Shown piece after piece: positions 1 through 64,000 of a stretch of 64,000 nucleotides of DNA. Position numbers and translations under genes: made by a program. The DNA lies in assembly GCA_030425385.1 (NCBI GenBank), contig JAUIAH010000003.1:62001-126000 (forward strand), given 5' to 3'. The notes under the pieces are model-generated. The model searched no databases and was not told the origin of the DNA. It saw nothing but the letters and a program-made list of their open reading frames with translations. The first letter of the stretch is position 1; each line of letters starts with the position of its first letter. The stretch comes from Verrucomicrobiia bacterium. GTDB lineage: Bacteria > Verrucomicrobiota > Verrucomicrobiia > Verrucomicrobiales > DEV007.

Positions 1-151
1 AACGCTCCAGCACGAGGCTCTCATTCTCCACCGCTGCGGGCCAGGGAAAAGCGAAGCGATTCCCTTGGTGGAACTCCTGAGCCTGGAGCGGGTACGCCAC
101 CGCGCCACCATAGGCGCAAGCGATCAGAAGGCGACGAGTCATCGGATCCAT
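1..151 (-). CDS. N-terminus of a secreted protein (runs off the window)
   Basis: A leftward reading frame opens at 151 (ATG, MDPM) or more likely at 142 (MTRRLL) and stays open to base 1. It encodes a short basic start, a hydrophobic stretch and a likely signal-peptidase site after PLQAQ, followed by a mature N-terminus beginning EFHQGNRF. It is divergent from the secreted protein gene at 412. Only about 50 codons are visible, so no family can be assigned. The signal peptide and open frame are seen directly; the secreted role is inferred. Confidence 0.55.
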   Translation of the reverse strand, partial: MDPMTRRLLIACAYGGAVAYPLQAQEFHQGNRFAFPWPAAVENESLVLER

Positions 152-411
152 TAGCGGAGTCAATCATATCCTACCTGAAGGGAGCGCGGTGGCTTGCAGG
201 AAATTGGCGTTGGCTTGCGATTCGAGGAAATTTCGCAAGATAGCGCTAATAGATAGCAAGGGAGCGCAAGCCGGGCCTCTGAATCCGTGTGATGAGCGGC
301 CCATTGATGGTCATGCCAATCTTCCGATGCCGCGAGTTCAGACGATCTTTGGGTATTGTTGATCTCTGGGGCGGAGGCGGGTGGGACCACTCAAGCAATC
401 ACGAAAGTGTC
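152..411. other. Divergent intergenic region
   Basis: About 260 bases lie between two divergent genes for signal-peptide proteins. The region must hold both promoters. I see no clear sigma-70 hexamer pair, repeat or RNA structure that I would defend. A rightward frame is open from 289, but the signal peptide begins at 412, so the extra 41 codons are treated as non-coding. Confidence 0.4.
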
Positions 412-1749
412 ATGAAGCGAATTAGTTTATTCTTGTTAGTCTCTGCCGTGGCGGCATCCGCACAGACCTACTTTGGCGATTTCGTCATCCATCCGAATAG
501 GGGTCAAGAAGGGCACCGATTCACCTATTGGGAAAGCTTTACGCAAGCGTATCAAGCTCCCAACTTTGCGCGTCCTGATAGTGCCGACACGGAAGGGCAC
601 GTTTCTAACTACAACGACAACGTGACGATCACCCAGACGGAGCAGGTGGGCGCGTTCATCACAGGCTCGGGGAGCATCTATAGCCATGGCGGCGCGACGA
701 CGTTCAAGATCGAGTATTTCCACGACGGCGCAGAGCCTCTCACAGGCATCGTCTGCCAATTTCAAACTGGCGGTACGACGATCGATCTCCGACTCGTGAG
801 CCTTTCCTATCAAAGTGTGAGTTCCAAGGGTGAGCCAATCACCGTGACGCTTCCAGGGAAATACCATGCCTTTCACCAGCCCGGCGAAGGCGGCTTCACG
901 GATCGGACGGCCTCAGGAGTCGAATGGATCTTCACCCCAGAAGATCCGCCGGTGAAGGATTTCGTCATTCACCTGGAATCCCCTGATATTTCCATGCCGA
1001 TCTATCAAGCACAGCTCGATGTGATCGCCGAAGCTGATTACGCAGGAACACTGGGTTACTTGTTGTCTGTGGATCAGAAGCCCCAACCTCGATATGGCAA
1101 ACCGCTGATGATTGAAGGGAGCAATCCTGAGACAGGTGAATCGCGTTTCTTCCGCCCCGGAGAGAGCGCTCAGCTCACGGTTGCGCCCAGCGATCCTGAC
1201 AAATTCGTCTTTGTCGGCTGGGCAGATCCTCTTGGGACCACCGAGATGGCCGTCGATCATCGCTTTGAAGATGCTGACTACGCGGCCACAGCGCTCTACG
1301 CTCCGCTTTCCTACGAGGCGTGGCGGGAGACCATGTTTCATCACATTCTCACCACGGGCGAAGACGCGGATGATCTGGACGACGCCATCAGTGGCCCCTT
1401 CGCTGATCACGATGGGGATGGGTTCATCAATCAGTTAGAATATGCCTTTGGAGGAGATCCTTACCATGCCGATGCCGGTCTCCTCACCCCTGAAATCGCA
1501 CAACAGGAAGATGGCACCCTAACCATCACCCATCGGCGGTGGAAACTGCCCCCTGATCAGCAACGAGTCGCCTACCTTCCAGAATATTCGCTCGACCTAA
1601 AGGAGTGGCATCGAGCGGAGGAAGTGACGTTGATATCCGATTTCCAGGACAATCAAGATGGAACGGAAACCGTTGCCATCTCCCTTCCTGCTGCTTCCGA
1701 TCATGCGGCTCGCTACTACCGTCTGAATATCACCCTACCTGAGAACTAA
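412..1749 (+). CDS. Secreted protein with C-terminal calcium-type repeat
   Basis: A 445-residue protein beginning MKRISLFLLVSAVAASAQT, a typical signal peptide with cleavage expected after the second Ala-Gln-Thr region. The bulk is beta-rich with no family I recognise. Near residues 360-385 is an acidic DHDGDGFINQLEYAFGGDP segment, the calcium-binding thrombospondin-3/EF-type motif found just before the C-terminus of many exported proteins of Verrucomicrobiota and Planctomycetes. The start at 412 is chosen because the signal peptide follows it directly. The stop is 5 bases before the next gene, so the two are probably co-transcribed. Function unknown; extracellular or surface location is inferred. 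Confidence 0.75.
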   Translation: MKRISLFLLVSAVAASAQTYFGDFVIHPNRGQEGHRFTYWESFTQAYQAPNFARPDSADTEGHVSNYNDNVTITQTEQVGAFITGSGSIYSHGGATTFKIEYFHDGAEPLTGIVCQFQTGGTTIDLRLVSLSYQSVSSKGEPITVTLPGKYHAFHQPGEGGFTDRTASGVEWIFTPEDPPVKDFVIHLESPDISMPIYQAQLDVIAEADYAGTLGYLLSVDQKPQPRYGKPLMIEGSNPETGESRFFRPGESAQLTVAPSDPDKFVFVGWADPLGTTEMAVDHRFEDADYAATALYAPLSYEAWRETMFHHILTTGEDADDLDDAISGPFADHDGDGFINQLEYAFGGDPYHADAGLLTPEIAQQEDGTLTITHRRWKLPPDQQRVAYLPEYSLDLKEWHRAEEVTLISDFQDNQDGTETVAISLPAASDHAARYYRLNITLPEN

Positions 1750-1754
1750 CGCTC

Positions 1755-3926
1755 ATGACCTCGCGAATCTTATCTATCATTGCTCTTGGAATTCTAGCAT
1801 CGCCGCTACATGCCGAGACGCCGCCACCTCCAGCCTTGCCTCAACCCGTCGCCAGCTTTGGTGCCACGGCGTTGAATGGGCGCTTCTATGTTTATGGAGG
1901 GCATGCAGGGAGGCCCCATGCTTACAACCGCGAGGATGTGAATGGGAATCTCTATGCCTGGGCGCCGGGAGAGGGCGAGTGGTCGCAGGTCGCGCAGGGG
2001 GAGCCCGCTCAAGGGGCCTCATTGGTGACTGATGGCACTGTCCTTCTCCGCATCGGTGGCATGGCCGCGCGCAATGAGAAAGAAGGAGAACGGCAGGATC
2101 TGTGGAGCACGGCCACTGCTACGCAATATGCCGTCAAGGGTGGTCAGTTAGGCAAGGGTGAACCCCTACCAGACATGCCAAGCCGACGCTCCAGCCACGA
2201 CAGCATCATAAAAGATGGGATCGTCTACGTCTTCGGTGGTTGGGATCTGAGTGGAGGGAATCTTCGCGCGGGCGGGGACTGGCACGAGACGTTTGTCACG
2301 CTCGATCTGGACCAGCCTGAAGAAGGGTGGAAATCGCATCCGCAACCCTTCGCGAAGCGCGCCATCAGTGTGGCCGCGGCCGAGGGCAAGATCTACGTCT
2401 TGGGGGGGATGAATGAGGAAGGCGAGACGAGTCGTTCCACCCACATCTATGAGATTGCTAGTGGCAAATGGTCCGAGGGTCCCGCGCTCCCTGAGCACAA
2501 ACTGGGTGGCTTCGGGTTCGCTTGTGTGGCCATCGGTGATCAAGTTTATGCAAGTGGTGCCGAAGGATCGCTTCTGCATCTTGACGGCGACGTCTGGGAG
2601 CCAGTTCTCAAATTGGCGCAGCCGCGCTTCTTTCACCGACTCTTGCCAGGCAAAGAGCGTTCTCTGTTAGTCATGGGAGGCGTCACCCCGGGCCATCAGA
2701 AAGCGAGCCCGGAGTGGATTCACCTTTCTCACCCAGCCACCGCTGGCTGGCCCAAGTTTCAAGGGCCGCGCGGCAATGGGACGACGCCAGAGACGGGTTG
2801 GCTGGAGCGCTGGTCGGCCCTGGGCGAGCCCAAGGTCGCTTGGCGTGCTGAACTCGGCCTCGGTCTCGCCGCCTTTGCGGCGGCGGACGGACGCGTCTAT
2901 GGAGCGGGCAATGATGGGAAGGACCAAGACACCGTCTGGTGCCTCGATCTTGAATCAGGCGAGGTGGTCTGGAAGCACGCCATGGAAGTGCCTACCAAAT
3001 GCCACAAGATGCCCATTGTCCCCTACGGGCCCGCTGCTACTCCCGCCGTGGTTGACGGCACGGTTTATCATCTGAGCCGATTTGGACATCTGTTAGCTTT
3101 CGATGCTGCCAATGGTGACATCCGCTGGAAGACCCATCTCGTCGATGCCTTAGGAGGCGTGATGCCTGTTTACGGATACGCGAATTCTCCAGCCATCGCG
3201 GGCGATCGCCTCTACCTAGACATCGGTCAGGATGACGAGCATGCAAACGCTGGCAGCACCGTCTGTCTCAATCGCAAAGATGGGACCGTGATTTGGCAAC
3301 AAGGCGAGGGTCAAGCGGGCTATGCCACGCCTCAGATCCTCTCGGTGAATGATCGTGACCTCCTCGTGCTCTTTAAAGGAGAAGCGTTAGAGCTGAGAGA
3401 TCCCGACAAGGGCGACCTCCTCGCCAGCCATGCCACCACCACGCGTGATTTCTGCAACTGCGCCACCCCGCATCTCTTGCAAGATTACTTAGTCATTTCC
3501 CACACCGGCGAAGCAGGCACCCGTGGTTTCCACTGGGATGGCAAGGCGCTAACCCAAGAATGGTCCACGCCTGGACACGGCTTGCTCTTCCACAGCGGGA
3601 CGCCCTTCGAGGGGAAACTCGTCGCCTTCAATGACGAGAGTCGTCATGATAGCATCCTCCAACTCCTCGATCCTCAAACCGGCAAGGCCCTTTGGGAATC
3701 GGACGCTCTCCCCAAAGGCAACTTCGTCATCAGCGATGATGGGGCCGCCCTCTTCCTCGGACGCACCGGCGAGCTCGTCGCAGCCAAGCTCCGGGCGGAC
3801 GGGATCGATGTTCACCACCGCATGCAAGTGCTCGGTGGCAAGACCTACATCCAACCTACGGTCGTCGACGGACGCATCCTCTGCCGCAACAACGATGGCC
3901 AAACGGTCTGCCTGGACCTGAGGTGA
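1755..3926 (+). CDS. Secreted Kelch plus PQQ-like beta-propeller protein
   Basis: A 723-residue exported protein. After a signal peptide (MTSRILSII...LHA), residues about 25-330 carry Kelch-type repeats (FYVYGGHAG, VYVFGGWDL, IYVLGGMNE, LLVMGGV). Residues about 345-720 are a PQQ/BamB-type eight-bladed propeller with blades such as VWCLDLESGEVVWK, LLAFDAANGDIRWK and TVCLNRKDGTVIW. Fusing a Kelch propeller to a PQQ-like propeller is unusual. PQQ-like repeats here need not bind PQQ, because BamB and many PVC relatives use the fold only as a scaffold. Role unknown; periplasmic or surface protein-protein or polysaccharide contacts are likely. Confidence 0.8.
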   Translation: MTSRILSIIALGILASPLHAETPPPPALPQPVASFGATALNGRFYVYGGHAGRPHAYNREDVNGNLYAWAPGEGEWSQVAQGEPAQGASLVTDGTVLLRIGGMAARNEKEGERQDLWSTATATQYAVKGGQLGKGEPLPDMPSRRSSHDSIIKDGIVYVFGGWDLSGGNLRAGGDWHETFVTLDLDQPEEGWKSHPQPFAKRAISVAAAEGKIYVLGGMNEEGETSRSTHIYEIASGKWSEGPALPEHKLGGFGFACVAIGDQVYASGAEGSLLHLDGDVWEPVLKLAQPRFFHRLLPGKERSLLVMGGVTPGHQKASPEWIHLSHPATAGWPKFQGPRGNGTTPETGWLERWSALGEPKVAWRAELGLGLAAFAAADGRVYGAGNDGKDQDTVWCLDLESGEVVWKHAMEVPTKCHKMPIVPYGPAATPAVVDGTVYHLSRFGHLLAFDAANGDIRWKTHLVDALGGVMPVYGYANSPAIAGDRLYLDIGQDDEHANAGSTVCLNRKDGTVIWQQGEGQAGYATPQILSVNDRDLLVLFKGEALELRDPDKGDLLASHATTTRDFCNCATPHLLQDYLVISHTGEAGTRGFHWDGKALTQEWSTPGHGLLFHSGTPFEGKLVAFNDESRHDSILQLLDPQTGKALWESDALPKGNFVISDDGAALFLGRTGELVAAKLRADGIDVHHRMQVLGGKTYIQPTVVDGRILCRNNDGQTVCLDLR

Positions 3927-4089
3927 GGTGCTGAGACCGTTCACTGGTTTCGCCAGGGTTGGCCTTGAGGGATGTGACGGGCGCTCATCCGAAAGAAGAG
4001 CGGTCCGGCACCTTCAGCGATGGCGGTGACTACGGGAAGCGGTTGTGTGGGAGTTCTTGATGGCCGTGTTGAAGGATTTCGTATAGGGA
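3927..4089. other. Intergenic region
   Basis: Some 160 bases between the Kelch/PQQ gene and the LVIVD fragment. No hairpin with a T tract, repeat or convincing promoter was seen. Confidence 0.3.
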
Positions 4090-4515
4090 TTGGTGCGAAT
4101 GGAATTCTTTGATTGGTTCACGGGTGCCGCTATCGCCAAGAGTATTCTCCTTCCATTCCTCGGAGGCGCACTTCTTTGCACCGCATTGGTTGAGCATTCG
4201 AGCGCTCAGTGGCGACCGCCTATTCAGGTCGGATCTTGGAATGCGTTAGGAAGTGGTCACCCGGTTCATCAGATCGTTGTTTCTGGGAATCACGCCTTTC
4301 TGGCTAATGATCGCGCCGGAATAAAAGTGATTGATGTGAGTGATCCCACATTGCCCGTTCAAGTGGGCGTTTTTGACACGCCCGGTCAGGCCGAGGCCAT
4401 TGTCCTGTCGGGCAACCACGCCATTGTGACAGAGGGCGACCGGCTTTTGGTGTTAGATGTCACAACTCCATCAGATCCTGCAAAAGGTTTACCTGAGGCG
4501 ATTCATGCTGTCTAA
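4090..4515 (+). pseudogene. Truncated LVIVD-repeat protein
   Basis: A 141-residue product with an N-terminal hydrophobic segment (KSILLPFLGGALLCTALVE) ending in a probable signal cleavage site near SSAQW. It is followed by two LVIVD-type blades: HAFLANDRAGIKVIDVSDP and HAIVTEGDRLLVLDVTTP. Members of this repeat family normally carry many blades and are several hundred residues long, so a protein of two blades that ends abruptly in PEAIHAV looks like a truncated remnant. The next gene follows after 20 bases and has clearly different base composition, which fits a rearrangement here. It could instead be a short intact protein. Confidence 0.55.
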
Positions 4516-4535
4516 GAGTTGTTGATTACGTTTGT

Positions 4536-5021
4536 ATGAAAGTCTACGTAACTATTTATGCGCTTTTGTTGGTTTATGTGTTGTTTCCTTTGGTTTGCGG
4601 ACAGAAGGTTCGTAATGGTGGTATAGCTGTAGTGGGAAAAGATGTGGTGGAAAGAGAGAATGTCGTGATGCAGGAGTTCTTTCTAAGAGTTCGACATGAG
4701 ATACGCACTGAAGTGCGAACATCCCCATATACGACATCCATGGTTTTGTTAATCCAAAACTATGGATTTAAGTGTATTGGAGAAGAGCTATTAGCTTTGC
4801 TTGAAGATGATGATCGCAATGTGAGGCTGGCCGGGCAGTTGATTTTTGAGGGCGCAATTCAAAAAGTCTTTGGGCTTTCTAATGCTGAGGCGGCATCCAA
4901 TTCCGAATATTTAGAATTCTTGTTGGGAATCGGATATAGTGCTTTTCAGGATGAAATGATGAGAGCGAAAGCGCTGAAAGAGATTCGTCGTCGGTTTTCT
5001 CTCGTCGAGTTCGAAGCATAG
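4536..5021 (+). CDS. Hypothetical exported protein, AT-richer than neighbours
   Basis: A 161-residue protein that I do not recognise. It begins MKVYVTIYALLLVYVLFPLVCGQ, a good signal peptide. The remainder is alpha-helical in character (IGEELLALLEDDDRNVRLAGQLIFEGAI, EYLEFLLGIGYSAFQDEMMRAKALKEI), somewhat like a HEAT-type helical repeat, but I would not claim that family. Codon use is clearly more AT-rich (many TTT, TTA, AAT, GTA codons) than the surrounding genes, which suggests recent acquisition. It follows the truncated LVIVD gene by 20 bases. Function unknown. Confidence 0.55.
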   Translation: MKVYVTIYALLLVYVLFPLVCGQKVRNGGIAVVGKDVVERENVVMQEFFLRVRHEIRTEVRTSPYTTSMVLLIQNYGFKCIGEELLALLEDDDRNVRLAGQLIFEGAIQKVFGLSNAEAASNSEYLEFLLGIGYSAFQDEMMRAKALKEIRRRFSLVEFEA

Positions 5022-5219
5022 GAATTGAACCTGGGCATCGAATCACTGGGCCTTCTTAAAGGCGGAGACTGATCCATTGAATTGATGATCTCATCGAATG
5101 GGATGATTCTGAATCCGTGTCTCCTCGCCGCTTTTATCGACTTCTACATCGCGGGATCAAATGACCCACTTTTAGGATCGTTCTGGACCTGTGATGGAGC
5201 GTGGAGTAGTTTGTCGATC

Positions 5220-6395
5220 ATGTGTTGTTTCTTCAATCCAATCCCCCTTGGCGTCGTGGCTCTTGTGGCTCTGGCAGTGATTTCTCAGGCAGAGGTGCCG
5301 CAGGTCGGTACGGAGCGCTTTGAGGCGCTTCGAGCGGAGCTGCGTCCTGATTCAGAGGAGCAGTGGCGACAGATTCCTTGGCGGATTTCTCTCCTAGAGG
5401 CTCAGCGGGAAGCGGTAGCTGCGGGGAAGCCACTCTTTATTTGGGCAATGGATGGGCATCCCCTCGGGTGTACGTGAAACAATGGGGTGCTCGACCGTGC
5501 GTCGACCTTTGCTCATCCTGACATTGTTCGGCATCTGACAGATGCCTACATCCCCGTGGCAATTGATCAGGCTTATCAACGTCGCCAGCAGGACGCGGAA
5601 GGGCGGTTCTATCGCAAGATCGCGGGCCAGAGTCCTCGGAATGATTTCAAGAAGACGACCCAAGGTTTCTACGCCGCGACGAGTGGAGGGGCGTTGCTCT
5701 TCTATAATAACAATCGCGATCCCGATAAAGTGGCGCGCTTGTTAGTCAGGGCTCTGAATGCGCATGAGGAAGGGAAAGAGAAAGAGACGTTGGCGGCAGC
5801 ACCGATCGCGGATGGCGAACGCGATGCGCGTTATAGCCCGACACCACCTGCAGGCGGGCTCGTGGTGCGTGTGCATGCGAAGGTGTTAGGCGGTTATCCT
5901 GAAGAAACGGAGAATCGTTGGACGAAGATCTTTCAGTCTGCGCTGGGCCGTGACAATCTTTGGATCACCAAGGCCGAGCACGACGCTTTGGTCGCGGGAG
6001 AGTTTCCTAACGCTCTGCTGATGCGCTTGGCGCGCTTTCATTTGGTCGACAACACGCGTGGAGAACCGCCGATGTGGAAGCCTGAGGAATTGCGAGACTC
6101 CTTGATCACCTTTGAGGATGGCGTCGTGAAAGGAAAGGTGTTGCTTGAGGCTGCGGATGGCAAACGTCGGTATGAGGCGAGTCTCTACGGAGTGGTGGAA
6201 ATGGAAGGGAAGCGGGTGCGACGCTTCGATCTCGTGGCTGATGGGCTTTTCGAGGGCGGGGGGCGTTTCACGCGGAACCCGCCGCCGGGGAAGTTTCCCT
6301 TCGCAGTGTCCTTTACGTTGGCCGACGGGAGTGAGGCCGCAGATGCGATCCCTCCTCAGGGCTCGCGCGGTTGGGTGGAAGGGTACTTTCGCTAG
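5220..6395 (+). CDS. Putative selenoprotein: thioredoxin-fold protein with in-frame TGA
   Basis: One reading frame runs from ATG 5220 to the stop at 6395, broken only by TGA at 5475-5477 (residue 86). It starts with a signal peptide (LGVVALVALAVISQAE). Residues about 66-125 look like a thioredoxin-fold entry: AAGKPLFIWAMDGHPLGCT, the TGA, then NNGVLDRASTF and IPVAIDQAYQRRQQDAEG. The TGA directly follows Gly-Cys-Thr, where a redox Cys would be expected, giving a Cys-Thr-Sec motif. Coding continues cleanly for about 305 codons after it. A hairpin at 5491-5505 fits a bacterial SECIS. The start at 5220 is preferred over 5082 because it places the signal peptide at the N-terminus. A nonsense pseudogene or sequencing error is the alternative. 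The 3' end overlaps the convergent cobA-hemD gene by 4 bases. No sel genes are in the window. Confidence 0.7.
5478..5510 (+). promoter_or_regulatory. SECIS-like hairpin after the in-frame TGA
   Basis: Bases 5491-5495 (TCGAC) pair perfectly with 5501-5505 (GTCGA), leaving a 5-base apical loop CGTGC whose second base is G. The loop begins 18 bases after the TGA. The general bacterial SECIS model asks for a stem-loop just 3' of UGA, roughly 16-37 bases to the apical loop, and a G among the first two loop bases; all three hold. The stem can be extended by a G-C pair (5489-5507) across a C-C mismatch. The match is by eye, not by a folding program. Confidence 0.55.
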
Positions 6396-7933
6396 GGGCT
6401 GGTGTCTGCGCCAAACCGGTCTTTGTGTTGCACGATGGCGTCCACAAGCCCGGGGATGTCGTGGCGTTCGGCAGCGATGTCCACCGCGAGCCCGTGTTTC
6501 TCGGCAGTTTCTGAAGTGATGGGGCCAATGCTAGCGACCTTGAGCGTCTCCGGTAGAGGCAATCCAAGATCCATGAAGCAATCCACGGTGGACGAACTGG
6601 TGAAGGTGATGAGGTCCGCGCCTTCTTCTTCAAATCGGGCGCGAGCACCAGTAAGGTCCTCCGTTTCTTTCACCGTGCGGTAGGCAATAGCCTCGTCGAG
6701 AATGGCACCCGCTTTGCTCAACTCGTCGCCAATGACGTCGCGCGTGGTTTCGGCTTTCACCCAGAGAATCTTCAGATTCTCCACCGAGCCCTGTTTCTTG
6801 AAGGCTTCGACCAAGCCTTCGGCGACGAATGTCTCTGGGAGGAGATCGGTGGCCATGTGGAAATTCTTCAGCTTCTGCGCGGTGCCTGGTCCGATGGCGG
6901 CGATGCGCACGCCACCGATGGAGCGCGCATCTTGATAGATCTTGTAGAAGACTTCAAAGAAGGCATCGACCCCATTGGGGCTCGTGAAGATGAGCCAATC
7001 GTAGGTGTGGGCATCTTGCACGAGCTCGGCAAAGCCTAACAAATCTTTCGGCGGCGCGATCTTGATGGTGGGCAGCTCATAAACGTCTGCGCCTAACAAA
7101 CGCAAACGCCTGCTCAGCGCGCCAGCTTGCTTGCGGGTGCGTGTGACGACGATGCGTTTGCCGAAGAGAGGGCGATTCTCGAACCAATTGATCGTCTGGT
7201 GGTACTGCACGACATCGCCGAACACGGCCACCGCAGGGGCCTTAAATCCGGTAGCTTCGACCTTCTCGGCAATATCGCCGACACTTCCCACGAGCGTGCG
7301 CTGCTGCCCAGTCGTAGCCCATCGCACCAAGGCCACGGGTTCGTCTGCAGACACTCCTGCCTCTAACATGGCTGCGGTGATCTTGCCCAGGCGTTGCACA
7401 CCCATGAGCATCACCTTGGTGCCGGGCGTCTTGCCAATGGCTCCATAGTCAATGCTAGAGCTCTCCTTGGTCGGGTCTTCATGACCGGTGAAGATCGTGA
7501 GTTGGGAATTGCAGATCCGATGGGTGACCGGAATGCCTGCGTAAGCGGGACCTGCGATGGTGGAACTGATCCCGGGGACGAGTTCAAAGGGAACGCCCGC
7601 GTCCACGAGTTCTTCGGCTTCCTCGCCACCGCGTCCGAAGATCATGGGATCGCCGCCCTTCAAGCGCGTGACGACTTTGCCTTCCTTGGCTTTCTCGACG
7701 AGCAACGCATTGATCTGATCTTGGGTGAGCGTGTGATCCTTCGCTTTCTTGCCCGCGTAGATGAGCTCCGCGTCTGGCTTTGCCCATCGCAGCATTTCCG
7801 CATTGCTGAGGTAATCGTAGACAATCACGTCCGCTTCCTCGATGCATTCCTTGGCTCGTAGAGTGGCGAGACCGATGTCGCCGGGGCCTGCGCCGACGAG
7901 ATAACAGATTCCTTTAGTGGGGTCTTGAGTCAT
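6392..7933 (-). CDS. cobA-hemD: Uroporphyrinogen-III C-methyltransferase / uroporphyrinogen-III synthase fusion
   Basis: A 513-residue two-domain enzyme. Residues about 7-245 are the SAM-dependent uroporphyrinogen-III methyltransferase (VGAGPGDIGLATLRA, GGDPMIFGRGGEEAEEL, ELVPGISSTIAGPAYAGIPVTHR), which makes precorrin-2 for siroheme and B12. Residues about 255-505 are HemD, which cyclises hydroxymethylbilane to uroporphyrinogen III (RIVVTRTRKQAGALSRRL, DWLIFTSPNGVDAFF, ITFTSSSTVDCF). The start at 7933 (MTQDPTKG) is chosen over the longer frame because it overlaps the hemC stop by 4 bases and leads straight into the SAM-binding loop. It is the last gene of the hemA-hemC operon and so supplies the next pathway step plus the branch to siroheme. 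Confidence 0.93.
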   Translation of the reverse strand: MTQDPTKGICYLVGAGPGDIGLATLRAKECIEEADVIVYDYLSNAEMLRWAKPDAELIYAGKKAKDHTLTQDQINALLVEKAKEGKVVTRLKGGDPMIFGRGGEEAEELVDAGVPFELVPGISSTIAGPAYAGIPVTHRICNSQLTIFTGHEDPTKESSSIDYGAIGKTPGTKVMLMGVQRLGKITAAMLEAGVSADEPVALVRWATTGQQRTLVGSVGDIAEKVEATGFKAPAVAVFGDVVQYHQTINWFENRPLFGKRIVVTRTRKQAGALSRRLRLLGADVYELPTIKIAPPKDLLGFAELVQDAHTYDWLIFTSPNGVDAFFEVFYKIYQDARSIGGVRIAAIGPGTAQKLKNFHMATDLLPETFVAEGLVEAFKKQGSVENLKILWVKAETTRDVIGDELSKAGAILDEAIAYRTVKETEDLTGARARFEEEGADLITFTSSSTVDCFMDLGLPLPETLKVASIGPITSETAEKHGLAVDIAAERHDIPGLVDAIVQHKDRFGADTSP

Positions 7934-8874
7934 TTGAGCTGATCCATCAGGGGGGCAATGAGGGCGCGCCAATCGGCGGCCGCGCCGCGCACGTGGGATT
8001 CCCGTGGCGGGGCATCTAACTGATCTTCATCAAAGACACGCAAATGGATGGCTAACTGATCGCCATCCAGGGTGGTTGCCATGCCCACGGGCGTGTGGCA
8101 TCCTGCTTGCAAGTGCGCGAGGATGGCGCGTTCGGCTTGAACGCGCGTCATGGTTTCTGCGTGGTTGATCGCCTGTAAGGTGGAAATGGTAGCGTTGTCG
8201 TCTGCGCGTGTTTCCAAGGCCACTGCTCCTTGTCCACAGGCGGGGAGGAAGGTAGGAGGCCCTAACGGCAATACGAAGATGTCCGTGCCTTCCCATGGCA
8301 GCGCGGGAGCGTCCGTTTCCCAATAGCCCAAACGCTTGATGCCGGCCACAGCTAACAAGATGCCATCCAACTCGGAATCAGCCAGCAACTTGTGCATTCG
8401 CGTGGGCACGTTGCCGCGGATCTCGCGAATCTTGACGTCGGGTCGATGCCATTGGAGTTGGGCCTGACGGCGCACACTGCTCGTTGCGAGGCATGCGCCT
8501 TGTGGAAGATCGGTGAGAGCGGTGTAGGCAGTTTCTGTCAGGAGCACATCGCGGATGTCCTCTCTCGGGAGCACGGCTGGAAGCGTGAATGTGGCGTCGA
8601 TCTCCGTCGGCACATCTTTCAAACTGTGCACGGCGGCGTCGATTTCCCCTGCGGCCAGGGCCAATTCCAATTCCTTGGTGAAGATGCCCTTGTCGAGAAT
8701 CTGTTCGCTGCTGAATTCCGTCAGTTTGAGGTCTGGCCGCTTGTCGCCGATAGTCTTGATGACGCGGGTCTCCACTGGAAGGGTGGGATGGGCATCGCGT
8801 AAAGCAGCGGCGACCATGCGTGTCTGTGTGAGGGCGAGATCGCTCCCGCGCGTTCCGAGAACGAGAGGTTTCAT
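7930..8874 (-). CDS. hemC: Porphobilinogen deaminase (hydroxymethylbilane synthase)
   Basis: 314 residues, normal length. It polymerises four porphobilinogen molecules into hydroxymethylbilane in the cytosol. Recognisable segments are LGTRGSDLALTQTRMV at the N-terminus, the conserved AVHSLKDVPTE substrate-binding segment, and CLATSSVRRQAQL and EIRGNVPTRMHKL. The dipyrromethane cofactor cysteine lies in AHLQAGCHTPVG. The start overlaps the hemA stop by 4 bases and its stop overlaps cobA-hemD by 4 bases, so the three are translationally coupled in pathway order. Confidence 0.96.
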   Translation of the reverse strand: MKPLVLGTRGSDLALTQTRMVAAALRDAHPTLPVETRVIKTIGDKRPDLKLTEFSSEQILDKGIFTKELELALAAGEIDAAVHSLKDVPTEIDATFTLPAVLPREDIRDVLLTETAYTALTDLPQGACLATSSVRRQAQLQWHRPDVKIREIRGNVPTRMHKLLADSELDGILLAVAGIKRLGYWETDAPALPWEGTDIFVLPLGPPTFLPACGQGAVALETRADDNATISTLQAINHAETMTRVQAERAILAHLQAGCHTPVGMATTLDGDQLAIHLRVFDEDQLDAPPRESHVRGAAADWRALIAPLMDQLK

Positions 8875-9956
8875 GTGGATGTGATCGGGTTGATGTCGCC
8901 AGAATCCTTACCGCGTGTGCGGGTGGGGGCTTGTCCGCGGGCGACGTCAGCATAGAGACCTTCGACATGGCGATCGACCAAGTCATAACACACTTGCAAT
9001 TGTGCCCGCCGCTGAGCCTTGCCCGCCTCGGCGAGTTGTTGCAGGGCGTCCAGATCGTGCACGTAGACGCTTTCCAACTGCTGCACTTCGGGACAGATGT
9101 CGCGAGGAACGGAGAGATCGATGAGGAAGAGTGGGCGCCCGCGGCGTTGGCGAAGGGAGGGGCGAAGCGTGTCTGGGGTGACCACGTGATGCGGTGCGGC
9201 AGTAGAACTGATGATGATGTCCACGCGCGTCAATTCGCGGTCCCAGGCATCGAACGTGATGGCGCGTCCACCAATGCCTTCAGCGAGGTCCACGGCTTTG
9301 TCGTAGGAGCGATTGGAAACAATGATGGCCTTGGCGCCGCGCGATTGCAGGCTCTGTGCCGTGCGACGGCTGATCTCACCTGCCCCGATCAGAAGGATCT
9401 GACATTTCCTCAAATCGCCAAAGATCTTCTCGGCCATCTCCACGCCGACAGCACCAACGGAGGTAGCGCCACGCGTGATATGGGTCTGTGTGCGGACTTG
9501 TTTCCCGACCTGGAAGCTGCGTTGGAAGAGGCGATTGAGGACTTTGCCAGTGGTGCCTGCCCGTTGAGCGAAGGCGTAGGCTTTCTTCACTTGGCCAAAG
9601 ATCTCCGTTTCACCCAACACCATGGAATTGAGCCCACTGGCGACGGCGAAGAGGTGCCGAGCGGTGTCTTCGCGTTCTTTCTGGTAGAAGGCGGCCAAGT
9701 CCTCGGCATTCAGGGCGAAGCGTTGCTGTAGCCAATGACCCAGGCGTTCCTTCGCCACGCTCACATTGGTGGAGGACTCGGTGAGCGCGTAGATCTCCAT
9801 GCGATTGCAGGTAGAAAGGATGACAGCCTCTTCGACACCGTCTAACGAACACACCTCACGGAGAGCTTCGGGCAACCGAGCCTCAGTGAATGCCACTTTC
9901 TCACGAGAGGCCACGGATGCGGTCTCGTGATTGTAGCCGTAACAGATGAGTTCCAT
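8871..9956 (-). CDS. hemA: Glutamyl-tRNA reductase
   Basis: 361 residues. It reduces glutamyl-tRNA(Glu) to glutamate-1-semialdehyde, the committed step of C5 tetrapyrrole synthesis. The catalytic cysteine is in the ILSTCNRMEIYA segment near residue 50. LNSMVLGETEIFGQVKKAY and RNA-binding helices follow. A Rossmann motif (LLIGAGEISRRTAQSL) provides the NADPH site, and the C-terminal dimerisation region is shorter than in many homologues, ending after VDRHVEGLYADVARGQ. It lies 9 bases downstream of a cytochrome-c-biogenesis-like membrane protein, a pairing known from hemX-hemA operons. Confidence 0.96.
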   Translation of the reverse strand: MELICYGYNHETASVASREKVAFTEARLPEALREVCSLDGVEEAVILSTCNRMEIYALTESSTNVSVAKERLGHWLQQRFALNAEDLAAFYQKEREDTARHLFAVASGLNSMVLGETEIFGQVKKAYAFAQRAGTTGKVLNRLFQRSFQVGKQVRTQTHITRGATSVGAVGVEMAEKIFGDLRKCQILLIGAGEISRRTAQSLQSRGAKAIIVSNRSYDKAVDLAEGIGGRAITFDAWDRELTRVDIIISSTAAPHHVVTPDTLRPSLRQRRGRPLFLIDLSVPRDICPEVQQLESVYVHDLDALQQLAEAGKAQRRAQLQVCYDLVDRHVEGLYADVARGQAPTRTRGKDSGDINPITST

Positions 9957-9965
9957 GGGTGGGTG

Positions 9966-10745
9966 TTAGAGAAACCAGAAGGAGAGAACGGGAAAGAGGA
10001 AAGCAAAGACGGCGGCTGAGGCGAGGCGTCGCGCTCCCGACCCGCGGATCAATTTATGCAGGATGATCAAGCCGTAGATCAACCAGACGAATCCGATGGC
10101 CGCCAGTTTGTGTGCTTCTGGGAGGCGCTCCATCATGAATGCGGCTAGAATGCCGGTAGAGAAGAGGATGAAGCCCAACCAGAGCAAGCGTTCGATGGCC
10201 TGATGAAGGTAGTGAACCGGTGGCAGTTGATAGAAGAGCTGGCCTCGATTGCCGGATCGCAAGTGGCGGTCCTGGAGGAGAAACATGACGCCCGCGACAA
10301 AGGCGAGGGCAAACGCGCCGTAGGCCACGAGGGAAAGCGCCGCATGCATTTCCACCCAATAATCCGGAGGGAGCGGCTTGCCATTGGGGCCCAAGATGGG
10401 CTCGGCAGGGGCGTAGAGAAACAGACCCACGCCCTGAAACAGGACGATCAGAGGTGCGGCGAAGAAGCCGAGGAGTGAGAGCCTGAATCCGGGCCCCACC
10501 ACGAAATAAAGGAGGCCAATGGCCCAGGACACAAAGATGAGGACCTCAAATCCCGTGGTGAGTGGGCAGCGCCCATGAGCCTGTCCGCGCAAGTAGAGAA
10601 AGCCACAGAGAAAGCCGAATCCCAGCGCCATGGTGCCAATCCTGGCCCAGGTCGGCGGACGGACCTGGTGCCGCAGACCAACCAAGGCGACGCCGCAGGC
10701 GACGGCATAGCAGACGGTGGAAGCGACTAAGAGGGCAAAGTCCAT
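9966..10745 (-). CDS. HemX/CcsA-family membrane protein
   Basis: A 259-residue polytopic membrane protein with about eight hydrophobic segments (FALLVASTVCYAVACGVAL, IGTMALGFGFLCGFLYL, VLIFVSWAIGLLYFVVG, LSLVAYGAFALAFVAGVMF and others). It fits the cytochrome c assembly protein (CcsA/ResC/HemX) superfamily; the conserved segment EMHAALSLVAYGAF contains a candidate haem-ligand histidine. The start at 10745 (MDFALLV) is chosen because the upstream 54 codons of open frame are not hydrophobic and overlap a strong hairpin. Its position first in the hem operon suggests the HemX role, influencing HemA level or haem handling, rather than cytochrome c assembly. Confidence 0.8.
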   Translation of the reverse strand: MDFALLVASTVCYAVACGVALVGLRHQVRPPTWARIGTMALGFGFLCGFLYLRGQAHGRCPLTTGFEVLIFVSWAIGLLYFVVGPGFRLSLLGFFAAPLIVLFQGVGLFLYAPAEPILGPNGKPLPPDYWVEMHAALSLVAYGAFALAFVAGVMFLLQDRHLRSGNRGQLFYQLPPVHYLHQAIERLLWLGFILFSTGILAAFMMERLPEAHKLAAIGFVWLIYGLIILHKLIRGSGARRLASAAVFAFLFPVLSFWFL

Positions 10746-10833
10746 GGGTGGGCGCAAGGCCCTGCAGGCTAGGCATACGGCGGGACGACGCAACGAGGAA
10801 AGCACGATTCTCCCAGGAGCGAGAGGGGTTGGT

Positions 10834-10861
10834 GCCGCCTGGGATTGGGTTCCCAGGCGGC
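10834..10861. terminator. Strong GC hairpin between uvrA and the hem operon
   Basis: An 11-base perfect inverted repeat, GCCGCCTGGGA at 10834-10844 and TCCCAGGCGGC at 10851-10861, with a 6-base loop. On the plus strand it is followed by TGTTATTT. On the minus strand, the direction of uvrA, no T tract follows. Its position, 190 bases after the uvrA stop and 90 bases before the hem operon start, fits transcriptional insulation between two leftward units, but classical intrinsic-terminator form is only seen rightward. Confidence 0.5.
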
Positions 10862-11048
10862 TGTTATTTAACCAACACGAAGCAATTTGTCGTTGGCCAA
10901 CACCCAAGCAAAGTTGAGTATGGGCATTGCCTCAGATCGGCGGACAGCTCCTCTCTGAGAACGAGGGTTGAATGACGGATCACTTCAGGCGGTGCTACGC
11001 GATTTCGAGTCGCTACGTTTCACCCACCACGTCATTTCGTTGAAATTA
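10862..11048. other. uvrA 3' intergenic region
   Basis: About 190 bases between the hairpin and the uvrA stop codon. A short rightward ORF starts at 10968 but runs into uvrA antisense and has no family signature, so it is not called. Nothing else stands out. Confidence 0.3.
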
Positions 11049-14000
11049 TCACACAAGCGCCTCGCGCAGGAAGGGGGCGGTGCGGCTCTCTTTGGATTCC
11101 GCCACGGTTTCGGGCGTGCCCTGGGCCACGATCTGCCCTCCGTCTGCGCCGGCTTCGGGGCCGATGTCGATGAGGTAATCGGCCTCCGCTAGAATGTCCA
11201 TGTTGTGTTCGATGACGACCACGGTATGGCCGTCGTCGACGAGCTGATGGAGGACATCGACCAGTCGCCGGACGTCTTCGAGATGGAGGCCGATCGAGGG
11301 CTCCTCGATGAGGTAGAGATTGGTTTTCCGATCAGCGGACTGCTGGCGCAAACGGGCATTCTCCGAGCGGGCCACTCCTTTCGTGAGTTGGGTGACCAAC
11401 TTGATGCGCTGGGCTTCGCCGCCGCTGAGAGTGGGGCTGGGTTGGCCCAGCTGGAGATATCCCGTGCCCGTCTCCTTGAGCAAACGAAGCGATCGGTGGA
11501 TCTTCGGATTACTGGCAAAGAACGCTTCCGCCTCGTCGATCGTCATGCGCATGACTTGGCCAATGTTCTTCCCGTGATACTCGACCTCGAGGGTGGCGGC
11601 ATTGTAGCGCAGCCCCTGACAATCCTCGCAACGGACATAGGAAGTCGGGAGAAAAGTCATCTCCATCTTGATCTGCCCGTGGCCCTCACAAGATTCGCAA
11701 CGTCCATCTTTGGTGTTGAACGAGAAACGGCTCGGCGTGTAGCCGCGCATCCGCGCCGTGGGCACGCCCGAGAAGAGTTTGCGAATCTCATCAAACACTT
11801 TCACATAGGTCGCCGGGGTAGAGCGCGACGTCTTGCCAATGGGAGACTGATCCACTTCGTAGACGGCGGCAATGCTATGAGCGCCAGTGAGACCTTTCCA
11901 TGTCTTGGGTGCAGATGTCGATGATCCCTTCGTGCCCTTCGCCAAATGGGCTTCGATCGCGGGCTTGAGCACGCCTCGCATGAAGCTGCTCTTCCCTGAT
12001 CCAGAGACGCCTGACAAACATACCAATCGCCCTAATGGGATCGCCACATCGATCCCTGACAGATTGTTTGTCTGAGCCCCTTTCACCTTCAACCACGCTT
12101 TCGAATTGCCCTTGGCGGGGATCGGACGGCGTTCGCCTCGAGACGGGTGCGCCATGGGCTCGCGCATGGCGCGTCCCGTGATGGAGGCTTTCTTCCGCTT
12201 GATCTGCGCAAGGGTGCCTTGGGCAATCACCTCGCCGCCGAACTTGCCCGCACCAGGACCGAGATCGATGATCTGGTCTGAGCGACGCATGGTCTCGTCG
12301 TCATGCTCTACGATCACCAAGCTGTTTCCCTGATCGCGCAGCTTCTCCAGGGTATTGAGCAGCTTGACATTGTCCCGCTGATGCAGGCCAATGGTGGGCT
12401 CGTCTAACACATAGAGTACGCCGCGAAGATTAGAGCCTAACTGAGCGGCTAAGCGGATGCGCTGTGCCTCGCCTCCCGAGAGAGTCGTGGCGGAGCGATC
12501 GAGTCCCAAGTAACCCAGACCCACGTGTTCCAGGAATGCCAAGCGTTGCGTGACTTCGCGCAGAATGTCGCGTGCCACAAGCGCATCGCGCCCCTCGAAG
12601 GACAACGCCTGCAACTGCGAGCTGGCATCGATCACGCTGGCGGCGGTGAGCGTTTCCATCGGGAGATCTCGCACATAGACATTGCGTGCTTCGGGACGCA
12701 GACGCGTGCCTTCGCAATCGGGACATGGCATCATGTCGTCGCGCCCGGCGCGCCCGCGGCGCATCTCTTCCTGCAGCTCTAGCTCTAACATCGATTCGCC
12801 TGGGCGCGGCCAATCCCAGTTGGATCGTTTCTCCACCTCGCCATAGCCGCGGCATTGGCGGCACCAACCGTGAGGGGAATTGTACGAGAAAAGTCGGGGA
12901 TCGAGCTCTTCAAAGGCTCGCCCGCAGGAGGGGCAGGTCATGTCTGCGCTGAGAATCTCCAAGCCATCGGCAGTCGCTCCGAGCTTGGCGGTGCCTTTCC
13001 CGACGCGCAAGGCCTCTTCCACTTTCTCATGCAACCCTTCCGGTCCTAAAGCAGCCACTGCTTTCTCGTCGAGTTCGGCGATGACGACGTCGATGGTGTG
13101 TTCTTTGAAACGAGCAAGTTTCTCGAAACCTTCCACCGCCTGGAAAGCACCGTCTACTAGCAAGGTCTCATAACCTTGCTTGCCGGCCCAATCGGCCACG
13201 TCCGTGTGGAAGCCTTTGCGCGCCTTGATGACAGGAGCGAGCAGGCGCACCTTGCGTCGTTTGGCCGCCTGCGCGATCTTGGCGGCCATCACACTGACGC
13301 TTTGCTGTTCCACGGCGACCTCGCAGTCGGGACAATGCTGTACACCGACTTTGGAAAAGAGGAGACGGAGAAAGTGATAGATTTCTGTCACTGTGGCCAC
13401 GGTCGATTTGCCGCCGCCACGCGAGATCCGCTGCTCTATCGCGACTGTTGGCGGGAGACCTTCGATCAGGTCGACCTCGGCCTTTTCCAGTTGCTGAGTG
13501 AACTGCCGTGCATACGGAGACATGCTGTCGAGGAAACGACGCTGGCCTTCGGCGAAGAGGATGTCGAAGGCGAGGGTGGATTTGCCCGAACCACTGAGAC
13601 CCGTCACGACCACCAGCTGATCGCGAGGCAATGTTAGATCGATGTTCTTGAGATTATTCTCGCGAGCGCCGTGCACGGCGATGCGGTCACTTGCGGGAGC
13701 GGCTTTGGGCAGAGCGCGGTAGGAATGGGGTGTTTCGGCGACGCTGCCGCCTTCGTTGAGCAAGGCGGCGAGGAATCGGCCTGTATGGCTGGTCGTAACT
13801 TGAGCCACTTCTTCAGGTGTGCCCTGGGCGACTAACAAACCACCGTGTTTTCCCGCTTCGGGTCCGAGGTCAATGACGTGGTCCGCACATTTGATCACGT
13901 CCAAATGATGCTCGATGACAAGCACGCTATGTCCGGCATCAACGAGTCGCTGCAGCACCTTGAGAAGCCGCGCCACGTCATCGAAGTGCAAGCCCGTGGT

Positions 14001-16643
14001 GGGTTCGTCGAAGATCAGCAAAGCGTGTTTCCCCACTTTATCGCGATCAAGGAGATGGCCCACGAGCTTGAGACGTTGTGCTTCTCCTCCTGACAATGTG
14101 GTCAACGGGCGGCCCATCGGCAGGTAGCCAAGGCCCACGTCCTGAAGCGTCGCAAGCGCCTCCACAATCTTGGCCGCGTTTCTCCCTTGCTGATTCTCGA
14201 AGAAGGTGACGGCTTCATCCACCGTCATTTCTAACACATCGGCGATTGATCTTCCGTCCAGGAGGATCTTCAAGGCAGCGGGTCCGTAGCGTCGGCCTTC
14301 GCATTCAGGGCAGGTGACGTAGAGATCGCTGAGAAACTGCATTTCCACCTTCTCAAAACCGGCACCTGAACAGCGGTCGCAACGCCCTCGGCCCGAGTTG
14401 AAGCTGAAGAATCCTGCGGAAAGGTGCTTGGCTTTCGCCTCTGGCGTGGCGACGAACAGCTTACGGATGAGGTCGAAGACGCCAATGTAGACGGCGGGCG
14501 TGGAGCGTGGGGTCTTGGCGAGAGGTGCTTGATCCACCATCACAATTTCATCCAGCGCTCCCTTGATCGTCACGGCTTTGGCGCGCCCCGGTTCTTCTTC
14601 GCTCTTCTCGCCGCGTTGCTGGAGAAGGTGACGGTAGAGCACGTGATGAATGAGGGTGCTTTTGCCAGAGCCAGAAACGCCCGTCACCACACAGAAGACA
14701 CCTAAGGGAACATCGACATCCACGCGTTGGAGATTGTGTTGGCGTGCGCCTCTGATGACAATGCGGGCGGACTTCTTCACCTTGCGACGCGTGCGCGGCA
14801 CCTCGACCACGCGTCTGCCAGTAAGATAATCAAATGTCAGGGAATTGCTCGCTCCTTGCCCCGTCGCCTTGCCAGCATAGACGAGGTTGCCGCCATCAAG
14901 GCCGCGCCCTGGGCCGATATCGACGAGGTGGTCCGCGTGGCGAATGATGGCTTCTTCGTGCTCCACCACCACGAGTGTGTTTCCCCTGTCGCGAAGCTGA
15001 TGCATGACATCCGTGAGCCGACCGATGTCACGAGGATGCAGGCCAATGCTAGGCTCATCCATGACGAAGAGCGTGTTGACCAAGGAGGCGCCCAAGCACG
15101 TGGTGAGGTTGACCCGTTGCAACTCTCCCCCCGAAAGGGTGCGAGTGGAACGGTCTAGGGTGAGATAGTGTAAGCCCACGTGATTCAGATACCGCAACCG
15201 GTTGGTGATCTGCTCATGAAGAAGTTCTGCACTGGGATCACCATCCTCGGGCGGACGCTCTTCAAAGAAAGTTGTCAGTTCATCAATGGGCATCTGCCAG
15301 AGTTGCGGCAGCGTGTGGTTGTCATACCGATAGGGCAATGCTTCGGGTTGGAGGCGGCCACCCTGACAGCTGCGACAAGTGGTGTAGGATCGGAAGCGAC
15401 TGAGAAAGACACGCACGTGCATCTTGTAGAGCTTCTTCTCCAGCCAATCGAAGAATCCTTGGACGCCATACCAAGTGCCATCGCGCCAACTTTCTTCAGG
15501 ATCGCCACCTTGACCTTGTTCACCGAAGAGCACCCATTCCTGATCTTTCGGGTCCAGATCTTCAAAGGGTGCCGCGAGATCAATGCCTCGCATGGCGGCA
15601 TGACCCAAGAGGTCGTGTTGGCATTCTTGATAGTTCTTTCCTTGGAAAGCAACGACCGCGCCGCGTTGCAAGCTCAAGCTGGGATCTGGAAGCGCCTTTT
15701 CCAAATCGATCCCAATCGTCCGGCCAAAGCCGCGGCAGGTGGGACAGGCACCCAGGGGATGATTGAAGTTGAAGAGCCCAGGAGAAGGTGGACGCAGATC
15801 CACATCGCACTGAGGACAATGCCAGTGAGAAGAGAACGCGTAGGCCTCACCAGAATCCACCTCCACGACTTGCACCCTTCCTTTGCCAAACCGCAGAGCG
15901 GTCTCCAACGCCTCCGACAAGCGTCCCTTGGCATTTGCCGACACCTTCATGCGGTCCTGAATCACATCCACCACCGCTGGCAGTAAGCGTTTCCGATAAC
16001 TGTCCGGTTCGTCGGTTCGGTAATCCTTGCCGAACAGCCACACTCTCACATACCCCTGTTGTTGCAGAAAGGCGAAGAACGTGGCGGGATCCGTTTTCTC
16101 AGGGACCGGCACGCCAAAAGTGATGAGGATACGTTTCTCTGCTGAGCGTTCCTGAATCTCACGGGCAATGGTGGTGGCATTGTCAGGGCGCACGATGGCA
16201 TCGCACTGGGGGCAATGGGCCACCGCCACTTTTGGGAAGTATAATTTCAGGTAGTCATTGACCTCGGTGAGTGAGCCGACGGTCGAGCGCGAGCTCTTCA
16301 CATGGTTCGCCTGTTCGATGGCAATCGCTGGAGGAATGCCCTCGATGGTATCCACCTGAGGCTTGTCCATGCGATCAAAGAACTGCCGCGTGTAGGGTGA
16401 GAAGGTTTCCACATAACGGCGCTGCCCTTCGGCGTACAGCGTATGAAAGGCGAAGGAAGACTTCCCGGAGCCGCTTGGACCGGTCACCACCGTCAACTGG
16501 TTCAGAGGGATGTCGACGTCGATGCCCCGCAGATTATTCTGGCGTGCCCCGCGCACGCGAATCGCCGCCGCCGCGGGCGCTTTCCGCCGCGTCGTCTTCT
16601 TGCTGCGAACCGTCTTCGTTGTCTTCTTCTTAGCCGTCGGCAT
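11049..16643 (-). CDS. uvrA: Double-length UvrA (two UvrA units in tandem)
   Basis: 1864 residues, about twice the usual 930-1000. UvrA is the ATP-dependent damage-recognition subunit of nucleotide excision repair and acts as a dimer. Here two complete UvrA-like units are fused. The first starts after a Lys/Ala-rich leader with the GPSGSGKSS Walker A at about residue 55, and the second restarts near residue 985 with VHGARENNLKNI and GLSGSGKST. Four LSGGE ABC signatures are present (TRTLSGGELQR, LTTLSGGEAQR, ATTLSGGEAQR, SPTLSGGEAQR). Each half has zinc-finger CxxC pairs (CDRCSGAGFEKVEMQF; CESCEGHGQIKMEMTF). The start at 16643 (MPTAKKKTT) avoids an unconserved 20-codon extension. The fusion should form an intramolecular UvrA pseudo-dimer. 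It may be an accessory UvrA alongside a normal one elsewhere; that cannot be judged here. Confidence 0.93.
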   Translation of the reverse strand: MPTAKKKTTKTVRSKKTTRRKAPAAAAIRVRGARQNNLRGIDVDIPLNQLTVVTGPSGSGKSSFAFHTLYAEGQRRYVETFSPYTRQFFDRMDKPQVDTIEGIPPAIAIEQANHVKSSRSTVGSLTEVNDYLKLYFPKVAVAHCPQCDAIVRPDNATTIAREIQERSAEKRILITFGVPVPEKTDPATFFAFLQQQGYVRVWLFGKDYRTDEPDSYRKRLLPAVVDVIQDRMKVSANAKGRLSEALETALRFGKGRVQVVEVDSGEAYAFSSHWHCPQCDVDLRPPSPGLFNFNHPLGACPTCRGFGRTIGIDLEKALPDPSLSLQRGAVVAFQGKNYQECQHDLLGHAAMRGIDLAAPFEDLDPKDQEWVLFGEQGQGGDPEESWRDGTWYGVQGFFDWLEKKLYKMHVRVFLSRFRSYTTCRSCQGGRLQPEALPYRYDNHTLPQLWQMPIDELTTFFEERPPEDGDPSAELLHEQITNRLRYLNHVGLHYLTLDRSTRTLSGGELQRVNLTTCLGASLVNTLFVMDEPSIGLHPRDIGRLTDVMHQLRDRGNTLVVVEHEEAIIRHADHLVDIGPGRGLDGGNLVYAGKATGQGASNSLTFDYLTGRRVVEVPRTRRKVKKSARIVIRGARQHNLQRVDVDVPLGVFCVVTGVSGSGKSTLIHHVLYRHLLQQRGEKSEEEPGRAKAVTIKGALDEIVMVDQAPLAKTPRSTPAVYIGVFDLIRKLFVATPEAKAKHLSAGFFSFNSGRGRCDRCSGAGFEKVEMQFLSDLYVTCPECEGRRYGPAALKILLDGRSIADVLEMTVDEAVTFFENQQGRNAAKIVEALATLQDVGLGYLPMGRPLTTLSGGEAQRLKLVGHLLDRDKVGKHALLIFDEPTTGLHFDDVARLLKVLQRLVDAGHSVLVIEHHLDVIKCADHVIDLGPEAGKHGGLLVAQGTPEEVAQVTTSHTGRFLAALLNEGGSVAETPHSYRALPKAAPASDRIAVHGARENNLKNIDLTLPRDQLVVVTGLSGSGKSTLAFDILFAEGQRRFLDSMSPYARQFTQQLEKAEVDLIEGLPPTVAIEQRISRGGGKSTVATVTEIYHFLRLLFSKVGVQHCPDCEVAVEQQSVSVMAAKIAQAAKRRKVRLLAPVIKARKGFHTDVADWAGKQGYETLLVDGAFQAVEGFEKLARFKEHTIDVVIAELDEKAVAALGPEGLHEKVEEALRVGKGTAKLGATADGLEILSADMTCPSCGRAFEELDPRLFSYNSPHGWCRQCRGYGEVEKRSNWDWPRPGESMLELELQEEMRRGRAGRDDMMPCPDCEGTRLRPEARNVYVRDLPMETLTAASVIDASSQLQALSFEGRDALVARDILREVTQRLAFLEHVGLGYLGLDRSATTLSGGEAQRIRLAAQLGSNLRGVLYVLDEPTIGLHQRDNVKLLNTLEKLRDQGNSLVIVEHDDETMRRSDQIIDLGPGAGKFGGEVIAQGTLAQIKRKKASITGRAMREPMAHPSRGERRPIPAKGNSKAWLKVKGAQTNNLSGIDVAIPLGRLVCLSGVSGSGKSSFMRGVLKPAIEAHLAKGTKGSSTSAPKTWKGLTGAHSIAAVYEVDQSPIGKTSRSTPATYVKVFDEIRKLFSGVPTARMRGYTPSRFSFNTKDGRCESCEGHGQIKMEMTFLPTSYVRCEDCQGLRYNAATLEVEYHGKNIGQVMRMTIDEAEAFFASNPKIHRSLRLLKETGTGYLQLGQPSPTLSGGEAQRIKLVTQLTKGVARSENARLRQQSADRKTNLYLIEEPSIGLHLEDVRRLVDVLHQLVDDGHTVVVIEHNMDILAEADYLIDIGPEAGADGGQIVAQGTPETVAESKESRTAPFLREALV

Positions 16644-16721
16644 GGGCGGGCAGTCCACCACAGAAGTACCGCCTGAGCAAGTGGGGGCCGCAAAGCTTGC
16701 CATGCAACCGTGAGAAAGGCT

Positions 16722-16880
16722 GAAGTTTCATAACCACAGATGTCTCAGATGATCACAGATAGAGACCAATAGGAATGGGAGCTTGGAAGGTGGTGGTCCA
16801 TTTGTCATCTGTGCCCTCTGTGAAATCTGTGGTTCACCGAAGTTTCATAACCACAGATGTCTCAGATGATCACAGATAGA
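16722..16880. repeat. Extragenic repeat: two 42-base direct copies plus inverted core
   Basis: A 42-base sequence at 16722-16763 recurs without change at 16839-16880 (117-base period). Its core AACCACAGAT has its exact inverse ATCTGTGGTT between the copies at about 16826-16835. Related CACAGAT/ATCTGTG words fill the interval, so a single strand can form alternative hairpins. Such ACCACAGAT-rich families are dispersed intergenic repeats in several environmental bacterial groups, as I recall; that should be tested by genome search. The repeat lies upstream of uvrA and downstream of the FG-GAP gene. Confidence 0.85.
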
Positions 16881-16933
16881 ATCGACATTGTACTGAAATC
16901 TGCGGAGCGTGTGCGGAAACCCAAGTTTCTCAT

Positions 16934-18268
16934 CTAGGGGTTGGGCGTGCGTGTAGGTTTGTGGCGATTACTTAGCGTTGGCAGCGGGAGTTGATGCTCT
17001 CTCGGTTGCCTCTCCTCAAATTCCACCCAAGAGAGTGTATCCGCATACGCTCCGAGGGAAGGGATGATGTGCGTGGTCAATGCGAGGATCTCATCTCCTC
17101 GACGTCCATTGAACTCTCCGGTGACCATGGTGCGATAGCGCGCAGGGGAGGTGGTCGTGGTGAACGCCGCATTCTTCTGATTCCAAAGCCATTCTACCAA
17201 ATTGGCTGGTCCATCGGTTCCAAGTGGATTCAGGGTCACGGCATGAGCCACATCGACCAAGTTATCGCCGTCGAAGTCCCCCGAAGTGAACGTGGACGTC
17301 ATACGAAAATGATCGACTTTTGAGGAAACGAATTCCCATTGAGACAGCGGAAGTCCGTGGCGAAAGAAATGAGCGTAGATCGTGTGACCCACTTGTTCTA
17401 CCAGTATCTGCGGTCCCACGCCATGAATGGAATGCCACATCGTTCGTGCGACCACGGGAGTGGTAAGGCGCCGTTCTTCAAATCTGGCCTGCCCGTCATT
17501 CAGATAAACGCTCGGTCGCGCTTCCTGAAGTCGCCAATAAGCCGCTTTGTTATCATCATCGATACCGAGGTCATGAGCATCCGCATGTCCTAGGGGGAGG
17601 CGATCAAAGGTGACGATATCCAAGCTTCGCTCATCGTCCTCCCTGTCGCCAAAGTCATAGTCGATGTCAATGAGGACAAAGGCATCGGCGTCTCCGGGAA
17701 GCTCTTGATGGGGTTCGAAGTGGTTGGCTCCATCATTGCGATGAATGTGAATGCGGCCTTCTTCTTGATAGCGATTGGGAAGCTGTATGGATACCATGTC
17801 GATATCACGATCTCCATCCAGATTGCCCCATCGGAAATGAGCAGGTCCCGGAAGGAATTCTTCGGTGCTTCGAAAGGCACGGAAATGGCCGGGATTATTC
17901 TGAATGATCCACACATGATGGCTGCGAACCACATCTTGGATAGCCACCAAATCCTCATCACCATCCCCATCCATATCGGCGGCATGTTCGATGCGTAAAG
18001 ACACGTGACTTGGAATGGAAATGATGTCAGGGTCTGCAGCGAATCTCCCCTCTCCGAGATTGCGTACAAAGGCCACTTTCCCCTTCTCGGAGAATCCGAT
18101 CTCATCCAAGCCGTCTCCATCGGCATCGAAGGCAAAGGGATGCCCTTGTGAAGGAAGGCGCACTTGCTGAAGCAATTCTTTCTGGATCAACGTCTGGGCC
18201 TTCGAGCAGGGATGTGCCCCCCACGACAACATGGCTAGATAAGCGACGATGATTCCTCCTGTGCGCAT
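16934..18268 (-). CDS. Secreted FG-GAP/VCBS-repeat protein
   Basis: A 444-residue exported protein. The N-terminus (MRTGGIIVAYLAMLSWGAHPCSKAQT) is a signal peptide. The body carries repeated calcium-binding FG-GAP/VCBS blades: FDADGDGLDEIGFSEKG, DMDGDGDEDLVAIQD, NLDGDRDIDMVSIQ, DFDGDNLVDVAHAV and EFNGRRGDEILALT. These form an integrin-alpha-like seven-bladed propeller. The C-terminus is basic and proline-rich (SNRHKPTRTPNP). Such proteins are common in PVC genomes as surface or periplasmic proteins of unknown ligand. The gene is monocistronic, with repeats at its 3' side. Confidence 0.82.
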   Translation of the reverse strand: MRTGGIIVAYLAMLSWGAHPCSKAQTLIQKELLQQVRLPSQGHPFAFDADGDGLDEIGFSEKGKVAFVRNLGEGRFAADPDIISIPSHVSLRIEHAADMDGDGDEDLVAIQDVVRSHHVWIIQNNPGHFRAFRSTEEFLPGPAHFRWGNLDGDRDIDMVSIQLPNRYQEEGRIHIHRNDGANHFEPHQELPGDADAFVLIDIDYDFGDREDDERSLDIVTFDRLPLGHADAHDLGIDDDNKAAYWRLQEARPSVYLNDGQARFEERRLTTPVVARTMWHSIHGVGPQILVEQVGHTIYAHFFRHGLPLSQWEFVSSKVDHFRMTSTFTSGDFDGDNLVDVAHAVTLNPLGTDGPANLVEWLWNQKNAAFTTTTSPARYRTMVTGEFNGRRGDEILALTTHIIPSLGAYADTLSWVEFEERQPREHQLPLPTLSNRHKPTRTPNP

Positions 18269-18368
18269 ACAAATTGAGTCTCTATCTAGATTGATGAGAC
18301 CGTCGAGCGATCGAGATGTTCACATTCCATACTGGGAGTATGGCTCGCATTTGTTGCGCGGGGGCTCG
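18269..18368. other. Intergenic region upstream of the FG-GAP gene
   Basis: About 100 bases between the small ORF after gatB and the FG-GAP gene. It presumably holds the FG-GAP promoter, but no distinct element was recognised. Confidence 0.25.
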
Positions 18369-18593
18369 TCAATGGTGGAGCGAGAAGCGTTCCTCAAACG
18401 GTGGTGGAGAAAGATCTGGCCCGAAATGCTCCAGCCAATAATTGGTCTGAACGGCTGTCTCAAGCATGAATTCGCCCCACGAGCAGGGTTCGCCCGGGCC
18501 CTGAATCAATGGCTCCTCTGGCTCGGGAAAAGTGAGTTCAAGATCTGCTGAGGTGATTGTAATCTTCACCTTCTTAATCACCGAGTGGCTCAA
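18369..18593 (-). CDS. Small hypothetical protein coupled to gatB
   Basis: A 74-residue frame starting with TTG at 18593 whose start overlaps the gatB TGA stop (TTGA). The product is acidic and soluble (KITITSADLELTFPEPEEPL; GEFMLETAVQTNYWLEHFGP). Codon choice resembles the neighbouring genes. I do not recognise the family. The overlap suggests translational coupling after gatB, but a TTG start and short length make this tentative. Confidence 0.4.
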   Translation of the reverse strand: MSHSVIKKVKITITSADLELTFPEPEEPLIQGPGEPCSWGEFMLETAVQTNYWLEHFGPDLSPPPFEERFSLHH

Positions 18594-20053
18594 CTCAGCT
18601 TCTTGCCGATCAATTCGCTGACGACTTTGGGGTTGGCTTTGCCTTTGGTGAGTTTCATGACTTGGCCGGTGAGGAAATTGATGGATTTCACGTTGCCGCT
18701 TTTGACGTCTTCGACGGGCTTGGGGTTCTCGGCAATGACTTGATCGATAAAGGCATCCAATTCCCCGGTGTCGTTCATGGGTGGTTCGTAGCCTTTCTCT
18801 TTGATCACTTCGCCAGGGCTTTGACCGGAATCGATCATGACGGCGAAGACTTCTTTGCCTTGGTTGTTGCTGATCTCGCCTTTCTCAATGGTATCGACGA
18901 GTTCGCGGAGCGCTTCCGCGGGGATGGGGCAATCGGAGATAGGGATGCTGCCTTCGTTGAGAACACTGAGGAGATTGTTGATCACCCAATTGGCGACTTT
19001 CTTGGGGGCTTTGGCACCATCGGCGGCGGTTTCGAAGTAATCGGCGAGGGCGCGTTCGCTGGCGAGGACGCTGGCGTCGTAATCGCTGATCTGATACGCG
19101 GTGACGAAGCGTTCGCGCTTTTCATGGGGAAGCTCGGGCACGGCGGTGCGCACTTTGGTGAGGATGGCGGCTGTTTCTACCGGGAGAAGATCGGGGTCAG
19201 GGAAATAGCGATAATCGTGCGCGTCCTCTTTCGTGCGCATCATCTGCGTCTCGCCGAGATCATCATCCCAGCGCCAGGTGGCTTGAGTGATGGAGCGTCC
19301 TTCTTCGAGTTCGGTGATTTGACGATCGATTTCGTATTTCAAGGCGCGACGGACATTGCTCATGGAATTCATGTTCTTGAGCTCGATCTTGGTACCCAAT
19401 TTCTCCTGACCACGTTTGCGGACGGAGACGTTGACATCACAACGCATTTGCCCTTTCTCCATATCGGCGTCTGACAGATCGCCATAAACGAGGATTTGTC
19501 GGAGGGAATTGAGGTAGGCGAAAGCTTCTTCGGGAGATTCAATATCGGGTTCGCTCACGATCTCCATGAGGGGCGTGCCCGCGCGATTGAAATCAATCGA
19601 GGAAGAAGAGCTGTGGTGGGTGCTCTTGGCGACGTCTTCTTCTAAATGGATGCGTGTGAGTTTGACGACTTTGCCAGGATTGGCGATGGCCTTCTGCGCA
19701 TCTTTGGGATAGGCGAAGTGATCCAGAGGCACGCCACCACCGAGGCAGAGGGGCAGATCAAATTGCGAGATCTGGTAGTTCTTGGGCATGTCCGGGTAGT
19801 AATAGTTCTTCCGGTCCCATTTGGAGATGGGTGGCGTCGTGCAACCGAGGAGGAGGCCTGCAAGGACAGTGCGTTCGATGGCGCCTTGATTGAGGACGGG
19901 AAGGGCACCGGGCATGCCGAGGCAGACGGGGCAGGTGCGGCTATTCGGTGGGGCACCGTATTCGACCGCGCATCCGCAGAACATCTTGGAGGCCGTCTTG
20001 AGTTGCACGTGCACTTCAAGTCCGATGGTAGCAAAGTAGTCTGTCCGGGCCAT
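18590..20053 (-). CDS. gatB: Aspartyl/glutamyl-tRNA(Asn/Gln) amidotransferase subunit B
   Basis: 487 residues, full length. GatB is the kinase/transamidase-coupling subunit of GatCAB, which converts misacylated Glu-tRNA(Gln) or Asp-tRNA(Asn) to the correct amidated tRNA. Typical segments are IGLEVHVQLKTASKMFCGC, CPVCLGMPGALPVLN, KNYYYPDMPKNYQISQ, HLEEDVAKSTH, DFNRAGTPLMEIVSEPD and MRCDVNVSVR. The C-terminal YqeY/tail domain ends KANPKVVSELIGKKLS. gatA and gatC are not in the window. It is divergent from the cytochrome/DUF1549 gene. Confidence 0.97.
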   Translation of the reverse strand: MARTDYFATIGLEVHVQLKTASKMFCGCAVEYGAPPNSRTCPVCLGMPGALPVLNQGAIERTVLAGLLLGCTTPPISKWDRKNYYYPDMPKNYQISQFDLPLCLGGGVPLDHFAYPKDAQKAIANPGKVVKLTRIHLEEDVAKSTHHSSSSSIDFNRAGTPLMEIVSEPDIESPEEAFAYLNSLRQILVYGDLSDADMEKGQMRCDVNVSVRKRGQEKLGTKIELKNMNSMSNVRRALKYEIDRQITELEEGRSITQATWRWDDDLGETQMMRTKEDAHDYRYFPDPDLLPVETAAILTKVRTAVPELPHEKRERFVTAYQISDYDASVLASERALADYFETAADGAKAPKKVANWVINNLLSVLNEGSIPISDCPIPAEALRELVDTIEKGEISNNQGKEVFAVMIDSGQSPGEVIKEKGYEPPMNDTGELDAFIDQVIAENPKPVEDVKSGNVKSINFLTGQVMKLTKGKANPKVVSELIGKKLS

Positions 20054-20149
20054 GACGGGTATCTAGACGCGAGGACCGGAGGAATCAATGGCGCGATGGA
20101 TCGCGGGCAATGGGGTTGCTTTCGAAGGCCCAATCCCTCATCTTTCCCC

Positions 20150-22588
20150 ATGCGTTTCCCCATGCTGCTGGCGTTCCTTGGCGCCGCTCTTCCCTTGCAG
20201 GCGGCTTTGAAGCCCGCTGAGTTGGCCTTCTTTGAGAAGGAGGTCCGTCCGTTGCTGGCGGAGCATTGTTACCAGTGCCACTCACAAGAGGCATCGCGCT
20301 TGAAGGGCGGGCTCCTCTTGGATTCTGCTGCGGGGTGGCAGGAGGGTGGGGATTCGGGTGAAGCGCTCATCCCGGGAGATCCCGACGCCAGTCTGCTGAT
20401 GCACGCCGTGCGCTATGACGATCGGGACTTGCAGATGCCTCCCAAATATAAACTCTCAGAGGATGCCGTTGCGGTCCTGGAGAAATGGATTGCCATGGGG
20501 GCTCCCGATCCTCGGGAAGGGGAGGCGCACCAGGCAAGTGTGGAGATTGACATTGAGGCGAGTCGCGATTTCTGGGCCTTTCAAAAGCCACAGCCCACTC
20601 CTGACAAAGAGACGATCGATGCCTTTGTGGAGGCCCGTTTGCACGACGCTTCCTTGAAACCGGCACCCTTGGCAGATCGCCGAACGCTGATTCGTCGGGC
20701 GTCCTTTGACCTGGTGGGCTTGCCCCCGTCGCCGCGATCGGTGGCGGCGTTTGTGAGGGATTCGCGGCCTGACAGAGAGGCCTTCGCTGCGGTGGTGGAT
20801 GATTTGTTAGCCTCGGCGGGCTTCGGAGAACGCTGGGGACGGCATTGGCTGGACGTGGTGCGTTATGGCGAGTCCATGGGACGAACGCGAAACTTTCCCT
20901 TTCCCTATGCTTGGCGCTATCGGGACTATGTCATTGACGCCTTCAATGAGGATAAGCCTTATGATGTTTTTGTGAGGGAGCAGTTGGCGGGTGATCTCCT
21001 TCCGGCGGAGAGCGATGCAGAACGGGATCGGCTGACGGTGGCGACGGGATTCTTGGCGATGGGATCGCTCGATCTCAATGAGCGCAATCGGGAGCAGTAT
21101 CGGATGGATCGCGTGGACGAGCAGATTGATGTGACGGGTCGAGCGGTCCTCGGCTTGACCACCGGTTGCGCACGCTGTCATGATCACAAATTTGATCCCA
21201 TCCCACAGACGGACTACTTCGCGCTTGCGGGGATCTTCCGTAGTACGGATACCTTTTCCGGCTATCAAAGTCGCCAAGGCGGGAATCGAGGTGGTTTCTA
21301 TCCTGAACTGCTTGTCTCCCTAGCATCTGTGCCAGCACAGGTAGTGGCGAAAGAGGAGCAAGCGGTGGATCCTCAGGCGCGGCGACGCTTGCGCAATCAG
21401 CAGCAGCAGTTGGCGAAGGTGAATCGCGAATTGAAAGCTCTAGGGAAGGGTGGCGGGAACCGTCGAGGGAGGGCGTTGGCGAAACTGAGAGAACGCCAGA
21501 AATCCCTGCAGCGCTCGATTGCCAAGACGCGGCGCTTGGTGAACAACCCGCCGCGTGGGAAGAAGAATCCCACTGTGGATCGCACGGCGAACTATGCGAT
21601 GGGGGTTCGCGAGGCTGAGAAGATCGAGGATTGTCGGGTGAACGTGCGCGGCGAGGCGAACAATTTGGGTGATCGCGTGCCGCGAGGGTTTCTCCAAGTG
21701 CTCTGTGAGGAAGGCGAGAGTCAGTTGCCAACCACGGAGCAGAGTGGCCGACTAGAACTGGCTCACTGGCTGACCTCTCCTGAGAATCCGCTCACCGCGC
21801 GAGTGATGGTGAATCGGTTATGGCACCATTTGTTAGGCCATGGTCTGGTGCGGACGGTGGATAACTTTGGCGACATGGGAGAACGGCCGTCCCATCCTGC
21901 GTTGTTAGACCACCTTGCGCTGCGTTTCGTCGAGCACGACTGGTCAGTGAAGACGATGGTGCGTGAGATCATGTTGAGTGAGACGTATCGCCGGAGCAGT
22001 GCGCATCTCCCTGAAGCGGATGCGGTGGATCCCGAGAATCGGCTCTTATGGCGGGCTCATGTCAGACGTCTCCAAGCTGAGCCCTTGCGTGATGCGATCC
22101 TCGCGATCAGTGGCCAGTTGGAGAGGGAGCGCCCCGAAGGGTCGCCCTTGTACTTTGCTACTTCCAAAGCGATGCGTCAGGCCGCTCAGAGGCTTGATAA
22201 GGCATGGCGCAATAGGCGCGCGGTCTACCTTCCAGTGGTCCGTGGATTTCTGCCAGGATTCTTCCAAGTCTTCGACTTTGCGGAACCCAGCCAGGTGATG
22301 GGGCGCCGTGACATCACGACGGTTCCCACTCAGGCGCTTTACTTCATGAATGATACCTTTGTCATGGATCAGGCACGCATGGCCGCGCAGCGCTTGCTCC
22401 AGGCGAGGGCCGAGGATCGTCTGGGGGCGGCATATCGCTGGACCTTGGGACGCCCACCCACTCCGGAGGAGCGCGAGAGCTCCCGCGCTTTTCTCAATGA
22501 TCCTGACATTGCCGATAAGCCCCAAGGAGCCTGGGCCGGGCTCTTCCAAGCGCTCTTTGCGAGTGCCGAATTCCGTTATCTCCGTTAG
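20150..22588 (+). CDS. PSCyt1-DUF1549-DUF1553 secreted protein
   Basis: 812 residues from ATG 20150; the signal peptide MRFPMLLAFLGAALPLQAA sets this start over the much longer open frame, which is antisense to gatB. Residues about 20-120 form a planctomycete-type cytochrome c domain with the haem-binding CYQCHS at residue 40. DUF1549 follows (FVEARLHDASLKPAPLADRRTLIRRASFDLVGLPP, ERWGRHWLDVVRYGES), then a CARCHDH motif near residue 340 and a coiled, Arg/Gln-rich linker. The C-terminal DUF1553 contains NRLWHHLLGHGLVRTVDNFG. Partner of the downstream DUF1501 gene, 2 bases away. The pair is a hallmark of PVC genomes and of unknown biochemical function, probably periplasmic. Confidence 0.9.
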   Translation: MRFPMLLAFLGAALPLQAALKPAELAFFEKEVRPLLAEHCYQCHSQEASRLKGGLLLDSAAGWQEGGDSGEALIPGDPDASLLMHAVRYDDRDLQMPPKYKLSEDAVAVLEKWIAMGAPDPREGEAHQASVEIDIEASRDFWAFQKPQPTPDKETIDAFVEARLHDASLKPAPLADRRTLIRRASFDLVGLPPSPRSVAAFVRDSRPDREAFAAVVDDLLASAGFGERWGRHWLDVVRYGESMGRTRNFPFPYAWRYRDYVIDAFNEDKPYDVFVREQLAGDLLPAESDAERDRLTVATGFLAMGSLDLNERNREQYRMDRVDEQIDVTGRAVLGLTTGCARCHDHKFDPIPQTDYFALAGIFRSTDTFSGYQSRQGGNRGGFYPELLVSLASVPAQVVAKEEQAVDPQARRRLRNQQQQLAKVNRELKALGKGGGNRRGRALAKLRERQKSLQRSIAKTRRLVNNPPRGKKNPTVDRTANYAMGVREAEKIEDCRVNVRGEANNLGDRVPRGFLQVLCEEGESQLPTTEQSGRLELAHWLTSPENPLTARVMVNRLWHHLLGHGLVRTVDNFGDMGERPSHPALLDHLALRFVEHDWSVKTMVREIMLSETYRRSSAHLPEADAVDPENRLLWRAHVRRLQAEPLRDAILAISGQLERERPEGSPLYFATSKAMRQAAQRLDKAWRNRRAVYLPVVRGFLPGFFQVFDFAEPSQVMGRRDITTVPTQALYFMNDTFVMDQARMAAQRLLQARAEDRLGAAYRWTLGRPPTPEERESSRAFLNDPDIADKPQGAWAGLFQALFASAEFRYLR

Positions 22589-22590
22589 CC

Positions 22591-23976
22591 ATGACCTCTT
22601 CATCACCTCTCACCACCCGTCGTGATCTTCTCAAAGCGACGTCCTGCGGCTTTGGCTATCTGGCGTTGGCCGGCTTGGCACACGAAGCCGCTGCCAAGGA
22701 GTATCGCAGTCCGCTGGCGCCGCGGATGGCGCACTTTGGAGCAAAGGCCAAGCGTGTCATCTTCATGTTCATGCAAGGTGGGCCATCCCATTTGGAGACC
22801 TTTGACTACAAGCCTGAGCTCGCGGCCAACCATGGCAAATCGACTTCCTCTGCGCTCATTGGAGGCGGGCGGAACGTGCGCTTGTTAGGGCCGCAATACG
22901 ACTTTGCGCCGCATGGCTCGAGCGGGCTGATGATTTCCTCACTCTTTCCTCATCTAGCCCAGCATGCGGATGATCTCTGTTTGCTCAATGGCATGTTCAC
23001 CGACAGTCCCGCCCATCCGCAGGCGAGTGTGATGCTGCACACGGGGAGCACGAACTTTGTGCGGCCTTCTCTCGGGGCATGGGTGGTGTATGGGTTAGGG
23101 ACGAGTAACCAAGACCTGCCTGGCTTTGTCACGATCAATCCGCCCGGCGGTGCAGGAGGAGCGCAGAATTACGGCTCTGCTTTCCTGCCTGCGGCGTATC
23201 AGGGCACGCCTCTGGCGACCGGCGGTGATGCGATTGCCAATATCCGCAATCGTCTGCTCAAAGGAAAGGCCCAGCGGAAGCAATTGGACCTGATTCAGAA
23301 GCTGAATCGCGGTTTGTTAGATCGGGTGGAGAAGCACCAGGAATTGGAGGGCGTCATCGAGTCCTACGAACTGGCTTTCCGTATGCAATCGGCGGTGCCC
23401 GCGGTCATCGATCTCGATAAGGAGAGTGCTGCTGTGAAAGAGCGTTATGGCATCGGTCCCAAGGCGACGGATCGCTTTGGGAAGCAGTGTCTCATGGCGC
23501 GTCGCCTGGCCGAGAAAGGGGTGCGCTTTATCCAGATTTCCACAGGTGGTTGGGATCAGCATCAGGGGATCTTGACGCGATTGAAGACCAATTGTGAGGG
23601 CATCGATAAGCCGATGGCTGGGCTGATGACGGATTTGAAAGATCGTGGCATGTTAGAAGATACCCTTCTGGTCTGGGGCGGTGAATTTGGGAGGGCGCCA
23701 CGCGAGCAGGCGCCGAATCAGGATGGGCGTCCGCACAACAATCGCGGCTACACGATGTGGATGGCAGGGGGCGGGATCAAAGGAGGACAACGTTATGGAG
23801 CTACCGACCCACTTGGAGGGGTGGCCATTGAGAAGAAGGTGCACATCCACGATTTGCATGCGACGATCTTGCATTTGTTAGGCATGAATCACGAAGAATT
23901 GACCTATCGGTATGCGGGACGTGATTTCCGCCTCACGGATGTCGCCGGTGAAGTGGTGCGAGGGATCCTTGCCTGA
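22591..23976 (+). CDS. DUF1501 (sulfatase-like fold) Tat-exported protein
   Basis: 461 residues beginning with a Tat-type signal (TTRRDLLKATSCGFGYLALAGLAHEAAA). Family segments are FMFMQGGPSHLETFDYKP, GRNVRLLGPQYDFAPHG, SLGAWVVYGLGTSNQDLPGF, FIQISTGGWDQHQGI, DTLLVWGGEFGRAPREQ and GRPHNNRGYTMWMAGGGIKGG. DUF1501 proteins share the alkaline phosphatase/sulfatase fold with metal-binding Asp/His residues. They are almost always beside a cytochrome/DUF1549/DUF1553 gene, as here (2-base gap), implying one two-protein system in the periplasm. Substrate unknown. Confidence 0.92.
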   Translation: MTSSSPLTTRRDLLKATSCGFGYLALAGLAHEAAAKEYRSPLAPRMAHFGAKAKRVIFMFMQGGPSHLETFDYKPELAANHGKSTSSALIGGGRNVRLLGPQYDFAPHGSSGLMISSLFPHLAQHADDLCLLNGMFTDSPAHPQASVMLHTGSTNFVRPSLGAWVVYGLGTSNQDLPGFVTINPPGGAGGAQNYGSAFLPAAYQGTPLATGGDAIANIRNRLLKGKAQRKQLDLIQKLNRGLLDRVEKHQELEGVIESYELAFRMQSAVPAVIDLDKESAAVKERYGIGPKATDRFGKQCLMARRLAEKGVRFIQISTGGWDQHQGILTRLKTNCEGIDKPMAGLMTDLKDRGMLEDTLLVWGGEFGRAPREQAPNQDGRPHNNRGYTMWMAGGGIKGGQRYGATDPLGGVAIEKKVHIHDLHATILHLLGMNHEELTYRYAGRDFRLTDVAGEVVRGILA

Positions 23977-24026
23977 TCCATTTCGAATGGTTGCGCTGAT
24001 CCGGGTGACCATCCATCTGTGAGATC

Positions 24027-24980
24027 ATGAGCAACGAGTGGCACCTGGCAATCAATCGGGAACAGAGTGGACCGCACACGGCAGAAGCCTTGCGGGCCTT
24101 ACTGAGAGACGTGGATTTGGAGATGGCTGATGTGAAGGTTTGGCGTCGGTCGATGGCAGAGTGGGTGGATCCGCGAACGATCGAGGGCCTGCTCACCGAG
24201 GCTCCGACAACCGGCTCGTCACCAGAGCCTCCAGCGATGCCAGAGGCTTCCGATTTCAATCCCTATGCCCCGCCGTCGACGGTGGAGGTTCGCAACGTGA
24301 CCACCGGAGAGGTGGGCAATCATCCGCTGGACGTGATGGAAGCCTTCAGTGTGGGATGGGGACGGGCGAAGACGCATCTTGGTCCGTTGGTTCTCTTCGG
24401 CCTCTTGATGTACGGCATCACCTTTGTCGTCGCCATTCCCTTCCAGGTGGCCGTGATGCTCGTGGCGGAACAGAGCGGCGAGGCTTCCCCTGCCTACCTG
24501 CTCCTGGCAGCGGTTTCACAGATTGTTCAAAGTCTCTTGAGTGTGTATCTCGGCCTCGGAGCCATGCGCTACGCGCTCAATCACATCCGGCGAAACAACC
24601 CGCTCGTGTCGGATCTCTTCTCCGGTGGACCGATGTTTCTCAATGGGGTGGGAGCCTCCGTTCTCTACCTGCTCATCGTCATCGCAGGGTTCGTGTGCCT
24701 CATCATTCCAGGGATCTACTTGGCCATCCGCTTGAGCCCCTACCAGGCTTTGGTCGCGGATCGCAACCTGAGCCCTGTCGATGCGTTGAAGACGAGTTGG
24801 GAGGTCACGCGTGGCAATGTCCTGAACCTGATTGGGTTCTGGCTGATGTCGATCGTCATCGTGCTCGCCGGGTTGCTTGCTCTGGTGATCGGCCTGATTT
24901 GGGCGCTCCCCACCGTCTTTCTCGCCTGGGCAGCCGCCTATCAAATGATGGCCTATGGCGCGGCCTCACTCCGTTCCTAG
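24027..24980 (+). CDS. GYF_2-domain membrane protein
   Basis: 317 residues. Residues about 1-55 form a GYF_2 domain (WHLAINREQSGPHTAEALRALL, VKVWRRSMAEWVDPRTIEG), a small cytosolic proline-motif-binding fold. A short Pro-rich linker follows (FNPYAPPSTVE). Residues about 110-315 contain five or six hydrophobic segments in a DUF975-like arrangement (LVLFGLLMYGITFVVAIPF, IIPGIYLAIRLSPYQALVADR, VLNLIGFWLMSIVIVLAGLL). The segment AIRLSPYQALVADRNLSPVDALKTSWEVTRGN is typical of glycerophosphoryl-diester-phosphodiesterase-type membrane domains. Function unknown. A terminator follows at 25042. Confidence 0.78.
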   Translation: MSNEWHLAINREQSGPHTAEALRALLRDVDLEMADVKVWRRSMAEWVDPRTIEGLLTEAPTTGSSPEPPAMPEASDFNPYAPPSTVEVRNVTTGEVGNHPLDVMEAFSVGWGRAKTHLGPLVLFGLLMYGITFVVAIPFQVAVMLVAEQSGEASPAYLLLAAVSQIVQSLLSVYLGLGAMRYALNHIRRNNPLVSDLFSGGPMFLNGVGASVLYLLIVIAGFVCLIIPGIYLAIRLSPYQALVADRNLSPVDALKTSWEVTRGNVLNLIGFWLMSIVIVLAGLLALVIGLIWALPTVFLAWAAAYQMMAYGAASLRS

Positions 24981-25041
24981 CGTCAGATAGGCTTTGGAAA
25001 GGCCGAGATCAGCGAAGCTACGGGATTCTTAAAAATCTGGC

Positions 25042-25070
25042 AGCCTCAAATTTTTAAAGTTGAGGCTTTC
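25042..25070 (+). terminator. Intrinsic terminator after the GYF gene
   Basis: AGCCTCAA at 25042-25049 pairs with TTGAGGCT at 25060-25067, with an A/T-rich 10-base loop and a following TTCTT run. It separates the GYF gene from the SPF-repeat/GTPase operon. Confidence 0.75.
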
Positions 25071-25076
25071 TTAACC

Positions 25077-25104
25077 TTGCGTTTATGAATATTGCATTTA
25101 TTTA
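25077..25104 (+). promoter_or_regulatory. Possible sigma-70-type promoter
   Basis: TTGCGT at 25077-25082 and TATTTA at 25099-25104 are separated by 16 bases, in an AT-rich tract just after the terminator and about 35 bases before the SPF-repeat gene. A GGAGCC-CC-GGCTCC inverted repeat at 25113-25126 lies in the presumed leader. Confidence 0.4.
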
Positions 25105-25139
25105 TCAAAACCGGAGCCCCGGCTCCTTGAATCTCACCC

Positions 25140-27740
25140 ATGGCATTCGTTGCAAGCACCGGCACCACAGACGCTTCGGAGCGATCGGATTCCCCTCCGA
25201 TCGAAGGCGTTGAGCTGTGCTCAGGAGGAGCGCCCAGTCATGGGCGCGATGTGGTCATTGTGCCGCTGGAGGCCCTCGTCACTCGGATCCCGCCAGATGC
25301 GGTTGATCCAGCCGTCCTGGCATCGCGAGATCTCCGGCGAATGGTTCAGATCACGCCCTTGGTGGACGTCGCTTCGACGGATGGCCCCATCCCTTTCAAA
25401 CTGGCAGCCATTCAGCAAGTCTGCCCGCACCTTTTCCGGCCCAGGTATCGGGTGCCCGCCCACGCCACGGTTTCCATCCCCGAGCATCACGTCTTCTTGG
25501 GCCTGCCTCCTCGCCTTGCCGAGTCCCAGAGCGATTCGGCAAGGGCACCTGAACTGATTTCCCCCTGCTCTTCACCAGTGTCTATGAACTTCTCTCAACC
25601 ATCAGATAACGGTCCGCGTGTCCCGGGCGTGCGTCCTCTCACGGGCCCTGAGAATAGTCAACCTCCTGGCAAAGACCCTGCCTACAAAGCGGATGAGGCT
25701 CCCACGGTGAAAGTGTATCCGTCTGCGAATGAGATGCCTAGTCTGCGCTCGGAGCGGCCTGCCCACGCACCCATGCGGCCGCCAACGACGCCAGGGGTCG
25801 CATTGTCATCAGAAGGTTCAGACGAAGTCTCCGCCAAGGAGGACCATACGATTTCCCTAAACTTACGTGGTATCCTGGAGGGGCTGCCCATCGCGAAACT
25901 CGGGTTTGATGCCAAGAAGATTCCGGCGAATGTGACGACAGAGCTGCCGGTGTCGCTCATCCAATCTCAGCTTGCTTCCGGGCAAGCGACGGTGGCGCTT
26001 GGCGATGTTATTGCTGGGTGCCTTGAGAAATACCGGCCAGCTTTTGCCAAAGCCGATCGCGAAGAAGCTGTCCAGCTGCCTATCAACGAAATCGAACAAC
26101 AACTTCCACAGAAGCCTGCAATGCCCCCTCAAGAATCACCTTTCCAACCGGCTCAACCGGCCGCCGATAACCCGTTTCAAACGGCTGCGGCCGCTCAGGA
26201 GCCCAAGGTAGACTCTCCCTTTGCTGCGGCCGCGCCCGAGAGCAAAGGGCCCGCTGCCCAACAGCCTCCTCAAGAGGCGTCTCCTTTCCAGAGCCCCTTT
26301 GCGGCCCAAGCGGCTGGCGCTCCTGCCGCAGAGTCGCCCTTCGCTCAAGCGGGGCCTCCCAAGGAAGCTGCGGAAGCGGCCTCGCCCTTCGCGCAAGCTG
26401 CTGAAAGCGCCCCCGCGGCTTCGCCTTTCGCGCAGGCACCGCCAGCCAGTAGCGAGGCGCCAGTGTCCCCATTCGCCGCTGAGGCTCAGCCCGCTCCAGG
26501 TGCCAATCCCTTTGCCGCGCCAGCAGCCGCGACGCCCGAGGCGGAAGCAAGTCCCTTCGCCGCCCAGGCACCTAAGGAGAATCCTTTTGCAGCACCTGCG
26601 GCCGCAGCGAGCGAGAGCAGCCCCTTCGCAGCCGCTCCGGCTTCTCCAGCAGCGTCGCCCTTTGCGCAACAGCAGCCGCCAGCCCCCCCTGCGGAAGCCG
26701 CTCCTCCAGCAAGCGAGGCGCCTGCTTCACCCTTTGGCGCAGCGTCGGCTGCCGAGCAAGAGGGCGCGGACGCGTCTCCCTTTGCCGCGCCGAGTAGCGA
26801 TACGTCTCCTTTTGCCGCGCCCGCCGAGAACGGAACCAATCCCTTTGCGGCATCAGCAGCAGCCGCGACGCCTGCGGCAGCGCCTCAGGGCAATGGAAGC
26901 TCGCCCTTTGCCGCACCCGCCCAAGAGAACGGCGCATCACCTTTCGGAGCACCCTCTCCTGCCCAAGAGAACGGAGCTGCACCCGCGGCAGAATCACCTT
27001 TCGGTGCCGCGGCGCCCGCTGCGGCCGAGGCCCCTGCCTCACCGTTCGAAGCTCCTGAGCAGGCGGCGTCTCCATCCAAGGCGGAGGTCCCCGCTGAGTC
27101 ACCCTTCGGCGCGCCCGCTGCGGCCGAGGCCCCTGCCAACCCGTTTGAGGCATCCGCTCCAGCGGCTGCCGAAGCCCCCACGCCTTTCGGTGCGCCGGCT
27201 GCGGAAGCGGCCGCTCCCCAAACGCCTGTGGAACCGGCTGCCATTCCTGCTGCCGCTCCCGCGCAGGCTGCCCCAGCTCCTGCCCAGCCAGCGGCACCCG
27301 CTCAGGCAGCTCCTGGTTTCGAGTTCGGCTTTGAGTCCGATCCCAAACAGCTGATTCTCCGCGCGCTCTTTGGCGTGGAACAGCCTTTGAGTCTGGAAGA
27401 TGTGCTCGATCGCCTGGCATCCTTCGACGGTTTGCAAGTGTGCGTGTTGATCGATAAGCAATCGGGTGCAGCTAAGGCGAGCCGTGGTGCGGACGAGGGC
27501 AAGACGAAAGCTTTCGAAGCTCAAGCTCAGCAAGCGTATAACAAAGTCATCAGCCTGGCGGAAGATCTTCAGGTAACCAATGCGGAATCGTTCACGCTGC
27601 GCACCGGCCAGGGGGCGATGAGCTTCTTCAATGCGCCCAAAGCTTGTCTAGCAGTCTTGCAAGATGCCGTCCAGTTCCAACCCGGTGTGCGCGAACGCCT
27701 CACCCTGGTGACGCGCGAGCTTTCGGAAATGTTAGGCTAG
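25140..27740 (+). CDS. Large [S/N]PF-repeat protein with roadblock-like C-terminus
   Basis: 866 residues. Residues about 20-130 and 237-325 each contain what looks like one copy of a small domain (VVIVPLEALVTRIPP...VSIPEHHVFLGLPP; ISLNLRGILEGLPI...QLPINEIEQQLPQ), apparently duplicated. Residues about 330-682 are low-complexity Ala/Pro/Glu sequence punctuated by 25 [S/N/T]PF motifs (19 SPF, 5 NPF, 1 TPF), mostly SPFA, spaced roughly 10-20 residues apart. Residues about 730-866 look like a roadblock/LC7 fold (LASFDGLQVCVLIDKQSGAAK, FNAPKACLAVLQDAVQFQPGV). No signal peptide, so cytosolic. It lies 27 bases before an MglA-like GTPase and a roadblock protein, suggesting a GTPase-controlled multivalent scaffold. 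Strict coordinates are sound; function is inference. Confidence 0.75.
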   Translation: MAFVASTGTTDASERSDSPPIEGVELCSGGAPSHGRDVVIVPLEALVTRIPPDAVDPAVLASRDLRRMVQITPLVDVASTDGPIPFKLAAIQQVCPHLFRPRYRVPAHATVSIPEHHVFLGLPPRLAESQSDSARAPELISPCSSPVSMNFSQPSDNGPRVPGVRPLTGPENSQPPGKDPAYKADEAPTVKVYPSANEMPSLRSERPAHAPMRPPTTPGVALSSEGSDEVSAKEDHTISLNLRGILEGLPIAKLGFDAKKIPANVTTELPVSLIQSQLASGQATVALGDVIAGCLEKYRPAFAKADREEAVQLPINEIEQQLPQKPAMPPQESPFQPAQPAADNPFQTAAAAQEPKVDSPFAAAAPESKGPAAQQPPQEASPFQSPFAAQAAGAPAAESPFAQAGPPKEAAEAASPFAQAAESAPAASPFAQAPPASSEAPVSPFAAEAQPAPGANPFAAPAAATPEAEASPFAAQAPKENPFAAPAAAASESSPFAAAPASPAASPFAQQQPPAPPAEAAPPASEAPASPFGAASAAEQEGADASPFAAPSSDTSPFAAPAENGTNPFAASAAAATPAAAPQGNGSSPFAAPAQENGASPFGAPSPAQENGAAPAAESPFGAAAPAAAEAPASPFEAPEQAASPSKAEVPAESPFGAPAAAEAPANPFEASAPAAAEAPTPFGAPAAEAAAPQTPVEPAAIPAAAPAQAAPAPAQPAAPAQAAPGFEFGFESDPKQLILRALFGVEQPLSLEDVLDRLASFDGLQVCVLIDKQSGAAKASRGADEGKTKAFEAQAQQAYNKVISLAEDLQVTNAESFTLRTGQGAMSFFNAPKACLAVLQDAVQFQPGVRERLTLVTRELSEMLG

Positions 27741-27767
27741 GGCGGCGAATCGTTTCGGGGAAAGCGC

Positions 27768-28415
27768 ATGCCGACGGTCAATGACGAGACCAAGGAAGCC
27801 CAGTTCAAACTGGTCTTCTCCGGGCCCGCGCTTTCAGGGAAGACGAGTAATGTCGCTGCCGTTCATGGAGCGTTGGACGAGGAGCAGCGTGGGGATCTCA
27901 TTTCACTGAATACCTCTTCCGATCGCACCCTGTTCTTCGACTATCTACCCGTCAATCCCGTCCTCATTGAGGGCTACCAGACGAAGTTCCTTCTCTACAC
28001 GGTTCCTGGTCAAGTGGTCTACAACGCCACCCGCGAGCTGGTTCTGCGCGGGGTGGATGGCCTGGTGTTTGTCGCCGATTCGGATCCTGCCCGTTGGGAT
28101 GCGAATTTGGAAGCCTGGGAGAATTTGGTGGGCACGTTGCGTAATAATGGTAGGGAGGTTGATGGCATTCCGTTAGTGTTTCAATACAACAAACGGGATC
28201 TTCCCAATGCCGTGCCCTTGGCGCAATTGGAAGAGACGCTCAACCCAAACCGCTACCCGGCCTTTGAGGCTTCCGCTCAGACGGGGCAAGGAGTGCTGGA
28301 AACTTTAGAAGTGCTTTCGGGGGAAGTGTTGAGGCGCTTTCATGAACAGCGACAATTGGAAGCGGCCGCACGTGCTAGCCGCGTGCGATCTACTTCGGGG
28401 ACACCTGCTTGGTAA
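27768..28415 (+). CDS. MglA-family Ras-like GTPase
   Basis: 215 residues. A small bacterial GTPase: P-loop in VFSGPALSGKTSNVAA, the MglA-typical switch II TVPGQVVYNATRELVLRGVDGLVFVADSD, and the NKRD base-recognition motif in VFQYNKRDLPN; ASAQTGQGVLETL is the G5 region. MglA sets cell polarity in motile bacteria, with roadblock protein MglB as its GTPase-activating partner. Here a roadblock gene follows immediately and a roadblock-tailed repeat protein precedes it. The C-terminus is Arg/Ala-rich (AAARASRVRSTSGTP). Downstream genes for an ExbB/ExbD channel suggest a link to envelope energetics or localisation. Confidence 0.88.
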   Translation: MPTVNDETKEAQFKLVFSGPALSGKTSNVAAVHGALDEEQRGDLISLNTSSDRTLFFDYLPVNPVLIEGYQTKFLLYTVPGQVVYNATRELVLRGVDGLVFVADSDPARWDANLEAWENLVGTLRNNGREVDGIPLVFQYNKRDLPNAVPLAQLEETLNPNRYPAFEASAQTGQGVLETLEVLSGEVLRRFHEQRQLEAAARASRVRSTSGTPAW

Positions 28416-28437
28416 AACCTGATCATAACACTATCTA

Positions 28438-28875
28438 ATGAGCGCAGCCATTGCCGACGATCCCACTTTGACGACCGCTTCGTTAGAGGTGCGGCAAATC
28501 AAGACGATTCAAGAGGGGCTCGATTCCTACGCGCGTCTTTCCAAAGCCCAGCAAGTGGCCTTGTTGGATCCCACCGGTGCCGTGCTGGTGCGATGGGAGG
28601 GAGCGCAGCGGCACGCCGATCTCGACGCCCTCGGCGTGCTTGCTTCCGCATCCTTCGGCGCGACGAAAGCGCTCGCGCATCGCCTCGGGGACAAGACTTT
28701 TGGAGGCATCTGCCATCAAGGACGGGAGCAGATGCTCTATGTGGCTCCCCTGGTGCGGGGCTTCATGCTGCTCACGCTGCACGCCAGCACCGCGAGCGTG
28801 CCGGAGTTGCGTCAGTCGCTGGTGCGCATTGTTCCCAGATTGAATCAACAATTGGTGCCGAAAGCACCTGCCTAG
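28438..28875 (+). CDS. Roadblock/LC7 (MglB-like) protein
   Basis: 145 residues. The pattern QQVALLDPTGAVLVRWEGA, ASASFGATKALAHRLGDKTFGGICHQGREQMLYVAPLVRGFMLLTLHAS and the helical end match roadblock/LC7 proteins, which form dimers that bind and regulate small GTPases of the MglA type. It sits 22 bases after the GTPase gene. The natural inference is that it is the GTPase-activating or platform partner of that protein and may heterodimerise with the C-terminal domain of the SPF-repeat protein. Confidence 0.82.
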   Translation: MSAAIADDPTLTTASLEVRQIKTIQEGLDSYARLSKAQQVALLDPTGAVLVRWEGAQRHADLDALGVLASASFGATKALAHRLGDKTFGGICHQGREQMLYVAPLVRGFMLLTLHASTASVPELRQSLVRIVPRLNQQLVPKAPA

Positions 28876-28958
28876 CATTTCTGGGAATTTCTCGGGATTG
28901 ATTCGCATTTCTTACTTTTCAAGGCGTTGCGTCATCCCTATGTCTTTCTTCTCCTCCC

Positions 28959-29669
28959 ATGCTCGACCTTATCTTCAGTGGCGGCCCTCTGGTCTGGATC
29001 CTCGTCGGATGCAGCATGGTCTGCTTTGCTATCTTTCTGGAGAGATTCCTCTACTTCCATCGCGCGTCGGTCAATATCGGCCAATTGCTAGACGGCTTGG
29101 CCAATCTGATCCGACGGCGTAAGTTCGCGGAGGCCATGCACCAATGCGCGCTCACCCCTGGGCCAGCCGCTCGAGTGATGCGGACGGCCCTCATGCGGCA
29201 CGATTACTCACGCGAGTATTTGAGGGACATCGTCCAAGAGGCGGGTCAATTGGAGGTGCCGCGAGTGGAGCGTTCCCTCCGCATTCTTCTTACCATTGCC
29301 TACGTGGCGCCATTGATTGGCTTGTTAGGCACGTTGCTCGGATTGTTGGATACCTTTGGCGAGGTGAATCAAGGCGTGGGGGTGGCTTCTTCGTTCTCCC
29401 TTGCTGGTGGGGTCTATCGCAGTCTGGTGACTTCTGCCACGGGCTTGATCGTCGCGATCCCCTCCTACGTGCTGTATTCCTTTCTCGCCTCGCGTGCCAA
29501 GTTGTTGCTCCATGACATCGAGCGGGGCGGCATCGAGATCATCAATCTCATCGAAGACAGCCGGCAGCAGACCTCCATTATTTCGATCGAAGAATCGCAG
29601 CTTCATCAGCCGGGCGATGGGGGCGAGGCAGGTAGGAAAGGGAATCATCGGAAGAATCGCCCTTCCTAA
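28959..29669 (+). CDS. MotA/TolQ/ExbB-type proton channel
   Basis: 236 residues with three membrane segments: LIFSGGPLVWILVGCSMVCFAIFLERFLYF at the N-terminus, then RSLRILLTIAYVAPLIGLLGTLLGLLDTF and SLVTSATGLIVAIPSYVLYSFLAS. The GLLGTxxG and ATGLxVAIP motifs are diagnostic of the TolQ/ExbB family, which uses proton motive force to drive TonB- or TolA-type periplasmic work. A cognate ExbD-like gene follows 50 bases downstream and an anchored periplasmic protein after that, forming a complete energiser unit of uncertain target. The C-terminus is cytosolic and basic (GRKGNHRKNRPS). Confidence 0.9.
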   Translation: MLDLIFSGGPLVWILVGCSMVCFAIFLERFLYFHRASVNIGQLLDGLANLIRRRKFAEAMHQCALTPGPAARVMRTALMRHDYSREYLRDIVQEAGQLEVPRVERSLRILLTIAYVAPLIGLLGTLLGLLDTFGEVNQGVGVASSFSLAGGVYRSLVTSATGLIVAIPSYVLYSFLASRAKLLLHDIERGGIEIINLIEDSRQQTSIISIEESQLHQPGDGGEAGRKGNHRKNRPS

Positions 29670-29719
29670 GCAGGCCAAGGTCGGCTACGCTTGAGCCGTA
29701 ACCCTTGTTGCTGTCAGGC

Positions 29720-30175
29720 ATGAAGTTAGAGTCCTCGCTGGATCGTCGCCCCGCGCTTCTCCATCTCGCCCCCGTGCTCGATGTGATGGCGTTGATGGTC
29801 GTCTTCTACCTCTTGAGCAGCGCGTTCATCCATCACAGCGGTGTGTCCATCGAGTTGCCTGTGTCTCAAGCGCAGTTACCTCCCATCCAGGGAGCTCACG
29901 TTGTTCTCATCACCGCGAGTGATCCCCCTCTCGTTCTCTTTGATCGGCAACGGATGAGTTTGGAGCGCTTGTTAGAACGCTTGCAACACAAGCCTGAGGA
30001 TGGGCATGACGCCGTCTATCTCAAGATGGACCGCCGACTCTCTGCCGGAACGATCATCACGGTCCAGAACGCGGCGCTTCTCGGAGGCTACCACGTCTTT
30101 CAAGCGACCGACCCCAAGCCCACGGCCTCCGCTCCCCAGCCCGTCGCGAATCTTCAGGAAAAGACCGATGGCTGA
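29720..30175 (+). CDS. ExbD/TolR-type protein
   Basis: 151 residues from ATG 29720. One membrane segment near the N-terminus (LAPVLDVMALMVVFYLLSSAFIHHSG) contains the conserved Asp needed for proton coupling in ExbD/TolR (LDVMALM). A periplasmic domain follows: VSIELPVSQAQ, HVVLITASDPPLVLFDRQRMSLERLLERLQ. The C-terminal tail is Pro/Ala-rich. The stop overlaps the next gene's start by 8 bases. Works with the ExbB-like channel. Confidence 0.88.
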   Translation: MKLESSLDRRPALLHLAPVLDVMALMVVFYLLSSAFIHHSGVSIELPVSQAQLPPIQGAHVVLITASDPPLVLFDRQRMSLERLLERLQHKPEDGHDAVYLKMDRRLSAGTIITVQNAALLGGYHVFQATDPKPTASAPQPVANLQEKTDG

Positions 30176-30899
30176 TCCCGATCCATCTCAAACGCTGTTC
30201 CATTGGCAGCCACCTGTGACGCAGACCATCCAGCGCACGATCATCGCCATCATCGCAGCCTTCATCATTCACGGCCTCTGTTTCTACATCTTCCAGATCC
30301 AGGACCCGCAGACCGTACGGGAACTGCCGCAGCCTAACACCATCACCTATCTTTCCCCCGAAGCGCCCCTCTCCCAGACGCGTTTGCGGCAGATCGATGC
30401 CTACGTGGCGGCCTATGGGAGTGGTCTTTCCCCGGACACGCCTCTCAGCGTTCCCATCCCTTCCTACGACTATCCATCCAGCTTGGCGTCGGTGGAGGTG
30501 CGCTTGATGCCTCTGCCGGAATCGGCCCCCATGCCAAGCGAGAAAGTGCTCTACAGCCCGCAGATCTTCCCGCCTCTCCCTGAAAAGCAACCGGAAGAGC
30601 CCGGCATTGCCTTGGCGCCGGGATGGCGTCTCACCCTCCCGCTCTCTTGGCGCGATCGCTACCGCGCCAATCCTCAAATGGACTGGACCCGAGTGCTCAA
30701 CACCCCCGACGCGGTGACGGATACCGCTCCCAGTCACTGGAAACTGGCCATCCTCCCAGAAGGAACCGTCCAATCCGCCACCCCCCTCAGTCCCAACCAG
30801 TCACCTGTCCTGCAGGCATCCCTCACCAGACTCACCTTTGAGCCCTTTCAGAATGATGGAGCCGTCACGGTTGAAGTCACGCTCCAGCGCGCCCCATGA
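30168..30899 (+). CDS. Membrane-anchored periplasmic protein of the ExbBD unit
   Basis: 243 residues from ATG 30168, overlapping the ExbD-like stop. A single membrane segment near residues 22-42 (IIAIIAAFIIHGLCFYIFQI) is followed by a Pro-rich periplasmic region (EAPLSQTRL, PLSVPIPSYDYPS, PPLPEKQPEEPG) and a C-terminal beta-rich segment (ASLTRLTFEPFQNDGAVTVEVTLQ). The layout resembles TonB or TolA, which follow exbB-exbD or tolQ-tolR, but the C-terminus is not recognisably a TonB domain. Its position suggests it is the energy-transducing arm of this unit. Confidence 0.7.
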   Translation: MADPDPSQTLFHWQPPVTQTIQRTIIAIIAAFIIHGLCFYIFQIQDPQTVRELPQPNTITYLSPEAPLSQTRLRQIDAYVAAYGSGLSPDTPLSVPIPSYDYPSSLASVEVRLMPLPESAPMPSEKVLYSPQIFPPLPEKQPEEPGIALAPGWRLTLPLSWRDRYRANPQMDWTRVLNTPDAVTDTAPSHWKLAILPEGTVQSATPLSPNQSPVLQASLTRLTFEPFQNDGAVTVEVTLQRAP

Positions 30900-31135
30900 T
30901 TCGTGTTCCCATCAGCGAATTCCTCGAGATCTATCTTGGAGCGATCCTTCTCTGGCTCTGGACGGTGTGGGTCGGGTCAAACTGGATCCGTAACCGACGC
31001 GAACGTCGAGCGCAGCGCACCCTAATTCACTGCCACATCTGTGGATGGGAATACCGCGACCAAAGCGACGTCGCCTGCCCACCCTGTCCCAACTGCGGTC
31101 GCCCCCACGAAAGGCCTCAACCCACCCGGATCTAG
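30896..31135 (+). CDS. Small membrane-anchored zinc-ribbon protein
   Basis: 79 residues, start overlapping the previous stop by 4 bases (ATGA). One membrane segment (FLEIYLGAILLWLWTVWVG) is followed by a basic stretch and a four-cysteine zinc ribbon: CHICGWEYRDQSDVACPPCPNC (CxxC...CxxC type with an extra Cys). It is the last gene of the SPF/GTPase/ExbBD run. Function unknown; the ribbon is probably cytosolic by the positive-inside rule (NRRERRAQR follows the membrane segment). Confidence 0.75.
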   Translation: MIRVPISEFLEIYLGAILLWLWTVWVGSNWIRNRRERRAQRTLIHCHICGWEYRDQSDVACPPCPNCGRPHERPQPTRI

Positions 31136-31205
31136 AGAAGTCCGGTTTCCGTTCCCTTTTCACTTGCCAAAGGTCGGCACGAGTGGAAATCTCCGGAACC
31201 TCTCA

Positions 31206-31280
31206 GCGGGTGTAGCTCAGGGGTAGAGCGCAACCTTGCCAAGGTTGATGTCGTGAGTTCGAATCTCATCACCCGCTCCA
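31206..31280 (+). tRNA. tRNA-Gly (GCC)
   Basis: A full cloverleaf can be drawn: acceptor stem GCGGGTG (31206-31212) with CACCCGC (31270-31276), D arm GCTC...GAGC, anticodon stem CAACC/GGTTG with loop TTGCCAA (anticodon GCC at 31238-31240), T arm GTGAG-TTCGAAT-CTCAT. Discriminator T and an encoded CCA follow, to 31280. A strong terminator comes 9 bases later. Confidence 0.97.
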
Positions 31281-31289
31281 TCACTTTCC

Positions 31290-31322
31290 AAGGGCTTACG
31301 AGAAATCGTAAGCCCTTCTTTG
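31290..31322 (+). terminator. Intrinsic terminator of tRNA-Gly
   Basis: A perfect 12-base stem (AAGGGCTTACGA at 31290-31301 and TCGTAAGCCCTT at 31306-31317) with a GAAA tetraloop, followed by CTTTG. Its outer bases supply part of the T tract. It ends the plus-strand unit before the convergent PCC-domain gene. Confidence 0.9.
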
Positions 31323-31331
31323 TTGGTGGGC

Positions 31332-31733
31332 TCATGAATCCTTCATGGCGATCGAAAGCTCAAGGTAGCCCGTCTGCGGATCGAGCTTCTTTGAGAACAC
31401 CCAGCCATCCAGGATGCCTAACACCATTTCCAAAGTTGTGTGGACCGCCGAACCTTCCTTGAGGTGCCCGCCCAGAGTGTGGCCGGAGCCATCACTCACG
31501 GCGAGATGCAGATGGGAACCATCAGGTCCTAACGTCCCTGTGAGACTCACCACTTCATGAGGACCCTCAAGGAGAATGGCTTGCTCTTGATTGGCGAAGC
31601 GCAGTGCTACAGAGCGCAAACTCCCCACGGCAGAAAGCACGCACACGGCCGACCAACCGCGCTCGCGAACAAGCGTGTCGAGAACCACTTTGGGATCCTC
31701 ACCGGGACGAAGTCTCAAGGCGTGTGTGTGCAT
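31332..31733 (-). CDS. PCC/DUF296-domain protein
   Basis: 133 residues covering a whole PCC domain (plants and prokaryotes conserved; DUF296). Typical segments are HTHALRLRPGEDPKVVLDTLV, GWSAVCVLSAVGSLRSVALRFA, EVVSLTGTLGPDGSHLHLAVSDGSGHTLGGHLKEGSAVHTTLEMVLGIL. Bacterial members form trimers with conserved histidines (HLHLAVSD, GGHL) that may bind metal. Role in bacteria is largely unknown. It is 12 bases downstream of the TolC-type gene on the same strand, so may be read through from it, but its codon use is like the chromosome rather than the G+C-rich pump. Confidence 0.88.
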   Translation of the reverse strand: MHTHALRLRPGEDPKVVLDTLVRERGWSAVCVLSAVGSLRSVALRFANQEQAILLEGPHEVVSLTGTLGPDGSHLHLAVSDGSGHTLGGHLKEGSAVHTTLEMVLGILDGWVFSKKLDPQTGYLELSIAMKDS

Positions 31734-31745
31734 GGACTTGGGTGT

Positions 31746-33149
31746 TCACCACGCCCCGCCCAGGGCGCGGGCGAGGGTGACGGCGGCGATGTGACGGGCG
31801 CCGGTGACGCGGGCGGCTTGTTGTTCGGCGTCGAGGAGGGTGCGTTGGGCATCGACGACTTCGAAGTAGTCGACGACGCCAGCGGCGTGGCGTTCTTGGG
31901 AGAGGTCGACGGTGCGGCGGGCGGCCTTGAGGGTGCGTACTTGGGCGGCCGCTTGCTCACCGAGCAGGGCGACGCCGGTGAGGGCGCGGTCCACTTCGGA
32001 CACGGCCTGCAAGATGGCTTGGCGGTAGTCGGCAGCGGTCTCGTCGTAACGGGCTTGGGCACGGGCGAGCTCCGCCCGGTTGCGGCCGGCATCGAGCACG
32101 GGGAACGAGAGTTGTGGTCCGAGTCCCCAGGTGCGGCTGGCGATGTCGAAGAGCTTGTCAATGGTGGCGCTTTGGAGCCCGGCGCTCCCGGTGATGCCAA
32201 TGCTGGGGTAGAAGGCGGCCTGGGCGATGCCGATGCGTGCGTTCTCAGCGGCCATGGTGCGCTCGGCGGCGGCGATGTCCGGTCGGCGCTCTAACATTTC
32301 GCTGGGCACCGAGACAGGCAACTGCGGCGGTTCCAATGCGAGTGGGGCGGCGGCGATTCGGAAGCCGGATGAGGGTTGCCCGATGAGCACAGCAATGGCG
32401 TCTTCGAGGTCGGAGCGGCTGCGCTTGAGCGCCGCGAGCTCGGCTTCGGTGGCTGCGAGTTCGGTCGAAGCGCGCGAGACATCGACCTCGTCGGTGTCAC
32501 CAGCGTCGAAACGCATCTGGTTGAGCTCGAGCGATTTCTTGCGCAGGGCGATGGCGTTTTGGAAGATGCTTATCTCGGCATCGAGCGCGCGCATTTCAAA
32601 GTAATGGCTCGCCAGTTCGGCGCGCAGGGTGAGGCGCACGCCGCGCCTTGCGGGCTCCGCTGCGGCCGCATCGAACTGGGCTGCTTCCACCCCTCGGCGG
32701 AGCTTGCCCCAGAGGTCGATCTCATACTGCATCTGGAAGGGGAGCGCGAGGAGGGACGAGGTGCTTCCGGCACCAAAGTTGTTTGAGGTGGTGCCGGAGC
32801 GGCGTTCGCGGCTGACGGCAGGATTGAAGTCGAGTTGAGGCCCGCGGGCCGCGCGGGCCGCGCCGGCAATGGCGCGGGCCTGGTCTACACGAGCCATTGC
32901 TGCCTTAAGTTCCTGGTTCCCCGCCTCCGCTTGGGCGATGAGTGCGTTGAGCTGCGGGTCGCGGAAGCGTTTCCACCAGTCATTGTCACCCTTCGCCTCG
33001 CCGCCGGGCGTGGCGACCTTCCAGCCCGCGGGCAGGTCGAACTTAGCCGGCAGCTGCGCCAAGACGTCGGGGCGGGCGTAGTCGCGGCCGACGGTGCAGG
33101 AGGCGAGCGCCAACCCGAACGTGGCCATCAAGATGGAACTCGGCTTCAT
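31746..33149 (-). CDS. NodT/TolC-family outer-membrane efflux lipoprotein
   Basis: 467 residues with a lipoprotein signal (ATFGLALASCTVG, lipobox LASC). Two OEP repeats follow. Typical segments are DWWKRFRDPQLNALIAQAEAGNQEL, AMARVDQARAIAGAARAARGPQLDF, ADVAAERTMAAENARIGIAQAAFYPSIGITGSAG and GRNRAELARAQARYDETAADYRQAILQAVSEVDRAL. It is the outer-membrane duct of a tripartite RND efflux system. The start overlaps the stop of the RND pump gene by 4 bases. Confidence 0.94.
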   Translation of the reverse strand: MKPSSILMATFGLALASCTVGRDYARPDVLAQLPAKFDLPAGWKVATPGGEAKGDNDWWKRFRDPQLNALIAQAEAGNQELKAAMARVDQARAIAGAARAARGPQLDFNPAVSRERRSGTTSNNFGAGSTSSLLALPFQMQYEIDLWGKLRRGVEAAQFDAAAAEPARRGVRLTLRAELASHYFEMRALDAEISIFQNAIALRKKSLELNQMRFDAGDTDEVDVSRASTELAATEAELAALKRSRSDLEDAIAVLIGQPSSGFRIAAAPLALEPPQLPVSVPSEMLERRPDIAAAERTMAAENARIGIAQAAFYPSIGITGSAGLQSATIDKLFDIASRTWGLGPQLSFPVLDAGRNRAELARAQARYDETAADYRQAILQAVSEVDRALTGVALLGEQAAAQVRTLKAARRTVDLSQERHAAGVVDYFEVVDAQRTLLDAEQQAARVTGARHIAAVTLARALGGAW

Positions 33150-36100
33150 GGGGCGGTGGTCTGGGTCTCGGCGAGGGCGGCCTCGAGGCGCTTGCGCGTC
33201 CGGTCGGGGCTGCCGGTGTGTCTGGCGATGAGACGGTAGCCCATCGGCACGATGATCAAGGTGAACAGAGCCGACGCCAGCACGCCGAAGAAGATGGTGA
33301 TGCCGATGACATTGCGCGTCTCCGCGCCCGCGCCGCTGGTGATGACCAGCGGCAGCGAACCCATGACGGTGGTGAGCCCGGTCATGACGATCGGCCGCAG
33401 CCGCCGCACCGCGCCGTCGAGCACCGCCTCGTCGAAGTCCCTGCCCTCGTCGCGCAGCTGGTTGATGAACTCGACGATGAGGATGCCGTTCTTGGCGGCG
33501 AGGCCGATGAGCATGATGGTGCCGATCTGCGTGTAGATGTTCTGCGCCAGGCCGGTAAGGTACAGCCCGAGGAAGCCGCCGGCGACGGCGACCGGCACCG
33601 TGAGCATGATGGTCACCGGGTGGACGAAGCTCTCGAACTGCGCCGACAGCACGAGGAACACGACCAGCAGCGCGAGCAGGAAGACGAAGATCGCCGAGCT
33701 GCCCGACTCCTTGAAATCGAGCGACTCGCCCTTGTAGCTGACGATCGCCTCCTCCGGCAGCGCGCGGGCGGCGGCCTCGTCGAGGTAGGCTAGCGCGTCG
33801 CTCAGGCGGTAGCCCTCGGCGAGGTTGGCCTCGACGGTGATGGCGCGGATGCGGTTGTAGCGGTTGAGGGTGCCCGAGTCGGCCACCTCCTCCAAGGTCA
33901 CCAAGTTCGCCAACGGGATGAGTTCGCCGCTGCCCTCGGAGCGCACGTAGATGTTCGACAGGTCGTCGGCGGAGCGCTTCTGGTCGTACTCCGCCTCAAC
34001 GATCACATCGTACTCCTCGCCGTCCTGGATGAAAGTGGTGACCCGGCGCGAGCCCAGCAGGCTCTCCAGCGCCTCGCCGATGTTCTGGATCGACACGCCG
34101 AGGTCGCCGGCGCGGTTCTGGTTGATCTGCACGCGCAGCTGCGGCTTGGTTTCTTTGTAGTCGTAGTCGACGCCGACGAAGTTCGGGTTCTTGCGGATCT
34201 CGGCGAGCAGGAGGTCGCGCCACTCGGCGATCTTCTCGTAGGTCGGCCCGCCGATGACGAACTGCACCGGCTTCTGCAGCCCGCGGGTCAAGCCCTGGCG
34301 CATCACCATGAAGTTCTTCACCTCGGGGATGTCGGCGACCCGGCCGCGCACCTCGTCCATGATCTCCCAGCCCGAGCGCCGCTCCGACCAGTCGTTGAGC
34401 ACGACGATGGAGATGCCCTGGTTGAAGTCGGCGATGTTGCCGAAGCCCCGCGGCGCGCGCACCAGCACCCAGGCGGCCTCGCCCCCCTCGTGCAGGTAGT
34501 CGAGGCGGTCCTCCACCTTGTCCATGGTCTCCAGGATCGATCCGTAGCCGGTGCCCTCGGGGGCGTTAGTGATCACGAAGAACACGCCGCGGTCCTCCTT
34601 CGGGGTGAACTCGCGCGGCAGGTGGTTGTAGAGCCAGTGGCTGGCGAAGCCGAAACCGGCGATGACTAGCAAGACCAGAGCCGGGACGCGCAGGAGCCAG
34701 CCGAGCGCGCGGCGGTAGACGGCCTCGAAGCCGCGGAAGGCGCTGTCGACCAGGCGGGTCAGGGGGTTGCCGCGCGCCGTCTTCGCCTTGAGCACCTTCG
34801 AGGCGATCATCGGCGACAGGCTCAGGGCGACGAAGCTGGAGAACATCACCGCCACGGCGAGCGTGATGGCGAACTCGGTGAACAGCTTGCCGAGGTCGCC
34901 CTCGAGGAAGGCGATGGGGACGAAGACCGCGACCAGCACCAGCGTGGTGGCGATGACGGCGAAGGCGACCTGCCGGGTGCCGAGGAAGGCGGCGGCCAGC
35001 GGGTGCTCGCCCTGCTCGATGCGGTAATAGACGTTCTCCAGCACGACGATGGCGTCGTCGACGACCAGCCCGATGGCGAGGATGAGCGCCAGCAGGGTGA
35101 GGAGGTTGATGGAGAAGCCGGCGGCGCTCACCACGATGAAGGTGCTGATCAGCGAGACCGGCACGGTGACCGCCGGCACCAGCGTGGCGCGCAGCGAACC
35201 GAGGAACAGGTAGATCACGGCGATGACCAGCCCGACCGCGATGAACAGCGTGCTGGCGACCTGTTTGAGCGATTCCTCGATGAACACCGAGGTGTCGTAG
35301 CTGGCCTGCAGGTCCATGCCCTCGGGCAGCGACTCGCGCATGCTTTCCATTTCCGCCTTCGCCGCGCGCGAGACGTCGAGGGTGTTGGCCTGGCTCTGTT
35401 TGATGATGCCCAGACCGACGCGCGGCACGCCGTTGCCGCGGAACATGCGGCGCGATTCCTCGGCGCCCAGCTCGACCCGCGCCACCTCGCCCAGGCGCAC
35501 CAAGAAGCCGTCGTCGCCGCGGTGGACGACCAGTTTGGCGAAGTCGTCGACGCTCACGAATCCGCGCTCCACGCGCACGGTGAACTGCTGGTCGAGCGAC
35601 TGCACGGTGCCGGCCGGCAGCTCGATGTTCTGGCTGCGCAGGGCGTCCTCGACGTCGGCCACCGCCAGGCCGCGCGCGGCCAGCGCGGTGCGGTCGATCC
35701 ACACCCGCATGGCGTAGCTCGACGCGCCGGAGACGCGGACGCGCGCCACCCCGGGCAGCACCGACAGGCGGTCGACCAGGTAGCGCTCGGCGTAGTCGGC
35801 CAGCTCCACCGGCGACAGCTCCTCGCTGATCAAGCTCAGCCAGAGCATGACCTCGGTGGTCGAGTCCTCCTTGGTGATCTCCGGCGGGTCGGCCTCGTCG
35901 GGCAAATTGTCGAGCAAGCCTGAGACCGCCTCGCGCAGGTCGTTGGCGGCGCTGTCGATATCGCGGTCGATATTGAACTCGACGGTCACCTTCGAGCTGC
36001 CGTCCTGGCTCGCCGACTCGATCGATTTGATCGCCTCGACGCCGCTGATCTGGTCCTCGATCAGCTGGGTGATGCGGCGCTCGACGACCGCCGCCGAGGC

Positions 36101-36259
36101 GCCGGTGTAGTTGGTCTCGATGGTGACGATCGGCGGGTCGATGTCCGGGAACTCGCGCACCTGCAGCTGGGTCAACGACACCAGGCCGAAGGTGAGCAGC
36201 AGCAGGCTCATCACCGTCGCCACCACCGGGCGGCGGATGGAGGTGTCGGAGATCCACAT
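33146..36259 (-). CDS. RND efflux transporter (AcrB/MexF-like)
   Basis: 1037 residues. Inner-membrane proton-driven multidrug exporter of the hydrophobe/amphiphile RND family: MWISDTSIRRPVVATVMSLLLL at the N-terminus, periplasmic porter domains, and the family motif EGDLGKLFTEFAITLAVAVMFSSFVALSLSPM. The membrane Asp pair needed for proton transfer is in ALILAIGLVVDDAIVVLENV. The last helices carry LIGLAAKNGILIVEF and RLRPIVMTGLTTVMGSLPL. The gene is markedly richer in G+C than flanking genes and uses CTA where the chromosome prefers TTA before G, suggesting horizontal gain. It lies between its adaptor (7-base gap) and its TolC-like partner (overlap). Confidence 0.97.
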   Translation of the reverse strand: MWISDTSIRRPVVATVMSLLLLTFGLVSLTQLQVREFPDIDPPIVTIETNYTGASAAVVERRITQLIEDQISGVEAIKSIESASQDGSSKVTVEFNIDRDIDSAANDLREAVSGLLDNLPDEADPPEITKEDSTTEVMLWLSLISEELSPVELADYAERYLVDRLSVLPGVARVRVSGASSYAMRVWIDRTALAARGLAVADVEDALRSQNIELPAGTVQSLDQQFTVRVERGFVSVDDFAKLVVHRGDDGFLVRLGEVARVELGAEESRRMFRGNGVPRVGLGIIKQSQANTLDVSRAAKAEMESMRESLPEGMDLQASYDTSVFIEESLKQVASTLFIAVGLVIAVIYLFLGSLRATLVPAVTVPVSLISTFIVVSAAGFSINLLTLLALILAIGLVVDDAIVVLENVYYRIEQGEHPLAAAFLGTRQVAFAVIATTLVLVAVFVPIAFLEGDLGKLFTEFAITLAVAVMFSSFVALSLSPMIASKVLKAKTARGNPLTRLVDSAFRGFEAVYRRALGWLLRVPALVLLVIAGFGFASHWLYNHLPREFTPKEDRGVFFVITNAPEGTGYGSILETMDKVEDRLDYLHEGGEAAWVLVRAPRGFGNIADFNQGISIVVLNDWSERRSGWEIMDEVRGRVADIPEVKNFMVMRQGLTRGLQKPVQFVIGGPTYEKIAEWRDLLLAEIRKNPNFVGVDYDYKETKPQLRVQINQNRAGDLGVSIQNIGEALESLLGSRRVTTFIQDGEEYDVIVEAEYDQKRSADDLSNIYVRSEGSGELIPLANLVTLEEVADSGTLNRYNRIRAITVEANLAEGYRLSDALAYLDEAAARALPEEAIVSYKGESLDFKESGSSAIFVFLLALLVVFLVLSAQFESFVHPVTIMLTVPVAVAGGFLGLYLTGLAQNIYTQIGTIMLIGLAAKNGILIVEFINQLRDEGRDFDEAVLDGAVRRLRPIVMTGLTTVMGSLPLVITSGAGAETRNVIGITIFFGVLASALFTLIIVPMGYRLIARHTGSPDRTRKRLEAALAETQTTAP

Positions 36260-36266
36260 CGCTTTG

Positions 36267-37343
36267 CTACCCCCCTGGGGTGTACGGTTCCGCCGGCCCC
36301 TCGAACTCGCCGATGACCTCCAGCGCGGCCCCGTCGCGCAGCCCGAGCAGGCCGTCGGTGACCACCCGTTGCCCGGCCTCGAGGCCGCTGACGACCTCGG
36401 CGAAGCCCGGCAGGCGGCGCCCGATCTCCACCGGCACCCGGCGCGCCACGGTGCCGCCGTCCGCCGCCTCGACGACGTAGACGAACTGCTGGCGCTGCAG
36501 CGCGACCAGCGCCCGCTCCGGCACGGAGGGCGACTCGCTCCGGTTCTTTGCCAGCTCGGTCGTCATCAGCATCCCCGGGCGCAGCTTCAGACCCTCGTTC
36601 GGCACCTCGGCGCGCACGGTCGCCGAGCGCGTGACCGGGTCCACCCGGCTGTCGATCCCCGTGACCTGCCCGCGGAACACCTCGCCGGGCCAGGCCCCGC
36701 TGCGGGCGACCACCTCCAACCCGGGTTCCAGGTCGCCGAGGAACGTCTCCGGTACGGTGAAGTCGAACTTCACCGGGTGCAGCACGTCGAGCGTGGTGAT
36801 GACGTCACCCGGCGCCACCAGCGCGCCGACGCTCACCTTGCGGAACCCCAACACGCCATCGAACGGCGCCTCGATGCGGCGGTCGGCGATCTGCGCCTCG
36901 ATCTCGGCGATCTTCTGCTCGGCGATGTCGATCTGCGTCTCGTAGCCTTGCAGGCGCACCTCCGAGACCGCGCCGCCCTCGACCAGGCCGCGCAGCCGGT
37001 CGGCCTCGCGCGCCGGCTCGGCCAGCTGCGCGCGTGCCGCGGCGAGCATCGCCTTCTCCTCGGAATCGTTGAGCTCGGCCAAGAGCTGCCCCTTCTTGAC
37101 GCGGTCGCCGTCCTCGAAGTGCAGGGCTTTGACCGTCTCGGTGACGTTGGCCGAGAGGTCGATCGACTCCAGCGCCTGAACCGTGCCCAAGGCCTCCACC
37201 GTGTCGGAGAACTCGGCGGTCGTGACCGTCGCCACCTTCACTTTCTGCACGTCCGGACCGCCGGGCTTCGAGCTGGCGTCTGGCGCGCGCTTGCAGGCGC
37301 TGAGTGCGAGGATGGTGGCCAATAGGGTTAGACTTCTCATCAT
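36267..37343 (-). CDS. HlyD/MFP-family periplasmic adaptor of the RND pump
   Basis: 358 residues with a lipoprotein signal (LLATILALSACKRAP). It contains the barrel-sandwich and hairpin layout of membrane fusion proteins: VEALGTVQALESIDLSANVTETVKALHFEDGDRVKKGQLLAELND, a helical hairpin rich in Ala/Glu, then IEAPFDGVLGFRKVSVGALVAPGDVITTLD and VDPVTRSATVRAEVPNEGLKLRPGML. It couples the RND pump to the TolC-like duct. The start is set at 37343 (MMRSLTLL), which begins the signal peptide; the next ATG at 37340 is equally possible. High G+C like the pump gene. 10 bases after the TetR gene. Confidence 0.94.
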   Translation of the reverse strand: MMRSLTLLATILALSACKRAPDASSKPGGPDVQKVKVATVTTAEFSDTVEALGTVQALESIDLSANVTETVKALHFEDGDRVKKGQLLAELNDSEEKAMLAAARAQLAEPAREADRLRGLVEGGAVSEVRLQGYETQIDIAEQKIAEIEAQIADRRIEAPFDGVLGFRKVSVGALVAPGDVITTLDVLHPVKFDFTVPETFLGDLEPGLEVVARSGAWPGEVFRGQVTGIDSRVDPVTRSATVRAEVPNEGLKLRPGMLMTTELAKNRSESPSVPERALVALQRQQFVYVVEAADGGTVARRVPVEIGRRLPGFAEVVSGLEAGQRVVTDGLLGLRDGAALEVIGEFEGPAEPYTPGG

Positions 37344-37353
37344 TTGAATGGGC

Positions 37354-38013
37354 TCAACGTTGGTCGATGCGCTGGCGCATGGCGCGGATGCCAGCGAGGG
37401 TGAATTCCACAATGTGGTCGGCCAATGCCTGGGTCTCATCCGGCGACAGTGGCGTGGTCAGATCGGGCGTGCGCCTGCCGCGTCCCGCACGGGCCATGCG
37501 GCACTGGCCGATGACGGTGCTCTCACATAGGGCGATGTCTTGCTCGGTCGCGTTTGGACCAAGGAGTTCCTTGAGCAGCAAGCACAGGTGTTCGGTGTGT
37601 GGCTGGCGTAGTTCCTGGATCACCTCGCCGATGAAGGGATTGGGCGAGGCGGATTCCAGGAGATTGAGACGGTGTAAGTGGCTCAACTCGCCCGCGTCCG
37701 CCATGCAGCGCACAAAGGTATCAATGTGCGCGCGGAAACGCACCTCCACGGGTGCGTCGGGATCAACCCCGCCATCGACCGGGTAAACTTGCCGCGCTTG
37801 TAGCACACAATGTCGCCACACGGCCTCGTAAAGCGAGGCCTTGTCCCCGAAGTGATAGCTGATCAGCGCGGGATTCGCCTCTGCCCGGCGGCAAATCTCG
37901 CCCACCGTTGCGTCGCGAAATCCCTTCTCCGAGAACACGCAGCAGGCGGCCTCCAGCAGCTTCTGCTTAGTCGCCTCGCCGTCGCGGCGGGTGGTGGTTC
38001 GGGAAGTGGGCAT
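37354..38013 (-). CDS. TetR-family regulator of the efflux operon
   Basis: 219 residues from ATG 38013. N-terminal TetR helix-turn-helix: TKQKLLEAACCVFSEKGFRDATVGEICRRAEANPALISYHFGDKASLYEAVW. The C-terminal ligand domain resembles the CerR/DUF1956 type (ESTVIGQCRMARAG). It is the first gene of the TetR-adaptor-RND-TolC unit and so probably represses its own operon. A TTG start at 38073 would add 20 residues made of four LN-containing tetrapeptides; these come from a 12-base repeat overlapping the likely promoter, so the ATG is preferred. Confidence 0.9.
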   Translation of the reverse strand: MPTSRTTTRRDGEATKQKLLEAACCVFSEKGFRDATVGEICRRAEANPALISYHFGDKASLYEAVWRHCVLQARQVYPVDGGVDPDAPVEVRFRAHIDTFVRCMADAGELSHLHRLNLLESASPNPFIGEVIQELRQPHTEHLCLLLKELLGPNATEQDIALCESTVIGQCRMARAGRGRRTPDLTTPLSPDETQALADHIVEFTLAGIRAMRQRIDQR

Positions 38014-38023
38014 CAGGGCGCGG

Positions 38024-38073
38024 TTTAAATGGGCGTTTAAACTAGAATTTAAACAGCTATTTAAACTAGGCAA
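38024..38073 (-). promoter_or_regulatory. TetR promoter/operator with TTTAAA every 12 bases
   Basis: TTTAAA occurs at 38024, 38036, 38048 and 38060, exactly 12 bases apart. On the minus strand TTGCCT (38073-38068) and TAAATT (38051-38046), spaced by 16 bases, make a reasonable sigma-70 promoter in the same stretch, so binding of the TetR protein to the TTTAAA array would block RNA polymerase. The array includes a palindromic GTTTAAAC. The repeats are seen directly; the operator role is inferred. Confidence 0.55.
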
Positions 38074-38146
38074 GGCGCGCCCTCAACAAAGTGGGATCGC
38101 GCGGGCCTGGCCCCCAGTTGGGTAGCGTTCTGCTTGTGGGAAGGGC

Positions 38147-38329
38147 CTAATCGGCCTTCGTGTGCTTGGCCATGATCCAGCCGACGATGAGGAGGCCGCC
38201 CAGAAGGGTGGCGGTGAGCGACCAGGAGAAGTCGTCAAACGGCCAGTCCTCATGGCCTGGGTGACCGGGGTGTGCGGCGGCATGGGTCATGGATAGGGCG
38301 AGAAGAATGAGGATGTGTTTCATGATCAA
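38147..38329 (-). CDS. His-rich small membrane protein at the end of the urease operon
   Basis: 60 residues. MIMKHILILLALSMTHAAAH looks like a signal peptide, cleaved to expose HPGHPGHEDWPFDDFSW, a histidine/acid cluster of the kind that begins HupE/UreJ nickel carriers. A single membrane anchor follows (LTATLLGGLLIVGWIMA) and a short basic tail. It lies 15 bases after ureD on the same strand, at the end of the urease accessory genes. A periplasmic nickel-gathering role is plausible but unproven; no known family is recognised. Confidence 0.6.
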   Translation of the reverse strand: MIMKHILILLALSMTHAAAHPGHPGHEDWPFDDFSWSLTATLLGGLLIVGWIMAKHTKAD

Positions 38330-38344
38330 GTCTTTGGTGTTGAG

Positions 38345-39172
38345 TTAGAGTTTGCGGAAATGTGTGGCAAGGCGATTCTCGTGCGTGCGGAGGTGTTGGC
38401 GCAATTCGTGGAGAGCTTGACGGAGTGTGAAGCTGGAGCGAGTCAAGATACGAATCACGCCTAACTGATTCGCGACGAGAGTGGCACCGTGGAGACAGTT
38501 GGCGCGTTCCCCAAGGTCAAGGCCCTGAATGTGGGCGATCGCAGGGGCCGCTTGGGCGCCACTGATCCAAACTGCTCCGTAATAACAAAGGTCCCATCCT
38601 GGGACATGAAGGGGCCAGATCGATTGAGCGGGCTCGAGCACGCAGCGTTCCTGGACCAATTGCTGGCCCTCACGAAAGATGACGAGGCGAGTCTCTAATC
38701 GGCGAAACTGATAGTGTTCGCCGTGAGCTACCCGTCCGGGTGCCATGAGATCGAGGAATGCCATGCTGGAACCTTCCTGCAGGTGGATGGCGGTGGTTTG
38801 GCAAACGTCGGAGTCACGCTGCGGGATGGTCATTTCCGGCCAGTAGTCTAACCAACCTCCTAAGCCAATAGTGAATGTCTGCGTGAGGTGAGCGCGCCCT
38901 TCTGGCATCGTGTGGTAGCGCGAGGCGCTGGGTGACGTGAGAGCGACTTGGGCGTGAGCCCCAAGAGTGACTTCCAAGTGAAGGCTGTCTCCGGAGAAGA
39001 GTCCAGCGGTCGGATTGACCAATTGCAATCCTAGCACTTCGCCGTCCCAGTAGGGCTTGCTGAGATGGCAGAGACCTCCGGCTTTCCGCTGAGTGAGCAC
39101 CGTTCGTTGCCGTTCCTGGTCGTAGCGAAACGTGAGCTGGGCATGGCTTTGCAGGCTGCCGACCATGATCAC
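38345..39172 (-). CDS. ureD: Urease accessory protein UreD
   Basis: 275 residues. UreD (UreH) binds apo-urease and forms the scaffold for UreF and UreG, providing a nickel channel. Recognisable segments are [67 protein letters not shown] and [39 protein letters not shown]. The start overlaps the ureG stop by 4 bases; a second ATG lies two codons in. Last urease gene of the operon, whereas in many bacteria ureD comes first. Confidence 0.93.
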
Positions 39173-39801
39173 GCGGGGACGGCATCAGTAAAGAGGACCT
39201 CGCGGTCAAACCATGCGTAGAGGTCGTCGAGAGCCACCTCTGATCGGAGGTCTGTCATGAAGAAGGGGCGGGTCCCGCGCTTCTCAGCGCAATCTTGTTT
39301 CATCTGGTCGACGTTGGCACCCACGTGGGGAGCAAGTTCCACTTTGTTCACTAATAATAGGTCGGAATGAGCGATGGCAGGTCCGCCTTTGCGTGGGATA
39401 TCGTCGCCCTCCGTGACATCGATCACGTAGATGAAGACATCGGCTAGTTCCGGTGAGAAGGTGGCCGTGAGGTTGTCTCCTCCGCTCTCGATGAGGATGA
39501 ACTCTAGCCCTTGAAAGCGTCCTTGCAGGGTCTCAATGGCGTCGAGATTCATCGAGATGTCATCGCGGATGGCCGTGTGCGGGCAGCCACCGGTTTCGAC
39601 GCCTAGAATGCGCTCTTCTGGGAGAGCGCCGTGTCGGATGAGCATCTTCGCGTCCTCCTTGGTGTAGATGTCATTGGTGATGACGGCCATGTTGTGGGAC
39701 TGGCCGTAGTGTTGGCAGAGCTTGATGCAGAGCGTGGATTTCCCGGATCCAACGGGGCCTCCAATGCCGATGCGGATGGCTGGTTTGGCTTTGAGGTTCA
39801 T
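39169..39801 (-). CDS. ureG: Urease accessory GTPase UreG
   Basis: 210 residues. SIMIBI-class GTPase that powers nickel insertion into urease. P-loop [13 protein letters not shown], the conserved [15 protein letters not shown], the metal-binding [13 protein letters not shown] (Cys-Pro-His), [16 protein letters not shown] and the base-specificity region [13 protein letters not shown] are all present. Located between ureF and ureD. Confidence 0.98.
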
Positions 39802-39815
39802 GGGGTATGCGGTTG

Positions 39816-40496
39816 TTAGGAGATGAAGAGCCGAGCGGGTGCCGTTTCGTGTCGGGCGGCGCCGATATCCCAGACGGGATTGAAGCTGCCGATGGCTGCC
39901 TCTGGAAGACGGGCGGCTTCATCGAGATGAGGGACGAGGGCGTCCAAGGATTCTGTGAGGATCTGCTGCGTTGCCGTGGGGCCCACGGGAAGCAACTTTA
40001 AGGCTGCTTGGAGAAGTGCTGCGTAGGTTTGGTAGGTGATGGCGTGCAGCGCAGGCTCAAGGGGGATGCCTTCATGAGCGCAGATCACCGCCAACACAAT
40101 TGGGCTTTGATAGTGGACGAAGGTGATCTGAACCGCGGGATTCCACGTTTTCTGATAGAGTCGCCACTGTTGTCGACCAATCTTACTGGTGGCCTCACGG
40201 AGTTGGTGCGTGGGACGAAGGGCCCAGGAAAGGTGATCCAATCGATCCAGAGCCTCTTGCGCGCTATCCATGGCCGCCTGGTGCCCGTGGGCGAGCAGGG
40301 GGAGATCGATGGTGCGGAGGGCGTGGGCGACGTCACGTTTTAGGAATTGTGATAGGGTGACAGCATCATGGACAAGGCCCATTTGACATACGCCTTCGAG
40401 GCCGAAGGAATGGGCGTAGCCGCCGACGGGCGAAGCGCTATCGGTGAAGTGCAGGAGGCGAGGAAGCCAGTGATAGGCGGTCATCGATAGGGGCAA
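39816..40496 (-). CDS. ureF: Urease accessory protein UreF
   Basis: 226 residues, all-helical protein that links UreD and UreG in the activation complex. Segments [31 protein letters not shown] and [23 protein letters not shown] are typical; the ends [31 protein letters not shown] fit family tails. It lies 4 bases after ureE and 14 before ureG. Confidence 0.93.
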
Positions 40497-40500
40497 TGTG

Positions 40501-40920
40501 TCAGTGTTGATGCGAATGCATCTTGCAGAGGAAGATGTCCCGCCTCAGGCTGTAGGGGATGCCAATGCGATCTAACGATGTGGCTAACGTTGAGAGCCGC
40601 TCGAGAATGATCTCGTCCTGACGCACTTCGACGGGCAGGTGTTGATTTCCCAGATACCAGCCAATCTTGGCGGCCATCTCGGGAGTCTTTGGCATGGGGA
40701 TGACGAGCACGTCTTCTGGCTCTTGCTCGATGCGAAAGCAGCGCCCGTGACCTCCATCGAGACAGGTGGCATGCTTGACGGGAGCGTCTAGGTCGACGGC
40801 GAGCTCGGTTCCGTCGGTCGCCTTGGCGCGCCAACGGCGTTTGTAAAGGGTGTGGCGATCAACTCGGACTGGGATGGCTGTTTCACAAGCCGACATGACA
40901 TTCTCGACGAGGATGGCCAT
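40501..40920 (-). CDS. ureE: Urease nickel metallochaperone UreE
   Basis: 139 residues. UreE delivers nickel to the activation complex. Two domains: the N-terminal peptide-binding part (RHTLYKRRWRAKATDGTELAVDLDAPVKHATCL) and the C-terminal metal-binding part (PEDVLVIPMPKTPEMAAKIGWYLGNQHLPVEV, with the conserved internal His). A short His tail (KMHSHQH) supplies more ligands. Three bases separate it from ureC. Confidence 0.92.
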   Translation of the reverse strand: MAILVENVMSACETAIPVRVDRHTLYKRRWRAKATDGTELAVDLDAPVKHATCLDGGHGRCFRIEQEPEDVLVIPMPKTPEMAAKIGWYLGNQHLPVEVRQDEIILERLSTLATSLDRIGIPYSLRRDIFLCKMHSHQH

Positions 40921-40923
40921 TTG

Positions 40924-42690
40924 TTAGAATAAGAAGTAACGTTGAGCTAGGGGAACTTCACTCAGCGGCTCGCAGGTGAGCTCATCGCCATCCGCTTTGA
41001 CAGTGTAGGTCTCTGGGTCTACCTGAATGTCAGGACAACTAGCATTGTAGAGAAGATCGGCTTTGGTGATCTTGCGAGTGTTGGCAATCGGCAAGAGGCG
41101 CTTATCGACGTGGAGGCGATCGGCAAGTCCTTGATCCAGACTGGCTTGACTGACAAAGGTCACACAGGTGTTGAAACGGGCTCTCCCGTGGGCCGCGAAC
41201 TGTGGTCGATAGTAGGTGGGTTGGGGCGTGGGGATCGAGGCATTGGGATCGCCCATATTGGCCAGGGCAATCATCCCGCCCTTGAGGACAAGCTCAGGTT
41301 TGACGCCAAAGAAGGCGGGCTTCCATAGAACGATGTCAGCGAGTTTGCCAACCATGAGTGAACCCACTTCGGATGCCATGCCGTGCGTGATGGCGGGATT
41401 GATCGTGTACTTGGAGAGGTAGCGAAGCGCGCGAAAGTTATCGGCCGCCGGGTGGCTTTCGCCGGACAGCGTGCCAAACTGGACCTTCATCTTGTGGGCG
41501 GTTTGCCAGGTGCGGGAGATGACCTCGCCCACGCGTCCCATGGCTTGACTGTCTGAGGCAATCATGGCGATTGCCCCACGATCGTGAAGGATGTCTTCCG
41601 CGGCGATGGTTTGTGGGCGAATGCGAGACTCGGCAAAGGCGACGTCTTCAGGGATCTTGGAATCCAGATGGTGGCAAACCATCAACATGTCGAGGTGCTC
41701 GTCGATGGTGTTGATCGTGAAGGGGCGGGTGGGATTGGTCGACGAGGGGAGAACATTCGCGTGACTGCAGACTTTAAGAATGTCAGGGGCATGGCCGCCG
41801 CCAGCACCTTCCGAATGATAGGTGTGGATGGTGCGTCCCGCGATGGCGGCGAGGGTATTCTCGACGAAGCCAGATTCGTTCAAGGTGTCTGTGTGGATGG
41901 CTACCTGGACATCGAGAGCGTCAGCGACGGACAAGCATGCGTCGATAGCGGCGGGTGTCGTTCCCCAATCCTCATGTAGCTTCAGACCGATGGCACCCGC
42001 GAGCACCTGCTCGCTCAGAGGGGGTTGGGTGGCGCAGTTGCCTTTTCCAAGAAAGCCAAGATTCATGGGGTAGGCATCGGAGGCCTCTAGCATGCGATGG
42101 ATATTCCATGCCCCGGGCGTGCAGGTCGTGGCATTGGTACCCGTGGCAGGACCCGTGCCGCCGCCTAACATCGTGGTCACGCCGCTCGCAAGCGCCTCAT
42201 CGATCTGTTGAGGGCAGATAAAGTGAATGTGAGAGTCCACGCCGCCTGCGGTGACGATCAGACCTTCACCCGCAAGAGCTTCGGTTCCCGCTCCAATGAT
42301 CATGGGATCGTATTTCCCGGTGACGGGATCAGCGATAGCTGAACCGATCCCATTCTGAATATCGGGATTCCCGGCGTGGCCGATGCCAACGATGCGGCCT
42401 GCTTTGATGCCAATGTCAGCGCGGAGCAGGCCGACCTCAGGATCCATGATGAACGCATTGGTAATGACAAGATCGAGGCAATCGCCATCCAACGCCGTGG
42501 AGGACTGTCCCATCCCGTCGCGAATCACTTTGCCGCCTCCAAACTTCACTTCGTTTCCGTACCCCCCCTGTTCGGCAATGAGGTCTCTCTCCACCTCGAC
42601 GATCAGGGCCGTGTCGCCGAGGCGGACGCGGTCGCCTGCGGTGGGGCCATAATGCTCCGCGTATTGTTGCCGAGTAAGCTCAAGACTCAT
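40924..42690 (-). CDS. ureC: Urease subunit alpha (catalytic)
   Basis: 588 residues from ATG 42690, which overlaps the ureB stop by 4 bases. It hydrolyses urea to ammonia and carbamate at a di-nickel site. Nickel ligands His154 and His156 are in [13 protein letters not shown], the carbamylated lysine is Lys237 in GLKLHEDWG, and the flap cysteine and histidine are in [22 protein letters not shown] supplies further residues. All are about 20 positions later than in the Klebsiella enzyme. The difference is due partly to an insertion around residues 111-130 ([18 protein letters not shown]), before [14 protein letters not shown]. The active site appears complete. Confidence 0.98.
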
Positions 42691-42998
42691 AGCGCGCCAT
42701 GGACCTTTCCGTTTAGACCCCAAACCTCACGGTTCCCAGCGAGCGCCACCAGCGATACTTCGCGTTCGTCGCCGGGCTCGAATCGAACAGCCGTCCCGGC
42801 AGGAATATTGAGCCGAAAGCCACGTGCTGCAGGACGATCGAAGGTGAGCGCTTCATTGACTTCGTAGAAATGATAGTGACTGCCGACTTGCACAGGGCGG
42901 TCGCCCGTATTGGCCACCATGAGGGTGAGCGTTTCGAGATCGCGATTGGCAATCAACGGCTCCGCATCGGCAAGAGGCATGATTTCTCCGGGGATCAT
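42687..42998 (-). CDS. ureB: Urease subunit beta
   Basis: 103 residues. Structural subunit around the UreC active site. [20 protein letters not shown] matches the family start, and [21 protein letters not shown] and [29 protein letters not shown] are classic. Overlaps ureA by 4 bases and ureC by 4 bases. Confidence 0.97.
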
Positions 42999-43297
42999 TG
43001 GATGGGATGGTGGACGGTGACGAGTTTGGTGCCATCGGGAAAGGTGGCCTCCGCTTGCACTTCATGAATCATTTCGGGAACGCCCTCCATGACGTCGTTT
43101 CGGGTGAGGATGCGGGTCCCTTCGTCCATCAGGGTGGCCACGGATTTGCCATCTCGAGCTCCCTCAAAGATCTCGTAGGTGATGATGGCGACGGATTCGG
43201 GATAATTGAGTTTTAAGCCGCGCGCTTGTCGCCTTCGAGCAAGGTCTGCTGCGACGACGACCATGAGCTTCTCTTGTTCTCGTGGGGTCAGATGCAT
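42995..43297 (-). CDS. ureA: Urease subunit gamma
   Basis: 100 residues. [60 protein letters not shown] is the canonical UreA sequence. Begins 12 bases after urtE, so transporter and enzyme are in one operon. Confidence 0.98.
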
Positions 43298-43309
43298 GGG
43301 TTTCTCGAT

Positions 43310-44032
43310 CTATACAGAAAGGTATTGTGAGGTAATGGCGTCATTGAGATCGGTGATGGCTCCTTTCTCCACAACGGCACCGCGCTCCATGATGGCAAAT
43401 GAGTCCGCCGTGGCTTTCGCGAAGTCCAAGAATTGTTCAACAAGCACAATACTCATCGCATAAGTCTTCTTTAAATACTGAATGGCGTCCTCGATCTGAT
43501 CAATGATCGATGGCTGAATGCCCTCGGTAGGTTCGTCGAGAAGGAGGAGGGAGGGATTGGTAAGCAGGGCTCGACCAATGGCTAGCTGTTGTTGTTGCCC
43601 CCCGGACAGCACGCCGCCTTTGCGATGTTTCATTTCACTCAACACGGGGAAAAGTTCATACACTTCTTCCAATCGCTCTTTCGCTTGGCGTTTCCCGTGG
43701 ACGCTGAGACTTACTTTAAGATTTTCCCATACCGTCAAGCCGGGAAAGATCTCGCGCCCTTGGGGAACGTACCCGATGCCCATGCGCGAGCGTTTCTCCG
43801 GCAACGATTTCTGAAGGGAAGTGCCATCGAATCGTAGATCGCCTTCGAGCACATTGACGACACCCATGATGGTCTTAAGCACCGTTGTCTTACCGACGCC
43901 GTTGCGGCCTAACAAGGCGACGACGCCCTTGCTGGGAACGACGAGATTCATGCCTCGAAGGATCAAGGACTCGTCGTAAGAAACGAGGACGCCTTCCATT
44001 TCGAGTTTGGCTTGGTCCTGGGGTTCGCTCAT
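43310..44032 (-). CDS. urtE: Urea ABC transporter ATPase UrtE
   Basis: 240 residues, LivF-type ATPase. Walker A LLGRNGVGKTTVLKT, signature LSGGQQQQLAIGRALLTNPSLLLLDEPTEGIQPS. The PSxIDQIEDAI segment is typical of UrtE. Energises high-affinity urea import with UrtD. Overlaps urtD by 4 bases. Confidence 0.95.
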   Translation of the reverse strand: MSEPQDQAKLEMEGVLVSYDESLILRGMNLVVPSKGVVALLGRNGVGKTTVLKTIMGVVNVLEGDLRFDGTSLQKSLPEKRSRMGIGYVPQGREIFPGLTVWENLKVSLSVHGKRQAKERLEEVYELFPVLSEMKHRKGGVLSGGQQQQLAIGRALLTNPSLLLLDEPTEGIQPSIIDQIEDAIQYLKKTYAMSIVLVEQFLDFAKATADSFAIMERGAVVEKGAITDLNDAITSQYLSV

Positions 44033-44820
44033 TCCGCCTCGTGTTTGGTTCTTCCCAAGTAGACTTCTTGCACCGTCGGATCGGTGGCGATTTGTGAGAA
44101 GGTCCCTTCTTTGAGGACGCTTCCTTGATGCAGTACCGTGACCTGACGGGCGATCTGCCGGACGAACACCATGTCATGCTCAACGACGATCACGCTATGT
44201 TTGCCCTCCAAGCTCAAGAGGAGTTCACCGGTGCGCTCGGTTTCCTCGTCGCTCATCCCTGCTGCCGGCTCGTCTACGAGAAGAATGCGCGGTTTCTGAG
44301 CCAAGAGCATGCCTATTTCAAGCCATTGCTTTTGCCCGTGGGAGAGACTGCCTGCCAATTCATATCGACGGTCTTGGAGCCGAATCTGATTCAGAACGGA
44401 TTCAATCTCCTCACGGTCCTCAGCAGATTCTTGATAGCATAGGGCTTTCCAAACGCCGCGGTCGCGATTGAGGGAAAGGATAAGATTCTCATACACGGTG
44501 TGCTTTGAATAGATGCTAGGAGTCTGAAACTTGCGTGCGATTCCCATGCGATTGATCTGAAACTCTTTGAGTGAAGTCAGATCAAAGTCGTGCCCGTCTG
44601 ATCGATGGTAGATAATCTTGCCAACATCGGGACGAGCCCGCCCTGTGATAAGGTCCATGAAGGTGCTCTTGCCCGCCCCATTGGGACCGATGACCGTGCG
44701 CAACTCACCATCACTGAGATAGAAGGTGAGATCATTGATTGCTTTGAACCCATCAAAAGCTTTGGTCGCACTTTCGACCGAAAGGACGAGATCAGTATCG
44801 CGATAAACAGGAGCAACCAT
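44029..44820 (-). CDS. urtD: Urea ABC transporter ATPase UrtD
   Basis: 263 residues, LivG-type ATPase. Walker A VIGPNGAGKSTFMDLITGRARPD, ARKFQTPSIYSKHTVYENL, signature LSHGQKQWLEIGMLLAQKPRILLVDEPAAGMSDEETERTGEL. These are UrtD hallmarks. Lies 7 bases after urtC. Confidence 0.95.
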   Translation of the reverse strand: MVAPVYRDTDLVLSVESATKAFDGFKAINDLTFYLSDGELRTVIGPNGAGKSTFMDLITGRARPDVGKIIYHRSDGHDFDLTSLKEFQINRMGIARKFQTPSIYSKHTVYENLILSLNRDRGVWKALCYQESAEDREEIESVLNQIRLQDRRYELAGSLSHGQKQWLEIGMLLAQKPRILLVDEPAAGMSDEETERTGELLLSLEGKHSVIVVEHDMVFVRQIARQVTVLHQGSVLKEGTFSQIATDPTVQEVYLGRTKHEAE

Positions 44821-44827
44821 GGAAAGA

Positions 44828-45976
44828 TTAGGCAGTGGCGGCGTCAGTCTGAGGGGTGGAACTCGCCCGCTGATTCCATTTGGACTTCATCTGAGCCCAC
44901 CAGCCGACCAAGCCATTGGGCAGAAAGAGAACCACGACTACAAAGAGCGCCCCCAGGATGATCAGCCAGCTTTCTGGATACGCTCGAGTGGTCCAACTCT
45001 TCAACAGATTCACAACGATGGCTCCAATCACGGGACCGAATTTCGTGCCCCGCCCGCCCACGGCGACCCAAACGACGATGTCGAGCCCTTTTGCGGGCCA
45101 CATCTCGCTGGGATTGATGATCCCGGCTTGAGGGACATAGAGGGCACCGGCCAAGCCAGCAATCATGGCGCTCAATACAAAGATAAAGACCTTGAAATGA
45201 GTGGTGGAATAGCCAGAGAAGCGAACGCGGTTCTCTGAATCGCGAATGGCTCGCTGAATCTTGCCAAGCTTGGTCTCTAGGATCCAGGCAACCAGCCAGT
45301 AGACCATCAATAATAACAGGGCGGAAGCAGCAAATAGCCATCGCGCGGTGGCATCCGTTCGAATGTCTGCCCCAAAGATAAAGCGGAAATCCGTGAACCC
45401 GTTATTGCCCCCAAAGGTGAAGTCATTTCGAAAGAACAGGAGAGCTGCCGCATAAGTCAGTGCCTGAGTGAGGATGGCAAAGTAGACTCCTTTGATACGT
45501 GATCGGAATGCGAGTGTGCCAAAGATCAATGCCACCAGACCAGGCACGAGCATGGCAGCAGCGATTGCGACGATAGGGCTATAAAACGGACGCCAATGAA
45601 TAGGGAGCTCTTCATAACCCAGGAACACCATGAAATCGGGAAGCTTACTGCCATATGAGCCGAGCTCACCGATCATGAGCATCAGATACATGCCAAACGC
45701 ATAGCCGCCGAGCGCAAAGAAGAGGCACTGTCCCAAACACAGCAAACCGGTGTAGCCCCACAATAGATTGAGGCTGATCGCAAGCACCGCGTAGCAAAGA
45801 TACTTGCCCCACACACCCAGTGTGAATCCAGATACGTGGAGCGTGGACTCCGAGGGAAACCAGGCGTTTCCCAGAGGCATTGCGATCATCACTGCCACGA
45901 TCAGCGCCATGATTCCCAGGTCACACTTCTCGCGAAGACGCAGGAGTTGAGTGGCTGATGTCAAATAATGGCCCAT
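44828..45976 (-). CDS. urtC: Urea ABC transporter permease UrtC
   Basis: 382 residues, LivM-like integral membrane permease with about ten hydrophobic segments. [49 protein letters not shown] and [32 protein letters not shown] are typical UrtC sequence. Its ATG overlaps the urtB stop (TAATG). Confidence 0.95.
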
Positions 45977-47604
45977 TAGTCGTCGAGGCTTCGGGATCGC
46001 GCGGGAAAGAGCCCTCCCGGCTTCACTTGGAGAAAGAGAATAATCATCAACAAGACAGTGATCTTCCCCATGACGGGACCTAGGATTGGTTGGAGTCCTT
46101 GGTCCACCATGCCGATCCCCATCGATGAGATTGCAGCTCCCAGCAGGTTGCCCACACCACCGACAACCACCACCATGAAACTATCGACGATATAGGTTTG
46201 TCCCATGGATGGACCCACGTTGCCGATTTGGGAAAGAAAGGCACCAGCGAGACCAGCTAGACCCGAGCCAAAGGCGAAAGTGATCATGTTCACGCGGCCT
46301 GAAGGAACCCCGAGGCACGATGCCATCTGGCGATTCTGCATGGTGGCGCGGACGTGCAAACCCCAATGTGTCTTCGTGAGAAGCAAACGCGTGCCGATCA
46401 CGACGAAAAGCACGCAGACAATGAGAGCAACACGGCTATTGGACATCGAGAAATCTCCGACACTAAGGCTTCCGGCCAACCAGGGCGGCGAAGAAACCGA
46501 TACATTCGCTGCGCCGAAGTAGAGGCGAAAGGATTGCTGAAGGATCATGGAAATGCCCCAGGTCGCCAAGAGGGACTCTAACGGCCGCGTATAGAGAAAC
46601 CGGATCAATCCGCGTTCAAGAGCCGCCCCCACAACAGCGGCGGCAAGAAACGCCAGCGGGATGGCGACTAAGAAGTAATACCCATATAAGGGCGAACCCT
46701 CGCCATAGGTAGACCCGAACCAGTTTTGCACCATGTAGGCCGTGTAGCCGCCCACGGCGATGAATTCACCATGAGCCATATTGATCACGCCCATCTGGCC
46801 AAAGGTGATCGCTAGTCCATAAGCGACAAGAAGGAGGACGGAGCCCAGGCTCAATCCTCGAAAGAGGGTGCCGATGACATCGATCAATGCTCGATGACTG
46901 TCGATCTTCTGCAGGGCCTGCTGGGAAGCTTGCTTCAATTCAGCAGTGGGTTCGGTTTCAGCGCTAACACAGCGCTCAATGAAATCACGAGCAGGAAAGG
47001 ACTTTAGGGATCCAAGGGCTTTGATGGCTTCAAGCTTCTCGGCCTCCGTACCGTTGCTGAGCTCCGAGATCCAAACAGCTTCGTTGAAAGCCCTTTTGAC
47101 TTTCGCATCGGTTTGCAAAGCCGCTCGCGCCTTGAGATCGGGAAGATATTCGGGGTTCTGACTCAGACCCAATTTCTGCGCAGATTGAATGCGCTTCCCA
47201 AGGTCAGGCGAGCTGAGATCGATGAGATCGACCATCCGTTTTAGGGTTTTGCGGAGTTTGCGAGAGGGGCGATTGACTTTGAGATTCTCTGGATTCGCCT
47301 GGGTTGCAACTCCTGTGAGAAGGTCTGTGTATTGCTCGCCGATCTTTAGAAGGACGGTGTCATCTCCATCGCGGAGTACCTGGCCGCCGCGCCATCCAGC
47401 CACGAATGTCGCGATGATCGGATCGCCATGGTTGGCCAGTTCTTCTAATGTTGAAGCACGAGAATCGTCATCTCCCAGAACTAGTTCTACCAAGAGAGCA
47501 CGGGCTTGAGAATCCTCCGTTGATTGTCCGTGGCTAGCTGGGAGAAGCGCCATCACGAAACAGTAGATGAGGACGAGATACGTTTCGCGACGTTTGCTAT
47601 TCAT
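45976..47604 (-). CDS. urtB: Urea ABC transporter permease UrtB with N-terminal helical domain
   Basis: 542 residues from ATG 47604. The first roughly 230 residues are an exported soluble region: signal peptide [17 protein letters not shown], then HEAT-like helices ([36 protein letters not shown]). This long N-terminus is usual in UrtB. The LivH-like permease follows: [41 protein letters not shown] and [30 protein letters not shown]. Forms the channel with UrtC. Confidence 0.94.
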
Positions 47605-47736
47605 GAACGCGACAGTTAGCAAGGCTTGGAAAGAAAGAGTCCTTGCCCGTTGGCGAAACCCCTTAAACCAACGGGCAAGGACAACACTAGAGATACGGCT
47701 CTAATGTCTTTCTTAATCAAGGAACACGTAGAAGTG

Positions 47737-48996
47737 TCATTGTTTTTTGAAGGTTCCCTTCAAAAATGGTTCACCAACGACATCGGCCATTCTCTCGACG
47801 ATGGCAAATTGACCGTTTTCTAACGTCTCCCCGATGTAGACTGTTTTCGTTAAGTGATGATTCTTTTGAGTGGTAACTTTGCCACCCGGTCCATCGAAGG
47901 TGATGCCAGACTCCAGAGCCTCCATGACTTTCGCGGGATCAAAGCTTTTCGCCTTCTCCACCGCGGCCTTCCATAGATAAACGCCGTTGTAGGAGAGTAC
48001 CATAGGGGAACAGGTGACGCGGTCCTCCTTGATGAGACCAGGGACACTTGTCTTGCCAAGCCAGGATTTGAAGTCCGCGATGAATTTCTTGTTCGCGGGT
48101 GTGTCGATTGACATGAAATAGGTCCAGCAGCCGAGATGACCAACAAGATCCTTTGCGGGCAGAGAGCGAAACTCATCCTCTGAAAGCGAGAATGATACCA
48201 CTGGGCAATCTTCGGAGGTGATTCCAGAAGCGGCAAATTCCTTAAAGAAAGGCACATTTGCATCGCCATTGATGGTATTGATCACACAGGCATCTCCTGA
48301 CGCCGCGAACTTCTTAATATCTGCAACGATCTGTTGGAAATCGCTATGTCCAAACGGCGTGTAGTTCCCGGCCGAGATGACTTTTCCAGAGGCATCTTTG
48401 CGAAGTCCTCCTCCGATATTCTCTACGGGCACACCTTTAGACTGAAGGTACTCGAACAGCACGAGGTTCGTTGTTTGAGGGTAGACGTAGTCTGTGCCGA
48501 TGAGGTAGAATTTCTTGAGCCCTTCTTCTAACAGGAAGTCAACAGCTGGGATGGCCTGCTGGTTGACGGCCTCCGCGGTGTAGAAGATGTTGGGTGACAT
48601 TTCTTCCCCTTCGTATTGGACGGGGTAGAAGAGAAGTCCTTTGTGTTTCTCATAGACCGGCAAGACAGATTTCCTGGAGACGGATGTCCAGCAGCCGAAA
48701 GTGACTGCGACTTTGTCTTGAACGAGCAGTTGCTCAGCTTTCTCTGCGAAGAGCGGCCAGTCAGAGGCCCCGTCGACGACGACCGGCTCGATCGTCTTGC
48801 CCATGACGCCGCCTGCCGCGTTGATCTCATCAAAGGTGAAGAGAAGAATGTCGCGTAGCGAGGTTTCGCTAATGGCCATGGTGCCACTGAGCGAATGGAG
48901 AACGCCAACTTTGACCGTCTCGGCGGTCAAAGTGCTGTTGGCCAAGCCAAGGGTGGCCAGTAGCAGAAGTGCTTTATGAATGATTCGTTTACCCAT
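47737..48996 (-). CDS. urtA: Urea ABC transporter substrate-binding protein UrtA
   Basis: 419 residues from ATG 48996 ([26 protein letters not shown] signal peptide). Type I periplasmic binding protein: [93 protein letters not shown] and [22 protein letters not shown] are characteristic of UrtA. Captures urea at low concentration. Follows the outer-membrane protein gene by 13 bases. Confidence 0.95.
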
Positions 48997-49009
48997 GGGT
49001 ATGCACGAG

Positions 49010-49834
49010 TTAGAAATCGATGCCGATGCCGAAATTGGCGGTGAGAAAGCTATCGTCTGGATTGTTGGGAATGACGTCGTCATCGGTCACATAATAGGTG
49101 AACCCTCCGTGAAGATTCCACGCGCCGAGTTTCTCGTCGATCATTGCCAAAGGAAGGGTGGCATTGAGTCCCAAAGAGGCATAGGCGAATCCACTATCAC
49201 CACCGTGGAAACCATCCGTGGCACCAGCGATATTGAGCGGAATGGCAAACTCGACGGGGCCAGCTTCGAAACCGTGCTCGAAGCCTAGCACGGCGACGAG
49301 TCCGGTGTCGCCACCGGACGCGCCTTCGGTGAGGCGGTTATGGAGTGTGAGGCTAGGGCTGAAGGGAGCATCAATGCCAAGAATGACATCGAGGATGCGT
49401 TCCGACTCACCGCCGTAAAGCCATTCCTGGTAGAGCACGGTCACATCGACTGGACCAAGACCAAAGCCGACGCCAGCCCACACATCGATTTCTTGAATAC
49501 TTCCTCCAATATCAGAAACAGCATTGTCATTCACATCCCACCAGGTGCCAAGAATGAAGGAAACATTCTCGGTAATCTGAAAGGTCAATTCGAGGGAAGG
49601 ATTGAAGAGGGCATCGCTCAAGTCATCACCCGCTCCCCAGACGTCTGCGCCGTAAGAAATGAAATGAGAGTTGTAGTCAAGGGAAAGAGAACCTGATACG
49701 GCTGAGCCGAGAATACTTCCTCCGTCGGTGACGGGCGTTGGTAGTGGATCGACAAGTGATGGGACGTCAAATTCGCCCGCCATGGCAATGCCAGGAGCAA
49801 TGAGGAGACTAGCCGCAAGAGGTATGAACTTCAT
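49010..49834 (-). CDS. Outer-membrane beta-barrel protein, first gene of the urt-ure operon
   Basis: 274 residues with signal peptide [22 protein letters not shown]. The remainder alternates in the manner of membrane beta-strands ([57 protein letters not shown]) and ends in [10 protein letters not shown], a C-terminal aromatic as in outer-membrane barrels. As the first gene ahead of urtA it is probably a diffusion pore or receptor supplying urea or a related compound across the outer membrane; that is inferred from position only. Confidence 0.75.
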
Positions 49835-50150
49835 TTGATAGGTTGCTTGGATAAGTTGGATATAGGGTGACAGGATTGGTTATCCGCGTCGGTTGGAAGG
49901 AGAGCATGCTGGGTGCCAAGTGTGTGTGAGATATGCAATCTGCAAGGGGATCCCTCGGCCTGTGGAACAGCCGTCCTACTCTAAAAACAATTGGTCCTGA
50001 GAGGGTTGCAGGGCTTTCCTGCTTCCAAGGATAATTTGCGTAATATTCGGTATGGATGGAGCAAGGAATCGATATGATTCCATTCCATGCGCCAATGTTG
50101 ATAACCAATGAATACTGGTAGGCGGGTATGATGAAGTCGCAGGCGCCGTA
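49835..50150 (-). other. Regulatory region between allophanate hydrolase and the urt-ure operon
   Basis: About 315 bases. It holds a sigma-54-type promoter at 49904-49919 with an inferred leader of about 58 bases to the barrel-protein start. A short GCAGG/CCTGC hairpin lies near 50008-50022 but without a convincing T tract, so the end of the upstream operon is not defined. Confidence 0.5.
49904..49919 (-). promoter_or_regulatory. Sigma-54 promoter of the urt-ure operon
   Basis: Minus-strand TTGGCACCCAGCATGCT matches the sigma-54 consensus TTGGCACG-N4-TTGCW with two substitutions. The invariant GG (49917-49916) and GC (49905-49904) are exactly 10 bases apart. Predicted start near 49892. Confidence 0.75.
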
Positions 50151-51896
50151 TTACGAATGCGCCTGATGCGTGAGGTATGTCCGCCAACTTCCCAGGTGGG
50201 TCACCTCAGTAGCGCCTTGAAGGGCGTAGGGTTCACAGAGAAACCCTGATACATTATCACCACTAGCTGTCTCAATTCGACCAATACCCAAAGGTGCGGG
50301 AATGGCGCTCACGAATGAGCCAAAGGCTTCCGTTGATAAGGCGTAGATTTCAATCTCGATCGTGCCTCCCTGCTCTGATTCGTCTCGAATCATTCCTGGC
50401 TTGGCTGGAGAGGTGCTGGGAAGAGCGTAGAGCCGATAGTGGGGAGAAGTCGTGGTGCGTTCGACAAGGACCGCGCCCCGATCTTCCAGCTGGTGATGCA
50501 GGGGAAGCCCATGAAGGTGTGCGCCACAGACGGCAAGTCGACAGGGCAGATCGTGAAGGGGTGGATGGATCGATGCCAAGGATTCCTCCCGGAGCAACGC
50601 AGCCGATTGGAGGAGAATCGGTTCGCTGAAGGCGGGCGCAGCGAGTGTGACTCCAAAGGGACGGCCATTCTCCATGATGGACGCGGGAACAGCGATGGCT
50701 GCTAGATCTAGCAGATTCATGAAGTTGGTGTAGTAGCCAAGGTTGCTGTTCAATCGCACGGGATCATGGCGCACATCCTCGATGGTGTAGGTCGTGCCCA
50801 CCGTAGGAGTGACTAACAAATCGGCTGTATCCCAGAAGGTCTCCAAGGCGCGTCGTTGCCGCTGCAACTGATAGTAGGCTTGATAGACCTCGATGGCGCT
50901 GAAGTTGCGTCCGTTCTCGATGATTTGGCGAGTGGTGGGATGAAGAGCCTCGGGATGGGATTCGATGAATGGTTGGATGGCGGCGTAGCGTTCGGCAACC
51001 CAGGGCCCTTCGTAGAGAAGGCGTGCGATCTCAAGAAACGGGGAGAAATCGATCTCAGTTAGGGTCCAATCGGAGGCTGCTGCGCGTTCACAAAAGGACT
51101 GAAAGGCTGCCTTGGAATGGGGATCGTCGAAGAACTCCCATTGATCGCGGCGAGGGATGGCCACGCGAAGGGGGGAAGGATTCGTTTGGGGAATGGGTGA
51201 GGGTGGGCGACTGTAGGGATCCTGCGAATCGAACCCTTGAGCCACCTGCAGCACTGCATGGGTATCGTTCACAGTGGTGGCGAAGATCGACACACAATCG
51301 AGGGTGCGGCACGCGGGCACCACGCCCTTGGTGCTCAGAAGACCACAGGTCGGTTTGAGGCCAATGAGATGGTTCAAGGCGGCGGGAACGCGTCCGGAGC
51401 CAGCTGTGTCCGTTCCAAGGGCGAAGCTCACAAGGCCCTTGGCGACGGCCACGGCTGAGCCTGAGCTTGAGCCACCAGGAATGAGTTTGGGATCGAAGGC
51501 GTTGCCTGGCACTCCGTAGGGGCTTCGTACGCCAACCAATCCGGTGGCGAATTGATCAAGGTTCGTTTTTCCAATGGGAATGGCTCCCGCCTCGATCAAT
51601 CGCTGGACGACGGTGGCTGAGCGAGCGGGGGTATAGGCAAACTCTGGGCACGCAGCGGTGGTGGGGACGCCTTCGAGATCAATGTTATCCTTGATGGCAA
51701 AGGGAATACCGTAGAGGGGAAGATCCTCCTGACCTTGGATGCGGTCAACGTAGGTTTGCAGCTCTTCTCGAGTGAGCCGATGGATCCAAATCGCGGGATC
51801 TTCGCGATCAGCGCGCTCTGTGATGAGATCTAGCAGAGTGGCGAGAGTTTCCTTGCCGCTGCGGAGGTCGGATTGAAGTTGAGAAATGGTCATCAC
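50151..51896 (-). CDS. atzF: Allophanate hydrolase
   Basis: 581 residues. It hydrolyses allophanate (or carboxyurea from guanidine breakdown) to ammonia and CO2. The N-terminal amidase-signature domain has [25 protein letters not shown] with the catalytic Lys, the [32 protein letters not shown] Ser-Gly-rich segment with the cis-Ser and nucleophile Ser, and [22 protein letters not shown]. The C-terminal domain of AtzF follows. Its start overlaps the carboxylase stop by 4 bases. Together with the carboxylase it forms a split urea amidolyase-type pair. Confidence 0.94.
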
Positions 51897-54800
51897 GTTT
51901 TCACATGGGCCACCGTTTGGCCGGGGGAGATGGTGGCTCCTGGGAGGACGAGGATTCTTGAAATGGTGCCTTGGTAAGGTGATTGAATGGTCATTTCCAT
52001 CTTCATACTTTCAAGGATGGCGATGGCTTGGCCTTCCTCGATGGCGTCACCCTCGGTCACACAGAGTTTCCAAAGGTTCCCGGCGATGGGGGACTCCAAT
52101 GGGAGAGTGCCCGGAGGGATCGATTCTGAGTCCTCGGGTGGCTGGAAGTCTTCGACGACTTCTTCGGCATCTTCCCAGCGCTGCCGCTCTGCATGGAAAG
52201 CCTTCTGTTGTCGATGGCGGAAGGCCGCGATGGCTTGGGCATGGGTCTCAAGAAACTGCTGGTATTCTGTGAGGCGAAAGTGGCTCTCCTCGACACGGAT
52301 CGTATAGCGGCCTCGCAAGAAATCTGATCGGATAGTGGCGAGTTCCTTCGTGGTGACGGGAAAGAATCGAATCTGATCAAAGAATCGCAGCAACCAGGGC
52401 TTACCGGGAGTGAAGTGCTCAGTGGTGCGAAAGCGATTCCACATTTGGAGGGTGCGGCCGACGAACTGATATCCGCCTGGGCCTTCCATTCCGTAAATGC
52501 AGAGATAGGCCCCTCCGATCCCAACCGCATTCTCTGGAGTCCACGTTCTGGCAGGGTTGTATTTGGTGGTCACCAAGCGATGACGCGGATCTAACGGTGT
52601 CGCAACGGGTGCCCCAAGGTAGACATCACCCAAGCCGAGAACAACATAGCTGGCATCGAAGACCGCCTGGTAGACATCCTCTACGCAGTCGAGGCCATTG
52701 ATGCGACGAATAAATTCAATGTTGCTCGGATACCACGGAGCATTTGGGCGTACGGTGGCATGGTATTTCTCAATCGCTTCCTGTGTGGATGGATCGTCCC
52801 ATGATAAGGGGAGATGCACGATTCGCGATTCAACCTCGTAGTCCTCGACGGGTGGAAGCGCTCGAGCGAGTTGGCACACCTTCTTAACGATGGAGTTCGA
52901 TTGTTCCGTCTCATCAAAGTGCACTTGGAGAGAGCGAACGCCTGGAGTGAGATCGAGGACGCCCGGAATCTTGGCTGCCTGCAGACATTCATAAAGCTGA
53001 TGCACTCGTAGTCGCAATCCGATATCGAGCGTGGGGGGGCCAATCTCAATCAAGACATTGCGATCACCAGACCGCCGAAAGACCATATCGCCCTCTGTGG
53101 CCATGATAGGATTCTCAAGCGTGGCGGTGGCAAGACGGAAGCGGACGCGATCGCCGGCGCTGAGTTGCCCCATCTTCCATAGCTGATCTTCCACGATCGT
53201 GAAAGGGCACACAAAGCCCCCGAGGCTGGGACCATCTGGACCCAGAATGACGGGCATGTCGCCAGTGAAATCGATCGCTCCGATGGCATAGGGATTGTCG
53301 TGAATATTTGACGGGTGCAACCCTGCCTCGCCCCCGTCCTCACGCGCCCAACCTGGTCTGGGACCGATGAGACGAATACCGGTGCGAGCGGAATTGAAAT
53401 GGACTTCCCAAGCGGTGGCAAGAAAGGTCTCGATATAACTTTCTTCAAAGAACTCAGGGGCACCGTGAGGTCCATAGAGGACCTCGATCTCCCAAGTGGA
53501 CTCATAATGAGGAATGCGGCTCGGATCCAGTGACCAGATGGGATCACATGCGGGCGTTACTTGGTCAAATGATAGAATATCGCCCATGCGTAGAGGGCGA
53601 CCAGCATGCCCTCCAAACGCACCCAATGCGAAGGTCGATCGGCTGCCGAGATAGGGAGGAACATCAATGCCTCCTCGAATGGCGAGGTAGGCTCGGGCAC
53701 CAGCACCTATCACATTGCCTAAACGAAGCACCTGGCGCGATCGGGCGGGATACGCCTTCCACGGCTCGAGCGGTGTCTCATCGAGGGTGGCTCCCATGTC
53801 GGCTCCCGTTAGAGCGATCACCGTATCGTGGTGAAACTGGAGGGAAGGCCCCGATAACGTGATCTCAAGGGCCGCAGCATCTTTGGGATTGCCAACGAGT
53901 TCATTGGCCAAGCGAAAGGCTACGCTGTCCATGGGGCCCGAAGGTGGGACCCCTACTTCCCAATAGCCGATTCTGCCAGGATCATCATGGATGGTGGTTA
54001 GGGTGCCAGGAGAGAGAACCTCGAAGGTGGGGGAGGCCGGCGAGAAGTGATCAAGGACATGGGTCGCAACTTTGCCGGAAGTGAAGACCTCAGATTCCAT
54101 GATGGCCTGCAAATAGGCGCGGTTGGTGGTGATACCATCGATACGTGTTTCTGACAGGGCCGTGGCCATGGCGGAGACCGCCTCGGCGCGTGTGGGTGCG
54201 TGGACCACGATCTTCGCAAGCAGGGGATCATAGTGTGGCGTCACTTCCAAACCGTTGCTGATCCATGTGTCGACCCTGACATGATCAGGAAAGTCGACGT
54301 TGGTAAGGAGCCCAGTGGATGGTTGAAAGTCTTTGTGTGGGTTCTCGGCATAGACACGGGTTTCGATGGCGTGTCCTTGAGGAGTAGGGGAGACTTGGAT
54401 GGGTTCGTCGGCGGCGATCCGCAGCATCATTTCGACGAGATCAATGCCAGTGACGGCCTCGGTGATGCCATGCTCCACCTGTAGGCGCGTGTTCACTTCC
54501 AGGAAGTAGAAGGCTTCGCTTGAAGCATCATAAAGGAACTCAACCGTCCCAGCGGAGCGGTAGTGGACCTCTTGCAGAAGGCGAGTCGCCGCTTCGAATA
54601 ACGCGTTTCTAGTCGTCGAAGCGAGACCTGGAGCGGGTGTCTCCTCGACGACTTTCTGATGGCGTCGCTGGAGAGAGCAATCGCGTTCTCCTAGGGTCCA
54701 GATGTGACCTTGGCCATTGCCGAGCGCTTGGACCTCGACGTGCCGTGCATCAGTGACATACTTCTCGATAAAGATATCTTGGTTGCCAAAGTTGGCGCCT

Positions 54801-55360
54801 GCCAAACGACGCACCCGTTCATACTGCTCGGTAAGAGCCTCGGGATCCTCACAGATGGCCATGCCAATCCCGCCGCCGCCACCGGAACTTTTAAGCATCA
54901 CCGGGTATCCAATAGACGCTGAGATTTCTAGGGATTCTGTGAGACTTTGTAAGACGCCCGATCCCGGCAGCAGAGGGACATTCGCACGTTCGGCGAGTTG
55001 TCGAGCTTCATGTTTGAGAGCAAACGCGCGCATGTGCTCTGGAGCTGGTCCGATGAAAGCCAACCCGGCAGCTTCACATGCCTGGGCGAAGTCCGGGGAT
55101 TCACTTAGCAGCCCGTAGCCTGGATGGATGGCTTCTGCTCCGGTCGCCTTAGCCACCTCGATGATCGTCTCTTGTTGGAGATAGCTTTCTGAGACGGTTG
55201 CCTTCCCTATGCAGTGTGCGTCGTCGGCTTCACTCACATGGAGAGAATCGCCATCCGCCTCCGAATAGATAGCGACGGAAGAGATTTGGAGGTGTTGCAG
55301 GGTGCGAATGATACGGCACGCAATCTCACCGCGATTCGCGATCAGGACTTTTGAGAACAT
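51893..55360 (-). CDS. Biotin-dependent urea/guanidine carboxylase
   Basis: 1155 residues. Order: biotin carboxylase ([75 protein letters not shown]), then KipA/KipI-like carboxyltransferase ([40 protein letters not shown]), then the biotinyl domain with LESMKMEM near residue 1120. It carboxylates urea to allophanate or guanidine to carboxyguanidine. Two DUF1989 proteins just upstream (now known as carboxyguanidine deiminase subunits in such clusters) and a separate urease argue for guanidine as substrate. The acceptor-site segment [17 protein letters not shown], near residue 690, is where urea and guanidine enzymes should be compared. Confidence 0.93.
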
Positions 55361-55367
55361 AAAGGTA

Positions 55368-56006
55368 TCAGTCCCAGATGGCGACTTGCACGGGAGTTGG
55401 GTTGTACCCGTTGCAGGGATTGTTCAATTGAGGGCAATTGGAGATCAGAGCGAGCACATCCATGGCCGCGCGCATTTCTACGTAGCGTCCTGGTGCGGAA
55501 ATGCCATCCTCAAAGGTGAGCTTGCCTTCGGGGGTGACCGGAACATTCATAAAGAAATTGATGTTGCAGGTGATATCGCGCTTTCCGAGGCCATGCCCCC
55601 AGGCCGCAAGGCCACAGATAAAGCTATCGCGACACGCGTGCATGGATTCTTTCTCCAACGCGTAGCGCATCGTATTGCTCTCGCGCGAGCAGGCTCCTCC
55701 CAGGGTGTCGTGGCGTCCGCAGGTATCGGCTACGATCGTCATCAGGGTGTTGCCTTCCGTTGAGATGAGTGCACTTCCCGTAGTGAGATAGAGATGTGCT
55801 TGTCTTTGAATCGTGTCAGACGCGCTATAGCGTTCGACAGGGTCGTGAGCATTGTAGAAGAGCGTGTCGGCAGCTTGATTACCTTCTAGATCAATGATGC
55901 GGAAGGTTTGGCCGCGATGGATCTCGTGCGTCCAATGATCGCCGGCCTCAATGATGGTGCTATAGCTGGCATCGGCGACTTCCAGGGAGCTTTCTGTCAT
56001 GCGCAT
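55368..56006 (-). CDS. DUF1989 urea carboxylase-associated protein 2 (carboxyguanidine deiminase subunit)
   Basis: 212 residues, DUF1989. Segments [94 protein letters not shown] and [27 protein letters not shown]. Long annotated as urea-amidolyase associated protein 2; work on guanidine use assigned the DUF1989 pair as the deiminase that converts carboxyguanidine to allophanate. 7 bases before the carboxylase and 10-base overlap with its partner. Confidence 0.88.
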
Positions 56007-56716
56007 AAGTGATAGTAATCCTCTGTATTGATGAATGCGCGTGCGTTCTCAGGACACGAGCATCGGCAGGGATCATCAGGCCCAGGTGCTTCAGTGGTGA
56101 AGACGCTGAGATTCACAGGTTTGGGATCGTACTCAGGGTTGGGGTCGAGCGGGTGCTGGCAGGTGTTGAGTATCACCAGCGTGTCCATTTCGAAGCGTAG
56201 ATCGATCACGGCACCTGCTTTGGCGGCTTGCGGATGGAAGGTGAGGTTCCCTTCGTGATCGGTCGCGACCTTGCTGAAGAAATTGAGATTGGGAACGAGA
56301 TCGCGTTTTCCTAATCCCCATTTCGCCAATTCAATGATAAAATTGTCTTTCCCATTTCGATAAAAGGCGTTGCGGGCCTCTTGATAAGTTCTGCGTCCAT
56401 ATTTGCGTGCAATCGTGGCGGCATCGGAACAGCCACACACCGTATCATGCCAGCCGGCTGTATCCTGGGTGATCGAACAGAATATTCGTCCCATGTCGGA
56501 GTGGAGACAGTAGGGAGCTGTGAGATAGAAGATCTGCTGACCTTTCAAGGTATCCGGCATGTTGTAGCGCTCCAGGTGTTCATGCGCGTTGTAGAGCAGC
56601 ATGGAGACGTTGGCGCCGCCCTCGCTATCGGTGAGTCGGAGCGTCTTCCCACGACTGATCACTTTGGACCACATGCCGCCACCGTGGATCGTGGTATCAT
56701 AGAGTGGGAGATTCAT
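55997..56716 (-). CDS. DUF1989 urea carboxylase-associated protein 1 (carboxyguanidine deiminase subunit)
   Basis: 239 residues, the paralogous DUF1989 partner: [88 protein letters not shown] and [19 protein letters not shown] Cys-rich end ([25 protein letters not shown]) may bind metal. Its start overlaps the NikR-like stop by 20 bases. Expected to act with the second DUF1989 protein. Confidence 0.88.
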
Positions 56717-57203
56717 AGGGGACTTGCTGATCGAGGTGGCTTTGGGGAAGTGGGTGAATGGGGGGCATGATCTGCGATGCCATGGTGAGTTTTCCAGTGC
56801 GCACGCCTTTCCTGCTGATGAATCGATTGGCGAGGGCCCGCAATTTCCGGCCAGGACCTTGGACGATCATCACCTCCATCACGTGATTGTCTTCCAGCAA
56901 CACATTCAACGTGCTAATCACTTCATCGATATGTTCTCGCTGCAGTTCAGCCAGCTCTTTCTGGATATTGCCTTTGGTCACATCGTACACCAACGTGATG
57001 ACAGCGGCGGTGATGCGATTGCCTGTTTCTTGTTCTAACTGACTATCCCGAGCCATGATGATCTCGGCGATGGCCTGAGAGCGATTCTCAAACCCCTGTT
57101 TCTTGATGATCCCGTCCAACGCCTGATAGACGGCACCGGGAAGGGAAACGCTAATCCGCTTGGTGACGTTGGAATACAGCTTGTCGTCGTCAGGATCAGT
57201 CAT
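56697..57203 (-). CDS. NikR-like ribbon-helix-helix regulator lacking nickel ligands
   Basis: 168 residues. An N-terminal ribbon-helix-helix ([31 protein letters not shown]) is followed by a NikR-type ACT-like domain ([59 protein letters not shown]). Aligned by eye to E. coli NikR, the ligands His76, His87, His89 and Cys95 become Arg89, Asn100, Leu102 and Val108, so nickel sensing by the known site is impossible. A 27-residue tail follows. It heads the DUF1989/carboxylase/allophanate hydrolase operon and probably represses it and the ABC operon, answering to the pathway substrate or to another metabolite. Confidence 0.85.
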
Positions 57204-57226
57204 GCGTGTGAGAATTCATCTGGAAA

Positions 57227-57233
57227 GTAATAC
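57227..57233. promoter_or_regulatory. Single half-site of the putative NikR-like operator
   Basis: GTAATAC at 57227-57233, placed 10 bases downstream of the sigma-54 GC of the NikR-like operon, the position occupied by the first half of the full palindrome in the ABC operon. No good second half is present, so autoregulation would rest on a weak site. Confidence 0.35.
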
Positions 57234-57242
57234 CGCTAGGTC

Positions 57243-57258
57243 GCAGTTTCTGTGCCAT
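57243..57258 (-). promoter_or_regulatory. Sigma-54 promoter of the NikR-like/carboxylase operon
   Basis: Minus-strand ATGGCACAGAAACTGCG: GG (57256-57255) and GC (57244-57243) separated by 10 bases, TGGCAC box intact. Predicted start near 57231, about 28 bases before the regulator start codon. Confidence 0.65.
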
Positions 57259-57397
57259 CAGAGAGCCGGTTCCCCACGAGGCGAGACATTCACATCCAGC
57301 GGTTGATGGCGGGTAGACACACCCACTCCCGGCCCTTCCGGGCGGATGGGCTGTTGTAGGGATCTGTTAGCGGGATGATGAACGGTTCCGCTGGGAT
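57259..57397. other. Intergenic region between SDR and the NikR-like operon
   Basis: About 140 bases; with the promoter, 194 bases lie between the genes. I looked for a guanidine-I riboswitch on the minus strand (CTAGGG...CCGGGAGA pattern) and did not find one. A short CCCGG/CCGGG stem near 57328 is the only structure noted. Confidence 0.4.
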
Positions 57398-58195
57398 CTA
57401 GCTTTGCCATTGGCCGTCCACCCATTCGAGCGGTGGCGAAAGGTCGTAACGGTTCCAGCCCGCAGAAAGGCCGCCGTCTACTGGAATCACGGTGCCTGTG
57501 ATGAACCGTGCGGCGTCGGAAGCTAGGAATTCGTAGAGGGGGGCAATGTCGGCGGGAAGGGCTGCGCGGCCGAGAGGCGTGCGTTCCTCGATGAATCGAA
57601 TCTCAGGATTGTTCGGAATCGTGGTAACGGCGGGCGTGAGAATCAATCCGGGAGCCACGGCATTGACGGTGATTTGCTTGGGGGCGAGTTCCATAGCACC
57701 CACTCGTGTGAGATGATCCACGGCCGCTTTCGAAGCCGCGTAGCTGGGACAATTGGGAGCTCCAATAGACCCAACAAAGGAACTTGTATTGATCACGCTG
57801 CCACCTTCTGAGAGATATTTCTTGGCCAGTTGCAAGCCATAGAAGACAGCGTGACTATTGGTGTGAAAGACACGGTCCAATAGCTCGGGAGTCGTATCTT
57901 CCAAGGGGATGCCGTGAGGTTGAATCGCGGCGTTATTGACAATGATATCGAGTTTGCCAATATCCTCGATGACGGCTTCGACGGCCGCGGCGAACCCTTC
58001 GGCATGGGCGACATCGGCTCGTGTGAAATGACAGTCTCCGGACTCCGGCGCTTTCACATCGGCAATGGCCACACAGGCCCCTGAATCCGTGAATCGTTGC
58101 ACAATCTCTGCTCCCAGCCCCGCACTTCCTCCTGTCACCAGCGCGACTTTTCCCTCGAGCGTGCGCGCGGCGTATTCTTCTTTTAAACGTACCAT
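57398..58195 (-). CDS. Short-chain dehydrogenase/reductase
   Basis: 265 residues, classical SDR: cofactor loop TGGSAGLGAEIVQRF, NNAAIQPHG, catalytic Ser in NTSSFVGSIGAPN, YAASK (Tyr-x-x-x-Lys), and NAVAPGLILTP. The Asp after beta-2 (IADVKAP) predicts NAD(H) preference. Substrate unknown. It has its own sigma-54-type promoter inside the guanidine/urea island, so it is probably nitrogen-regulated and may act on an N-containing or alcohol by-product. Confidence 0.85.
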   Translation of the reverse strand: MVRLKEEYAARTLEGKVALVTGGSAGLGAEIVQRFTDSGACVAIADVKAPESGDCHFTRADVAHAEGFAAAVEAVIEDIGKLDIIVNNAAIQPHGIPLEDTTPELLDRVFHTNSHAVFYGLQLAKKYLSEGGSVINTSSFVGSIGAPNCPSYAASKAAVDHLTRVGAMELAPKQITVNAVAPGLILTPAVTTIPNNPEIRFIEERTPLGRAALPADIAPLYEFLASDAARFITGTVIPVDGGLSAGWNRYDLSPPLEWVDGQWQS

Positions 58196-58228
58196 CGGTT
58201 ATTCATGAGTTTAATAGAGGAAAGGGTA

Positions 58229-58244
58229 GCAAGCTGCATGCCAT
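58229..58244 (-). promoter_or_regulatory. Sigma-54 promoter of the SDR gene
   Basis: Minus-strand ATGGCATGCAGCTTGCT: TGGCATG-N4-TTGCT differs from the consensus at one base of the -24 box, with GG (58242-58241) and GC (58230-58229) exactly 10 bases apart. Predicted start near 58217, 22 bases before the SDR ATG. Confidence 0.65.
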
Positions 58245-58333
58245 GCAGTATGTGGAGATCAATTCTCCTTGCATGTGTTTGTGCTGGGGCGATGATACGC
58301 GCGGTCTCTGGAAGCACATCATCTACCAGAGAT

Positions 58334-59248
58334 TTAATAGACTTCGTCACCCACAGGCGTCATTCGAAGCATGGGCAAGCGATCCTCCTCGGTGGAGTCG
58401 CCAGGGGGATGGATGAGTTCTTCAAGACGCGCTTTGGCGGCGAGAAACTCAGGGGAGAGGAATTGCCGCGGGCTGCGAGGATGTGGGACAGGATTCTCCA
58501 ATAGTTCATTCACGCGCCCTGGATTGCGGTCGAGAACCAACACGCGATCGGAGAGATAGACTGCCTCGTCGAGGTCGTGTGTGATGAAGATCACGGTGAT
58601 ATCGACCTGCTTCCAAATCTGCAATAAATAGGATTGCATCTGAGCGCGTGTCTGCGCATCCAAGGCTCCAAACGGCTCATCCATTAAGAGAATGCGCGGC
58701 TGATTGGCGAGCGCTCTCGCAATGGCTACCCGCTGTTTCATTCCGCCAGATAGCTGGTGAGGATACACATGAGCAGATTCGATCAGGCCGACCAATTCGA
58801 TCCACTGCAGGGCTTCGGATTCGGCGACAGCTTGGCGATGTCCCGTCATCTTGAGACCGAACATCACGTTCTCTTTGACGGTCAGCCAGGGGAACAGCGT
58901 ATATCCTTGAAAGACCATGCCGCGATCGGGACCTGGTCCGTTGACGGCTTTTCCATCGACGAGCAATTCGCCTTCGGAAGCCGTCTCCAATCCTGCTAGG
59001 ATACGTACTAATGTCGATTTCCCACAGCCGGACGCACCAATCACGCATAAAAACTCGCGTCGGTGGACGGTGAAACTGACATCTTGCAAGGCGGTCACGG
59101 CTCCCTGAGGGGATGCAAAGCGTTTGCTGATCCGTTTCACGTCGAGGATGAGGTCCCGTTGGTTGAGCCGGGCAAAGCGGGCCGCGACTTCAGGCGATTG
59201 TTCCGTGTAGGAGGGCAACTTGAGCTCGGGTGAGATCATGACATTCAC
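58334..59248 (-). CDS. ABC transporter ATPase (nitrate/taurine/urea-type family)
   Basis: 304 residues, SsuB/TauB/NrtD-type. Walker [16 protein letters not shown]-loop [21 protein letters not shown], signature [41 protein letters not shown]-loop [17 protein letters not shown]. An N-terminal extension of about 30 residues precedes the fold. Overlaps the permease by 4 bases. With the permease and the lipoprotein receptor it should import the cluster substrate, plausibly guanidine or a guanidino/urea compound. Confidence 0.93.
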
Positions 59249-60606
59249 GTGCTTGCCGGAAGCGTCTTGGGTTGGAAAGTGCGTCTAAGACGAAGAGGGT
59301 TCACTTTGGATAGCACACGGGCGGCTCCTCGGGCGCTCGCGCTGGCTCCTTCCTCGGTATAGGGAAAGAGCACCCCGCGAAACCAAGCCAGGAATTGATC
59401 GGTGAGGAATCCGGTGAGACCGATGAGGAGAATGATTGGGTACACATGATCGAAATGAAATCGGCGTCCCTGAGTATCGATGATTTCAGTGAGACCTGCC
59501 TTGACGCCTAGCAGTTCGGCGATGACGAGCCAGGTCCATGCCCAACCCAAGAGGATGCGAAGGTCGTTATAGAGATTGGGAAGGATTCCTGGAATGACGA
59601 CACGGGTGATCAATTGACGGCGATTGGCGCCCAAGGTTTGAGCCGCATCGAGCAAAGCCGGATCGAGCATGCGCGTCGTGTTGGCCACCATCAGGATGAG
59701 TTGAGGCAGCGTGCCGAGAAAGACCAGGCCGACTTTGGGGGCATCATAAATGCCGAATAGGGCGATCAACAAGGTTCCAAAGGCGGGGGCGGGCATGTAG
59801 CGGAAGAAATCGACGAAGGGTTCAATCAAGCGAGAGAAGAACGCGAACGTGCCACACAGGAGAGCGATCGGTACTCCGACGATACAGACAAAGAAGAAAC
59901 CCAGGGCAATGGTGCGCAGAGAGACCCCGTAGCGCTTCCACACATGCAGTTCACCCAATTCAGATTCCCCTCGGAAATCTTCCCAACCGCGCATAATGAC
60001 TTCATGAGGCGCTGGAAGAAAGGCGGGTCGCTTGACTTCCAATTGTCCTTGGGGGATCAATTGAGCCAAGGGATCAGAAAGGAAGTTATTGGAGTCGTAA
60101 TGAGGCGACACGTTCCGCAGAGCTGCCCAATTGCGAATAATCAGGCGCTGATTCTCGGCAGAGATAGGGGCGCTCTCGGCTCCTTCCGCGATCGTTTGCC
60201 AGAGTTTATAAAGGGCAGCGTAGTCGTTCTCTTTGTCGGCGGTCAACCAGCCCTGGGTCACCGCGATGGGCGCTAGACTTCGGAGAATCCGTTTGTTGGT
60301 GCGCCGTGTGGCAGCGGGAGTGATTCCGGGAGTTAGTTGGGCATTGTCCCCGCGTACAGCCTCTTGAAAGGCGGCGAAGCGATCTGATGCCATGTGATCC
60401 CCGGGCACATAAACGGTGGGAAACGCATCGCTTTCCGTCGTTGAGGAAAGAGTCAGTCGAATCTGAGAATCCCACACAGGCAGGTAGGCGATCAGTGCCC
60501 AAAGGCACAATGGGAGCACGAACGAGCCTAGCATGAGGAGGCGCGACCGCTCACGGGAGAGCGATCGGCCCACTGCAAACCAGGACTCTTGTTCGCGCGC
60601 CGCCAT
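59245..60606 (-). CDS. ABC transporter permease with large N-terminal periplasmic domain
   Basis: 453 residues, much longer than the usual 250-280 of SsuC/TauC permeases. After a first membrane segment ([20 protein letters not shown]) there is a soluble, probably periplasmic region of about 170 residues ([58 protein letters not shown]). The core permease then has [19 protein letters not shown], the EAA-like loop [38 protein letters not shown] and final helices. The extra domain may help substrate capture. Ends 4 bases into the ATPase gene. Confidence 0.88.
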
Positions 60607-60617
60607 GCTGTTGTCTG

Positions 60618-61709
60618 TTACTTCATGGCTTTGGCAACTTCCTTCGTAAGGGTACGGTCAAAGTAGGCCTTATAATCTTGCGCGTCTTGATACACTTCGA
60701 ACTTCACATTGAAAGCATCTGAGATCTCAGAAGATCCATATACCGATGCCAACCCGGGAGCATTGCGCCAAGCAACCAGAGCTTCATCAAGGGAGAGGAT
60801 GTGCGTGCCATCTAAGAAAGGCTCGTATTCGTCAGGAGTCACGCCCACGCGTGCAGAGAGGATGGCCAGGACGTCATCTGTGTTGTCTTCATTCTTCATG
60901 TAGTCGACAATGCGATACCAAACTTTGGTTACTTTCACCCAATCCTCTCGGCGAGCATTCAAGCTCTCTTCCGTGACAAAGAGACAATCGTAGATCAATC
61001 CGGGAATATCGGCCGAGGTGTAGATTGGTTTGGATCCCGGTACCTGTTTTAACGCCATCCCGGAACTCGGTTGCCAGGCGCAGATAGCGGCAATTTCATC
61101 GGACTTAAGGACCTGGGGGGTCTCATCCGTTGGGGTGTTCACAATGGTGATATCGCCATCCGACAGGCCGTTGACTTCAAGCGCTTTGAGCACTAGCAAA
61201 TGCGGGACAAACCCTTCCTCAAGTGCGACTTTCTTACCCTTGAGTGCAGTCACCGATTCGATCCCAGGCTTCGCCACGAGCATGTCATTGCCGTTGGAGT
61301 AATCATTGATCACAATCCCGATGGACGGTTTCGCCGTGGCTCCGGTCACCAAGGCGTCGCCATTGGTCATGCAGACGGCATCTAACTTGCCAGCGCCATA
61401 GGCTTCCATGGAGGCGACATAGTCCATCCATTCGAACTTTGCCTGGACGCCTTCCTCGGCAAACCAGCCCTTCTTGATGCCGATTTCCCAAGCGACCCAT
61501 CCAGGCCAGTCGCTATAGCCGATGGTGAGCATCTCTCCTTTCGACGTGGGAGGAGGAGTGGGCGTTGGTGTGGGTTCAAGCTCGGGAGTGGCCGGTTCGG
61601 GAGTGCTGGTCGTGGGCGTTTCCTTCTTGGAGCACGAACTCCCCAATAAAGTGAATGCTGCGATAGTGATAGTGATGAGGACGGAGTCAGGCTTGATCTT
61701 CATAGACAT
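60618..61709 (-). CDS. ABC transporter substrate-binding lipoprotein (NMT1/SsuA-like)
   Basis: 363 residues. Lipoprotein signal [17 protein letters not shown], then a Pro/Thr linker ([20 protein letters not shown]). A type II binding fold of the NrtA/SsuA/THI5 kind follows: [64 protein letters not shown] codons at 61709 and 61703 are both possible starts; no strong ribosome site is seen. First gene of the transporter unit. Related receptors near urea carboxylase genes are thought to bind guanidine or similar compounds; the ligand is inferred. Confidence 0.88.
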
Positions 61710-61726
61710 GAGGGATGACCGCGCGT

Positions 61727-61754
61727 GTAATACTCTTGGCGGAATTGGTATTAC
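61727..61754. promoter_or_regulatory. 28-bp palindromic operator at the ABC operon start site
   Basis: GTAATAC (61727-61733) and GTATTAC (61748-61754) form a perfect 7-base inverted repeat with a 14-base spacer, total 28 bp. The E. coli NikR site is GTATGA-N16-TCATAC, also 28 bp. The palindrome begins 9 bases downstream of the sigma-54 GC and covers the predicted transcription start near 61751, a repressor position. The likely ligand protein is the NikR-like regulator of the same island. Confidence 0.65.
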
Positions 61755-61762
61755 CTAAAGGA

Positions 61763-61778
61763 GCACGTTCGGTGCCAA
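61763..61778 (-). promoter_or_regulatory. Sigma-54 promoter of the ABC operon
   Basis: Minus-strand TTGGCACCGAACGTGCT: the same TTGGCACC box as the urt-ure promoter, GG (61776-61775) and GC (61764-61763) exactly 10 bases apart. Only about 22 bases separate it from the upstream gene, so any activator-binding sites would lie within the glycosyltransferase gene. Confidence 0.75.
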
Positions 61779-61800
61779 GCCTAGCCTAGGCCCGCTCTCC

Positions 61801-62556
61801 TCAGGAGCGCTTGCGGTGTGCCAGCAAGACCGGGAGTCGGCGTAGCATCCCCATCGTCAGACGGAGATACATTCCAAAGAGCAGGAGATTGTCGCGCCCG
61901 TAGCGAAAGTGTGAGATACCGCCTTCCTCACGGTTGAGGTAGCGGACCGGAGTGTCGAGATTGTGGGCTGGGACTCCCTGCCAGGAAAGGCGGACGGTCA
62001 CTTCGGGCTCAAAGTCGAAGCGGCGAGCCCAGCGAGTGGATTCCAAGGCCTGGCGTAGAGCGCCCACCGGATAGACTCGCATACCAAAGAGGCAGTCACC
62101 AATGCCGCCGCCCAGGGTGATGAAAGCGGTCCAGCCGTTGGCAATCTTGCGCCACCAGACGCGTTCGATCGGAGCTTCCGCACCGAACTTGGGCTTTCCC
62201 AAGATCATGGCGTCTGGCTGTTCTTGAGAGAGTGTGAGGAAGGTTGTGATGCAATCGGCGGGGTGCTGGCCGTCGCTGTCGAAGGATAGCAGGTGCGTGA
62301 AGCCTTCTGCCTCCGCTCGGCGGACGGCTTCTAACATCACGCTGCCTTTACCTCGGTTCTCTGTGAAGCGGAAGAGCGTCACGCTAGGAAGCGTTTCTGC
62401 GAGAGTCGCCAGGCGCTCGGGGCTACCATCATCACTCCCATCGATCATGACCCAGACAGGTGCCCAGATGTTCGCGAGGCTCCGGACCACGTCTTCCACC
62501 ACCACGCCAGGATTGTAGGAGGGAACCACAATGACGTGCGTGGAAGAGGGTTTCAC
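61801..62556 (-). CDS. Family 2 glycosyltransferase (dolichyl-phosphate-sugar synthase-like)
   Basis: 251 residues. GT-A fold: HVIVVPSYNPGVVVEDVVRSL at the start, IDGSDDGSPERL for nucleotide-sugar binding, ENRGKGSVMLEAVRRAEAEGFTHLLSFDSDGQHP with the metal-binding DSDGQ. It probably moves a sugar to a lipid carrier at the inner membrane face. A hydrophobic, basic C-terminus (LLLFGMYLRLTMGMLRRLPVLLAHRKRS) could associate with the membrane. 18 bases after hprK on the same strand. Confidence 0.88.
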   Translation of the reverse strand: MKPSSTHVIVVPSYNPGVVVEDVVRSLANIWAPVWVMIDGSDDGSPERLATLAETLPSVTLFRFTENRGKGSVMLEAVRRAEAEGFTHLLSFDSDGQHPADCITTFLTLSQEQPDAMILGKPKFGAEAPIERVWWRKIANGWTAFITLGGGIGDCLFGMRVYPVGALRQALESTRWARRFDFEPEVTVRLSWQGVPAHNLDTPVRYLNREEGGISHFRYGRDNLLLFGMYLRLTMGMLRRLPVLLAHRKRS

Positions 62557-62574
62557 GGGCGTGGGAGTGGACGC

Positions 62575-63603
62575 TCAGACGTCGCGGTGATCGCGCAGTT
62601 TGCGCAGCAGGCGATTGTTGAATTCGACAGCCGTGTCGTGACCAAACACTTTCAGTTTCACATCCATGGCGGCGACCTCGATGAGCTTGGCTAAGTCTCG
62701 GCCCGGAGCGACCAGGAGTTCCACGTGAGGCAGATCCAAGCCGAGGATCCGGTAGGTCTTGGGTTCCAAACCGAGGCGTTCCAATTGATGAATGTCGTCG
62801 GCGGGCCGAAGGGTGATGACGACGTTCAGCGCTTTCTCCAAACGGACCGCGCCGATGCCATAGAGAGCCATGACATTGATCAGGCCAAGACCGCGCACTT
62901 CCATGTGATTGCGCCCCACTTCCTTCGAGGTGCCCATGATGTCGCCCCCTTCGATCCGGCGGAAGCGCACCAGGTCATCGGCGACCAGGGTGGCACCGCG
63001 GTCGATGAGGCCAATGACGGTCTCACTCTTTCCCGAACCGCTTTCGCCACGCAGGAGCACGCCGATCCCATGGATGTCCACCATGCTCCCGTGCTCGGTG
63101 GTGGTGGGCGCGAAGGCCCACTGCAAGCGGATGGTGGCGGCATTGAGAAAGTGCATGGAGGCCATCTCCGTTTGAAAGATCGAGAGCTGCAAGCGATGCG
63201 CCTCGTCCATGAAGGCCTTGGGAAGGCTGTGGCCACGGGCGAGGATGAGGCAGGGTACCGCCTGGCGACATAGTTCTCGAAATCGGGCGAGCCCGTCTTT
63301 GGTCTCTAAACAGGTGAGATAGGAATGCTCCGCATTTCCAATGACCTGAATCCGTTGCTCTGCGAAGTAGGTGTAGAAACCTGCGAGAGCAAGGCCAGGG
63401 CGGTTGAGCTCTGGCTCAATGATCTTGCGCTCGAATCCGGATTCGGATCCTACCAGGACGAGTTGGAGCGATTGCTGGTAGCTCTCATAGAAGTCGCGCA
63501 CACTCATCGATTTGAGTCGACGAATGGGCGCCTTACTCGTGTTCTGGTTCTTATCCAGAAGGATCGGAGCGTCTTCGCTCGGATTGGGAACGGGGACGTC
63601 CAT
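62575..63603 (-). CDS. hprK: HPr kinase/phosphorylase
   Basis: 342 residues. Bifunctional enzyme that phosphorylates HPr on serine or removes the phosphate by pyrophosphate-forming phosphorolysis. P-loop LLRGESGSGKSETVIGLIDRG, then TLVADDLVRFRRIEG, the HprK signature MEVRGLGLINVMALYGIGAVRLEK, and the N-terminal domain (VSVRDFYESY region to CLILARGHSLPKAF). It suggests carbon or nitrogen PTS-type regulation in this organism even though no PTS gene is in the window. Sits 19 bases after the hibernation factor gene, an arrangement seen with ptsN/rpoN-region genes. Confidence 0.93.
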   Translation of the reverse strand: MDVPVPNPSEDAPILLDKNQNTSKAPIRRLKSMSVRDFYESYQQSLQLVLVGSESGFERKIIEPELNRPGLALAGFYTYFAEQRIQVIGNAEHSYLTCLETKDGLARFRELCRQAVPCLILARGHSLPKAFMDEAHRLQLSIFQTEMASMHFLNAATIRLQWAFAPTTTEHGSMVDIHGIGVLLRGESGSGKSETVIGLIDRGATLVADDLVRFRRIEGGDIMGTSKEVGRNHMEVRGLGLINVMALYGIGAVRLEKALNVVITLRPADDIHQLERLGLEPKTYRILGLDLPHVELLVAPGRDLAKLIEVAAMDVKLKVFGHDTAVEFNNRLLRKLRDHRDV

Positions 63604-63622
63604 GAGAGCAGGGGGATTTCTG

Positions 63623-64000
63623 TTAGGGTTCGATCATCCCGTAGTCGCCATCCTTGCGCCGGAAGAGAATGGAAAGCGTGTCGGTCTTGGCGTGCCGGAA
63701 GACGATGAAAGAGCGTTCGCTGAGTTCCATTTCCATGATGGCCTCATCCTGATAAAGAGGACGGATGCGGTAGTTCTCTTTGTGCACAATGACAGGCGCG
63801 ACTTCTGCTTCCTCAGTTTCCTGGCTGTCAGAAACTTCCGGGACGTCAGGTTTGAAGACCTGCTCGCTGATGTATTTGATCGTTTCGTCGCGACGTGGAC
63901 GGTGGCTCTTGAGTAGGCGCGTCTTGTACTTGCGCATACGCCGCGCAATCTTGCTCATCGTTTCATCAATGGACTTGTACATGTCCTCCGTTTCGGAACT
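63623..64000 (-). CDS. hpf: Ribosome hibernation promoting factor, long form (5' end outside window)
   Basis: At least 125 residues of the C-terminal part; the frame is open to the window edge, so the ATG at 63982 is internal. The end of the S30AE domain is visible (DMYKSIDETMSKIARRMRKYKTRLLKSHR). A linker follows, then the long-HPF C-terminal dimerisation domain (APVIVHKENYRIRPLYQDEAIMEMELSERSFIVFRHAKTDTLSILFRRKDGDYGMIEP). Long HPF pairs two 70S ribosomes into inactive 100S dimers. hprK follows 19 bases later. Confidence 0.92.
   Translation of the reverse strand, partial: SSETEDMYKSIDETMSKIARRMRKYKTRLLKSHRPRRDETIKYISEQVFKPDVPEVSDSQETEEAEVAPVIVHKENYRIRPLYQDEAIMEMELSERSFIVFRHAKTDTLSILFRRKDGDYGMIEP

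Follow-up and report, generated by a model that had tools for sequence, protein, structure and literature searches.

Predicted sigma-54 and NikR-like control of a guanidine and urea gene island in a Verrucomicrobiia bacterium

Results

Guanidine pathway genes adjoin urea import and urease genes

The window, i.e. the whole stretch of 64,000 nucleotides that we analysed, contains an island that, judged from its genes, encodes a guanidine carboxylase pathway with its importer, followed by a urea importer and urease (Table 1).

Table 1. Features of the island, with coordinates in the window
Feature	Position	Strand	Remarks
Importer-unit sigma-54 -24/-12 site, TGGCACCGAACGTGCT	61762..61777	-	score 13.8, rank 5
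Operator GTAATAC-N14-GTATTAC	61727..61754	.	just downstream of the importer promoter's -12 element
NMT1-type substrate-binding protein, putative guanidine importer	60618..61709	-	TIGR03427, 158 bits, below the cut-off of 333.9
Importer ABC permease	59245..60606	-	
Importer ABC ATPase	58334..59248	-	
SDR-gene sigma-54 site, TGGCATGCAGCTTGCT	58228..58243	-	score 17.3, rank 1 (best in window)
Short-chain dehydrogenase (SDR)	57398..58195	-	
Sigma-54 site of NikR-like/guanidine carboxylase operon, TGGCACAGAAACTGCG	57242..57257	-	score 11.6, rank 10
Degenerate operator, 12/14	57206..57233	.	between sigma-54 promoter and NikR-like start codon
NikR-like regulator lacking the four nickel ligands	56697..57203	-	no other PF08753 match in the genome
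UAAP1, DUF1989, putative carboxyguanidine deiminase subunit	55997..56716	-	TIGR03425, 347.1 bits, above cut-off
UAAP2, DUF1989, putative second carboxyguanidine deiminase subunit	55368..56006	-	TIGR03424, 335 bits, above cut-off
Guanidine carboxylase (family name urea carboxylase)	51893..55360	-	Asp697 at the K. lactis 1330 position
Allophanate hydrolase	50151..51896	-	
Sigma-54 site of barrel/urt/ure unit, TGGCACCCAGCATGCT	49903..49918	-	score 14.2, rank 4
First gene of urea unit ("barrel" in the initial annotation)	49010..49834	-	no family match
UrtA urea-binding protein	47737..49083	-	
urtB, urtC, urtD, urtE	43310..47622	-	
ureA, ureB, ureC, one unassigned ORF, ureF, ureG, ureD	38345..43297	-	

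In the excerpt of PMC11410670 that we used, guanidine carboxylases are recognized by Asp at the positions of K. lactis residues 1330 and 1584. The alignment of the window carboxylase has Asp at both, and all 44 readable loci among 47 from Verrucomicrobiota, some of which are the same contig twice, have Asp at 1330. As expected for the pathway, two DUF1989 subunits and an allophanate hydrolase are encoded alongside. The binding protein of the importer accompanies the UAAP1 gene in 35/35 genomes, and homologues of the barrel gene precede urtA in many relatives.

Sigma-54-type sites precede four transcription units

The initial annotation had placed a GG-N10-GC box, always on the minus strand, in front of the first gene of each of four transcription units. 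All four are present at those positions, each no more than 150 nt from a start codon as called with a simple codon-usage script rather than a standard gene finder, and a common stretch, TTGGCACC, indeed occurs in two of them. GG and GC lie 10 nt apart, in surroundings resembling TGGCAC-N5-TTGCW. The ranks in Table 1 refer to about 128,000 positions on both window strands, scored with a matrix whose frequencies we set from the published consensus. Sites of this quality are rare in the genome: ahead of 667 called genes in 960 kb outside the window (48 stretches, two picked for amt genes, one for rpoN, and two flanking the window) only four comparable sites were found, in front of three genes, one of them an amt ammonium transporter gene. 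At that rate, the Poisson chance of at least four sites among the 53 window genes is 3e-4. The rtcB gene next to RtcR, which could have served as a positive control, has a site in which T replaces the G at -13.

It is important to note that seven further sites scoring above 11 fall in coding DNA of the window, two of them with 16.1 and 15.3. Therefore, the score by itself is not decisive, but the position is: the only intergenic sites above 11 are the four boxes. The initial annotation had named equally good coding matches as evidence against its proposal; that objection holds in part, and position still sets the four boxes apart.

Three of the four boxes recur at orthologous heads, the own genome being counted in each case. 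A site of at least 12.8 lies upstream of 29/30 importer binding-protein genes (16.0 for L088, 13.9 for L093 and 15.0 for L094). In the lone exception, L191 of genome G027, a frame of 259 aa precedes the importer and a site scoring 15.7 lies about 80 nt before that frame. The unit heads of 21 of the 23 scored urtA orthologues have a site, as do 24 of 31 scorable NikR-like heads at a threshold of 11.0. Five NikR-like heads score below 9 (L093, L161, L163, L166, L169) and two more reach 9.7 and 10.3. In L093, L163 and L171 the importer, which carries the site, is followed on the same strand by the NikR-like gene; in L169 the NikR-like gene is divergent from an operon bearing one. For L166 we see no explanation of that sort. 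Upstream regions of UAAP1, an internal gene used as control, gave 0/21 scores above 6.5. The SDR box is not among the recurrent ones, as 0/4 SDR homologues of 47-53% identity have an upstream site. In G011, a Rieske oxygenase gene with an SDR gene behind it has a sigma-54 site at its head, and the same Rieske gene in G001, at a contig end, has a site too. The site of the SDR gene is less certain than the other three.

The 102 collected sites read TGGCAY-N6-TGCT, with T at -11 in 97 and A in one, even though the matrix gives A and T almost equal weight; T at -15 occurs in 16/102. A chance origin of the boxes, for which the seven coding matches might speak, appears very improbable in view of the empty internal control, and we rejected it on the position at all four heads and the recurrence in relatives. 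Sigma-54 sites at the four unit heads are, as far as sequence comparison can tell, strongly supported.

Sigma factor, candidate activators and other nitrogen genes

The genome has a single rpoN, a gene found in 105 of the 114 genomes searched, own included. The search for an NtrC-type activator proposed in the initial annotation succeeded in part: eight activator-type proteins were found, and the best NtrC candidate, with 454.2 bits, stays below the curated NCBIfam cut-off of 558.6. Matches to this NtrC-like protein (E<=1e-150) occur in 77/114 genomes, again including the own one, which also encodes P-II. All 29 GlnII-type glutamine synthetase genes, own genome counted, are preceded by a sigma-54 site, with the reservation that the GlnII assignment scores 369.4 against a cut-off of 500. 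Type I glutamine synthetase was ruled out, since PF00120 matches the GlnII-type gene only. One of the three own amt genes has a site.

The sites might instead serve a dedicated activator responsive to guanidine or urea and not to nitrogen status. Neither perfect 6-nt dyads ahead of six own promoters nor gapped 4-mer pairs across 100 upstream regions yielded an element common to the sets; no NtrC site was found, which together with the below-threshold NtrC-like protein leaves room for such an activator. On the other hand, none of the 12 PF00158 matches lies on the contig of the window, and the presence of the site at both GlnII and an amt gene points to a signal of general nitrogen status. We consider a dedicated activator unlikely. 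With rpoN and activators present, three sites recurring and the site type shared by GlnII and one amt gene, the nitrogen-controlled regulon postulated in the initial annotation gains support at the sequence level.

A NikR-type operator on the guanidine promoters

The gapped pairs of the NikR set in the activator-site search led to a NikR-type operator, GTAATAC-N14-GTATTAC. The importer operator is the sole match of score 14 in 1.264 Mb of the own genome; six matches reach at least 12, and the only two intergenic ones are those at the importer and NikR-like promoters. The operator occurs upstream of 31/32 NikR-like genes at 11/14 or better (26 at 12 or better), with N14 preferred within the NikR-like arrangement of inverted half-sites and a spacer of 14-16 nt. 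Five loci outside the motif discovery (L005, L006, L007, L012, L021) have an operator of 13-14 adjoining a sigma-54 site. Only 14/30 importer promoters carry an operator of at least 11; L030 is NikR-positive and has none of at least 12, and L016 has two of 12, neither adjoining a sigma-54 site. Operators of at least 11 were found in 0/29 GlnII and 1/23 urt upstream regions (0/23 at 12), and in 0/15 sigma-54 promoters of the riboswitch type. In many relatives, the operator lies upstream of -24, so that activation remains conceivable.

The NikR-like protein combines an RHH DNA-binding domain with an ACT-like C-terminal domain. Among re-examined Foldseek matches, NikR structures come first: 2bj9 has Z 16.3 and an rmsd of 10.8 over 133 residues, and 2y3y has Z 15.8 and an rmsd of 1.0 over 83. 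ACT domains follow below them. The nickel ligands of NikR, His76, His87, His89 and Cys95, are not retained: Cys95 is absent in 33/33 NikR-like proteins and His89 in 30/33, and 0/26 aligned proteins have all four. A conserved LPPIH-like motif marks the C-terminus.

Clear homology, fold and operator spacing, as well as the nickel-dependent urease next to the guanidine genes, would suit a metal sensor that couples the urease and guanidine genes to the supply of nickel. Yet the operator sits on guanidine promoters while the urea unit lacks it at 12 or better, and because the ligands are lost this reading is not our first choice; we regard it as quite unlikely, although a different metal site is conceivable. 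The apparent identity of the guanidine carboxylase, the loss of the nickel site and the NikR-type operators on two of four promoters go beyond the initial annotation.

Known guanidine aptamers, searched at the Rfam gathering threshold, were not found ahead of the genes in NikR-like loci, window included. NikR-negative loci elsewhere have Guanidine-I in 17/19 cases, and in 15 of 18 aptamers examined a sigma-54 site lies 61-98 nt ahead of the aptamer. A 2025 review presents guanidine-dependent gene control, in the portion at hand, as riboswitches only (PMC12186494). By title or abstract, none of the papers listed, from a library with few subscription titles, concerns the control of guanidine genes by a NikR-like protein or such a regulon, and the available part of PMC12316311 does not mention guanidine.

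Discussion

From a comparative perspective, it is reasonable to propose a nitrogen-scavenging regulon under two control layers, sigma-54 and the NikR-like protein, to which we assign a probability of roughly 0.8. In the first layer, sigma-54 polymerase would bind the TGGCAY-N6-TGCT-like sites at the four unit heads and depend for activation on an enhancer-binding protein, for which the conserved NtrC-like protein is the likeliest candidate. Nitrogen shortage is the probable trigger, because GlnII and one amt gene carry the same site type. In the second layer, restricted to the guanidine units, the NikR-like protein would sit on its operator, over or beside the promoter, until guanidine or a pathway intermediate lifts the block. 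The operator itself is supported at the sequence level; the sign of regulation and the ligand we infer. The urea unit and GlnII would be subject to the first layer alone.

Proteobacterial NtrC-type regulons have -24/-12 sites before glutamine synthetase, ammonium transporter and urea genes. The same gene classes have sites here, and rpoN, P-II and an NtrC-like protein are present, whereas the host belongs to the Verrucomicrobiota, the activator is a candidate and the TGGCAY-N6-TGCT sites rarely have T at -15. E. coli NikR recognizes GTATGA-N16-TCATAC. The NikR-like protein shares the RHH and ACT-like fold, the two inverted half-sites and a similar spacing, but differs in the missing nickel ligands, the LPPIH-like motif, the half-site GTAATAC and the guanidine operon context. 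Guanidine-I/II riboswitch operons have the same enzymes, an ABC importer and, in most aptamers examined, a sigma-54 site ahead; here, in contrast, a NikR-like gene and operator occur and no known riboswitch was found.

The NikR-like protein would thereby fill the role of the Guanidine-I riboswitch behind sigma-54 sites in Proteobacteria. Tentatively, and at slightly less than even odds, we view it as a sensor of free guanidine, i.e. a former nickel regulator that lost its metal site, was recruited to the guanidine pathway and, in Verrucomicrobiota, replaced the riboswitch, the sigma-54 layer being retained; the module would then have been transferred to a gammaproteobacterium (L021). That it senses carboxyguanidine, allophanate or another pathway intermediate, or works as an activator, seems somewhat unlikely. 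The frequent operator position upstream of -24 speaks for such a reading, but the contrast with Guanidine-I fits guanidine itself best, and operators at +2 and +23 either overlap the promoter or come after it.

On the two-layer reading, members of the Verrucomicrobiota such as Coraliomargarita sp. SDUM461004 (L007) should have a nitrogen regulon under sigma-54. If a protein regulator has indeed taken the place of the riboswitch, this would be a natural exchange of an RNA sensor for a protein sensor within the same pathway and sigma-54 logic.

Gene content of the island and its assignment to guanidine and urea

The importer consists of an NMT1-type binding protein, a permease and an ATPase. The SDR gene precedes genes for a NikR-like regulator, two DUF1989 proteins (UAAP1, UAAP2), a carboxylase and an allophanate hydrolase, and the urea part comprises a first gene without family assignment (barrel gene), urtABCDE and urease. 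Asp697 of the carboxylase aligns to position 1330 of the K. lactis enzyme, where, according to an excerpt of PMC11410670, Asp is the residue telling guanidine from urea carboxylase. It is conserved in all 44 readable Verrucomicrobiota loci (47 examined, about six of them second copies of a contig). Among 114 genomes, the gene for the importer binding protein (E ≤ 1e-40) accompanies UAAP1 in each of the 35 that carry the latter, and it is present in one more. From the carboxylase residue and this co-occurrence, the region is identified, at the level of sequence, as a guanidine-and-urea island, and guanidine would be the substrate of the importer. The antisense 5_ureB_sRNA match, found also in locus L180 and in L088/L178 (one place), may be due either to conservation of the protein-coding sequence or to a genuine antisense RNA.

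Coordinates of features in the window and in related loci
Feature	Position (strand)	Remark
Sigma-54 site, importer	61762-61777 (-)	
Sigma-54 site, SDR	58228-58243 (-)	strongest sigma-54 site in window
Sigma-54 site, NikR-like/carboxylase operon	57242-57257 (-)	
Sigma-54 site, barrel/urt/ure	49903-49918 (-)	
Operator, importer promoter	61727-61754	GTAATAC-N14-GTATTAC
Operator, NikR-like promoter	57206-57233	degenerate copy
Importer permease	59245-60606	family match from about residue 189-219 onward; long unassigned N-terminal part ahead
Barrel gene	49010-49834 (-)	first gene of urea unit
UrtB	45976-47622	family match from residue 252 on only; long unassigned N-terminal part ahead
5_ureB_sRNA match (RF02514)	42195-42523 (+)	80.5 bits; antisense to ureC frame
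Open frame	11049-16703 (-)	1884 aa
Rieske ring-hydroxylating oxygenase genes	L264:376-1734; L265:654-2012	with sigma-54 site; window has SDR and site without Rieske gene
Operator and sigma-54 site, gammaproteobacterial guanidine operon	L021:6666-6715	perfect operator; NikR-like gene; spacing close to that of window importer promoter
Sigma-54-like site	L266:6802-6817	score 18.2; upstream of gene 5895-6674 with weak outer-membrane beta-barrel match

Sigma-54 sites and machinery of the genome

The initial annotation had proposed sigma-54 boxes at the heads of four units, and all four are present at the positions given there. We scored them with a 16-position matrix whose frequencies we set ourselves on the consensus TGGCACG-N4-TTGC (from an excerpt of PMC3224663), and within the window they rank 1, 4, 5 and 10. 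Equally good matches in coding DNA, named in advance as evidence against the boxes, do occur to some extent (seven coding sites above 11 in the window). The distinguishing feature of the four is their position: they are the only sites above 11 between genes, each at most 150 nt from the first gene of a unit. A further 960 kb of the same genome, with 667 called genes, contains four such upstream sites ahead of three genes, one of which is amt. The 240 kb surrounding 12 PF00158 matches contain eight, including one ahead of rtcB, beside RtcR; in this site the G at -13 is replaced by T, which makes it a loose positive control only.

The genome (8.0 Mb, 74 contigs), for which all of the closest named relatives (13 loci, L004-L016) belong to Verrucomicrobiota, encodes the one rpoN that the annotation had suggested looking for; rpoN is found in 105 of 114 genomes searched, this one counted, with two copies in some. 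PF00158 matches lie at 12 places; of the eight strongest, one is RtcR and the other seven have the receiver-AAA-HTH architecture, the AAA match of L102 being incomplete. The candidate closest to NtrC (C13) scores 454.2, below the cut-off of 558.6; it is matched in 77 of the 114 genomes at E ≤ 1e-150. There is one P-II gene and there are three amt genes; one amt gene is preceded by a sigma-54 site scoring 15.9, and the other two reach no more than 7.3 and 5.6 in their upstream regions. In the L266 stretch the site ahead of the P-II gene scores 13.1 and, like the rtcB site, carries T at -13.

Recurrence of the sites in relatives

All recurrence counts include the own genome. A site of at least 12.8 precedes the importer genes in 29/30 cases; the exception (L191, genome G027) has a 259-aa frame ahead of the importer and a 15.7 site upstream of that frame. 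The GlnII-type gene, assigned at 369.4 bits and hence below the family cut-off of 500, has a site in all 29 scorable cases from a sample of 30 of the 90 genomes carrying it, one further gene being cut by a contig end. For urtA orthologues (≥60% identity) the head of the barrel-urt unit has a site in 21 of 23 scored; in loci that lack the barrel gene or have it in divergent orientation, the site is at most 300 nt from the urtA match. The exceptions are L205, without a site, and L220, with only 343 nt of upstream sequence; L226 and L227, which start at contig ends, are outside the count.

Among NikR-like heads, 24 of 31 scorable ones have a site of at least 11.0 (18/19 and 6/12 in two scans), and two others reach 9.7 and 10.3. 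In three of the seven weak heads (L093, L163, L171) the gene follows a co-oriented importer that itself carries a strong site, and L169 has the gene transcribed divergently from an operon running from importer to hydrolase, whose site scores 15.1; no such arrangement accounts for L161, L166 and L170. The internal gene UAAP1, scored in the same way, exceeds 6.5 in 0 of 21 cases. All 102 sites collected at a threshold of 10.5 have T at -14, which the matrix favours; at -11, T in 97 and A in one is a preference that does not come from the matrix. None of four SDR homologues (47-53% identity) had a counterpart of the SDR site upstream. In genome G011, an 18.2 site heads a Rieske oxygenase gene followed by an SDR of 64% identity, and in G001 this Rieske gene, there at the end of a contig, has a site of 15.1 at its head.

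A NikR-type operator and a regulator without nickel ligands

Upstream of NikR-like genes, the operator GTAATAC-N14-GTATTAC is matched at 11 or more of its 14 positions in 31/32 cases and at least 12 in 26; the only miss (L090) has its upstream region cut by a contig end. With the same scoring it appears at 14/30 importer and 1/23 urt promoters, and at none of 29 GlnII or 15 riboswitch-type sigma-54 promoters. The N14 spacer is preferred (21/23 at ≥12, compared with 10 for N15 and at most two for other spacings), and the N15 matches seem to reflect a third half-site. In L078, L080, L081 and L092 the region upstream of the NikR-like gene has such a half-site, GTATGAC or GTATGAA, preceding the operator with an N15 spacer, which suggests a tandem array. 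Counted from the first base of TGG, the operator begins at -32, +2 or +23 to +25 in most loci, which places it against, across or just past the promoter. The own genome, scanned over 1.264 Mb, has six matches of at least 12; the only two between called genes are those at the importer and NikR-like promoters, the former being the sole perfect match.

Outside the motif discovery set, operators of 13-14 lie beside a sigma-54 site in L005, L006, L007 and L012 (Puniceicoccaceae, Opitutaceae or Coraliomargarita) and in L021 (a Porticoccaceae MAG); L009 is similar to L007. L007 has an extra copy at the promoter of a gene (445 aa) preceding UAAP1, apart from the NikR-like gene. L010 has one match of 12 beside a weak sigma-54 site, L016 two of 12, neither with a sigma-54 site, and L030, which has a NikR-like gene, none of 12. 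The L021 module is possibly a horizontal transfer.

The regulator resembles NikR by sequence and by fold and is the only PF08753 match in its genome. In contrast to E. coli NikR, it has R, N, L and V at nickel-ligand positions 76, 87, 89 and 95 and thus retains none of the four ligands. Of 33 members, none keeps Cys95, 3 keep His89, 23 keep His87 and 8 keep His76; none of 26 aligned members, including loci outside the order, has all four. An LPPIH-like motif is recurrent at the C-terminus, in the form PQVH in L007 and L012.

Model and comparison with guanidine riboswitches

The sites, their recurrence, the operator, the loss of nickel ligands and the identity of the pathway are read from sequence. 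We propose that an NtrC-like protein would activate the sigma-54 units under nitrogen limitation, and that the NikR-like protein would repress the guanidine units until guanidine relieves this repression. That neither GlnII nor the urea unit has the operator is consistent with general nitrogen control plus a second layer for guanidine only. Nitrogen genes are a classical target of sigma-54. PMC12316311 is a survey of sigma-54 regulons in different phyla; an excerpt of it names Verrucomicrobiota in connection with motility and leaves guanidine unmentioned. None of the papers listed from the open-access literature deals with a NikR-like regulator of the guanidine pathway.

No guanidine riboswitch reaches the Rfam threshold in the window, in 20 UAAP1 loci (1.5-kb flanks), in 20 importer loci or in seven long loci and nine more, sets that overlap in genomes. 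The NikR-like loci may nevertheless have a diverged riboswitch below Rfam detection. Outside Verrucomicrobiota, 21 of 28 loci were examined; of the 19 without a NikR-like gene, 17 have Guanidine-I, L037 has Guanidine-II alone and L026 has none, whereas L021 and L030, which have the gene, lack Guanidine-I (L021 has Guanidine-II exactly at threshold). Fisher's test gives p=0.03 for these 21 loci and 1e-8 when 17 Verrucomicrobiota loci, related and non-independent, are added. A sigma-54-like site lies 61-98 nt upstream of 15/18 Guanidine-I aptamers (L017-L044, mostly Proteobacteria). Together with the contrast between riboswitch and NikR-like loci, this points to what seems to be a common logic, sigma-54 combined with a guanidine-specific layer that would be an RNA in the riboswitch loci and a protein in the NikR-like ones.
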